In this document: piece by piece, positions 1 to 42,428 of the stretch
How the letters are laid out: every line of letters starts with the position of its first letter
Numbering within the stretch: position 1 is the first letter of the stretch
Origin: Eubacteriaceae bacterium
Lineage (GTDB): Bacteria; Bacillota; Clostridia; Lachnospirales; Lachnospiraceae
Length of the DNA stretch: 42,428 nucleotides
Direction of reading: 5' to 3'
Assembly (NCBI GenBank): GCA_910575665.1
Contig: CAJTFB010000033.1
Coordinates: 1-42,428 of the forward strand
Position numbers and translations under genes: made by a program
The notes under the pieces: model-generated
The model's database searches: none
Told to the model about the DNA's origin: nothing
What the model saw: only the letters and a program-made list of their open reading frames with translations

Positions 1-446
1 AGAACCACTTGCGGGAAAGCATCATGTCAGCGTCCGGGAACACCGGACGGCTGTTGACTGGGCAGAAGAAATAAAATACCTCGCTGATATCATGTACCCG
101 GATGCAGAAAAGATTGTTCTTGTAATGGACCCTGCGGCAGAAGCAAGGCGCATTATAAAACGTCTGGAAATCCATTATACGCCAAAGCATGGAAGCTGGC
201 TGGACATCGCTGAAATAGAACTTAATGTAATGACACGCCAATGCCTGTCACGGCGGATTGACAATATCAATGCTCTTCGCAGCGAGCTGGCGGCATGGGA
301 AACCGAGCGTAATACAATGGCGGCAAAGGTAGACTGGCAGTTTAAAACTTCCGATGCACGAATTAAACTGAGGTCGCTGTATCCTAAATTTACAGCTGCT
401 TCTATGTAAGCAACCATTATGCTAGATATAAATGTGTCAGTTCACT
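1..446 (+). mobile_element. IS630-family insertion sequence, right-end remnant
   Basis: The 3' part of an IS630-like element, cut off by the window's left edge. It holds the end of the transposase gene followed by about 35 bases of non-coding DNA ending near CAGTTCACTAG. IS630 elements insert at TA dinucleotides, and a CTAGTA stretch sits at the apparent boundary (around 444-450), so I place the end there. The exact terminal repeat cannot be confirmed because the other end is not in the window. The element abuts the 3' end of the minus-strand gene ending at 437 and supplies its stop codon. Confidence 0.6.
2..409 (+). pseudogene. IS630-family transposase, C-terminal remnant with internal deletion
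   Basis: The frame is open from the left edge, starting EPLAGKHHVSVREH, and runs to a TAA at 409. It carries the PLAGKxHVxVRExRT and HYTPKHGSWLxxAEIEL signatures of the IS630 DDE transposase core, so the third acidic residue (E of AEIE) is present. The second acidic residue region is damaged. Family members read VMDNLNTH followed by about ten more residues and then PAEARRI, whereas here VMD is followed directly by PAAEARRI, an in-frame loss of roughly 15 residues. The transposase is therefore unlikely to be active. An ATG at 92 opens an internal ORF in the same frame but is not the real start. Confidence 0.75.
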
Positions 447-1135
447 AGTACTTCCTGAACATTAGGAATATAAAAATCCTTGCCCGCTTGTATGCCCAAT
501 AAATTTTTATAACGCTCATCATATACTAAATACTCTGCGACAATAAATCTTTGCCCTTCTTCCAAATGACATTCCGTCATATCAGCCGGAAATTCATTAC
601 ACAATTTTTCTAATTCTTCCTCCGAAATATGAAATCCCTTTCGCACATTAAACATTTTTTTGAGTACATCTTTATCAAAAACACCATAAAATGCTTCGCC
701 AAAATCAAGGCACTGAGATAACCATGTCATTTTACGGGCATACTTCCGAAATTCCGGCGTGTTCAGCTTTTCATATGCATTCTTCACGTCTACCGGGACA
801 TCGAGCTGGTCTCGCTTATTCAAAAACGCATAATCACTTTCCTGAAGAGCCAGAGCGTCCTCCATTTCTTCAGATGCTGGAACAAATGGTTCGCTTATCG
901 CACGTTCCAGCAATGTTCTGCACTCTGGTGACAGCACAGCGATTCGCCTTCTCATTACTGTTGGCATAAGTAACTCATTCGCTATTTTGTCTGCAAGTTC
1001 GTCCTTTTTTAGTCCCGATGTTCTTCTTATTTCCAAATCTCTTGCGTAATTCAACAGGCTCTCTTTATCATACATCCTCAAGACATGCTTAAGCATGATA
1101 CCTTCCGGTCCATAAAGCACTTTTCGCATAGCCAT
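437..1135 (-). CDS. Hypothetical protein, probably truncated at its C-terminus by the IS630 element
   Basis: I do not recognise a named domain. The start is the ATG at 1135 (MAMRKVLYG), with GAGGAG ten bases upstream; an in-frame TTG six codons earlier overlaps that ribosome binding site and is rejected. The 232-residue product is soluble and rich in charged helices. An N-terminal stretch (about residues 15-50, with GLKKDELADKI) resembles a SAP/Rho-N type helix-extended-loop-helix. The last residues, LVN and the TGA stop, lie in the sequence that looks like the IS630 terminal repeat, so the original protein was probably longer. Function is unknown. Confidence 0.6.
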   Translation of the reverse strand: MAMRKVLYGPEGIMLKHVLRMYDKESLLNYARDLEIRRTSGLKKDELADKIANELLMPTVMRRRIAVLSPECRTLLERAISEPFVPASEEMEDALALQESDYAFLNKRDQLDVPVDVKNAYEKLNTPEFRKYARKMTWLSQCLDFGEAFYGVFDKDVLKKMFNVRKGFHISEEELEKLCNEFPADMTECHLEEGQRFIVAEYLVYDERYKNLLGIQAGKDFYIPNVQEVLVN

Positions 1136-1288
1136 CTTACTGTTTCTCCTCAAATAATGGTTGATTATCTCTTACACTCTTCAAAAGATATGAATTTCAA
1201 TTATTTATCTTTTGAATGTATTTTTTGGGTAATCTCATACAGCAGAGACCGCTGTTTTGGAGTAATTTCGGGGCCATGTTCCGACATT

Positions 1289-1471
1289 TAATATCTTCGT
1301 CAGTCCGCTTCCCTTACGCCCATATATCCTAACCACTGAAACACATCTGCCAAAACAGGATTTCGCCTTGTCGGAGAAATTGCATCTATAACCCGTTCCT
1401 GTATCAAGGTTCCGTCCGGCATTTGTAAGTTTCCCCTTATCATCCACTAAGCCAAATGACGCAGCACCAAT
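1289..1471 (-). pseudogene. Remnant of an AlbA_2 / RecG-like ATP-binding protein
   Basis: Two frames together give recognisable pieces of this family. One reads AASFGLVDDKGKLTNAG, then the other reads GTLIQERVIDAISPTRRNPVLADVF and LGYM, then the first resumes as GRKGSGLTKIL. In intact relatives the LTNAG piece and the RRNPVLAD piece are separated by well over 100 residues, so most of the protein is deleted and the rest is frameshifted. It is a relic with no coding capacity. Assignment is from memory of the family's RRNPxLAD...YMERxGSGxxKI signature. Confidence 0.55.
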
Positions 1472-1472
1472 C

Positions 1473-1678
1473 GCTTTTTAATTCTGTTGGAATGCTCCCC
1501 TTATACATCTTGCAACAGTTTCTGCATTTGCTGCAATCATATCCTGCAAACAGTTCTTTATGTAGGCGTAGAAATTGTTTGTCTAATTCCTCTTTGTCTG
1601 CATGACATTTCAAGAAAATACGGAACCTAAAATTTTCTTTTTCTCGGCTTCTGCTCTTATTTTATCTGGCTGTATCAT
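1473..1678 (-). pseudogene. Remnant of a YkgJ-family cysteine-cluster protein
   Basis: An ATG at 1678 opens MIQPDKIRAEAEKKK, then the frame shifts within an A/T run. The next frame gives FLKCHADKEELDKQF and YDCSKCRNCCKMYKGSIP. The CxxCxxCC cluster is the metal-binding signature of YkgJ (PF03692) proteins, which bind zinc or an iron-sulphur cluster. After SIPTE the similarity stops, and sequence of the neighbouring AlbA_2-like relic begins within about ten bases. The gene is therefore frameshifted near its start and deleted for its C-terminal half. Confidence 0.6.
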
Positions 1679-1757
1679 AGGTTTCCCAACTTCCTATAAA
1701 TTTTCTCAGATTTTTCATGGTATAATTGCTTATTAGGCTTGTCCTCTCTCGCGATAG

Positions 1758-2231
1758 TTATAACCATTGAAACAAAAAAAATATCAATACGGCAAAAAAA
1801 ATTACAATTAACAGCCGTATACCGCAACGTCTGAGATGATTTCCCAGTTGACTCAATTTTGAAGGGGACGGAGCATATTGGACTGTTAAATTCTTCTTTG
1901 TTCCAATAAATTTCTGCGAGGAACGAAATCTGGTCTTTTTATAACACAAAGCAAGCGGATCCGTTTGCCCAATAATACGCTGATAAAATTCATCCAACCA
2001 TGTCGTATCCTTGACTGAACACATATCACTTTCGTTAGCATGGTTTTCGTGAGCAATCTGATTCCGTATATACCGGTAATGCTTGAGTTGCAAATAATCT
2101 TTTTCCCATCCACCAACATAAAAATTTCCATTTGGTTCTTGTTCCATATCCTTAATATAGCCAGTGATACCAATACCGTTCATGTCCTTACACAGGTTAT
2201 CTAGGTATTTGTATGACTCCATAAATCCCAT
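1758..2231 (-). CDS. Hypothetical protein with C-terminal membrane anchor
   Basis: A 157-residue product starting at ATG 2231, with GGAGG about eight bases upstream. The soluble part (residues 1-130) has the stretch HYRYIRNQIAHENHAN, reminiscent of HEPN-like helical proteins. It ends in one hydrophobic helix at about residues 138-156 (LLIVIFFAVLIFFLF). That makes it a likely tail-anchored membrane protein with the N-terminus in the cytoplasm. It resembles small uncharacterised proteins common in Lachnospiraceae (possibly the DUF6548 group, from memory). No function can be assigned. It stands alone between relics and the str operon. Confidence 0.65.
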   Translation of the reverse strand: MGFMESYKYLDNLCKDMNGIGITGYIKDMEQEPNGNFYVGGWEKDYLQLKHYRYIRNQIAHENHANESDMCSVKDTTWLDEFYQRIIGQTDPLALCYKKTRFRSSQKFIGTKKNLTVQYAPSPSKLSQLGNHLRRCGIRLLIVIFFAVLIFFLFQWL

Positions 2232-2683
2232 ATTTAACCGCCTCCAACATATTTATTAGATCCAATGTATCTTATCGCAACTCGGCGTGTACTTTGTTGC
2301 TCTTAACTGTATTTATTTAAGTATTATGCAAATATACGCCCATTTTTGCCTCAATCACATCATTTATTATGGCTTGCTGATTTTCTGTTGCCAAAATGTT
2401 GCCACGCATTTATTATAGCAAATCTCCGCAAGTTAGCAATCCACCTTTTGAAATTTTGCACACTCAAAGTACAATTTTTCCTTAATCACCTTATTACGTA
2501 GTGCTAACACCATGTAGTTTATATCACTTTCAAAAAAGATGATAAGTTTTCTATCTCCACACACAAATTATATTAGCCACCAACTCATTCCTTTCTCTAT
2601 TTGTTCATGCAACCCCGCCAAAACACTTCCATACGGTGAGCCGACACCATTTTGGCACCACTTTCCACTGTTGCAAAGTTTCA
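2232..2683. other. Gene-free AT-rich stretch between the tuf terminator and the hypothetical gene
   Basis: About 450 bases with no ORF I can support. On the minus strand a short frame (MRGNILATENQQ...) of about 30 codons lacks a convincing ribosome binding site and is not called. The final 90 bases before the gene at 2231 presumably hold its promoter; TTGCGA and TAATAA separated by 16 bases are a weak candidate. I see no RNA gene or repeat here. Confidence 0.5.
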
Positions 2684-2714
2684 AAAAGGGCTTCCCGATT
2701 TCTCGGAAAGCCCC
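2684..2714 (-). terminator. Rho-independent terminator of tuf / str operon
   Basis: On the minus strand GGGCTTTCCGA and TCGGGAAGCCC form an 11-pair stem (with one G-T pair) around a short GAAA loop, followed directly by TTTTTG. It lies about 20 bases past the tuf stop and closes the str operon. Confidence 0.9.
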
Positions 2715-2736
2715 ATAAAATCTAGCTTTTTACTAA

Positions 2737-3924
2737 TTACTCGATGATAGTAGCCACACGACCTGAACCTACTGTACGTCCGCCCTCACGGATAGCGAAT
2801 GTAAGACCCTGATCCATAGCGATTGGGTGAATCAGCTCGATGGTCATCTCTACGTTATCACCAGGCATGCACATCTCTGTACCAGCTGGAAGCTCGATCA
2901 CACCAGTTACGTCCGTTGTACGGAAATAGAACTGTGGACGGTAGTTGTTGAAGAATGGAGTATGACGTCCACCCTCGTCCTTAGTCAGTACGTAAACCTG
3001 TGCTGTGAACTTTGTATGGCAGGTAAGGGAACCTGGCTGAGAAAGAACCTGTCCTCTCTCGATCTCGTTCTTCTGAACACCACGAAGAAGTACACCAGCA
3101 TTGTCTCCAGCCTGAGCCTCTTCCAGCTCTTTGTGGAACATCTCGATACCAGTTACAACAACCTTACGTGTCTCTTCTTTGATACCAACGATTTCTACTT
3201 CGTCATTGAGGTGAAGTGTACCAGCCTCTACACGTCCTGTAGCAACCGTACCACGTCCTGTAATAGAGAATACGTCCTCAACAGGCATTACAAATGGCTT
3301 ATCTGTGTCACGCTCTGGATCTGGAATATACTCATCAACTGTGCTCATGAGCTCCATGATAGCGTCGCCCCATTTGCTGCTTGGATCTTCCAATGCACCA
3401 AGTGCAGAACCTTTGATGATCGGACAATCTGTGAACTCATACTCCTCAAGGATCTCTGTGATCTCCATCTCTACCAGCTCAAGAAGCTCTTCGTCATCCA
3501 CCATATCACATTTGTTCATGAATACGATGATATAAGGAACACCTACCTGACGGGAAAGAAGGATATGCTCTTTTGTCTGAGCCATAACACCGTCAGTAGC
3601 AGCTACAACAAGGATCGCACCATCCATCTGTGCAGCACCAGTGATCATGTTCTTAACGTAGTCAGCATGTCCTGGGCAGTCAACGTGTGCGTAATGTCTG
3701 TTCTCTGTCTCATATTCAACGTGAGCTGTGGAAATTGTAATACCTCTTTCACGCTCTTCTGGAGCTTTATCAATATTTGCGAAATCTACAGCTGCGTTAC
3801 CCTCTACTCTTGCAGCAAGTGTAGCAGTGATCGCTGCTGTCAATGTTGTTTTACCATGGTCTACGTGACCAATTGTACCAATGTTACAATGTGGTTTCGA
3901 TCTTACATACTTTTCCTTAGCCAT
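2737..3924 (-). CDS. tuf: Elongation factor Tu
   Basis: GTPase that delivers aminoacyl-tRNA to the ribosomal A site in the cytoplasm. The 395-residue length matches the family. The P-loop GHVDHGKT is at residues 19-26, followed by the switch-[10 protein letters not shown] and the guanine-specificity NKCD, then the domain II and III beta-barrels. The start is the ATG at 3924 (MAKEKY), with AGGAGG ten bases upstream; an in-frame ATG seven codons earlier would place that site inside the gene. It is the last gene of the str operon, 205 bases after fusA, and has its own promoter in that gap. A strong terminator follows. Confidence 0.98.
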
Positions 3925-3994
3925 TTCTAAACGTCCTCCTAACATATTTTTTATTTTGTTTTAGAAATTTTGCTCTGATTGCCAATATGTCTCT

Positions 3995-4023
3995 ATTATA
4001 TGGGATATTTCCCAAAAAATCAA
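3995..4023 (-). promoter_or_regulatory. Sigma-A-type promoter for tuf
   Basis: On the minus strand TTGATT (4018-4023) and TATAAT (3995-4000) are separated by exactly 17 bases. Most of the spacer is the near-palindrome TGGGAAATATCCCA. It lies in the 205-base gap between fusA and tuf, about 70 bases upstream of the tuf start, and would allow extra EF-Tu expression over the rest of the operon. Confidence 0.7.
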
Positions 4024-4129
4024 TCCCTAATTCATAAAACTTATCGGCTTTCCTCTGTTAAATCCGCCTGATTCAACAAAATTTATTATACACGCGGTTC
4101 AGTATTGACTGCCCGCTTTCTCGTTGTAA

Positions 4130-6250
4130 CTATTTGTCCGTTTTCTGTGCAAGAACTTTGTCCTGTACATTTTTCGGACACTGTGCGTATTTCTCAAAGA
4201 ACATAGAGTAGTTACCACGTCCCTGAGTTGCCGAACGCAACTCCGTGGAGTAACCAAACATCTCTGCCAGAGGTACAAACGCGCGAACCAGCTTACCGCC
4301 GCCGATATCGTCCATACCTTCGATCTGTCCACGTTTCGCATTCAGGCTTCCGATTACATCACCCATGTATTCTTCTGGCATTGTAACTTCTACTTTCATA
4401 ATTGGCTCGAGAAGAACAGGATTACCTTTCTTCATTGCATCTTTGAATGCCATAGAACCAGCGATGTGGAATGCCATCTCACTGGAATCGACTTCATGGT
4501 AAGAACCATCCCATACATTCGCATATACACCAAGTACAGGGAATCCACCAAGAATACCAGCCTGTGCTGCTTCTTCGATACCCTCTCCGACAGCAGGGAT
4601 GTATTCTTTTGGAATCGCACCGCCGACTACCGTAGATTCAAACTTGAATGTTTCTTCGCCGTTTGGATCCATAGGCTCGAATTTAACTTTACAATGACCA
4701 TACTGTCCACGACCACCAGACTGTTTAGCATATTTGCTATCCACATCAACCGGTGTGGTAAAGGTTTCTTTGTAAGCAACCTGTGGAGCACCTACATTTG
4801 CTTCTACATTGAACTCACGTAGCAGACGATCCACGATAACCTCCAGATGAAGCTCACCCATACCAGCGATGATCGTCTGACCCGTCTCTGAATCTGTATG
4901 AGCACGGAAAGTAGGATCTTCTTCTGCAAGTTTTGCAAGCGCTTCACCCATCTTACCTTGGTCATTCTTTGTCTTAGGCTCGATCGCAAGCTCGATAACC
5001 GGCTCTGGGAATTCCATGGATTCCAGAATAACCGGATGCTGCTCGTCGCAGATCGTATCACCAGTGGTTGTCATTTTGAAACCAACTGCTGCTGCGATAT
5101 CACCAGAGTATACTTTATCAATTTCATTACGCTTGTTGGCATGCATCTGAACGATACGTCCAACACGCTCTTTCTTTCCTTTGGTCGCATTCAATACATA
5201 AGAACCGGAGTTCAATGTTCCGGAATACACACGGAAGAATGCCAGTTTACCAACGAATGGATCTGCCATGATCTTAAATGCCAGAGCAGAAAATGGCTCA
5301 TCGTCGGATGATTTACGAGTAATCTCGTTGCCCTCTTCATCTGTTCCCATAATGTCAGGAATATCGGTAGGAGCTGGCATATACTCGATAACGCCGTCCA
5401 GCATTTTCTGAACACCTTTATTTTTGTAAGCAGAACCACAGTATACAGGAACTGCCTCACAGGCGATCGTTCCTTTACGAAGGGCCTTCTTAAGCTCATC
5501 AACGGATGGCTCCTGGTCCTCCAGATACTGCATCATCAGATCATCATCCAGCTCACAGATCTTCTCTACAAGATTGCTGTGCCATTCATCAGCAAGATCC
5601 TTCAAATCATCTGGAATCTCTGTGATCTCAATATCTTCGCCTTTATCATCTTTGTAATAATATGCTTCCATCTCAAACAGATCGATCAAGCCCATAAAAT
5701 CGTCTTCTTTTCCGATCGGAATCTGAACAGGAATCGCATTTTTGCCCAGACGGTCAATGATCGTCTGCACCGAATAGAAAAAGTCTGCACCCATTTTATC
5801 CATCTTATTGATGAATGCCATACGTGGTACATTGTATGTGTCAGCCTGACGCCATACATTTTCGGACTGAGGCTCAACGCCGGCTTTCGCATCAAATACA
5901 CCGACAGCACCGTCCAAAACACGAAGAGAACGCTCTACTTCTACCGTAAAGTCTACGTGTCCAGGGGTGTCAATGATGTTGACACGATGCTCCAAAGCAC
6001 CTGGTTTTGCCTTGTGGTGATCTTCCAGTGTCCAGTGGCAGGTAGTAGCCGCAGAAGTAATGGTAATACCTCTTTCCTGCTCCTGCTCCATCCAGTCCAT
6101 TGTGGAAGCACCATCATGAGTCTCACCGATTTTATAATTGACGCCAGTATAATACAGAATACGCTCTGTAAGTGTTGTCTTACCAGCATCGATATGAGCC
6201 ATGATACCAATATTTCTGGTACGCTCTAATGGATATTCTCTTCCAGCCAA
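4130..6250 (-). CDS. fusA: Elongation factor G
   Basis: Ribosomal translocase GTPase. The 706-residue product has the P-loop AHIDAGKTT at about 17-25, the switch region [19 protein letters not shown], and NKMD. Domains II-V follow, including the C-terminal RGQIEGMD loop. The start is TTG at 6250, giving [19 protein letters not shown]. An exact AGGAGG sits eight bases upstream and no ATG lies in between, so a UUG initiation codon is used. It lies 102 bases after rpsG in the str operon. Confidence 0.97.
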
Positions 6251-6352
6251 GGTTCTTTCCTCCTATATTTTCTCGTCTAATACACAAATTCTCTCTTATC
6301 ACCAACGATAATGTGCAAACGCTGAAGCCTTTGCGGCCTCAAACTTCACTTT

Positions 6353-6823
6353 TTACCATCTGTAATGAGCGAAGGCTTTATTTGCCTCTGCCATCTTGTG
6401 CATATCTTCTTTCTTCTTTACGGATGCTCCTGTATTGTTTGCTGCATCCATAATCTCACTGGCAAGTCTTTCTTTCATTGTCTTTTCTCCACGATTACGT
6501 GAATAAAGTGTCAGCCAGCGAAGTGCCAGAGCCTGTCTGCGGTCTGGTCTTACTTCGATCGGAACCTGGTATGTGGAACCACCAATACGTCTTGCCTTTA
6601 CCTCAAGCTCAGGCATTACGTTATTCATCGCCTCTTCAAATACGTCCAATGCATCTTTTCCAGTCTTCTCTGAGATTTCCTCGAAAGCACCATAAACGAT
6701 TCTCTGAGCCACACCCTTTTTACCGTCCAACATAATGTTGTTGATCAGCTTTGTCACAACTTTGTTTTTGTAAACTGGATCTGCCAGCACATCTCTTTTT
6801 GGAATATGTCCTTTACGTGGCAC
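6353..6823 (-). CDS. rpsG: 30S ribosomal protein S7
   Basis: Primary 16S rRNA-binding protein that nucleates the head of the 30S subunit. The 156-residue product [16 protein letters not shown]...HYRW matches the usual bacterial S7 length and has the [14 protein letters not shown] segment. The start is GTG at 6823, preceded by AAGGAGGG seven bases upstream. It lies between rpsL and fusA. The 264 bases between rpsL and rpsG contain nothing I can identify. Confidence 0.97.
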
Positions 6824-7087
6824 GTTACTTCCCTCCTTAATAATAATATTAATTCACAGGTACTCACTACTAGTGTCCGCACCAGCTTAAATCTTGCTTC
6901 GTTTCGTATACAACCCGCACTATCGCGAACTGTCTCTATAAAATAATGATGCAAAAATTAATCCGGTACTTTTAAATTAGTAATTACAGTAACTCTGTAA
7001 TCCGAAGACACGCCATGATCATGCGCATTCTCCGTATCGATAAATTCTACCGTCATCTTGTATGACGGAAAATTTACTGCGGAAAAT

Positions 7088-7507
7088 TTATTTTCCTGCT
7101 TTCGGTCTCTTCGCACCATATTTGGAACGAGCCTGCTTTCTGTTAGCAACACCAGCAGTATCAAGTGTTCCACGGATAATATGATATCTGGTACCTGGAA
7201 GGTCTTTTACTCTTCCACCACGAATCATAACAACACTATGCTCCTGAAGGTTGTGACCTTCACCTGGAATATAGCTAGTTACCTCGATACCGTTAGAAAG
7301 ACGAACTCTGGCAATCTTACGAAGCGCTGAGTTAGGCTTTTTCGGTGTAGCAGTACGAACAACAGTACATACGCCACGCTTCTGTGGAGAAGCACTCTCT
7401 GTAGATTTCTTTTTCAGTGAGTTGTAAGTGTACTGAAGTGCTGGAGAATTTGATTTCTTCGCAACCGATTTTCTACCCTGCTTTACTAATTGGTTAAAAG
7501 TTGGCAT
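7088..7507 (-). CDS. rpsL: 30S ribosomal protein S12
   Basis: Decoding-centre ribosomal protein and first gene of the str operon. The 139 residues include [13 protein letters not shown] and [12 protein letters not shown]...GGRVKDLPG. The lysines at the two classical streptomycin-resistance positions (in PKKPNS and RVKDLPG) are wild type, so the sequence predicts no rpsL-based resistance. The start is ATG at 7507 with AGGAGGTGA just upstream. The promoter is at 7624-7652, leaving a leader of roughly 110 bases. Confidence 0.98.
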
Positions 7508-7594
7508 TAATTTTCACCTCCTGTAATTGATTTGATCCTAGATTTCCCGAAGAAATCCAGTTTTTATTACATCCGAGCAGAATTTTTTGTATAC

Positions 7595-7641
7595 AAAAAG
7601 ACCACACGAACGCATGCTAAATTATTATAGCGTGTGTGATC
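7595..7641 (-). terminator. Terminator hairpin interleaved with the str operon promoter
   Basis: On the minus strand GATCACACACGC (7641-7630) pairs imperfectly with GCGTTCGTGTGGTC (7613-7600) and is followed by TTTTTG. It would terminate transcripts arriving from the CAP gene. The 5' arm lies in the -35/-10 spacer and the -10 lies in the loop. RNA started at the str promoter therefore lacks the 5' arm and escapes termination. Confidence 0.6.
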
Positions 7642-7652
7642 CTTTTTGTCAA
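7624..7652 (-). promoter_or_regulatory. Strong sigma-A-type promoter of the str operon
   Basis: On the minus strand a consensus TTGACA (7647-7652) and a consensus TATAAT (7624-7629) are separated by 17 bases. This is the best promoter match in the window. The expected transcription start is near 7617. The resulting leader contains the 16-base perfect palindrome TTTTTGTATACAAAAA (7584-7599). Confidence 0.9.
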
Positions 7653-7665
7653 GAAAATTTTCAAA

Positions 7666-7703
7666 ATAACTGAGCCAGCTCTACGCACCATTGAGCTAAG
7701 CCG
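7666..7703 (-). other. Possible tRNA 5'-half relic
   Basis: On the minus strand CGGCTTAGCTCAATGGTGCG followed by TAGAGCTGG looks like the start of a tRNA. It has a TAGCTC/GAGC D-stem with a GG-containing D-loop. No anticodon arm, T-arm or acceptor partner follows, so it is not a functional tRNA. The TAG in it serves as the stop codon of the CAP-domain gene. It could be chance, or a leftover of an integration site. Confidence 0.3.
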
Positions 7704-8388
7704 AAAACAGCTGCACCCAGTAATGCTTATATGTCCCGCCGGTCTTCACATAACCGACACCTAGCTTTTCAAATTCCTTTGATAAAATATTGGCGCGATG
7801 ACCCTCGGAATTCATCCAGCTATGCACCACCTCTTTCGGCGTCGGCTGGCCCGCTGCGATATTTTCTCCAACAGCACGGTAGGAAATTCCCATTTCTTTC
7901 ATAATACTGAAACAACTGCTTCCATCTGGACGGTCATGGGAAAACACCTCTGTGATCTCTTTGGCACGTACCTTGGCAGCACGATTCAGGGAGGCATCCA
8001 GCTTAAGTGCTTTTCGTCCTGCCTTAGCGCGTTCTTTATTCACTAGTTTTAGAACCTTTTCAGCATAAGAGTTCTTTGTTGTTGCCACCACCTTAATACG
8101 GCACAGGTATTTCTTACCACCCGCTTTCGCTGTTATGCGGGCGCTTCCCCTTGCCCTCGCTGTCACAAGGCCGCGATTTGAAACCTTTGCTACTTTCTGG
8201 TTTGAACTGCTCCATCGGATCTTTTTTGTATTGTTTTTCAATTTTAACTGTAGTTTTGTACCAACTGTCAAAGTTGCATTTTTCTTATTCAGAACGGCCT
8301 TGGCTTTTGCCTCCACCACAGCCCCCTGGCATGAAAAAATGTTTCCCAGAAGAACAAACACAACTGCTATGGAACAAAGTCGTTTCAT
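7696..8388 (-). CDS. Secreted BIG2 and CAP (SCP/PR1) domain protein
   Basis: A 230-residue exported protein. A signal peptide spans about residues 1-28 (MKRLCSIAVVFVLLGNIFSC..AVVEAKA). A bacterial Ig-like group 2 domain follows (about 30-103, with VSNRGLVTARARGSARITAK). A CAP domain covers about 108-229, with the family motifs VFSHDRPDG, GENIAAG, HSWMNSEGHRANIL and HYWVQLF. CAP domains in clostridia are extracellular with poorly known roles; BIG2 suggests wall or surface association. The start at 8388 has AAGGAGGG seven bases upstream. The stop falls in a tRNA-like stretch, and a terminator-like hairpin follows. Confidence 0.85.
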   Translation of the reverse strand: MKRLCSIAVVFVLLGNIFSCQGAVVEAKAKAVLNKKNATLTVGTKLQLKLKNNTKKIRWSSSNQKVAKVSNRGLVTARARGSARITAKAGGKKYLCRIKVVATTKNSYAEKVLKLVNKERAKAGRKALKLDASLNRAAKVRAKEITEVFSHDRPDGSSCFSIMKEMGISYRAVGENIAAGQPTPKEVVHSWMNSEGHRANILSKEFEKLGVGYVKTGGTYKHYWVQLFSA

Positions 8389-8408
8389 GATATCCCTCCT
8401 TCATAACC

Positions 8409-8436
8409 ATTCTACATGGTCTTATCCTTTTTACAA
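8409..8436 (-). promoter_or_regulatory. Probable promoter of the CAP-domain gene
   Basis: On the minus strand TTGTAA (8431-8436) and TAGAAT (8409-8414) are separated by 16 bases, about 20 bases upstream of the CAP gene start. The match is moderate and the spacing slightly short. Confidence 0.4.
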
Positions 8437-8452
8437 TACCATCACCCACCTG

Positions 8453-9391
8453 TTATAAACAGGCAAAGATCTCCTCCACTTTATCTGATCCTGCCTCAGA
8501 AGCCGCCAGCAGAATCCGCTGGATCATCACTTCTTCCTCCTCCAACGCATCTGCAATCCCTTCCACCGTTATATTCCGATCGCGCTTTTTAACCACCTGA
8601 TCAATCAGACGAAACAGCTCCCCTTCTTTACGCCCTTCTTCCCGGCCGTTATTCCATTCTCTCTCCATCAATTCACACATACCTCTTGCACCTCCTGTCT
8701 CATTTTTCAAATATTCCACACGCTCTGACAAATTCTGAAAGCCATCCCGTGATATTTCCGGATTGTTTGTGTCTCCTATAAACTGTAGCAGCCTTGTGAC
8801 TTCCTCGTCTTCCGCCGGATATTCAAGATTTGCATAAATCTCATGGACACCGTTCTCTATCTGACGATCCGTCCCTTTTATTATACGAACGATCCTTGTA
8901 ATCCCTGTCCTTACATTCAAAAAATCCTTTTCTGTAACAAAGATCAAGTATAGATCGGGTAATTCGTCATATCCCATGCCACTCCCCAGGCTGCGACTGT
9001 CAATCCGGCTCTGGATAAAACGTGACCGCTTCAAATGATCTTCGTTTTCTGCAATCTGAATCTCCATATTATACTGGTTTCCCCGCGAGTCCTCTGCCCA
9101 AATATCCAATATGGAGCTCCGGCCATACAGATTCCGTAAACTCCTTTGCGGTTCTACCCGGAGTATCTTCAGATCGCAGATTCCCGTCAAAATGCGAAGT
9201 ACATCCTGAATCGCTGCGGTATCCTCAAAAACAACGGAAGAAAGCAGGTCACTGGTCAGATTCAGCTCTTTTAATTCTTTTACACGCTGCCGGTAATTCC
9301 GTATCCCTGTTGCTTTTCCCAACGCATCCCCCTCTTTCATGCAGGAAATGCAAAGAAAAAACACTGTCTCAATAACACTGGATATCTGCAT
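8453..9391 (-). CDS. Rpn-family PD-(D/E)XK nuclease / transposase-like protein
   Basis: A 312-residue product of the Rpn (recombination-promoting nuclease) group. The PD-(D/E)XK fold is visible as KNxTSDLL...VFEDTAAIQDVLRILTG, then LDIWAED (Asp96) and NMEIQ (Glu110, Gln112 in place of Lys, as usual in this family). After the nuclease domain comes an acidic C-terminal tail with EWNNGREEGRKEGE, another hallmark. These proteins cleave DNA and promote RecA-independent recombination; many are also counted as transposase-like. The start is uncertain. ATG 9391 has only a weak GGCGG, and the family-like N-terminus would begin at ATG 9340 (MKEGDALGK), which also lacks a clear site. Confidence 0.75.
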   Translation of the reverse strand: MQISSVIETVFFLCISCMKEGDALGKATGIRNYRQRVKELKELNLTSDLLSSVVFEDTAAIQDVLRILTGICDLKILRVEPQRSLRNLYGRSSILDIWAEDSRGNQYNMEIQIAENEDHLKRSRFIQSRIDSRSLGSGMGYDELPDLYLIFVTEKDFLNVRTGITRIVRIIKGTDRQIENGVHEIYANLEYPAEDEEVTRLLQFIGDTNNPEISRDGFQNLSERVEYLKNETGGARGMCELMEREWNNGREEGRKEGELFRLIDQVVKKRDRNITVEGIADALEEEEVMIQRILLAASEAGSDKVEEIFACL

Positions 9392-9588
9392 TCCGCCACA
9401 TATATTATTAAAAATTTATAGTGATTTGCAGCGGAATTTTATGTTCTCATCTGATTTATATTTATATACTAACACAGATATATAAAGAGTTCAAGAAAAT
9501 TATGATATTTTTGATTTCCGCTTATAAGGATAAAATAACATATTTATCAGGAAATGTAAATAGTTATTTCGCGGCTGGATTCTGTCAG

Positions 9589-9619
9589 CAAAAAAGGGCT
9601 GGGTGAAAACCGCAGCCCT
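9589..9619 (-). terminator. Rho-independent terminator downstream of pckA
   Basis: On the minus strand AGGGCTG and CAGCCCT pair around a CGGTTTTCACC loop region and are followed by TTTTTTGC. This is a standard intrinsic terminator about 145 bases past pckA. Confidence 0.8.
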
Positions 9620-9678
9620 CTAAAAAACACTTCGTGTTTTTCTCTTTGCAGATGTCGAACTTTCCTATTAATATTACA

Positions 9679-9724
9679 AAGCACCCTTTCCCCTAAAACT
9701 ACCTTTTTACAGGGAAAGAGTGCT
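9679..9724 (-). terminator. Long stem-loop just after pckA
   Basis: AAGCACTCTTTCCCTG and its near-complement GGGGAAAGGGTGCTT form a stem of about 20 pairs (with a few mismatches) some 40 bases past the pckA stop. The U-tract is poor (TGTAATATT), so it may protect the mRNA 3' end or assist the second terminator at 9589-9619. Confidence 0.5.
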
Positions 9725-9762
9725 TCTATCAAATCAATTTATTGTTTTGAAGCTGTTTCAGA

Positions 9763-11454
9763 TCAGCTAAGTGCTGCCACCAGCTTCTTCACTGCCTCGA
9801 GTGCCTCATCCGGAAGTTTGTCATATCCGTCTTTTGCTGTCGCAAAGTTCTCTACGGCACTTACACGATGTTCCATAGCATTCTTAAGAGCAGCTTTGTA
9901 ATCATTGTCGTTCAGATCCGGAACAAAGCCTTCCCAATCCATGATCTCGATATCCTCAAATGGTCCCCACTGTTTGAACTGGGCTTTTCCTTCTACGATA
10001 GACTCAAGGATTCCAAGAGTATCTTTTGGCTGTACCTTTTTGCCCATAAAGTCACCAGTGTTTACGATGTAACAATCTACGTTCTTTTCCTCAACCAGCT
10101 TTTTGAACTTCTCATAGTCATTTACCAGCGGATAGGTTCTGAATGGGTTTGCATATGGTACGATACGAAGAGCATTCAGGTCTGTTCCTGCTGCCACACG
10201 CTCTGCGGTAGAAGTCTTAGTCGCAAGGGTTGCACCCATTACAGAAGCCAGGGCAGAACCTTTAAGTTTTACTACCGGTGGAATAGCAGGATCTTTCATG
10301 ATCCAGATAATGGAGTTTACAGGCTCACTGATCTTGTCAACACGGTTTGGTGACCAGAGTTTGGACTTAATCGCACGTCCGTTGCCGTTACGGATATCTT
10401 CTGTCACGAGCTGGATCTTTCCATCCTCATCCAGTGTAGCAGAACAGTTCTGAGCAGTAAGCAGATACTTGTTGTCTGGACATCCAGTCGGATAATCTGC
10501 TGTCTTATCAAAGTAAGTAGGCTCTAATGCTACGGAAGAACAGGAATCTGTGTTGATGATGAAAGCGTCATCATGAAGAACTGTAACACCATATTTTCCG
10601 TCATGTTTTGCATGCGTCAGCGTGGATTTACCGGATCCGGAAAGGCCGAATACGGAAGCTACGTATTTGGAACCATCAGAAAGCGTATATTCTTTCTGTC
10701 CACCGTGACAGGAAGCATAACCATTACGGTTTGCAATCGCCCATGCCATGGTAAGAGTTCCTTTTTTATGCTCTCCGAAGTACTTCATTCCAAGGATAGC
10801 AGCGCAGTTCTCGTTTGTATCGAAATAGCAAAGAGTCTGATCATCACTCAGGCAGCTGTAATCTACATCCGGGCTCTGAGTTGGCTTCCACTGTGGATCT
10901 GAGAAGATATAGATATCTGCCTCTTTGCCATCTCCAACCATCTTGGATTCTTTGTACATCTTTACATATTCGTCTGACATGTACTGGAAGTTCAGCATCC
11001 AGTTGTACATGATGTTTTCTTCTCCTTCTGGAATCAGAAGATGAGCTTTTACCATAAACTCCGGATCAAGACCTACAAATACAGTAGCATGATAGAGTTT
11101 TCTAAAACGAGTCTTGTACATAGCGTCCATAACTACTTTATCCAGTTTTGGAGCATCTACGCCCGGCTCTCCCTTGATACGGCGTGCCGCTGCATAACGT
11201 CCGGTTACAGCACCATCATTAAAAAGCAATACTTTCGCGTCTGCATCGAGACCGAACTCTTCTCCTCTGTATACAGGCATATCTGTAACAATCGTTCCTG
11301 GTGAATTTTTTGCCAGATTATATGCCTCCTTCAACGTGTTTACCTTTACTACATTGTTACCATAAAATCCAGCTTCGATGATAGCTCGGGTTTTGGAAAA
11401 ACCAACTTTGCCAGCACCAATTTCGTCAAGTTTGTAATTAGCCTTTGTTGCCAT
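9763..11454 (-). CDS. pckA: Phosphoenolpyruvate carboxykinase (ATP)
   Basis: Interconverts oxaloacetate plus ATP with PEP, CO2 and ADP in the cytoplasm. In anaerobic gut bacteria it often runs towards oxaloacetate. The 563-residue product has the kinase-1a P-loop GLSGSGKST at 270-278, the metal-binding HDDAF at 294-298, and RYAAARR near residue 86 in the oxaloacetate-binding region. At 563 residues it is somewhat longer than the roughly 530-540 usual for the family. The start ATG 11454 has AGGAGG ten bases upstream. It follows pyk on the same strand but has its own promoter and structured leader, so the two PEP-node genes can be expressed separately. Confidence 0.95.
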   Translation of the reverse strand: MATKANYKLDEIGAGKVGFSKTRAIIEAGFYGNNVVKVNTLKEAYNLAKNSPGTIVTDMPVYRGEEFGLDADAKVLLFNDGAVTGRYAAARRIKGEPGVDAPKLDKVVMDAMYKTRFRKLYHATVFVGLDPEFMVKAHLLIPEGEENIMYNWMLNFQYMSDEYVKMYKESKMVGDGKEADIYIFSDPQWKPTQSPDVDYSCLSDDQTLCYFDTNENCAAILGMKYFGEHKKGTLTMAWAIANRNGYASCHGGQKEYTLSDGSKYVASVFGLSGSGKSTLTHAKHDGKYGVTVLHDDAFIINTDSCSSVALEPTYFDKTADYPTGCPDNKYLLTAQNCSATLDEDGKIQLVTEDIRNGNGRAIKSKLWSPNRVDKISEPVNSIIWIMKDPAIPPVVKLKGSALASVMGATLATKTSTAERVAAGTDLNALRIVPYANPFRTYPLVNDYEKFKKLVEEKNVDCYIVNTGDFMGKKVQPKDTLGILESIVEGKAQFKQWGPFEDIEIMDWEGFVPDLNDNDYKAALKNAMEHRVSAVENFATAKDGYDKLPDEALEAVKKLVAALS

Positions 11455-11490
11455 GAGAAATTTACCTCCTAAGTAGTTTTTATTTGGTTT

Positions 11491-11543
11491 CGCGATGTAC
11501 TGTCGCGGAATCTCCTTGCATGCAGCCCGACAACAACGTCGGG
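11491..11543 (-). other. Structured 5' leader of pckA
   Basis: Two small hairpins lie in the untranslated leader: CGCGA/TCGCG (11491-11507) and CCCGAC/GTCGGG (11526-11543). They sit between the promoter and the ribosome binding site. No known riboswitch class fits, and a run of T needed for attenuation is absent. Confidence 0.4.
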
Positions 11544-11583
11544 TTAAGAGTTAAATATAAAATCAAATCGTTTCCCAAGTATA

Positions 11584-11611
11584 ATTATAACCAAAAGGAG
11601 GCAAAAGTCAA
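11584..11611 (-). promoter_or_regulatory. Promoter of pckA
   Basis: On the minus strand TTGACT (11606-11611) and a perfect TATAAT (11584-11589) are separated by 16 bases, about 130 bases upstream of the pckA start. Confidence 0.75.
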
Positions 11612-11649
11612 CCTAAAAGAAATTTTTTTCAATCAAATCCATGACTGGA

Positions 11650-13068
11650 TCAGACTATAATCTGCGCTTTGATCATATTAGTAGTGCCGGAAATGCCGAT
11701 GGGCACTCCCGAAGTAAATACCACCACATCCCCCTTGTGAACCAGTCCCTTCTGGATGCACGCCTCCGTGGCATAGTCAAAGAGCTCAAATACCTTATTC
11801 TTTTCTTCCAGCAGTACTGGCGTCACTCCCCAGGACATGTTCAGCTGCCTTGTCACCTTTTCTGACATGGCGCAGCCAATGATGTCACAGTCTGGTCGGT
11901 ATCTGGAAATCATTCTGGCAGAACGTCCGGATTTTGTAACAGTAACGATCCCCCTGGCATTCAGATCGTGGGCAGTAGTACAGGTGGCGTGGCAGATGGC
12001 GTCTGTGATATCCGGGTTCGCTTTTCTTTCATGCTGAAAAAAACGCTTCCGGTAATCCACATCCTTTTCTGTGCGCTCGGCGATACGAACCATTGTCTTC
12101 AGCGCCTCCACCGGATGCTTTCCTGCCGCCGTCTCACCAGACAACATGATGGCGCTGGTCCCGTCATAGATGGCATTTGCTACATCGGCGGTCTCTGCCC
12201 TGGTAGGTCTTGGATTCTTGATCATGGAATCCAGCATCTGGGTTGCTGTGATCACCTGTTTGCCAGCCTCGTACACCTTCTTGATGATCATTTTCTGGAT
12301 GACCGGCACCTCTTCATCCGGCACCTCCACTCCCATATCGCCTCTGGCAATCATAATGCCGTCTGCTGCCCGTATGATCTCATCAATCCGCTCTACCCCT
12401 TCCGCATTTTCAATCTTGGCAATGATATTGATGTCTTCGCCGCCATTTTCATCCAGAAGCTGCCGGATCTGCTTCACATCCTCAGCGGTTCTTGTAAAGG
12501 ATGCCGCCACAAAATCCACATCCTGCTGAATCCCAAACAGAATATCTTCTCTATCTTTTTCACTCATGTAGGGAAGGGTGATGTGGACATTGGGCACATT
12601 AACTCCTTTATGGTCAGAGACTACGCCCCCATTCACCACCTGACAGATAATATCCTCTCCCCGGACCTCCTTCACCACCATCTCAATCAATCCATCATCA
12701 ATCAGAATCCGGTTTCCCGGCTTTTCGTCCTTATATAGTTTGGGATACGTCACAGAAACCATGGTGGAATTCCCCACGATCTCACGACAGGTAAGGGTAA
12801 ACTGCTGCCCCTGTTCCAACACTGCCTTTCCTCCCTCAAAAACTCCAGTACGGATCTCCGGCCCCTTCGTATCCAAAAGCATCGCCACCGGCTTATTGCA
12901 CTGCTGCCTTAACTCCCGTACCATCTTCATCCGGCGCCTCTGTTCCTCGTGGCTTCCGTGGGAAAAGTTAAATCTCGCCACATTCATCCCCTCATGGATC
13001 AGCGCTTCAAGCACCCCCTCCCGGTCCGTCGCCGGTCCCATGGTACAGATAATCTTGGTTTTTCGCAT
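11650..13068 (-). CDS. pyk: Pyruvate kinase
   Basis: Last step of glycolysis: PEP plus ADP to pyruvate plus ATP. The product is 472 residues from the ATG at 13068 (MRKTKIICTMGPATD). GGAGG sits eight bases upstream; an open frame runs 29 codons further upstream but carries no better site. Key parts are RFNFSHG near residue 32 (phosphate/K+ site), DTKGPEIR, IIAKIENAEG with the catalytic lysine, IARGDMGVEVP and the TQMLDSM segment. It lacks the extra C-terminal PEP-utiliser domain seen in many Bacillus-type enzymes. A candidate promoter, TTGATG and TATATA 17 bases apart, lies upstream but is weak. Confidence 0.95.
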   Translation of the reverse strand: MRKTKIICTMGPATDREGVLEALIHEGMNVARFNFSHGSHEEQRRRMKMVRELRQQCNKPVAMLLDTKGPEIRTGVFEGGKAVLEQGQQFTLTCREIVGNSTMVSVTYPKLYKDEKPGNRILIDDGLIEMVVKEVRGEDIICQVVNGGVVSDHKGVNVPNVHITLPYMSEKDREDILFGIQQDVDFVAASFTRTAEDVKQIRQLLDENGGEDINIIAKIENAEGVERIDEIIRAADGIMIARGDMGVEVPDEEVPVIQKMIIKKVYEAGKQVITATQMLDSMIKNPRPTRAETADVANAIYDGTSAIMLSGETAAGKHPVEALKTMVRIAERTEKDVDYRKRFFQHERKANPDITDAICHATCTTAHDLNARGIVTVTKSGRSARMISRYRPDCDIIGCAMSEKVTRQLNMSWGVTPVLLEEKNKVFELFDYATEACIQKGLVHKGDVVVFTSGVPIGISGTTNMIKAQIIV

Positions 13069-13168
13069 CGCATATGCCTCCTTTATGTCCATTATATATT
13101 CTATTATACCAAATATATAAAATAAATTATGTATCCCATCAAAAGAAGTACACATTCTCTCCTTTCAC

Positions 13169-13197
13169 TTGCAAATTTTGGAACAAAAAGGTATAAT
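13169..13197 (+). promoter_or_regulatory. Promoter of the chemoreceptor gene
   Basis: On the plus strand TTGCAA (13169-13174) and a perfect TATAAT (13192-13197) are separated by 17 bases, about 50 bases before the chemoreceptor ATG. It lies in the divergent region shared with pyk. Confidence 0.65.
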
Positions 13198-13250
13198 ATG
13201 ATTACTTTAATTTTAATATATATTACTTTTATTTTAAAGGGGGAAATTCT

Positions 13251-14966
13251 ATGAAAGAAAAAAAGGGATTCAGGCTGGCATTAAAGCTGAGCCTGACAGT
13301 GGCAGTACCAATTCTTTTAATTACAATAATTGGTATTTTGCTCGGCGCCGTAAAGCAAAATGACCTGTCGGACAACCTGGTGGAACGGGAAGTCAGCGGA
13401 ATCGCAAGAAGCGTCCGCCAGACCTACATGGAACTGAATGAAGGCAGTGAATTTGCCATGAATGGCGATACCTTTACCAAAGGAACAAAGACGTTGAGTG
13501 GAGATTATGATCTCATCGATCACATTAAAGAAGAACAAGATGTGGAGTTATCCCTCTTTTATGGTGACACCCGTGTTCTTACCACCCTGACTGACGAGTC
13601 CGGGAAACGGGAGATCAATACCAAAGTCTCCGCCGACATTTATGAAAAACTTCAAAAAGGGGAAGACTATTTTTCCACTGACATCAAACTGTTTGGCAAA
13701 CCCTATTCCGGTTATTATGTACCTCTTTACCAGCCGGGGACAAAAGATGTCATTGGAAGTATTTTCTGCGGCAGGAGCCGGGATCAGGTCATTAAAGGAA
13801 TGAGAAATACAGTCCTATCCATGTCCCTGGCTATGTTTGGCATGTTTGTCCTTACCTTTATCATCGTTCTCTTTATGGTGATCCGCATCGTAAAAAGTCT
13901 GGACGGCGCTGTCAATAATCTTGGAAACGTGGCCAGAGGTGTGTTGAACTTTGAAATGAAGCCTCATCTTCTGGATCGTGGCGATGAAGTGGGAGATATC
14001 GCAAGAGCCATTCAGAGCCTGATCGATTCTCTGCATGAAATCATCACCAGTATCACCGATTCCTCAAAAGCACTGGAGGAGTTTTCGGATCAATTCACCT
14101 CTTCCTTTAAGCTTATTTCAACCTCCATCAGCAATGTAAATATAGCCGTAGATGAAATCGCCGGCGGCGCTACCAGCCAGGCCCACGAGACGATGTCAGC
14201 CAATCAGAGGGTAAATGAAATGGGACAGGCACTGGAAGAGACATCCATGAATGTTGAAACACTGAACAGCAGCTCACAGAAAATGAAGGAATATAATAAG
14301 ACAGCCGGCAGAAATCTCGAAGAGCTGACGGAGATCAGCGAAAAAACAAAAGAATCTGTCAATGAGGTACAAAAGCAGACCAATCTCACCAATCAATCCG
14401 CCCAGCAGATCCGGGAAGCGACGGAACTGATCACAGATATTGCTGCCCAGACCAATCTTCTTTCCCTGAACGCCAGCATTGAAGCCGCAAGGGCAGGAGA
14501 AAATGGCAGAGGCTTTGCTGTGGTAGCGGACCAGATCCGTAACCTCTCAGAGCAGTCACGCCAGTCTGCGGAACGTATTGTACAGATTGTCAATGATCTT
14601 CTTGAGAATTCAGACACCAGCGTAAAAACCATGAACGAAGTGACAGATAATATTAAAGTTCAAAATGACAAGCTCTGCGAGACAGAGCAAATGTTTAAAT
14701 CACTGAATACAGAGATTTATGAAGTAACCGAAGCCATTACACAGATCAGCGAGCAGACCACGGCCCTGAACATGCACAAAGAGACCGTTACTGGCATCGT
14801 GGACAATCTTGCTTCTATCGCAGAAGAAAATGCCGCAAGCACGGAAGAAACATCTGCTTCCATGATGGAACTCAATGATATCGTCACCGAATGTCACGAG
14901 GCCATTGGTGAGCTCACAAGACTTGCTGTCCAGCTGGCTGAGAATACGAAGCATTTTGAAATGTAA
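13251..14966 (+). CDS. Methyl-accepting chemotaxis protein
   Basis: A 571-residue transmembrane chemoreceptor. Membrane helix 1 is at about 10-32. An extracellular single-Cache-like sensor follows (about 35-185, with [13 protein letters not shown] and YYVPLY). Helix 2 is at about 188-212, then a HAMP linker. The cytoplasmic coiled-coil signalling domain has the conserved hairpin tip around [20 protein letters not shown], which binds CheA/CheW. The ligand is unknown; Cache sensors of this type often bind small organic acids. AAAGGGGG lies about eight bases before the ATG. The last 53 bases overlap the 3' end of the convergent amidohydrolase gene. Confidence 0.93.
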
Positions 14967-16122
14967 TGTTGCCGTCGATAATGGTATAAAGGGTTCTGGT
15001 GAAAACTTCCATCGGGTTACCGGAGAATATTGCAATATCTGCGTCCTTTCCCGGTTCCAGTGAACCAACACGGTCTGCGGTTCCGCAGATTTCCGCAGCA
15101 TGGAGGGTGACTGCCCGCAGGCCACCCTCCATGGACAGACCCTGTTTGACACTGAGTCCGGCGCAGAGCGGAAGATACTGTATCAGAGACACCGGATGGT
15201 CTGTCATAATCGCCGTCTTCACCCCTGCCCGTTCCAATACTCCTGCAGTTTTAAAGCTCATATTTTTTATCTCGATCTTAGACCGGGAGGTGAGATCTGG
15301 CCCAACGATGGCAGGAAATCCAGATTCTGCGATTTCATCTGCGATAAGGTGACCTTCGGTACAGTGGTCTAACGTCATATCCAGGTCAAATTCTTTCGCA
15401 ATACGGATCGCTGTCAGAATATCATCCGCCCGGTGGACGTGGGCTTTTAACGGTATTTCCCTATGAAGTACCGGAATCCAGCACTCCATACGGAAATCTT
15501 CTTCTCCCGGATTGATATTTCCTCTCTTTTTCTTCTCCTCATACTGGCACGCCTGATACAATTCTTCCCGGAGCATCCCCGCGATAGCCATTCGACTTCC
15601 TGGCATCTTATCTTTATCTCCATAATTTACTTTTGGATTTTCCCCAAAGGCTATTTTCATGGCAGCAGGAGCCTTCACCACCATTTTATCCAGACACCTT
15701 CCCTGAACTTTCATAAACACGGACTGGCCTCCCACCACATTTGAGCTTCCAGGCCCTGTCATCAGTGAGGTGATACCCGCCTGAATGGCATCGTGAAATG
15801 CAGGATCCATGGGATTGATTCCATCTAAGGCACGGATCTGCGGCGTTACCGGCGTCGTAACCTCATTGCAGTCGTCCCCGATAGCTCCCCATTTTTCCTC
15901 AGCAATCCCCACATGGCAGTGAGCATCGATCAGCCCCGGCAGCACCCAGGCACCCCGAACATCCAGCACCTGGTCCTTTTCTTTTTGGCATTGTTCTCTT
16001 ATGGACTCCGGGAACTCTTTCATGTCTCCCACTTTTTTTATTGTCTTTCCCTTACTATACAAATACCCATGTTCATAGTCTGTTCCTGTCATGGTAAGTA
16101 TTCTGCCATTGATTATCAGCAT
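14914..16122 (-). CDS. Metal-dependent amidohydrolase (imidazolonepropionase-like)
   Basis: A 402-residue cytoplasmic hydrolase of the amidohydrolase superfamily, COG1228-like. Metal ligands are visible: HCH at 68-70 after PGLIDA, HVH at 228-230, DHCTEGH at 252-258, and TDHP with Asp308. A typical C-terminal ending, [19 protein letters not shown], closes the barrel. The substrate cannot be told from sequence; cyclic amides or dipeptides are usual in this group. GGAG sits eight bases before the ATG. The final 17 codons overlap the end of the convergent chemoreceptor gene, and both frames look intact to their stops. Confidence 0.85.
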
Positions 16123-16181
16123 ATTATCATCTCCATTTTTTAAGTACTCTGGATTTTTTGAAAACTTAGCACTTTTTATTC

Positions 16182-16210
16182 TTTACGCTGAAAAAGATTT
16201 TATGTATAAC
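16182..16210 (+). promoter_or_regulatory. Probable promoter of the DUF305 gene
   Basis: On the plus strand TTTACG (16182-16187) and TATAAC (16205-16210) are separated by 17 bases, 53 bases upstream of the DUF305 start. Confidence 0.5.
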
Positions 16211-16263
16211 CTCCATCATAATCACAAATAATAATGAAAAATAACCCAAAAGGAGAGTGCAAG

Positions 16264-17010
16264 ATGAATAATCGAAAAAAATACGGATTGATTGGCCTAA
16301 TTATCGTCATTGTCCTGATAATCCTGTTCGTGTGGGGATTTTCCAGCGGCGTAGGCACCGATCATGATTCCGCCCCTGAGAGGGCCGATGCCAATGCCAC
16401 CACCGGAGATTCTGTACAGGCAACCTCTTCTCCTATGGATAAGGATAAATACCTGAACCAGTTTCTGCGGGAACAAGATGATATCATGGAAGATATGATG
16501 GAAGAAATGGAGGAAGATTACAATGATCCGGAAGGAAATGCTTCCGAGGATTATCTTGAGGGTATGATCCCCCACCATGAAGCCGCGTTGGATATGGCGA
16601 AAGAATATCTACGTCTCAGCAACAACGAGGAGTTAAAACTGCTGGCTGAGTCGATCTATAAAACACAGAAAGAAGAGATCCAATTGATGGAGCGCCTAAA
16701 GGATGAGATCGACGACTCTGGAGTAAAAGATACCAAGAAAGAGCAGGACTTTCTGACAAAATATGGAGAACTGTTGTCCCAGCATAAAACCATGAATCAC
16801 ACTGCTTCTACCGCCCAAAACGTGGAACAGGCTTTTATCGATGGAATGATCCCCCATCACCAGATGGCAGTAGATATGTCCCGCGCCATCTTAGACAGCA
16901 CTGACAACGACGAAGTCCGCAGACTCGCTGAGAATATAATCACTACCCAGGAAGATGAGATCAAGCATATGCAGGAAATAAGAAAAGCTGCCGGCGTTGC
17001 CAGCAGCTGA
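16264..17010 (+). CDS. Membrane-anchored protein with two DUF305 domains
   Basis: A 248-residue product from the ATG at 16264, chosen because AAAGGAG lies eight bases upstream; an ATG ten codons earlier lacks a site. An N-terminal anchor helix (about 8-30) is followed by an acidic linker, then two DUF305 repeats. The first has YLEGMIPHHEAALDMAKEYL and ends TQKEEIQLME. The second has FIDGMIPHHQMAVDMSRAIL and ends TQEDEIKHMQ. DUF305 is a four-helix ferritin-like fold whose HH and M/E residues probably bind a metal, and some members are linked to copper handling. It probably works outside the membrane. It converges on the dxs-like pseudogene. Confidence 0.88.
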   Translation: MNNRKKYGLIGLIIVIVLIILFVWGFSSGVGTDHDSAPERADANATTGDSVQATSSPMDKDKYLNQFLREQDDIMEDMMEEMEEDYNDPEGNASEDYLEGMIPHHEAALDMAKEYLRLSNNEELKLLAESIYKTQKEEIQLMERLKDEIDDSGVKDTKKEQDFLTKYGELLSQHKTMNHTASTAQNVEQAFIDGMIPHHQMAVDMSRAILDSTDNDEVRRLAENIITTQEDEIKHMQEIRKAAGVASS

Positions 17011-17040
17011 CTTAGACCTGCCTCCGTAACAGACACTTTA

Positions 17041-18284
17041 CTAAAATCCGAGATCCTGCAGGATAAGTTCTGGAGAAAGATGATTTTCCTTCATCACATC
17101 TTCCACCGCATAACGGTCAAGAAATTCCTTTTTCAGCCCATAATTAAACACTTTCATATTGGAGGGGCCGTAAAATCTGGCGATCTTTTCCCCGAAACCA
17201 CCATCTAATATTCCATCCTCCAGAGTAACTACAAAGGCATGATCCTCCGTTAGTTGCTTTAACAATTTTTCATCCAGCCCTGTGATATAACGGGGATTGA
17301 TCAAGGTAGGAGTGACACCTGTCTTTGCCCCGATCGCCGCCGCCACCTCCTCTCCCAATTGGAAGAAGTCCCCAAGTGCTACAACCGCGGTGCAGCTTCC
17401 CTTCTGCACTACCTGATAGCGGTTCAGCACACTATAGTCGGTATCCACTATGTCCTTCGCATGGATCACACCATTGCAGGGAATACGGATGGCTACAGGA
17501 TGCTTTGTCTGCTCGATGCTCCAGTCCAGCATGGCAAAGTATTCCTCGCTGTTCGTCGGCGCCAGATAGACCAGATTCGGAATATTTGACATCATAGCGA
17601 TATCGTATATTCCCAGATGGGTAATGTCGTTCATACCGTAAACCGAAGCGGTATTAACCAGGATCGTCGCCGGATTTCGGTTGACACACAGATCCTGGGA
17701 TAACTGGTCATAAGTTCTCTGCATAAAACTGGAGTGGGTGGCAAATACCGGTTTGCCGCCGTTTTTTGCGATGCCGGAGCAAAATGCGATTCCATGCTCC
17801 TCGGCAATCCCCACATCCACAAACTGTCCTCCGGCTTCCCTTCTTTTTTCTTCTGTGAAACCGATATTTGTGGGAACTGCTGCCACCACCGTAGTGACCA
17901 GGGGATCCCTTTTCATCTTCTCCATCAGAAACTCACAGGTCAGATCCGCATAATCTTCTCCTTCAATGACATCTGTGGGCAGCCCCGTACGTATATCGAA
18001 AGGCAGGCACCAGTGCCAGTCTTCTTTATCCTTCTCGGCAGGAGCATATCCCTTTCCTTTTATCGTGTTGATATGGACGACGATGGGGATTTATCCTTAG
18101 GGGAATCAAATACATAGTGCAGGGCGATGGTCGCCTCCACCATTCCAAAATTGGGGCCAAAATGCCCTCCATGTAAGCTCAGGCGCTTCAACAGCGTCTC
18201 CCGCATCTCCTCAGCAAGCTGTTCCATCTGCCTGATATCCATTTTCTTTACATCCTCAGGTCCATTTATGGTTTCTAAATACAT
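17041..18284 (-). pseudogene. dxs: 1-deoxy-D-xylulose-5-phosphate synthase-like gene with large internal deletion
   Basis: The ATG at 18284, with GAGGAGG six bases upstream, opens MYLETINGPEDVKKMD and runs through HGGHFGPNFGMVEATIALHYVFDSPKDK, the normal DXS N-terminus (residues 1-65). It then jumps, in another frame, to PIVVHINTIKGKGYAPAEKD and continues to the end through GIAEEHGIAFCSG and the transketolase C-terminal domain (stop at 17041). About 185-190 residues are missing, including the GDG...N thiamine-diphosphate/Mg motif, and the frame is shifted at the junction. The gene cannot make active enzyme. A GTG- or ATG-started C-terminal piece (from 17925) could be translated, but no good site is seen. 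It follows the MerR gene by 17 bases. Confidence 0.85.
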
Positions 18285-18301
18285 GATCTTCCTCCTCGTT
18301 T

Positions 18302-18676
18302 CTATTCCCATGTCAGTTTTCCTGTTTTTAATGCTTCTTCATATCTGCTGATCTTATAATCGAGGCGGTTTAATGTATCATTGATCTGCGATCTCTGTTC
18401 CAGCAGCACTTCCCGCTGGGTCGTTAGCAGCTGGTGTCTCGCTGGGATCGTGGAGTCTCCTTCCTGATACAGCTTTACGTATTCGATCATTGCCTCCACC
18501 GGTAGCCCCGCGCTTCTCATACATACCGCCAGCTCTACCCATGCCAGATCGGTTTCCTGATAATCCCGTATGCCGCCGGCAGTCCTTGTCACCGGTGGAA
18601 TCATCCCCACCCGTTCATAGTAACGCAGGGTATCCTGGGTAATCTGAAATTTTTCACTCACTTCTTTTATCGTCAT
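18302..18676 (-). CDS. MerR-family transcriptional regulator
   Basis: A 124-residue regulator from the ATG at 18676 (MTIKEVSEKFQIT), with GGGGG five bases upstream; the longer frame upstream overlaps the promoter and is rejected. The MerR winged helix-turn-helix is clear (TIKEVSEKFQITQDTLRYYERVGMIPPVTRTAGGIRDYQ), followed by the usual VELAVCMRSAGLPVEAMIEYV helix and a dimerisation coiled coil. There is no cysteine metal-binding loop, so the ligand is more likely organic or a stress signal, as in the AdhR/NmlR-like branch. It is cotranscribed with the dxs-like pseudogene and is probably autoregulated through the operator at 18713-18743. Confidence 0.9.
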   Translation of the reverse strand: MTIKEVSEKFQITQDTLRYYERVGMIPPVTRTAGGIRDYQETDLAWVELAVCMRSAGLPVEAMIEYVKLYQEGDSTIPARHQLLTTQREVLLEQRSQINDTLNRLDYKISRYEEALKTGKLTWE

Positions 18677-18712
18677 CACAGCCCCCTTTCCGGTCCGAAC
18701 CTTCTGTTTAGT

Positions 18713-18743
18713 ATAATACAACCTGGAGTGGGCTCTAAGTCAA
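18713..18743 (-). promoter_or_regulatory. MerR-type promoter with 19-base spacer and operator dyad
   Basis: On the minus strand TTGACT (18738-18743) and TATTAT (18713-18718) are separated by 19 bases, the over-long spacing typical of MerR-controlled promoters. The spacer contains an imperfect dyad, ACTTAGAG then CTCCAGGT, matching at 6 of 8 positions per half. It lies 37 bases upstream of the MerR start. Confidence 0.75.
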
Positions 18744-18848
18744 GTAAAAAATTATTTTTTATTATGAAAGTTAGGCCAAGCCCCGGAGACGCATATTATC
18801 TTAAAATTCAAATATATTGTTATATAAAAAAAAGGGAGAGTTTTAAAA

Positions 18849-19400
18849 ATGGAAGAAAACGCAACCCAACTCGTCAATCACTGCAGTTTCGCCGGTATAA
18901 GACCGATCATGGTTGATTTGCCTTATCCCCCCATACAGGCTGAACAAAAGAACCCCGTCTACGCCAACCTTCTGAGCATCGACTACTGTGGATCCGTGTC
19001 GGAGATGTCTGCGATCACCCAGTACATCAATAATGAAAACCGGATTTCCGGTGAAAAATGTGCTCTGGCAAAAACCCTCCTGGGAATCGCCATGGCGGAG
19101 ATGATGCACCTGCAGAAGCTCGGTGAACTGATCCAGCTCCTGGGTGGAACGGTAGATTTCACGGCAAGACACCAGAACGGCAGACAATCCATGTGGACAC
19201 CGGAATATCTTGTCCTCCCAGAGTTCACTGGAAAGATGCTGTTGGCGGACATCGAATCCGAAAAGTCTGCCATCAACCAATACAAAATACATATCAATAT
19301 GATCCAGGATCGCTCCGTCAATGCTGTATTGGCCCGAATCATAAAAGATGAAGAGTATCATATTCTGCTGCTTCGGGCACTGATGCAGGAGCATGCTTGA
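18849..19400 (+). CDS. Ferritin-like diiron-fold protein
   Basis: A 183-residue product; AGGGAGAG lies eight bases before the ATG. Two helix pairs carry the ferritin-like metal-binding pattern. The first has SEMSAITQYI and AEMMHLQKLGELI (Glu...ExxH). The second has DIESEKSAINQYKIHI and KDEEYHILLLRAL (Glu...ExxH). This suggests a rubrerythrin/manganese-catalase-like di-metal centre used in peroxide or oxygen defence, but no rubredoxin domain is present. It is divergent from the MerR gene, whose promoter is about 100 bases away, so co-regulation is possible. Confidence 0.75.
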   Translation: MEENATQLVNHCSFAGIRPIMVDLPYPPIQAEQKNPVYANLLSIDYCGSVSEMSAITQYINNENRISGEKCALAKTLLGIAMAEMMHLQKLGELIQLLGGTVDFTARHQNGRQSMWTPEYLVLPEFTGKMLLADIESEKSAINQYKIHINMIQDRSVNAVLARIIKDEEYHILLLRALMQEHA

Positions 19401-19405
19401 CAAAA

Positions 19406-19451
19406 GGGGCAGCCCCACGGGTAATCTCCATCATACCCGCAGGGCTGCCCC
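19406..19451. terminator. Bidirectional terminator between ferritin-like gene and histidine kinase
   Basis: GGGGCAGCCC (19406-19415) pairs perfectly with GGGCTGCCCC (19442-19451), extended by CGGGT/ACCCG. On the minus strand it is followed by TTTTGTC; on the plus strand the T content is weaker (TGATTATTG). It can end both convergent genes. Confidence 0.8.
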
Positions 19452-19486
19452 TGATTATTGTCTAAAAATCTCTGTTTCTTTCAAAT

Positions 19487-22084
19487 CTAACCGTTACATA
19501 CTTTGCCCAACACCTCAAATAATACTTCAATGTCGATCGGCTTCGCTATGTGGTCATTCATTCCGGCATCCAGCGCCGCCTTTTTATCCTCTTCAAAGGC
19601 ATTCGCTGTCATGGCAATAATTACTATCGATGCCAGCTCTTTATCTTCCAGGGACCGGATCGCTCTGGTCGCCTCATACCCATTCATGATCGGCATCTGA
19701 ACATCCATAAGGATCAGATCATAGTATCCTGGCTTTGACTCTTTAATTATTTCTACCGCGATGGAGCCATCTTCTGCCGCCTCTACTTCAAATCCTGCCT
19801 GAGACAAAATCTCATGAGCAATCTCACGATTTAACTCATTATCTTCCACAAGAAGAACTCTCTTGCCTGTAAAATCAGCAGTCTCCTCCGGCGTATCTGA
19901 CGATTCTGGTATCATCACCTGCTGACCGATGGCCTTTGACAACGTGGCCTGTAGATCCGACATAAACATTGGCTTACTGCAGAAGGCATTGACCCCTGCC
20001 GCTCTCGCCTCATCCTCTATATTGGTCCAGTCATATGCCGTCATAATAAGGATTGGCGCTGAGTCACCCACAATAGCCCGAATCTGTCTCGCAACCTCCA
20101 CGCCGCCCAGGTCTGGCAGCCTCCAATCAATAATATAGACACCAAAGGCATCGTTTAAGCTGACGGACTGTTTGGTACGAAGCACCGCTTCCTTACCTGA
20201 TAAGGTCCACTCCGACTGCATTCCCAATTTTAACAACATTCTGGTGGCGGCATCGCAGGCGTCAAAATCATCGTCCACCACCAATGCCTTTACACCGGTC
20301 AGTTCTGCGATCGGGGTATACTCCCTCTGTGTTTCCTGAAGCCTGAAGTTCATGTGAATGATAAATTCTGTCCCCTGGTCTGGCGCAGTCTTTACTTCGA
20401 TCCTGCCATCCATTAGATCGACTATGCTCTTCGTGATCGCCATTCCAAGTCCCGTTCCCTGAATGCCGCTGACCGTAGACGTCCTTTCCCGTTCAAATGG
20501 GGTAAATACTTTGTCTGCAAATTCCTGCGTCATTCCAATTCCGCTGTCTTTTACACGAAGCTCATAGGCGCCATATCCCTCTGGAGCCCCTTCTTTCTGC
20601 TTAAACTGGACAGAAATCTTGCCACCTGAAGGGGTGAATTTGATAGCATTGCTGAGAAGGTTCAGCAGAATCTGATTTAAACGCAGCTTGTCACAGTACA
20701 CATCTTCGTTCATAACATCCACCGCATCCATCAAAAGTTCCTGCTGTTTTCCCTCGATCTGCCCAATAATGATCGTATTCAGATCATGGAGAATCTCAGA
20801 GAGATTGCACTCCGTCTCATCCAGATAGATCTTCCCGCTCTCTATTCTGCTCATCTCCAGAACATCATTGATCAGCGTCAGCAAATGATTGCTGGAAGCC
20901 AGGATTTTAGCCAAATAGCCCTGAACCCGCTCCATGCTCTCTTTGCTCTGAATAGCTAGATTGGTGAAACCGATAATGGCGTTCATCGGAGTACGGATGT
21001 CATGGGACATATTGGACAGGAACGTACTCTTCGCCCTGTTGCTTTCCTCCGCCTGAATTCTCTGATAATTAAGCTTGTCATTTTTCCTGCGCACTGACAG
21101 ATAAATACAGAATACGGCAAGAAGCATCAAAACTACCAGGGCAAGCTGAACCAGACTGTTCCGGGTCATCGTCTGTCTGACAGCATCAATCTTGCTGCTG
21201 ACCAGATCGTAGTGTATCGTCGTCTTCATATACCAGTCTGTTCCCTCAATCGGCGCGTAATATGTATAATGAAGGATATCCTCCAGATAATAAGAGGCAA
21301 CACCAGACTTGCCTGAATCAATATCACTTTTTACTTTCCCTATCGAAAAACCATCTCCAAAAACGGCCTCTTTCCCCAATCCAGAAAAAAGATTGGCTTT
21401 TTCCTTAAGGTGATTGTGATTCGTCTTAATGACAAAGGACCCATCCGCCATAATTACTTCACAAAAGATCCTGCCAAAGTCATACTGGGTAAAAACCTTT
21501 TCTGAGAAAGTTTCCGCATTCACTCCGGCAACTGCCCCGGTTATTTTCCTTCCTTCGAAAGAAGTATCCTCCAGCGGCACCATAACCATGATCATATTAT
21601 TTTCATCCACCTTCTCCAAAGAAACTTTTGATGTCTTTAGATTTCTGTCAATAAATGGATATGGACGAAAATCCTGATATGGGGAAGAATCATTTATAAC
21701 ATCGCTCTCAGTATAAATAATACCTTCATTATCAACTAATGCAAAAAAATCAAATTCACTTACCTTATTCGTCTCTTTAATGCAGTTCTGTAATTTTTCC
21801 TTGCTGCCAGTATCTTCCGCATCCATGGTAGCAATCGCGATTCGAAGCTGCCTGACCTGATTTTCAAGATTGATCTGAAACTGGTTTATCTTCTGTTTGG
21901 TCAACTCCTGCAAATATACTTCACTTACATCGTAAACCGAGTTTTCTGTAGTTTTCTGAGCAGTTGTGAGGAACCAGAGGCTGGAGATTATCAGAACAAC
22001 AATCAAAACTATCAGCCCCAACACAACCCAAAAAACGGAGCGTCCTCTGGAATCTTTTACTTTATTTTGTAGTTCCTTCACCAT
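19487..22084 (-). CDS. Hybrid sensor histidine kinase with two receiver domains
   Basis: An 865-residue membrane sensor. Helix 1 is at about 18-41, an extracellular dCache-like domain at about 45-300, and helix 2 at about 311-331. HisKA follows with His361 in MSHDIRTPMNAI, then HATPase with Asn479 (LLSNAIKF), DSGIGM at 513-518 and GTGLGM at 543-548. Receiver 1 (about 598-720) has Asp653 in YIIDWRLPDLGG. Receiver 2 (about 741-862) has Asp794 in ILMDVQMPIMNG and the conserved lysine in HIAKP. Phosphotransfer probably goes on to a separate Hpt protein not in the window. Such proteins are common in Lachnospiraceae, with unknown ligands. The start ATG 22084 has AGGAGG eleven bases upstream. Confidence 0.93.
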   Translation of the reverse strand: MVKELQNKVKDSRGRSVFWVVLGLIVLIVVLIISSLWFLTTAQKTTENSVYDVSEVYLQELTKQKINQFQINLENQVRQLRIAIATMDAEDTGSKEKLQNCIKETNKVSEFDFFALVDNEGIIYTESDVINDSSPYQDFRPYPFIDRNLKTSKVSLEKVDENNMIMVMVPLEDTSFEGRKITGAVAGVNAETFSEKVFTQYDFGRIFCEVIMADGSFVIKTNHNHLKEKANLFSGLGKEAVFGDGFSIGKVKSDIDSGKSGVASYYLEDILHYTYYAPIEGTDWYMKTTIHYDLVSSKIDAVRQTMTRNSLVQLALVVLMLLAVFCIYLSVRRKNDKLNYQRIQAEESNRAKSTFLSNMSHDIRTPMNAIIGFTNLAIQSKESMERVQGYLAKILASSNHLLTLINDVLEMSRIESGKIYLDETECNLSEILHDLNTIIIGQIEGKQQELLMDAVDVMNEDVYCDKLRLNQILLNLLSNAIKFTPSGGKISVQFKQKEGAPEGYGAYELRVKDSGIGMTQEFADKVFTPFERERTSTVSGIQGTGLGMAITKSIVDLMDGRIEVKTAPDQGTEFIIHMNFRLQETQREYTPIAELTGVKALVVDDDFDACDAATRMLLKLGMQSEWTLSGKEAVLRTKQSVSLNDAFGVYIIDWRLPDLGGVEVARQIRAIVGDSAPILIMTAYDWTNIEDEARAAGVNAFCSKPMFMSDLQATLSKAIGQQVMIPESSDTPEETADFTGKRVLLVEDNELNREIAHEILSQAGFEVEAAEDGSIAVEIIKESKPGYYDLILMDVQMPIMNGYEATRAIRSLEDKELASIVIIAMTANAFEEDKKAALDAGMNDHIAKPIDIEVLFEVLGKVCNG

Positions 22085-22106
22085 GATTTTCTGAACCTCC
22101 TATCAT
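22062..22106 (-). CDS. Possible 14-codon leader peptide overlapping the histidine kinase start
   Basis: On the minus strand an ATG at 22106 has GGAGG about ten bases upstream. It opens MIGGSENHGEGTTK and a TAA stop. Its end lies 23 bases inside the histidine kinase gene, in another frame, and its codons 3-4 contain the kinase's own AGGAGG. Translation of one would affect initiation of the other. It may be a chance reading frame. Confidence 0.25.
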   Translation of the reverse strand: MIGGSENHGEGTTK

Positions 22107-22145
22107 GAAATCCTTTCCTCCGACAAAAGTTAAACATACATTGTT

Positions 22146-22174
22146 ATTATATCAAATGGTATGTTGGCTGGCAA
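22146..22174 (-). promoter_or_regulatory. Promoter of the hybrid histidine kinase
   Basis: On the minus strand TTGCCA (22169-22174) and a perfect TATAAT (22146-22151) are separated by 17 bases, about 60 bases upstream of the kinase start and just past the end of the lipoprotein gene. Confidence 0.7.
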
Positions 22175-22193
22175 TATAAAATTATTACTGGAC

Positions 22194-23432
22194 TTATCTT
22201 TTTTCCACCCGGTAATGGTAATCTGGTATATCTTTCTTGCCGTTTCCCAGGATTTTATTGCTCAAATATTGAAAGTCTCCATCTTCATAAAAGCGGACGG
22301 TAAGTTCATGTGTTACCACCGCCTCTTCACCAACCACCATCTCGCAAACGGCTTCCACTGTCAGGGTGGTGGTACCATCCTTATTTTCCCGTATCTTTGT
22401 CACCTCTGGAATACTTATCCCAAAATATGTAAGATCATAATTTGAGCACCCTAACCGCTCCCAGGCATACTCCCCCTTTTTTTCATCATACACAGCGTAT
22501 CTTCGTAACTCCTCTGGAGTAACTGGAAGATATTCCATGATCAAGCTCTCGAACTCGCTCCTAGGAATGCCATCTCCATAGACCTTCACCTCAAACTTCT
22601 TCCCATATTTCATCTCATACAGACAATCATACATGCCATTAAAATCTAATTTTTTCATATGGTCAGCGTCCCAGTTTGAACACAGCAGATTATTCCCCTG
22701 ATACCCCAATCCCAGCACACATTTTTTTGACAGTTCCCGGTGCCGCTTTTTCATCGGCCTTACCCGGATCATTCGGCTGCCATCCACCATCTCGGTTACC
22801 TCCGGTGGTTCCGGCACACATAATTGGTAGCAGAACCATCCCTTTTTTGTATAACTCCACTCTTTGATCCTGGTATATGAAAGATAAAATAAAACCGATC
22901 CGCCTTTCCCATCCCAACCTGCACTGGCACTCAACACAAACAGATCCTTTCCATTAAATATATATTTTTCCCTTCCGAGGCCGCCATCAGAATGAATTTT
23001 ATAAATGGTTATAGTTCCGCTCTTTCCCTCCTGACAGTCAGACAAAAAGCTCTCCATCTTCCCATAATTGCCCATGCCAGAGTATGTAACTGAGGTTATG
23101 ACAGGTTGTCCTGTCTGTTTCACCTTTGCCCGCATCTCCAAAAGAGTTTTTTCGCCAATCACAACATTGGATGCTTTTCCCTTATCTGCTTTGGCATAAA
23201 TATCAGAAATAAGTTCCATAACTTCGATACATTCTGACTGGGCTTCCTGCTTCTCGCTTTCTTCTATCGGGAGATCATAGCCTTTTTCCTGTTGCTCTGA
23301 TAATACCTTATTTTCCGCCTCCTTTACAAAAGCTTTTTGGGGCGACTCTACACGTTTCCCACATCCAATCATAATTACCACTGACAGAACTACAAGACTC
23401 CCAAATATACTCGTCTGTTTGATCATGTTCAT
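22194..23432 (-). CDS. Lipoprotein of unknown function
   Basis: A 412-residue exported lipoprotein. The signal peptide MNMIKQTSIFGSLVVLSVVIMIGCG ends in a lipobox (IMIG-C), so the mature protein starts at that cysteine and is anchored on the outer face of the membrane. The start is ATG 23432 (or 23426), with GGAGGG just upstream; the frame's first GTG at 23444 precedes that site. The mature part is a beta-rich protein without a domain I can name (perhaps the DUF6070 group, from memory). It lies upstream of the histidine kinase on the same strand, but the kinase has its own promoter, so a functional link is speculative. Confidence 0.75.
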   Translation of the reverse strand: MNMIKQTSIFGSLVVLSVVIMIGCGKRVESPQKAFVKEAENKVLSEQQEKGYDLPIEESEKQEAQSECIEVMELISDIYAKADKGKASNVVIGEKTLLEMRAKVKQTGQPVITSVTYSGMGNYGKMESFLSDCQEGKSGTITIYKIHSDGGLGREKYIFNGKDLFVLSASAGWDGKGGSVLFYLSYTRIKEWSYTKKGWFCYQLCVPEPPEVTEMVDGSRMIRVRPMKKRHRELSKKCVLGLGYQGNNLLCSNWDADHMKKLDFNGMYDCLYEMKYGKKFEVKVYGDGIPRSEFESLIMEYLPVTPEELRRYAVYDEKKGEYAWERLGCSNYDLTYFGISIPEVTKIRENKDGTTTLTVEAVCEMVVGEEAVVTHELTVRFYEDGDFQYLSNKILGNGKKDIPDYHYRVEKR

Positions 23433-23495
23433 TTTTCCCTCCACTTAGCTCTATGACGCCAATTCGAGCTATTACAATTATAAGATTTTTGGTTT

Positions 23496-23526
23496 TAAAA
23501 AAATTCCTGTTTCCAGGAACTTTTTT
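23496..23526. terminator. Bidirectional intrinsic terminator
   Basis: TTCCTG-TTTC-CAGGAA (23504-23519) is flanked by A-runs on one side and T-runs on the other. On the minus strand the loop is GAAA and the stem is followed by seven T's. It separates the DUF2935 gene from the lipoprotein gene. Confidence 0.75.
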
Positions 23527-23596
23527 ATTAAATATTACACTTGTAGGATTTGAAAGTCAAGTGGAAGTTTAGTCCAACTACTAATGTTATACATCG

Positions 23597-23632
23597 ACAG
23601 CACCGCAGAACCTATGTCGTCTGCGATGCTGT
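23597..23632 (-). other. Stable hairpin after the DUF2935 gene
   Basis: ACAGCATCGCAG and CTGCGGTGCTGT pair over 12 positions with one G-T pair, a few bases past the DUF2935 stop. There is no T-run, so it may protect the 3' end of the transcript and act together with the terminator at 23496-23526. Confidence 0.5.
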
Positions 23633-23641
23633 TTCAAACTC

Positions 23642-24565
23642 CTAACAATCCTTGCTTTTCTCCACATCTTCTAGAATCCGTAAATAATGATTCGCTTCTC
23701 GAAGTACATGATCTGCCAGAAGAGGCAGAATGATTGAACGTATCTCACAACCAGTAATACCTTCTGTGCCAGCCGTTTTAAACCGCTGGTATTTTTCTGT
23801 CGTGTGCAGAGCTTTAGCTGTCAGTTCATCCATTATACACAGATCACGATCTCTTGCCTCTTCCAGCAGATGTTTATAATCCTCCACAAATTCATCTGCC
23901 GTTCTTATCAAATCACATTCTGTAGGATCAAGGAGCCCTCGGATAAACTGTGCATGTTCCATCATAATCTGATTCCAGAACATTTCCATTTCTCTGATCC
24001 CTGCCGGTGATATCCTTCCTTTATGCTCAAGCTCATTGATAACCTGACGATACAGTTTTGCTTCCCGCAGGATGTGTTCGATCAACAGCGGATAATTAGT
24101 CGTAAAAAGCCGGCATCCTGTTACCTGCCGAAGAATTTCTTCCTTTAAAGCAATCAATCCATTCAGCGCCCTCGCCATTTGATGATTCAGTCTCCTGACA
24201 GCCTGAATCATTTCCCGGTTCAGATTATTTGAACAATCGCTGCGAAGCCGCTCCTCCGCCTCTGTAATCTGCGTATCAATGGAAATACCTATTAATTTAC
24301 TTGTCTGGCACTCTGCCTTAACTGTGTATTCCGTTACCACTTCCCCCGAAGCCAGAACCGCTTCACTTACCACACCATCGGCAAGCTGAACAGCCCTCCG
24401 AAGTCCATCTTCAAACTCTTCCCTAAAGTGATCTGCCCTCTGTCGAAAATCCTTCTCCTTTTCTGGAAAAGATGCCTGAAGGAATAACGCGTGTTCCTTC
24501 ATTATCCTTCCAAAAAAAGATGTGTTTCCAGCGATAATGTTACATATTTTTTCATCGTTTTGCAT
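23642..24565 (-). CDS. DUF2935 protein (two ferritin-like helical bundles)
   Basis: A 307-residue cytoplasmic protein with two homologous halves. The first has FFGRIMKEHALFLQASF and PLLIEHILREAKLYRQVI. The second has FWNQIMMEHAQFIRGLL and PLLADHVLREANHYLRIL. The repeated EHAxF and EHILREA/DHVLREA motifs supply Glu and His residues and define DUF2935, a ferritin-like family proposed to bind metal; its role is not established. The ribosome binding site at ATG 24565 is weak, and no better start is seen. It stands alone between terminator structures and the macrodomain gene, 65 bases downstream of it. Confidence 0.8.
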   Translation of the reverse strand: MQNDEKICNIIAGNTSFFGRIMKEHALFLQASFPEKEKDFRQRADHFREEFEDGLRRAVQLADGVVSEAVLASGEVVTEYTVKAECQTSKLIGISIDTQITEAEERLRSDCSNNLNREMIQAVRRLNHQMARALNGLIALKEEILRQVTGCRLFTTNYPLLIEHILREAKLYRQVINELEHKGRISPAGIREMEMFWNQIMMEHAQFIRGLLDPTECDLIRTADEFVEDYKHLLEEARDRDLCIMDELTAKALHTTEKYQRFKTAGTEGITGCEIRSIILPLLADHVLREANHYLRILEDVEKSKDC

Positions 24566-24630
24566 ACCTATATAATTTATGGATTTCTATATTGTATGCG
24601 AAAAATACAAAATGTTGACGCGAAAACATG

Positions 24631-25155
24631 TTATAAAATACTCTTATACATATCAAAGGTTCTTGTGTCAAAGCACGACAGAATCACAGCCATTTCATAA
24701 TCTTCATTGGCTTCAAGCCATCTGATTATCGTATGCAGGGCAGTCGGCGCCGCCTTCTCCAACGGGTAGCCATACACTCCAGTAGATATCGCCGGAAAGG
24801 CAATTCTGTGTATCTCATTTTTTTTCGCTAGTTCCAACGAATTCCAATAGCAGTCTGACAGCAGCTTTTCATCAGAGTGACTTCCTGAATAGACGGGACC
24901 GACCGTATGAATCACATACTCTGCTTTCAGATTATATCCTTTTGTGATCTTTGCCTCCCCAGTATCACAGCCATTCAATGTTTTGCACTCTTCAAGGAGT
25001 CCTCTACCCGCAGCACGGTGAATAGCGCCGTCCACTCCCCCTCCGCCATGAAGGCTGTGGTTCGCAGCGTTGACGATACATTGACAATCCAGCTGTGTGA
25101 TATCCCCCTTTTCAATCGAAATTCTGTTTTTCCATTTCTTGTGTATCTTTAGCAT
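24631..25155 (-). CDS. Macrodomain protein (ADP-ribose / O-acetyl-ADP-ribose hydrolase type)
   Basis: A 174-residue MacroD-like protein from ATG 25155 (MLKIHKKWK), with GAGGTG a few bases upstream; a GTG four codons earlier overlaps that site. ADP-ribose binding motifs are intact: GDITQLDCQCIVNAAN, the glycine loop LHGGGGVDGAIHRAAG, and AFPAISTGVYGYPLEKAA. Enzymes of this type deacetylate O-acetyl-ADP-ribose and remove mono-ADP-ribose from proteins or nucleic acids. It follows the HNH pseudogene by 58 bases and may have been cotranscribed with it. Its cellular substrate is unknown. Confidence 0.88.
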   Translation of the reverse strand: MLKIHKKWKNRISIEKGDITQLDCQCIVNAANHSLHGGGGVDGAIHRAAGRGLLEECKTLNGCDTGEAKITKGYNLKAEYVIHTVGPVYSGSHSDEKLLSDCYWNSLELAKKNEIHRIAFPAISTGVYGYPLEKAAPTALHTIIRWLEANEDYEMAVILSCFDTRTFDMYKSIL

Positions 25156-25213
25156 ATGACACCTCACTTTTTCTCCAATGATAGATTCTTTTTACAGAGC
25201 AAAGAAACAAGGT

Positions 25214-26007
25214 TCAATTTCCGTTATCCCCTGTGTAAATCCAGTTTTGAAACCCGCAGTTTTTCGCCGACTGATAAACGGGCTGAACCACTTCTTTCAG
25301 TGCATTTGAAAATTCCAGAAGGGACAGGCCTTTTTTGTAAATACGCCCCCGTATCTCATTGCTATTTAAATGCTCGCTGGCACATATTTCAAAAGCCTCC
25401 AATTCCGTTTCTGCAGATACATAATCATGTTGTATTTTAGCCATCCCTTTAATATCTCCTGGTTTTTATGGATATACTTAACCCATTCTGGCTGAATATA
25501 GATCTCCGTCTGCATACCATTCGCTTCTGAGATATAATACATGAGGCGTTTTTCCCAATTGATCCTGGCGATCAGACTCCCTTCTGACACATTCCACGCG
25601 TCGCCCTTCATCGACTCCATAAATGGCGCCTGTAGACGATAGGGAACATTAAAAGTAAGGATACGTTTTTTCTGCGCAACCTCTTTATCCTCACAGTGTT
25701 TTAAATAGTCAAGTAGCTCCCCTTTCTTTTCTGAAGGCTTTATGCTGCTAATACAGCTGATATGATGAATCAGTCTCTCTAACGTATCCTTTGGTCCCAG
25801 ATTCAAGTGATACTCCGTCACCATATACCAGGCGTCAGCGATCATCTCATCAATTAATTCTTCATATGTAATAACATCTTTTCCCTCTAATACCTTTGTT
25901 AGGATCGCCTGAAACCAAAAGTATTTGTAACATTCGCTGGTTTTTTCAAACAGACGGTTTAGGTATTGGACTTCTATTTCCAGATTGTCGGAATTTGGTA
26001 ATTGCAT
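25214..26007 (-). pseudogene. HNH-endonuclease-type protein with the HNH core deleted
   Basis: The N-terminal frame from ATG 26007 (MQLPNSDNLEIEVQYLNRLF...YKYFWFQAIL) runs through IYIQPEWVKYIHKNQEILKGWLKYN to YLQKRN, the N-terminal domain of a family of about 300-350-residue HNH endonucleases. It then shifts frame into a C-terminal piece, EAFEICASEHLNSNE...LKEVVQPVYQSAKNCGFQNWIY, that ends the same family. The intervening DHF..W...N HNH segment is absent. The upstream frame ends by a TAA near 25366, and the C-terminal frame stops at 25214. No nuclease activity is expected. Family assignment is from memory of the layout. Confidence 0.6.
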
Positions 26008-26131
26008 AGGGCACCTCGTATTGGTAGTAGTATTCTTCTATTTATGTTCTATAATAAAACGTTCTGTAGGTAGGGAAGGAGCTTCTATTGAGAAAATCTC
26101 ATTATTATTTTATACCTTCTTAAGCTGATTC

Positions 26132-26398
26132 TTAACGCTCTTCTAACGTCACCATTATTTTATCTCCAAAAGACTTACCGATCTTTTTACGTATATCTTT
26201 CCTGACGCCGATAATATAACCTGGTGTTCCCATTTTTACTACCTGTCCATCATAAGGTTCACCATCAAAAGTAGCATGGACCAATAACCGTCCCTTTCCA
26301 TATACCCCTTTTATGTCTATCGGTACCTCTACATACGCTGCATCCATATCTCCTTTTTGTAAAATAACTGCTGTAAATTCATGCAAAGTCTTTGCCAT
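26132..26398 (-). CDS. DUF1905 domain protein
   Basis: An 88-residue protein from ATG 26398 ([14 protein letters not shown]), with AAAGGAG eight bases upstream. The sequence [31 protein letters not shown] followed by [26 protein letters not shown] is the DUF1905 beta-barrel, often found alone or fused to a YdeI-type domain. Function is not known. It sits between the DUF1848 gene and the HNH pseudogene on the same strand. Confidence 0.8.
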
Positions 26399-26449
26399 TG
26401 AAAACACTCCTTTTACCCAATAAAAAAATGTCGATTCAAACCAGATTTA

Positions 26450-27391
26450 TCAATAATCAAACAAAGTCATCTGCCGGTCAGCAAATGATCTAACACTTCG
26501 TTCTTTAATGGAATCCTTTTCATCAGGTTCTCCAAATAATAATGGTGAATGACAATCATGCTGTTCATAATTATTATTCACACTTGACTTGCTGCTATTC
26601 GCATAACAATATAAACAGCCATTTTTGCACGTGTCGTAAGCTCCAATATCAATGCTTTCTATACAACCACATTCTCCTCTTTGATTTTTGTCCTTTCCAA
26701 TATGCAATCTACATTTTCCAATTTTCTCAAAACGCTCTTTATCAATACAATGGGCAGGCAAGACTCCAATATCAGTAAAATCACAACACTCCGCACAGGT
26801 ATCTATATAAATATTATATTTTTTCGCCGTTTCGACAAATCTTTGCAACAGTTCTAATTGCTGCTCTGATGAAACTGTCTGTATTTTCAATGGCTTCATA
26901 TGGTGTTCCGTTTTTTTATATAAATCAATAAAACTTACGGTACATTTCTCCGTATATGGCGCAAGTTTGGAAGCCAAAACTTCAAAATATCTGCAATGAT
27001 ATTCTATGGTGTACTTATCACTGATAAATATAGGATCATATCGCCAGACCACTCTTTCTTTTCCAATCTCTCTTGATAATGTCTGAAACGCTGGTATGAT
27101 CACTTGATTTTTAGGCGGTAAGTTTTTTTCAATATCTGGTCCATATGCAGTCAATGTAAATTGAAAATAATAGTTATATTTTTCAAGCTGTTTCAGCCTC
27201 TTTAACATGGGGACTGGATTTTTCGTCCAGAACACTATTCCATCAATGACCTCCGGCGACAAACTAACCCTGCTTATTTGATGAGTATTCATTGGATTTC
27301 GGACCAGAACATATCCTTCTTTTATTCTGTTACAAAACCATTCCGAATAATATGCCGGTATATCTGTTCGTCTGCTTGCACTTATAATCAT
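26450..27391 (-). CDS. DUF1848 protein (radical-SAM-like cysteine cluster)
   Basis: A 313-residue protein starting at ATG 27391 (MIISASRRTDIPAYYSEWF). AGAAGG lies eight bases upstream; the ATG two codons earlier is too close to it. Family hallmarks are the N-terminal SASRRTDIPA, FWTKNP, RYDPI, and a C-terminal cysteine cluster with CGCIESIDIG followed by TCKNGCLYCYAN. The last three cysteines have the CxxxCxxC-like spacing of iron-sulphur radical enzymes. DUF1848 proteins are uncharacterised, and DNA repair or photolyase-like chemistry has been guessed from the spore photoproduct lyase-like pattern. It is the first gene after the CRISPR array's distal end. Confidence 0.8.
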   Translation of the reverse strand: MIISASRRTDIPAYYSEWFCNRIKEGYVLVRNPMNTHQISRVSLSPEVIDGIVFWTKNPVPMLKRLKQLEKYNYYFQFTLTAYGPDIEKNLPPKNQVIIPAFQTLSREIGKERVVWRYDPIFISDKYTIEYHCRYFEVLASKLAPYTEKCTVSFIDLYKKTEHHMKPLKIQTVSSEQQLELLQRFVETAKKYNIYIDTCAECCDFTDIGVLPAHCIDKERFEKIGKCRLHIGKDKNQRGECGCIESIDIGAYDTCKNGCLYCYANSSKSSVNNNYEQHDCHSPLLFGEPDEKDSIKERSVRSFADRQMTLFDY

Positions 27392-27605
27392 CCGCATTAC
27401 CTTCTACTATTATTGGCTTATAACGTATCACACCACAATAAATTACCAATCATTTATCATTGTAACTACTTGAAATTAGTTTTATTCTAACACATAACTA
27501 CAAGTATTTGTACCTATTATTTTTCACTACCCTTTTTATTGGATTATGTTAAATCCACGTTAGCCCTCGTTTTTGAAATACAAACTTTTAAGATCTTCTT
27601 ATACA

Positions 27606-29591
27606 TACTTAATCCATGCTCCCCATGCGGGGAGCGACGCAGGTCTAGATATTTCTGACTTGTTTTTGGATGAATTTCAATCCACGCCCCCCATGCGGGG
27701 AGCGACCACAGATCGCCGACGCCATTACAGATTCATGCAATTTCAATCCACGCCCCCCATGCGGGGAGCGACCTGGGCTTTGTGTGGGATGTATATCTCG
27801 ATTGGGATTTCAATCCACGCCCCCCATGCGGGGAGCGACGCTTTTGCGTGCATACCCAGCCTTAACTTTATTGCATTTCAATCCACGCCCCCCATGCGGG
27901 GAGCGACACAATCAGCTGGAGAGACTTATCAGTACCAGCTGATTTCAATCCACGCCCCCCATGCGGGGAGCGACGACGTTGGGACGAGGGAAAATTACGA
28001 GAAATTTTGTATTTCAATCCACGCCCCCCATGCGGGGAGCGACTTTAACAGATTTACTTAACATTAACTTTTCAGGATGATTTCAATCCACGCCCCCCAT
28101 GCGGGGAGCGACTGGGTCGTCGCTTCTGTCGGATCGGAAAGGAGTAATTTCAATCCACGCCCCCCATGCGGGGAGCGACGGTGTCGTCCAGCAGGTTAAA
28201 GTGGATCCTTCCATTTCAATCCACGCCCCCCATGCGGGGAGCGACAATGCCACCAAAGACAGTAATTTACCCCCAGAGATAATTTCAATCCACGCCCCCC
28301 ATGCGGGGAGCGACCAGTTCAAAGGATAGTGCGGCGTCTTCGCAGACGTATTTCAATCCACGCCCCCCATGCGGGGAGCGACGGGATTTTGCAATAGCGC
28401 CATCCTTTTCTACCGATTTCAATCCACGCCCCCCATGCGGGGAGCGACTCCCGGACACAAAAGAGTACATCATATATACACCAATTTCAATCCACGCCCC
28501 CCATGCGGGGAGCGACGACACTGGAATAGATGTATATATCTACATGACAATTTCAATCCACGCCCCCCATGCGGGGAGCGACGGACTATCAAAAGATAGT
28601 GGCAGGGGGTGTTTAATTTCAATCCACGCCCCCCATGCGGGGAGCGACATTTAACGGAATATTCATAACGCCGGAAACAAGGATTTCAATCCACGCCCCC
28701 CATGCGGGGAGCGACATATTTTCGCACCGGAAAAGGCAGAGGATATAATAATTTCAATCCACGCCCCCCATGCGGGGAGCGACGATGCATTTTTGGATCT
28801 ATACAAATAAGGGCAGGTATTTCAATCCACGCCCCCCATGCGGGGAGCGACGGCTTTTTATCAACAGGCAGCTAATGAAACAGAGATTTCAATCCACGCC
28901 CCCCATGCGGGGAGCGACTCGAGTTTTGCATGGGGCGATGCGGACGAAATGAATTTCAATCCACGCCCCCCATGCGGGGAGCGACAGACAGTGGGGAAAA
29001 TGCCGATTAAATTCTACGGAATTTCAATCCACGCCCCCCATGCGGGGAGCGACGGCAACGACCCAGAACTAGTCTCTCAAATGCAGATTTCAATCCACGC
29101 CCCCCATGCGGGGAGCGACCGGCAAACTCTCGACCTCGTTTGTCGAAAAGAGTGATTTCAATCCACGCCCCCCATGCGGGGAGCGACGGCAAACTCTCGA
29201 CCTCGTTTGTCGAAAAGAGTGATTTCAATCCACGCCCCCCATGCGGGGAGCGACAAAAATCCTGATGCTGGTACTAAGCCTGGTGATGATTTCAATCCAC
29301 GCCCCCCATGCGGGGAGCGACTTTGTGTCCTGTGCGTTGTGATCAGCTTCATTTGTAATTTCAATCCACGCCCCCCATGCGGGGAGCGACAATTGCAGTT
29401 TAAACCAAAACATATCTTATCCAGTATTTCAATCCACGCCCCCCATGCGGGGAGCGACCGCGTCTGCTATGCCTCATATACGTAAAAGGCTTATTTCAAT
29501 CCACGCCCCCCATGCGGGGAGCGACGTATAATCAAGGCATTCCGGCTTTTAAAACTGTATTTCAATCCACGCCCCCCATGCGGGGAGCGAC
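27606..29591 (-). CRISPR. Type I-C CRISPR array, 30 repeats and 29 spacers
   Basis: Repeats are 33 bases. In the transcribed (minus) orientation they begin GTCGCTCCCCGC and end GGATTGAAAT, as in type I-C. Twenty-nine are identical. The leader-distal copy at 27606-27638 differs at about six positions. Spacers are 33-36 bases. Repeat starts advance by 66-69 bases from 27606 to 29559. Each repeat can fold into a CGCTCCC/GGGGGCG stem, where Cas5c would cut to leave an 11-base 5' handle. The leader is on the right, next to cas2, so the newest spacers are at the right end. Spacers at 29120-29154 and 29188-29221 are a tandem duplicate. Confidence 0.98.
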
Positions 29592-29990
29592 AGCAAAAAT
29601 TACATATTTGCAAACAAATATGTATTCTTATTTGTGCAAAATTACCAAAAATTTAAGTTTTCTTTACTCTTCTATGTTATATGCACTTCATTTTCCCTAA
29701 ATTTCATGGTGCGAACCTCTTAGGGATGCCATGTTCATTTAGATCTCGCACCATTGATATGATGCTGAGGATTGCTTCGTTGTTTCACACACCCCCGCAC
29801 CTCTACCTTTGTCAGTGCTATACAGACATTCAGCATTCTATAAGCTTTCAGAATTCGCTGATTTACTACGCAAACCGCTACTTCTTCATGATTAAACGGC
29901 TCTCACGATCAAATGCCTTATCATATTTTTTGTGCATGCTATAACACATTTAAGTTCATCTAACTCATTTTTTCATATATGTGCTTGGTA
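29592..29990 (-). promoter_or_regulatory. CRISPR leader
   Basis: The 399 bases between cas2 and the first repeat have no gene. The 100 bases next to the array are extremely AT-rich. A perfect 9-base inverted repeat with a 4-base loop (ACATATTTG/CAAATATGT, 29602-29623) lies only 10 bases from the first repeat. A second perfect 9-base inverted repeat (ATGGTGCGA/TCGCACCAT, 29706-29714 and 29746-29754) lies 115-163 bases from the array; a GGTGCGA...TCGCACC pair is, from memory, typical of type I-C leaders. The pre-crRNA promoter should be here, but I cannot choose a -35/-10 pair with confidence. Confidence 0.75.
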
Positions 29991-30290
29991 TCATACGATC
30001 AGTGTTCCCTCTGCTTCATAGGAGGCTTTCACACCAAAATGCTCAACCTTCCTTTGATATTTATTACCAAGATTATAGAACCGCAAACTATCTTGCTTGG
30101 GGTCAATCATTGATAGCAGCTTGTCCTTCACTATTAACAGCTGGGAAGAGTCCAAAACACATTCAAACACAGAATTCTGCACCCTCTGTCCATAGTTGAC
30201 ACATTCTTTAGCCACTTTTCTCAGCCGTTTACGTCCGGCAGCATCCTGTGTCGAAACATCATACGTAATCAGTATTAATATGAGAATCAC
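29991..30290 (-). CDS. cas2: CRISPR-associated endonuclease Cas2
   Basis: Partner of Cas1 in spacer acquisition. A 99-residue ferredoxin-like protein with the core strand LILITYDVST, the conserved RRLRKVAKxCxxYGxRVQxSVFEC stretch (here KRLRKVAKECVNYGQRVQNS) and the C-terminal NKYQRKVEHFG typical of type I-C. The start is a GTG at 30290 immediately after the cas1 stop codon, with no gap and with GGAAG inside the end of cas1, so the two are translationally coupled. It is the last gene before the leader and array. Confidence 0.95.
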   Translation of the reverse strand: MILILILITYDVSTQDAAGRKRLRKVAKECVNYGQRVQNSVFECVLDSSQLLIVKDKLLSMIDPKQDSLRFYNLGNKYQRKVEHFGVKASYEAEGTLIV

Positions 30291-31322
30291 CTACTTCCAT
30301 AAAAATGGTGGATATTCATCCAGGTCACCCCGGACCGTCCGCGCCAGCAGAAGCGCCTGTATATAAGGAACCAGTCCCCACTCCATCTTTTCTTTCAGAA
30401 AAGGATGGGTGATCGTCTCCTTTTTGCGGTTCTGCCAGGCATTAAAAAAGACTTTTCTTCCCTCTTCATTCAAAACAACTGCGTGATCCTGCTGGGTCTC
30501 AAAATGAGATGCCCGAAGCGCTTTTGTATTGATCAATGTCAGAACAAACCGGTCAGCCATGATCGGGCGCAGTTCCTCCATCAGATCCAGGGCCAGCGAA
30601 GTTCTTCCCGGTCTGTCACCATGCATAAATCCCACATATGGATCAAGACCAACGCTGTATAGAGAATTTGCACACTCGCCTGCCAAAATGGTATAGGCAA
30701 AGGATAAAACTGCATTTACATTGTCAAGAGGTGGTCTTCGATTTCTCCTTATAAATGTAAAATCCTCTTTTTGATTTAAAATCAGATCATTGAAAATTGA
30801 GAAATATTGTTCTGCTGCCTTTCCCTCTACCCCTCGCAGCTCATCCAGTGCGGACACCTTTTCTATTTTTCCCAGGGAATCATACAGCACACCTGAGATC
30901 CGGCGCAGTTTTTCCTCATCCACACGATAGGCATGATCCCGCAGAGTCCGCTCCACACTCCATCTGCCATTAAAGACTTTACCTAATATCATATTTTTAG
31001 CATAGGATACACCTCTGTCATGATCATCAGAAATACGATACTGTTCTTTTCTCAAAAGTACATTGCCATATTCTTTTCCCACTGTCCTGGCAAGAAACCT
31101 GCCTCTGGGAGAAAAGAAGCTCATTCCAATCTTTCTCTCCGCACATGCACCCATCAACGCCGGTGTTGCCCCTTTATAGGTGAAGCACACTACATTCTCC
31201 AGTGTGTGAAGAGGAAACCTGGCAAGAATATTTTCCCCGTTCTGTATTACAATATTTTCTCCGTCTAATGTCAGATAGCAGCTTTCTGTCATCACATATA
31301 ATGTATTTAATAATTTTCGCAT
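30291..31322 (-). CDS. cas1: CRISPR-associated integrase Cas1 (type I-C)
   Basis: Integrase that inserts new spacers at the leader end. The 343-residue length is standard. The metal-binding residues are present: Glu166 (GVEGKAA), His234 (GFMHGDRPGR) and the acidic LDLMEELRP segment (Asp246, Glu249/250). GGAGAG lies four bases before the ATG at 31322. It lies 76 bases after cas4 and is coupled to cas2. Confidence 0.97.
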   Translation of the reverse strand: MRKLLNTLYVMTESCYLTLDGENIVIQNGENILARFPLHTLENVVCFTYKGATPALMGACAERKIGMSFFSPRGRFLARTVGKEYGNVLLRKEQYRISDDHDRGVSYAKNMILGKVFNGRWSVERTLRDHAYRVDEEKLRRISGVLYDSLGKIEKVSALDELRGVEGKAAEQYFSIFNDLILNQKEDFTFIRRNRRPPLDNVNAVLSFAYTILAGECANSLYSVGLDPYVGFMHGDRPGRTSLALDLMEELRPIMADRFVLTLINTKALRASHFETQQDHAVVLNEEGRKVFFNAWQNRKKETITHPFLKEKMEWGLVPYIQALLLARTVRGDLDEYPPFLWK

Positions 31323-31398
31323 TTTGCTCTCCTGTATTCAGTTCTGGCGCAAATTTGAAACCTGTTTCGTCCTGCTCCGGCCAGACACCATCAGATAG

Positions 31399-32058
31399 TT
31401 AATCTCCCGTGTGAATATTCTGTCTGATATACTGTCCGACATCCATACTCTTTTGCAATTTGGGCAGACACAGATCTGCCAGGGAACATGACTTACACCG
31501 CTTTGAAGTCTTAACATTAGGGGTATGTCCCCTCTTGAACATCTCGTGCATCTTTTTCGCTGTTTCTTTTGTTGCACTTCGCAGATCTTCCGTAAATTCC
31601 ACCCTGCTTCTCCTTCTATTCATACCATAATACAAAGAGCCCCAGGATATGTTTGTCTGAAACATTTCTTCCAAACAGACCGCCTGCGCACAAAGCTGCA
31701 GTTCATCTGCATTATTTTCTTTGGGCGTACCATGTTTATACTCTATAGGTACAGGAGTCCATTTTCCATCATAGCCAAATAAGTCAATGCCCTTCTCGCT
31801 TTGATGAAACTCAACTACGTCACACTGTCCGCTCAGTCCCAGTTCATGGGAAGCAATGCGCAGTCCCCTGATGATCAGCAGATCCCCTCTCTTTTCAAAA
31901 GATCCCTCATCATGAGCCTTTTTGTGCATCAGTTCCCCAGCCGTTGTCTTGTAGTTCTCCGCCCATTGCTGCTCAATATGTATCAACGCCCATTGCCGCT
32001 GGCAGAAAGCAAAATGCTGAATACCTGAAAGCATTAAATAATCCTCTTCGGAATACAT
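31399..32058 (-). CDS. cas4: CRISPR-associated exonuclease Cas4
   Basis: RecB-like nuclease that trims prespacers and selects the PAM-bearing end for Cas1-Cas2. The 219 residues include the four iron-sulphur cysteines (Cys19, Cys188, Cys191, Cys197), the nuclease Asp80 (GQCDVVEF) and Glu106-x-Lys108 (PIEYKHG), and the QxxxY-like region in ELQLCAQAVCLEE. The ATG at 32058 starts two bases after the cas7 stop, with GAAGGG overlapping the end of cas7. Confidence 0.96.
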   Translation of the reverse strand: MYSEEDYLMLSGIQHFAFCQRQWALIHIEQQWAENYKTTAGELMHKKAHDEGSFEKRGDLLIIRGLRIASHELGLSGQCDVVEFHQSEKGIDLFGYDGKWTPVPIEYKHGTPKENNADELQLCAQAVCLEEMFQTNISWGSLYYGMNRRRSRVEFTEDLRSATKETAKKMHEMFKRGHTPNVKTSKRCKSCSLADLCLPKLQKSMDVGQYIRQNIHTGD

Positions 32059-32060
32059 AA

Positions 32061-32906
32061 CTAAATCCCTTCTATTTCTTCCAGCTCCAGATCAGGCAGC
32101 GATTCAATGATAATCTCATAATCCTCAAAACTCTTTGGATCATCCACTTTGGCTGTCACCTTCACCAGTCTGTGCACCTTTGCAGATGAATACTGTCCCA
32201 TCGGACAGTTGTGCTTCCACCAGTATACCCTGCACACTTCCATGCTGCCATCCGGTCTCGCCGAGGAGCTGTCATTTACAAACAGCGTCCGAAGCGCCTC
32301 TTTTATTTTCTCCGCATCCTCATCACTGAATCCTGTTTTTTCAGCCAGCTGATGATTAATACTTCCTTTAACGACATACAATGCAGAATGTACTTTGTGT
32401 TTCATTCCCATCGTGTCCGATGACTTTTTATCCTTTGTCTCACTATTGACACTTTTTGTGATCTGCATACTGTCAATAGCGACGGGCAGCACGCTAAAAG
32501 CAGAGTGCACTGACACCGGTCCCCGGACGCCGACGGATACATTGCCATCCTTAAATGCAAAAACCTGTCCAAAACTGCGCACATCGATCCAGGTCCTGCA
32601 GGCCGCCTTCGCATATGCCTCCCGGTCCTTATCCTTCTGTGCTTTCTGCATCTCCTCATTGCTCTTTGCCCGGTCTGAGAGGCTCTTACATTCATCGTCA
32701 GAACGCTCCTCACTCTGCACAAATATATTCTCGCCCATATCCTGCAGACGGTTTCTGATCTTGCGCTTAATGCACACGTCGGAGATCTCCCCATAGCCGT
32801 CATAGGTCTCCCGCGGCCGGTTGCCGTTCAACGGATCTCCATTCGGATTTGCATTTTGTACCATCACTAAAACTTCAAAATCAATTTTATTTGTAAATTC
32901 ACCCAT
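32061..32906 (-). CDS. cas7c: Cascade backbone protein Cas7 (Csd2), type I-C
   Basis: RAMP protein forming the filament that holds the crRNA spacer. The 281 residues include FEVLVMVQNANPNGDPLNGNRPRE at the N-terminus, IKRKIRNRLQDMG, the RSFGQVFAFK and VRGPVSVHSAFSV core, and a C-terminal LPDLELEEIEGI. AAAGGAGAG sits a few bases before the ATG. It lies 21 bases downstream of cas8c. Confidence 0.96.
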   Translation of the reverse strand: MGEFTNKIDFEVLVMVQNANPNGDPLNGNRPRETYDGYGEISDVCIKRKIRNRLQDMGENIFVQSEERSDDECKSLSDRAKSNEEMQKAQKDKDREAYAKAACRTWIDVRSFGQVFAFKDGNVSVGVRGPVSVHSAFSVLPVAIDSMQITKSVNSETKDKKSSDTMGMKHKVHSALYVVKGSINHQLAEKTGFSDEDAEKIKEALRTLFVNDSSSARPDGSMEVCRVYWWKHNCPMGQYSSAKVHRLVKVTAKVDDPKSFEDYEIIIESLPDLELEEIEGI

Positions 32907-32927
32907 TTTATCTCTCCTTTTCTGAAC

Positions 32928-34859
32928 TTATTGTTTTTCCTGTTCTTTTTTCTGAAATGCCTGTTTCATGTACTCTGTCTGCAGGTAATATGCCGGCAGG
33001 TACATTTCCGACAAAGGCTTATTGTCAAATCCGGCTCCCGCAAGATGCACCATGATCTCTTCCGTCCACTCTTCAAATTTTTTTAATTGATAACCATTTA
33101 ACTTCTTCTCGTATGGCATCATATTCTGTTTTATGGTTTGAAAGGTTTTGGCGGGTCTGCTGCTGAACGCATTCCAGTAACGTCTTGCATTCGTTGTACG
33201 CCCTTCTTTTACTTTGCCATCTTCGTCCCGCTCGAACATGGCACGCTGCTCCATAAGATCATATACAGCTAACAGCCTCCCAAACAAAACATTTCGGTCC
33301 TTTACATTGTCCTCCAGAAATTTATCCATAGTACTGCCTCCCTTCTCGTAATTAAACCGGATCATTGCACACGCAACACATAACACATCGTTATACCATA
33401 CAAACGGATTCATAGACTGCGGCATGGACGCTCTCCTTGCCGCTGCCCTGACAATGTCTAAGGGGATCTTTCTGCCCTTTCCTGTAATGTATGGAAGCAA
33501 CCGATTTGTGACAGCCCGGATCAGCTTACTATCTGCTTCCAGCCAGTTTGACCTCTGTGTGCCAAAGGCAGCCAGCGCCATGTCACGGGGTGACGGTGAA
33601 CACTCGCATGAGATGTTCTTTTTAACGCCATCCGTTTTTTCCACTGTTATATAACGGCGCCATTTACAATGTTCCTGCCAGTATAACAAAGCATCCATAT
33701 ACTGTTTACCGCCCATTTCATCATAATAGCAGATCGACAGCCTTCCCGTCGTCGCCGCATCCAGTGCGATCACCGCAATATGGTCATCCACTTTGATTTT
33801 TCCGGCATATCCCCGCACTGCAAGATTAAATTGTTCCGCAAAATATTTTCCGGTATCCTGTTTATTTTTGTTCTCTGCCTCCATGTCATCCAGTATGTCA
33901 AAATCAAACTCAAAATCATCCAGATCCTCATAGGCATGTATAGAATCTTTCATCATGTCGGGAACTGACATATCCCGGTTTGACATCCAGCAGACCAGCG
34001 CTGAACCATCTCGCGTATATCCCTGTTTCTGGATCAGCCATTTCAAAGCGTTATGAGCCTTTTGTGACACCACATATCCGACAGAAACCGCCTGGTTTTT
34101 CGAGGCAAATCTGCCCCGGTAAGTAAATCCCGATTCGTCATTTCCCGAGATCAGCTTTGCCTTATCACCGCTGTTGCGTATCTTGGAAGGATGTTTCTCC
34201 GAACAGGTGCCCATCTCTCCAGATACATAGCATAGCTCCGTCTGCCCCGCCTTCTTCTGGTAATACCTGTCATATGTCTCATACAATTCCTGATTTTCCC
34301 ATACGCGGGGCGTGTCATTTCCATAGACGATAAACCTTACATTGGCGCCGGTCTGCCCGGAACCCTGCAATTTTACATTGTCCGTAAGCCTTCCGCCTTC
34401 ATTCAGCTCCAGTGTATGATCCTGGATCAGATCATAGATCAGCGATTTCTTCTTTAGATATTTCCATATCGTCTGCACCATAGGGTGCGTATTCTCGGAT
34501 TCCGCCCAGTCCTGCAGCTGCTCCATATACGCCTCGTAATATTCTTTTTTCTTCTGATCTCCCGTATATAACGCGTAGTCCCCCGCCACGTAGCAAAGTT
34601 TATCACATAACGGGTGTGGTGCAATTCCACTGCTTCTCGCCGCGGAATCCTCTGTTACCGGGATTATTGTGACGATATCTGGTCCCTTATCAAGCTTTTT
34701 CGAACCTAGGAAATTCCCCTCCTCATCCAGCGTCACTTCGATCTGGGCGTTAAAGGTAGAATGGGAAAGGGGCAGCAGCACAGGCTGGTCGTTTTTTATC
34801 ACCCCTGCCAGTTCCGAATAGACATCATATGTATCAGCCAAGGTCTTTAACCATGCCAA
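32928..34859 (-). CDS. cas8c: Cascade large subunit Cas8c (Csd1)
   Basis: Large subunit of the type I-C effector, expected to recognise the PAM; in this subtype an internal start in cas8c often also makes the small subunit Cas11. The 643-residue product is placed from the TTG at 34859 ([17 protein letters not shown]). A GGGAGGTGG site lies about seven bases upstream, and the family begins with a similar xWLxxLxxTYD. The start overlaps the cas5c 3' end by 26 bases. Longer in-frame starts exist (ATG 34883 and others further up) but fit the family N-terminus less well. The protein has the usual [16 protein letters not shown] and later [12 protein letters not shown] segments. Confidence 0.93.
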
Positions 34860-35580
34860 AGGCACCACCTCCCTCAAATTCATCTGACCCCGAAAAATTT
34901 TTTCCAGGCACAAAGAGTTTTTGCTTTTCACTGCGCAGGATACGCCGGATCTCACATTCTTCGGGCCTGGGAAAATGAATGATGCCCTTTTCCATCTGTG
35001 CATTCCACAGACGCACCGTCATTTTTCCCTTCTCTTCCTCCCGCACAGCTTCATCCGGGTAGGTAATACCATGAACCATAATGCCAAAAGAGAGGTTTGT
35101 CTCATCATATTCCCCCTTCCCCTCATCCAAGGGACAGGGCTCTACATATCCCTGGCACTCCCTGGCCCCCAGAAAGATATCCCTTCTTCCGCCCCTCTCA
35201 AGCATTCTCCGGGCGATGTCATAATGTTTGTTCTCGTTCCTGTCATGGGCTAAGTCCGGCCGGTTCTCATTCCACTCAAAATGTGCCCTTACCCGGTACT
35301 CCACATCCCGCAAATAAGTATAAAGGGACAAATCATTTCCTCCACTGTATTTGATGGGGCGGATTCCTTTGGACTCCGTCTGGATATACTTCATAATTCG
35401 GCATTCGTCAATGACCCATGTGATCGTCGGCTTCCAATAGATAGATTCTGTAATTCCCTTGAGCGCCTGGTAGGTAGGTATCTGGTAACTACATTTTTCC
35501 CCGCCCGTCTTGGACAGGGGATCTGTAAACAAGGCATATCTTCCAAATACGGTGTACTCGATTATATTCGGTTTTTCCAC
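34834..35580 (-). CDS. cas5c: Cas5c (Cas5d), crRNA-processing ribonuclease
   Basis: In type I-C, Cas5 replaces Cas6 and cuts the pre-crRNA repeat. The 248-residue product starts at the GTG at 35580 ([21 protein letters not shown]). AGGAGGAG lies six bases upstream; the frame is open 25 codons further up to an ATG that lacks any site. Catalytic candidates match the Bacillus halodurans enzyme layout: Tyr32 in [13 protein letters not shown], and Lys118-His119 in [13 protein letters not shown] glycine-rich GGGAF ends the protein. It begins 82 bases after cas3 and overlaps cas8c at its end. Confidence 0.95.
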
Positions 35581-35662
35581 TCTGTACTCCTCCTCTCGTG
35601 AAATTTCATAATTTACTTGATGTTGGGGCAAAAACCCTTTTGACCCTGGCATCATTTATTTA

Positions 35663-38107
35663 TTAAAAAATAAGTGGTTCCCATTCCGCGGTGATCCCCC
35701 GCTCTTCTGTGTAAGCTCCGGGAGCTGCCACCATATATAATCCGGGGATATCCTCGCTGACACGCTGAATGAGCCCATCAAATTTCTTGAACTGGTTCTC
35801 TCTCACATTTACCGTATACCTCTGCGCCTGTCGTATACACTCTTTTATTTCTGCCGGATCCGGGGACTGACGGATGGCCTCCAGGATGTTATTCCCATCT
35901 TTGTATGGCACGATCACGCCAAAGGAATGATCGTCAATCACCCGGTATTCCCGTCCGGCTGTTTTGTATGCCTGGTTCATAAAGTTCTTTTTCTCCATAC
36001 AGGAAAAACCATTAGATAAAAGTTCCATAATACTCGTATCCATATGTCTTATCGGAAAGTTCATCCTATCTTCGGAATCCAAATACAACTTTTTAAAATA
36101 CTGATCCATCCATGCTGGTGTCAACAGGCTCTCGCCACTGCCGCTTTTCCGGTAATCGTAAAGAATCTGCTCCGTGACATCAGTATTCCGCAGTAATTCT
36201 TCCATATTTCCGGTATTCTCACCTTCAAGCTGGATCAGTTTCAGGACCCCATATTTCATCTCACCATTTCTGTTACACCGCCCGGCGCTCTGGGCCAGGC
36301 TGTCAAGTCCGGTCATGGATCGGTATACACATTCAAAGGAAATATCCACTCCCGCCTCTATGAGATTCGTACTGACGACGATAACTCTCTCCTGTTCCTT
36401 CCTGAGTTTTTTCTTTACGGCTTCGATCTTGTCACTTCGGTGTTCCGCACATAGATTCGTTGTAAGATATTCCACATGTACAGGAAATTCTTTCAATATA
36501 TCATACAATTTTCCTACCGCTGATTTTGTATTTAATATCACCAGAATGGAGCGGTACCTGTCTAACTGACATTTGATCTCATCCCCAAGACGGTCAAAGG
36601 TATATTTCTGCCCAGGTTCAGGAATATGTATTTTCACCCGTTCAAACCGGGTAAACCAGGCCGTCGCATCCTTTATCATATACTTAGGTTCACTATAACA
36701 CACAGGGTACACCGCATCTCCCAGCGCCGGCTGTGTCGCTGTGCACAAGATAATATCTGCGTTGCACACTGCATTCAGGAAATTAACCATCTGATTAAAT
36801 GTGTGGACGCATTTGACGGGCATAGACTGAACCTCATCGATAATGATCACCGAATTCACCAGCCTGTGCATACGCCGTATGGACCTGCTCTGATCGGAAA
36901 AAAGCGTGTTCATAAACTGCACAAAGGTGGTACATATAAAAGGCTCCTCCCAATTTATATCCTGTTGTGCAAACCGGTTTTTGCGGTAATCTTCCTGCTG
37001 GTAATCCCTATCGCCATTGACCGTATCTTTGATCACGGAAGAATGATGTTCCAGTATCCACTCATCCTGCCCGATGGCCTCCCGGAACACTTTAGCATTC
37101 TGTTCTGTGATACTTATATATGGAGACACATAAATAATACGCTCTGTCTCAGGATGCCGCCTGCAGTACTCCAGGGCATATGCCAGGCTGCTCAGGGTTT
37201 TTCCTCCCCCTGTTGGAATCGGCAGACAATAGATCCCCGCCGGATACTTTGCAAATTCTCTACACTCCTTCTGTAATTGGTCTCTTCCCTCCATGATCTC
37301 TCTTTCTCTGTCCGTCAGATCAGAAAGGCGGATAGAACGGTGTTTTTCCTGCATATACGCCTCAAAATTCTCTCCGGCTTTCGCAAATATTTTTCTATGG
37401 TCCGTATCATTGCGCTTTGACAACGTGTCCACATCATTCATAAAATCCGTGGTGGCTTCCCAATCCGCATCGATTAAAACGGATAACAATAACCGCTGCT
37501 GAGAGGCAAACAAAAAAGACCGGCAGTCGGATAATATTTTTCTTTTCTTTCGTTTGTCCTTTTCTAATAATAGAGGTGTTGTCATCTCAACTACTCGCTT
37601 CATCTTATCCCACAGCAGATCAAATTCCTTTTCCGAATTTGCAAAAACCTTTTCTAGTTCATACTGTCGGATATAATCACGTTCTGCATTACGGCAGGCT
37701 TCCTCATAATCTTCCACTTCACTTAACTTCTTAGAAAATATATCTAACCGCTCTTCATTTACACAGTCAAATAAGCCATGATGGGCAGCCACCGCATAGG
37801 TGACCAATTCTTTTAAAACGTTTACTTTTCTAGAACTCTCATGGTTCCTGTCATAAATATATTTTGCTCCGGTGGAAGCATGTCCGATCTTTCCCCGCAG
37901 CTTTTTTCTTTCCCACTCATCCGCATGAATATAATCATCAAATTTCTGTTTATTTTTTCCCATATCATGGAGTATTCCACATAAGGACATGATCTGTGAA
38001 ATCCCACATCTTTTTCCCTTTTCTCTGCAAAAGTAAACGGTTTTTTCCGTATGCTCTGCGACGGATTCTTCTCTGCCAGATCCATCTTCTGAAATATGTG
38101 CTGTCAA
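35663..38107 (-). CDS. cas3: CRISPR-associated helicase-nuclease Cas3 (type I-C)
   Basis: Degrades DNA marked by the Cascade complex. The 814 residues have an N-terminal HD nuclease (His19, His47-Asp48 in ILHDMGK, His76, His109-His110 in AAHHG, and IDADWEAT), then a superfamily-2 helicase. The helicase has Walker A PIPTGGGKT (Gly300-Lys303), the DEVQ box at 424-427, CTATQP, and motif VI QSAGRCNRNGE near 620. All are intact. The start is TTG at 38107 with AGGGAGAGGG seven bases upstream; no ATG fits. It is the first gene of the operon. Its promoter must lie within the preceding 150 bases, where I see only weak candidates. Confidence 0.97.
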   Translation of the reverse strand: MTAHISEDGSGREESVAEHTEKTVYFCREKGKRCGISQIMSLCGILHDMGKNKQKFDDYIHADEWERKKLRGKIGHASTGAKYIYDRNHESSRKVNVLKELVTYAVAAHHGLFDCVNEERLDIFSKKLSEVEDYEEACRNAERDYIRQYELEKVFANSEKEFDLLWDKMKRVVEMTTPLLLEKDKRKKRKILSDCRSFLFASQQRLLLSVLIDADWEATTDFMNDVDTLSKRNDTDHRKIFAKAGENFEAYMQEKHRSIRLSDLTDREREIMEGRDQLQKECREFAKYPAGIYCLPIPTGGGKTLSSLAYALEYCRRHPETERIIYVSPYISITEQNAKVFREAIGQDEWILEHHSSVIKDTVNGDRDYQQEDYRKNRFAQQDINWEEPFICTTFVQFMNTLFSDQSRSIRRMHRLVNSVIIIDEVQSMPVKCVHTFNQMVNFLNAVCNADIILCTATQPALGDAVYPVCYSEPKYMIKDATAWFTRFERVKIHIPEPGQKYTFDRLGDEIKCQLDRYRSILVILNTKSAVGKLYDILKEFPVHVEYLTTNLCAEHRSDKIEAVKKKLRKEQERVIVVSTNLIEAGVDISFECVYRSMTGLDSLAQSAGRCNRNGEMKYGVLKLIQLEGENTGNMEELLRNTDVTEQILYDYRKSGSGESLLTPAWMDQYFKKLYLDSEDRMNFPIRHMDTSIMELLSNGFSCMEKKNFMNQAYKTAGREYRVIDDHSFGVIVPYKDGNNILEAIRQSPDPAEIKECIRQAQRYTVNVRENQFKKFDGLIQRVSEDIPGLYMVAAPGAYTEERGITAEWEPLIF

Positions 38108-38234
38108 TTATTTTCCCTCTCCCTGACTTATTGTCTATACCAAATATTCCCTTAAAATATAACATAATTTCTGTATTTGATAAAGCACTTTTTTTCGACA
38201 TAATTCGACAAATCCCCTATGTTTACGCACAAAA

Positions 38235-38307
38235 ATGAAAACTACCCACCTTCCTCGGCAGAACCTCATAAAGAGACTCTGTCTGCACGAACATGAGTAG
38301 TTTTCAT
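38235..38307. repeat. 73-base interrupted inverted repeat between the polyamine operon and cas3
   Basis: Perfect 11-base arms ATGAAAACTAC (38235-38245) and GTAGTTTTCAT (38297-38307) enclose 51 bases with a nested GCAGA/TCTGC pair and a CTC-ATAAA-GAG hairpin. On the minus strand the right arm is followed by TTTTTG, so it could terminate the FkbH operon. Its size and nested structure are more than a normal terminator, so a small structured RNA or a miniature mobile element is also possible. Confidence 0.55.
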
Positions 38308-38376
38308 ACTTTTCTATAAATTAAATTAGGCTAAATTAATGAACTTTTATTTAACTCGATAAGTTATATAATAATC

Positions 38377-39948
38377 TTACTTTTTATATCTATCTTTCAA
38401 AAAAAGCAAGAAATCCTCATTTTTTTTGGTACATAGCGTTTTGATTTTTTTGATCTTATACTTTTTATCAATTTCATTAAGCATTACATGTTCAATATTC
38501 CTACCTAGAGCCCTGCATGACAAACAACACAAATCTAATTCAGCAGCTTCCTCCCTACCATACACTCCTACGACACCAACTATGCCTAAATCGCAAAATT
38601 TATCTGTTACATTCGTGATATATAATCTATACAAAGGATCTTTTAATCTTTCTTTAAGTTTTTCCACAGTATATCTGGATCCATTCGTTCTCTTATTTGT
38701 TCTAAGTGACAATTCAGAAGCCCTATAATAATCAGAATCATTTGCCATTCTAACTTCAATTTTCATTTCTAGCGAATTTAAATATTCTTCATAACTTTTG
38801 GATAATGATAATAATCTCTCTCTCTGTTTATCCGTTTTATATGTTTCATTTCTTAGGCTAACACTGCATGTATCAACTTCTCTCATCAAATTGAAACAAT
38901 TTAATTCACCAAAGATTGTCATTTTATTAAATAGTATCGTTTTCACCTCCGGTAACATTTCATTTACCAAATTTATTTCAAAGATAGAATCATCTATAAA
39001 AACCATACTATTCAAAGAAATGTTTAGTTCATTGGCAATTTGCAATATATTATCCGCTTTATTTTCCCAATTTACTTTAATACATGCAAAATGATTTAAT
39101 CTTAAAATCATGGCACTATGAGTATTAAATACAGACTTCACATCCTCAATATCATTTTTGCTTACAATCGATAATATAACGCCATGATTATATAGTTGTA
39201 ATATAATCCGTTGAAAATCTTGATAAATTTTCCCTACCCCTATATTTCCAAGTTTAATATTCTCAATACCCTCTTCCGATAAAACGCCTCCCCATAACAC
39301 ATTATCGCAATCTAAAATAACACACTTCGGTGTGTTATGATTCATTATTTTATATTGCTTCGCTATTTCTGATGCAATTTGACAAAACACATTTTTATTA
39401 TAGATACACGACCAACTATATTTATATTTCAAATTATATGCCTTCGTTTCCCCGACCTTTGAAATGATTTTTTCTAGATTTATCATTACATCTCTATCTT
39501 GAAGAGCATGGGCCAATCTATAATTCAAATTATATTTTATATTAGATCCACTGACAACATTACCATATAAAATAGATAAATCCTCTTCATAAGAATCAAA
39601 ACCTATCCATATTACTGGAATATTACAGCCCACTTTAAACTTATTATAAAATAGAATTAACTCATTAAATATTGCATCTTCTCTTTCAATACGATAACTA
39701 ATATTGCTGCTATAATCTGATAAATTTAACCATAAAATCGCGAGGTCATAGTCTTTTACCTTTTCAATACCTTCCTCATTAAAAACATTATATTGTATAT
39801 AAAAAGTTTCAAGAAAAATGCCGTTTTCTCCAAACTTTTCCTTTAATTCATCATCTAAAAAATGTTCCACGGTAAAATCAGATACCACTAATATTCTTTT
39901 TGTCTTTTTCTTACTCTCTGTACTACTTATTCCCATGTTATCCTTCAT
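38377..39948 (-). CDS. FkbH-like HAD-IIIC family protein
   Basis: FkbH-type enzymes dephosphorylate 1,3-bisphosphoglycerate and load a glyceryl group on the arm of an acyl carrier protein, for tetronate or methoxymalonyl-type units. The 523 residues have an N-terminal SGNH-like part (about 15-170, ILVVSDF). The HAD core follows, with nucleophile motif DCDNVLWGG (Asp213, Asp215), SKND at 263-266, Lys297, and FIDDS at 317-321. The GNAT-like C-terminus typical of the family comes last (TNKRTNGSRYTVEKL). ATG 39948 is listed; ATG 39936 with AAGGA just upstream is an alternative. It is the last gene of the operon, about 10-20 bases after the carrier protein gene. Confidence 0.85.
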   Translation of the reverse strand: MKDNMGISSTESKKKTKRILVVSDFTVEHFLDDELKEKFGENGIFLETFYIQYNVFNEEGIEKVKDYDLAILWLNLSDYSSNISYRIEREDAIFNELILFYNKFKVGCNIPVIWIGFDSYEEDLSILYGNVVSGSNIKYNLNYRLAHALQDRDVMINLEKIISKVGETKAYNLKYKYSWSCIYNKNVFCQIASEIAKQYKIMNHNTPKCVILDCDNVLWGGVLSEEGIENIKLGNIGVGKIYQDFQRIILQLYNHGVILSIVSKNDIEDVKSVFNTHSAMILRLNHFACIKVNWENKADNILQIANELNISLNSMVFIDDSIFEINLVNEMLPEVKTILFNKMTIFGELNCFNLMREVDTCSVSLRNETYKTDKQRERLLSLSKSYEEYLNSLEMKIEVRMANDSDYYRASELSLRTNKRTNGSRYTVEKLKERLKDPLYRLYITNVTDKFCDLGIVGVVGVYGREEAAELDLCCLSCRALGRNIEHVMLNEIDKKYKIKKIKTLCTKKNEDFLLFLKDRYKK

Positions 39949-39958
39949 CCTTGACTTT

Positions 39959-40210
39959 CTACTTCGATTGATTATATATATACTCGGTCAAATCACCTAT
40001 CGTCTCTAAATAGTTCAAAGAAAGGTCGTCGTCAATCAAATCAACTTTGTATTTATCAAAACACCAATCTACCAAAGTAATGACAGAAAGCGACCCAATT
40101 ACACCTCCTTCACCCAATAATGGAGTAGAATGTGAAAAGTCAATCTTATCCCCATTTTTGATCTCGCGCAACTTACTACAAATATCTAAAAAAATCTCTT
40201 CTTTGCTCAT
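39959..40210 (-). CDS. Acyl carrier protein
   Basis: An 83-residue stand-alone carrier protein from ATG 40210 (MSKEEIFLDICSKLREI), with GAGGTG a few bases upstream. An ATG ten codons earlier has no site. The four-helix ACP pattern is visible, with LLGEGGVIGSLSVITLVDW around the expected phosphopantetheine serine (Ser40). The usual DSL reads GSL, an unusual loss of the conserved aspartate before the serine. It lies between the GNAT and FkbH-like genes and is probably the carrier loaded by the latter. Confidence 0.75.
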   Translation of the reverse strand: MSKEEIFLDICSKLREIKNGDKIDFSHSTPLLGEGGVIGSLSVITLVDWCFDKYKVDLIDDDLSLNYLETIGDLTEYIYNQSK

Positions 40211-40255
40211 TCTACACCTCGCATAAATTTGTGCATTCATATGACTTCTCGAAAC

Positions 40256-40705
40256 CTATTCCAAAGTCAGCTCCATCGTAATATGTTTTGATTCAAACCC
40301 ATTCGCTTTATATACAGAGCGCATTGCAATATTGTTTATGTTCACTTTTCCAACTATATATTTGGCATTAATACTTTTCGCATAATCAATTCCTTTACTC
40401 AACAATTCACTTGAACATTCCGTTTCTCTATATTGATCATCTATATAAAAACTTCTAAAATTAATGTAAATATCCTCCGTTAAAAAGTTCGTCTTTCGGT
40501 CCATCCATAACCAACCAATTATTTTGTTTTCTTCCACTGCCACAAGCATACCAGATTTATCTTTTTTATATGCTTTTTCTATTCTTCTTATATGAGTATC
40601 AATATCCGTTATCGCCTCTTCTTGGTATGAAATAATAGCAATTTCACGTTCCATCTCTGCAACACTTAAAAAATCTTCTTCCTGTAACAATCGTATATTA
40701 TACAT
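40256..40705 (-). CDS. GNAT-family acetyltransferase
   Basis: A 149-residue GCN5-related acyltransferase. Core strands are LVAVEENKIIGWLWM, a shortened FYIDDQYRETECSSELLSKGIDYAKS acetyl-CoA loop (R/Q-x-x-G/A motif degenerate), and MRSVYKANGFESKHITMEL. The acceptor is unknown; given its operon neighbours it could acylate a polyamine or release an acyl group from the carrier protein. AGAGGT is about seven bases before ATG 40705. It lies 39 bases after the BpsA-SpeD gene. Confidence 0.8.
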   Translation of the reverse strand: MYNIRLLQEEDFLSVAEMEREIAIISYQEEAITDIDTHIRRIEKAYKKDKSGMLVAVEENKIIGWLWMDRKTNFLTEDIYINFRSFYIDDQYRETECSSELLSKGIDYAKSINAKYIVGKVNINNIAMRSVYKANGFESKHITMELTLE

Positions 40706-40744
40706 ATAAATACCTCTTTTTTCACTTTATTCTACATTATTATA

Positions 40745-42292
40745 TTATAATTTATTTAACAATCCTCGAGAAATATCATTGTATTCCATTTTTTTGCAGC
40801 CGAGCTTTTCTTCTAAATATTGCATTGCACTTCTTAAATCCAGGGTATCGCCACACGTAAACAAATCTACAGCAGCATACTTATATTCTGGCCACGTATG
40901 AATTGTCAAATGTGATTCCTTGATGATAATGACTCCGCTAACCCCCCAGGGACTAAATGTGTGAAACTTTTCAGATACTATTGTTGCATTCGCCTTTTCC
41001 GCTGCTTCATGCATATATTGCTGGATTAATTCATTGTCCTTTAGTATTGATTCCGTACACCCATAAAAATCTGCTAGAATATGTTCGCTTAATGATCTTT
41101 TTTCTCGCTCTAATAAAAATGATGGCTGTTTCTTGCGTAAATCAAATACTTTATTTCCACAATTTGGACAGCCCTCCTTTTTTAACTGCTCGATTGTACG
41201 AATCCTACTATTATGATCTAAGATTATTTTTTCCTTACATTTTTTGCACTCATATACACTGCTTTTTTGCCGTAATTCTCCTGTATAAATCTTATCTAAA
41301 TATTTGCACTCCTCAGGAACTATTGTTTTTATATCTTCACCACTTTGCAAAACCATCATTTGGCTAACATTTGCCAATAGTGAAGCTCCTTCATATTCGT
41401 TGAATGCATTATAAATATCTGTTATGGCAAATCCGAGATTTAAGATAACTTCTTGAACCTTTTTCATCTCATCAATAGGTTTATGCCCATAAGAAAGAAA
41501 TACTCGTAAACCTTTTTCATTTTTCAGGGCACTTACTCCTCTCGATAAGAATAGGGACAATCCTTCTGTCGTATACGGTGGATCTGTAAAAAAACAATCA
41601 AAACTGTTGGCATAACTTATTGGCAACGGTTCTCTTAAATCTATTTTCAAACATTCGATTGGTAAATTATATCGTTCAGCAAGCACAATTATATATTGTA
41701 TATAACGTTCATCGACATCAAACACGCATACCTTTTTTCTATTCGCCTCTTTATCGTAATACAACTCATTTAGCAATAAACCAATGGCAACACTAATTAA
41801 ATCATCATCTCCTACACATAATATGTTTTTTCCGATTAATGATTGATTCTCCAAACACAACATAGCTCGTCTAAAAGCTGTGTTCACCGTACATTTGGCT
41901 TGGTCTATTGTCACATCAACTTGTGGTCTATTTTCATAAATAAAAGCATATTGTTCGGATAATTTAGTAATTAAATCAATTCTCTGCTTTTCATCATCAA
42001 GCAATGTCTTATATAACTCAATATCCAAACCGAAAAATCCCAATTCATGATCAACAAAGTCTACACCCTGTTTTGTTAGCTGTATTCCCTTGTTTTGCTC
42101 TAAAATTCCTACACGAATAAATTCTTTCTTTATCGCAGTAACGACTGGTATAGGTAATGTGCATCGAAATGCTAATTCCTTATTGGATATATTTCCTTCA
42201 AAATATATTATAGATAAAATTTTTTCTAATACGCTTCTTCCTTCTTTTAACCTGACACGTTCCTTTACTATTCCGATATAATCCTCTTTCAT
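40745..42292 (-). CDS. Fusion of branched-chain polyamine synthase (BpsA), zinc ribbon and S-adenosylmethionine decarboxylase (SpeD)
   Basis: A 515-residue two-enzyme protein. Residues 1-90 form a winged helix typical of BpsA (DUF43). About 125-320 is its aminopropyltransferase Rossmann domain with GDDDLISVAIG (161-170) and FFTDPPYTTEGLSLFLSRG (234-252). A zinc ribbon follows (Cys349, Cys352, Cys375, Cys378). Residues 400-510 are a complete prokaryotic SpeD proenzyme. Its cleavage pair Glu459-Ser460 gives the pyruvoyl group, and His465 and Cys480 keep the same spacing as Ser63, His68 and Cys83 of the Thermotoga enzyme. The SpeD half makes decarboxylated SAM; the BpsA half would add aminopropyl groups to a polyamine. 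The ribosome binding site is weak (AAGGCGG). Confidence 0.9.
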   Translation of the reverse strand: MKEDYIGIVKERVRLKEGRSVLEKILSIIYFEGNISNKELAFRCTLPIPVVTAIKKEFIRVGILEQNKGIQLTKQGVDFVDHELGFFGLDIELYKTLLDDEKQRIDLITKLSEQYAFIYENRPQVDVTIDQAKCTVNTAFRRAMLCLENQSLIGKNILCVGDDDLISVAIGLLLNELYYDKEANRKKVCVFDVDERYIQYIIVLAERYNLPIECLKIDLREPLPISYANSFDCFFTDPPYTTEGLSLFLSRGVSALKNEKGLRVFLSYGHKPIDEMKKVQEVILNLGFAITDIYNAFNEYEGASLLANVSQMMVLQSGEDIKTIVPEECKYLDKIYTGELRQKSSVYECKKCKEKIILDHNSRIRTIEQLKKEGCPNCGNKVFDLRKKQPSFLLEREKRSLSEHILADFYGCTESILKDNELIQQYMHEAAEKANATIVSEKFHTFSPWGVSGVIIIKESHLTIHTWPEYKYAAVDLFTCGDTLDLRSAMQYLEEKLGCKKMEYNDISRGLLNKL

Positions 42293-42428
42293 TCTTATAA
42301 TCCGCCTTTCCGCTTCGCGAAAGCCACCGATGGGGTCATGAAACCTTAGTTTCTCTCGCTTCGCTCGTTTCTATTTTCTTTACCTCTTGATATAATCTTT
42401 TTATAAGACTGACACACTACAGAACACG
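42293..42428 (-). promoter_or_regulatory. Leader of the polyamine operon at the right edge
   Basis: No gene is seen. On the minus strand CTTTCGC-GAA-GCGGAAAG can fold into a hairpin 12-29 bases before the BpsA-SpeD start, overlapping the weak ribosome binding site AAGGCGG. A clear promoter is not seen, so the operon's start may lie outside the window. Confidence 0.35.

Follow-up and report, generated by a model that had tools for sequence, protein, structure and literature searches.

The question raised by this locus is what a gut-type bacterium would do with a single gene that joins an enzyme making an aminopropyl donor to one of a family that uses it. The window, by which we mean the whole 42,428-nucleotide stretch of DNA that was analyzed, is one complete contig, and the gene lies close to its end, with about 135 nt between the contig end and the start codon. 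An earlier note on this DNA had placed a BpsA-zinc ribbon-SpeD fusion at 40745..42292. The coordinates hold, with the amendment that the gene is on the minus strand, where the frame is open end to end from an ATG over 515 aa, the plus-strand frame of the same interval being riddled with stops. Pfam matches to both halves bear out the claim that donor-making (SpeD) and donor-using (BpsA-type) domains share one ORF, and the gut-type host proposed at the same time looks right in view of the nearest named relatives, which are uncultured Roseburia and Lachnoclostridium MAGs.

All parts of the protein are encoded on the minus strand. Residues 1-110, at the N-terminus of the BpsA half (41963..42292), align with the N-terminal part of the T. 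kodakarensis enzyme (Tk-BpsA), and a MarR-like Pfam match found there is non-significant (E 0.08). The BpsA_C catalytic domain (residues 111-327; 41312..41962) passes PF01861 with an E value of 5.9e-49 and 166.9 bits against a gathering score of 27, and in a phmmer search of the PDB residues 6-302 align with Tk-BpsA (5xnc). The BpsA-type motifs are intact, as had been noted, with GDDD at 161-164 and DPPYT at 237-241; H270 and Y300 occupy further key positions. Between the halves lies the predicted zinc-ribbon-like stretch (residues 347-380; 41153..41254), recognized from the sequence pattern C349xxC352...C375xxC378, for which the Pfam scan of the window protein returned no model above cut-off.

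The SpeD part, an AdoMet decarboxylase proenzyme (residues 399-515; 40748..41098), was found to be as complete as first described: PF02675 (AdoMet_dc; residues 404-510, E 2.7e-42) and TIGR03330 both score above their cut-offs, residues 398-511 align with T. maritima SpeD (1tlu/1vr7) in the phmmer search, and the cleavage site E459|S460 is followed by H465 and C480, which we take to be the catalytic His and Cys. S460, predicted to be the serine that forms the pyruvoyl group, has its codon at 40913..40915. The cleaved form of T. maritima SpeD (3iwb) has two chains, of which chain B aligns with residues 399-459 of the fusion and chain A with 461-511; since the two chains align on either side of the cut site, maturation should yield a 459-aa chain (BpsA, ribbon and SpeD beta) and a 56-aa chain. 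Thus the description of a single-chain protein is right for the ORF, whereas a lasting single chain would not be expected if this SpeD matures like its relatives.

The BpsA half was compared residue by residue in 87 clade sequences and three canonical relatives, with Tk numbering mapped from the alignments. GDDD, DPP, the equivalents of Asp225 and Tyr290, and YT336-337 are invariant in all 87, and the glutamate of the canonical DPPET motif is replaced by Tyr in every one of them. At the position of the acceptor-activating Tk Glu259, which is Glu in 3/3 canonical relatives, the clade has His in 80 sequences, Asn in 5, and Lys and Gln in 1 each (n = 87), H270 being the residue in the window protein. 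The roles of GDDD, Asp225, Tyr290 and Glu259 in BpsA are given in the available portion of PMC12979288, which also names an acidic C-terminal cluster as the aminopropyl carrier of Tk-BpsA. A DDEE-type acidic tail of this kind is absent from the window protein, where the ribbon takes its place; an acidic residue at 339, E339 in the window protein, is conserved in 86/87 and might stand in for the carrier cluster. The alignment around Tyr316 is not secure. Judged by these residues, the BpsA half is a distinct, divergent branch, BpsA-like rather than an established EC 2.5.1.128 enzyme. The branched products foreseen in the earlier note are in line with the PF01861 match, but they become uncertain because the Glu259 equivalent is mostly His and the acidic carrier cluster is missing. 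The four-Cys ribbon is present in 83/87 sequences, the misses being two copies cut by contig ends together with L014 and L051, which lack a ribbon; since unfused relatives carry the pattern too, the idea that the ribbon is a linker created by the fusion was rejected.

Frameshift, assembly error or chimera as the source of the fusion, and with them the possibility of two separate genes, could be excluded, since a copy 94% identical to that of the window is present in a second, sister MAG (G017) and less closely related full fusions occur in L061, L062, L064, L065 and MT839461.1. Altogether eight fused genes were found, one of them cut by a contig end; their sources are Lachnospiraceae, further Clostridia, Bacteroidota and a record from human faeces. 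In a maximum-likelihood tree of the BpsA part, built from 43 rows chosen among those fetched and including the cut L060 and MT839461.1, the eight form one clade with 98/97 support, and a quick 90-row tree united seven of them with a support of 99. Lachnospiraceae, other Clostridia and Dysgonomonas-type Bacteroidota occur intermingled in this clade, whose taxonomic span suggests one fusion event that may have been followed by horizontal transfer. In a tree of the SpeD half, the fused SpeDs neither formed one supported clade nor was one clade rejected. The GNAT tree was poorly resolved, included the GNAT of L061 in the wrong frame, and was left unused.

Within the genus, the fusion occurs in 3/39 genomes, one copy being cut by a contig end, and 4/39 match any part of it; the fusion is thus an accessory gene in the genus. 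The copy in G021 (91% identity) is cut before SpeD and was counted as fused on that identity. A class-wide scan found PF01861 above cut-off in 12/391 genomes, our own included, and the open frames of the other 11 measure 198-405 aa, so none is fused. A BpsA-only scan of named genomes gave 480 matching stretches; 347 of these were relatives, and 80 were retained. Among these 80 loci, SpeD is fused in five (L059, L061, L062, L064 and L065), L060 being cut before a possible SpeD, and is directly adjacent to BpsA in nine, as judged by tblastn of the neighbourhoods; 47 have neither a GNAT-FkbH pair nor a linked SpeD, a number that includes L060 and the loci with a GNAT remnant (L087, L095 and L110). 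With regard to mobile DNA, a scan of viral contigs for phage cargo gave no relative, and 25 plasmid records matched, none over 80% of the query; among the 15 matches listed, 14 were on the SpeD side. The full fusion in MT839461.1, an unverified 4269-bp record from human faeces labelled 'Bacteriophage sp.', lies at 1606-3273, and part of a cassette GNAT, sharing 47% identity with that of the window, lies at 3992-4255; by eye, the record also contains an AraC-like regulator, and no phage genes were recognized.

A functional clue comes from spermidine synthase. We surveyed SpeE with TIGR00417 in 39 genomes, comprising 16 in which BpsA and SpeD are fused or adjacent, 21 in which they are unlinked (a chosen subset of those scored without SpeD beside BpsA), G195, and one canonical genome. 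SpeE scored above cut-off in 0/7 fused genomes (G021 included), in 1/9 with an adjacent SpeD (L098, whose genome has both), and in 20/21 unlinked genomes; it was missing from G195, which has a SpeD gene in the same orientation 3.1 kb further on, and present in the canonical genome. The genome of L138 has a SpeE-like protein of 161 bits, below the cut-off, and L135, counted as unlinked, has SpeD 3.8 kb away. The only unlinked genome lacking SpeE, G062, is 73% complete, and a contig end truncates its BpsA. Fisher's test of SpeE against SpeD linkage gives p 2.6e-8, uncorrected for kinship; without G021, G062 and G169, in which the copy stops at a contig end or no more than ~200 nt short of one, the figures are 1/15 against 19/19 (p 1.1e-8). 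Independent contrasts on well-supported branches number only 3-4 and are for that reason not significant, with means of 2.6/3 or 3.6/4 in the expected direction. On these counts the fusion looks like a self-contained substitute for the SpeD and SpeE pair.

The polyamine genes of our own genome were also considered. No NspC match at E<=0.001 was found there, while 1/14 control genomes passes the NspC cut-off; a 29-bit nspC match, against a cut-off of 409 bits, falls in a diaminopimelate-decarboxylase relative. The only PF01564 match is a 540-aa MFS_SpdSyn-type protein, and PF01564 matches occur in 30/39 congeners, many of them of similar length. The simplest reading is that the fusion would be the sole dcSAM-dependent aminopropyltransferase of this genome, where PF01276 decarboxylase-family proteins are a possible source of diamine. 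A different solution exists in the same genus, in congener G003, whose polyamine aminopropyltransferase is of the membrane type (PRK03612) and has a SpeD nearby (L016, 2898-6378).

Three matters went unremarked in the earlier note: the GNAT-ACP-FkbH operon, the lack of SpeE and the wider family. In the window, the fusion gene is followed on the same minus strand by a GNAT N-acyltransferase (149 aa; 40256..40705; PF00583; 43-46% identity with the GNATs that adjoin three unfused BpsA genes), an acyl carrier protein-like gene (ACP; 39959..40240; 93 aa, or 83 aa with the start used in G017) identified from weak NCBIfam ACP matches and the alignment of cassette ACPs, and an FkbH/HAD-IIIC protein (523 aa; 38377..39948; TIGR01686 and HAD and SCR motifs), after which comes a CRISPR-Cas locus. 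G017 has the identical four-gene order ahead of cas genes, with a gene for a surface-type protein upstream, an arrangement that suggests an operon of four genes. By eye, the G021 fusion gene lies downstream of Rnf-like genes, so its genomic place varies. The homology of the window copy to G017 and G021 starts 1-4 nt ahead of the ATG, and the ~135 nt upstream (42294-42428) have no match to the upstream DNA of either; this stretch may be an insertion or a chimeric contig end, and expression of the window copy, which lacks the upstream DNA common to its relatives, is uncertain. A promoter scan performed at chance level (25 found against 26.7 expected) and none is claimed, and an Rfam riboswitch scan of nine other loci, among them the relatives L010 and L012, returned one tRNA only.

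The same cassette recurs beside BpsA in distant families. By tblastn, GNAT and FkbH adjoin BpsA, after it and always on the same strand, in 21 of the 80 loci, and an ACP is present in 20 of these (19 by tblastn and L061 by hand; L116 ends within FkbH); the remaining 59 loci lack the GNAT-FkbH pair, some of them being cut by contig ends. In three of the 11 unfused genomes of the class-wide scan (G195, G094 and G387), separate BpsA, GNAT, FkbH and ACP genes stand side by side. The GNAT type is rare, found at E<=1e-10 in 1/398 genomes of the phylum, namely our own, and between families it is about as conserved (43-46% identity) as BpsA (39-47%). Its best PDB relatives are uncharacterized proteins, and among its 15 weak relatives there 5 carry names as polyamine, diamine or spermidine acetyltransferases. 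The window ACP has no Pfam match at E<=1; its homologue in L100 passes PF00550, and the phosphopantetheine Ser motif is present in 20/20 cassette ACPs. The FkbH protein scores 238.3 bits with TIGR01686 (cut-off 146.65), and the DxD HAD motif and a conserved Cys in the SCR motif, which presumably holds the glyceryl-carrying Cys, are found in 23/23.

The association of GNAT and FkbH with BpsA on one strand in 21/80 loci suggests that the aminopropylated amine may be acylated from (glyceryl-)ACP. FkbH and ACP are held to form glyceryl-ACP in tetronate pathways in the part of PMC7489565 consulted, and a portion of PMC10099666 describes FkbH domains as the route by which glycerate enters vioprolide and, in a proposal, corramycin. 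On these grounds, our preferred reading is that the GNAT would move an ACP-bound acyl group to the amine and give an N-glyceroyl polyamine. No match to the cassette GNAT at E<=1e-6 exists in three of the fused genomes (L062, L064 and L065), so acylation would be at most an optional add-on. Seven Paenibacillus loci (L079, L080, L100, L104, L109, L117 and L129) have a ~2160-aa FkbH-domain protein upstream of the BpsA-GNAT-FkbH cassette, and in L100, the member scanned, this large protein reads KS-AT-PP-condensation-FkbH; a polyamine-tailed natural product is possible at these loci. In the window and 15 other cassette loci, no ORF in the stretches read is longer than 865 aa, so these 16 have no neighbour of PKS or NRPS size. 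Nine loci have a gene of one family close to BpsA and on its strand, with MutS domain V in L135, the member scanned (L090, L092, L095, L105, L108, L119, L134, L135 and L137).

Taken together, the best explanation, to which we give a probability of roughly one half, is a self-contained aminopropylating enzyme that replaces SpeD and SpeE and whose product would be acylated by the operon. From the domains, the key residues, the operon and its recurrence and the absence of SpeE, which are read directly from the DNA, we infer the acceptor, the acyl group, the order of the steps and every catalytic step, those of the fusion and of the cassette proteins alike. The SpeD part would cut itself at E459|S460 and yield decarboxylated SAM (dcSAM), with which the attached BpsA-type domain would aminopropylate an amine, probably a diamine and alternatively imported spermidine, so that in fused genomes the fusion could substitute for a separate SpeD and SpeE pair. 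In the window operon, FkbH would take glyceryl from a phosphoglycerate of glycolysis and load it onto the ACP, from which the GNAT would shift it to an amino group to give an N-glyceroyl or similar acyl polyamine. The wider proposal of an undescribed polyamine pathway, in which a BpsA-type enzyme with its own source of dcSAM supplants spermidine synthase and, in many Bacillota, a conserved BpsA-GNAT-FkbH-ACP cassette makes N-glyceroyl (ACP-acylated) polyamines from its product, is more tentative, falling short of even odds; such polyamines would be a class of metabolite for which we know of no precedent.

The fusion could instead be a true branched-chain polyamine synthase that aminopropylates N4 of spermidine, imported or otherwise made, like the enzymes of Thermococcus and Thermus, with GNAT, ACP and FkbH as co-regulated neighbours only. 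The PF01861 match and the conservation in 87/87 of the GDDD, Asp225 and Tyr290 equivalents, whose known roles are taken from the same portion of PMC12979288, speak for such an enzyme, but it is nevertheless unlikely, roughly a one-in-four matter, given that none of the 87 sequences has Glu at the Glu259 position (His, Asn, Lys or Gln instead), that the DDEE-type tail is absent, that our own genome has no above-cut-off SpeE or NspC match to supply spermidine, and that the cassette recurs by BpsA in distant families. We hold it still less probable that the cassette serves acetylation or another pathway, the GNAT acetylating polyamines in the manner of SpeG or PaiA and FkbH-ACP feeding a separate metabolite. 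The weak resemblance of the GNAT to acetyltransferases that act on spermidine and diamines speaks for this, and the large upstream protein of the Paenibacillus loci would fit a separate metabolite, whereas no PKS- or NRPS-sized gene adjoins the cassette in the window and the 15 other loci.

Least credible of all is that the BpsA-like half is a SAM methyltransferase and SpeD a regulator or relic, which we regard as very improbable. The BpsA family has a methyltransferase-like fold, PDB entry 2qm3 bears the title 'Predicted methyltransferase', and weak PF10237 matches occur in 7/45 sequences scanned, yet a better match to an unrelated methyltransferase, the finding that would have told against the BpsA assignment, was not obtained: the best in the window protein, PF10237 at 1.8e-4, is below cut-off and trails PF01861 by ~44 orders of magnitude. 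Moreover, SpeD is fused or directly adjacent in 14/80 loci, the catalytic motifs are kept in the fusions, and the linkage goes with the absence of SpeE.

The self-contained aminopropylating enzyme that we favour is a new combination of known parts, and the fusion is real. It resembles BpsA (EC 2.5.1.128; T. kodakarensis 5xnc, Thermus) in PF01861, GDDD, the Asp225 and Tyr290 equivalents and the alignment over 6-302, and differs from it in being fused to SpeD, in the change of the DPPET Glu to Tyr and of Glu259 to His, in the ribbon that replaces the acidic tail, and in its gut-type host, branched polyamines being predominantly a thermophile trait in the available portion of PMC12979288. The AdoMetDC-aminopropyltransferase fusion of Ca. 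Pelagibacter, shown to be functional (PMC11107197, in part), and human spermine synthase, which joins an AdoMetDC-type to a transferase domain (PMC11999265, in part), likewise have both domain types in one ORF; in these described fusions, however, the AdoMetDC is N-terminal and the partner a SpeE-type transferase, the reverse of the C-terminal SpeD and BpsA-type (PF01861) partner of the window. The SpeD part itself is like T. maritima SpeD (1tlu, 3iwb) in its cleavage site, His, Cys and full-length match, and unlike it in being the C-terminal part of a fusion. The tetronate and methoxymalonate systems with FkbH and a stand-alone ACP (PMC7489565, as far as available) share TIGR01686, the HAD and SCR motifs and an adjoining ACP, whereas the window operon has no dehydrogenase, FabH or PKS and has a GNAT and an aminopropyltransferase. 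A search of open-access full text, a scope outside which most subscription papers and all bioRxiv preprints lie, found no BpsA-SpeD fusion and no BpsA-FkbH-GNAT cassette.

The interest of the locus lies in the apparent replacement of SpeE and in the recurring acylation cassette. If this reading is true, the chemistry of the branched-polyamine enzyme family extends past thermophiles, and a BpsA-type enzyme can replace spermidine synthase, so that gut bacteria scored as SpeE-negative could still make polyamines; the GNAT-FkbH-ACP cassette would likewise predict a new type of acyl-polyamine that could be searched for by mass in cultured strains. Elsewhere in our own genome, a diaminopimelate/ornithine-type decarboxylase gene was seen by eye together with ACP-like and ligase-like genes (C12; L149, 5550-12001). 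The CRISPR-Cas locus directly downstream of the operon (27591-38107), which we take to be of type I-C, contains cas3, cas5d, csd1, cas7, cas4, cas1 and cas2 and an array of 30 repeat copies, and G017 has similar cas genes after the operon.
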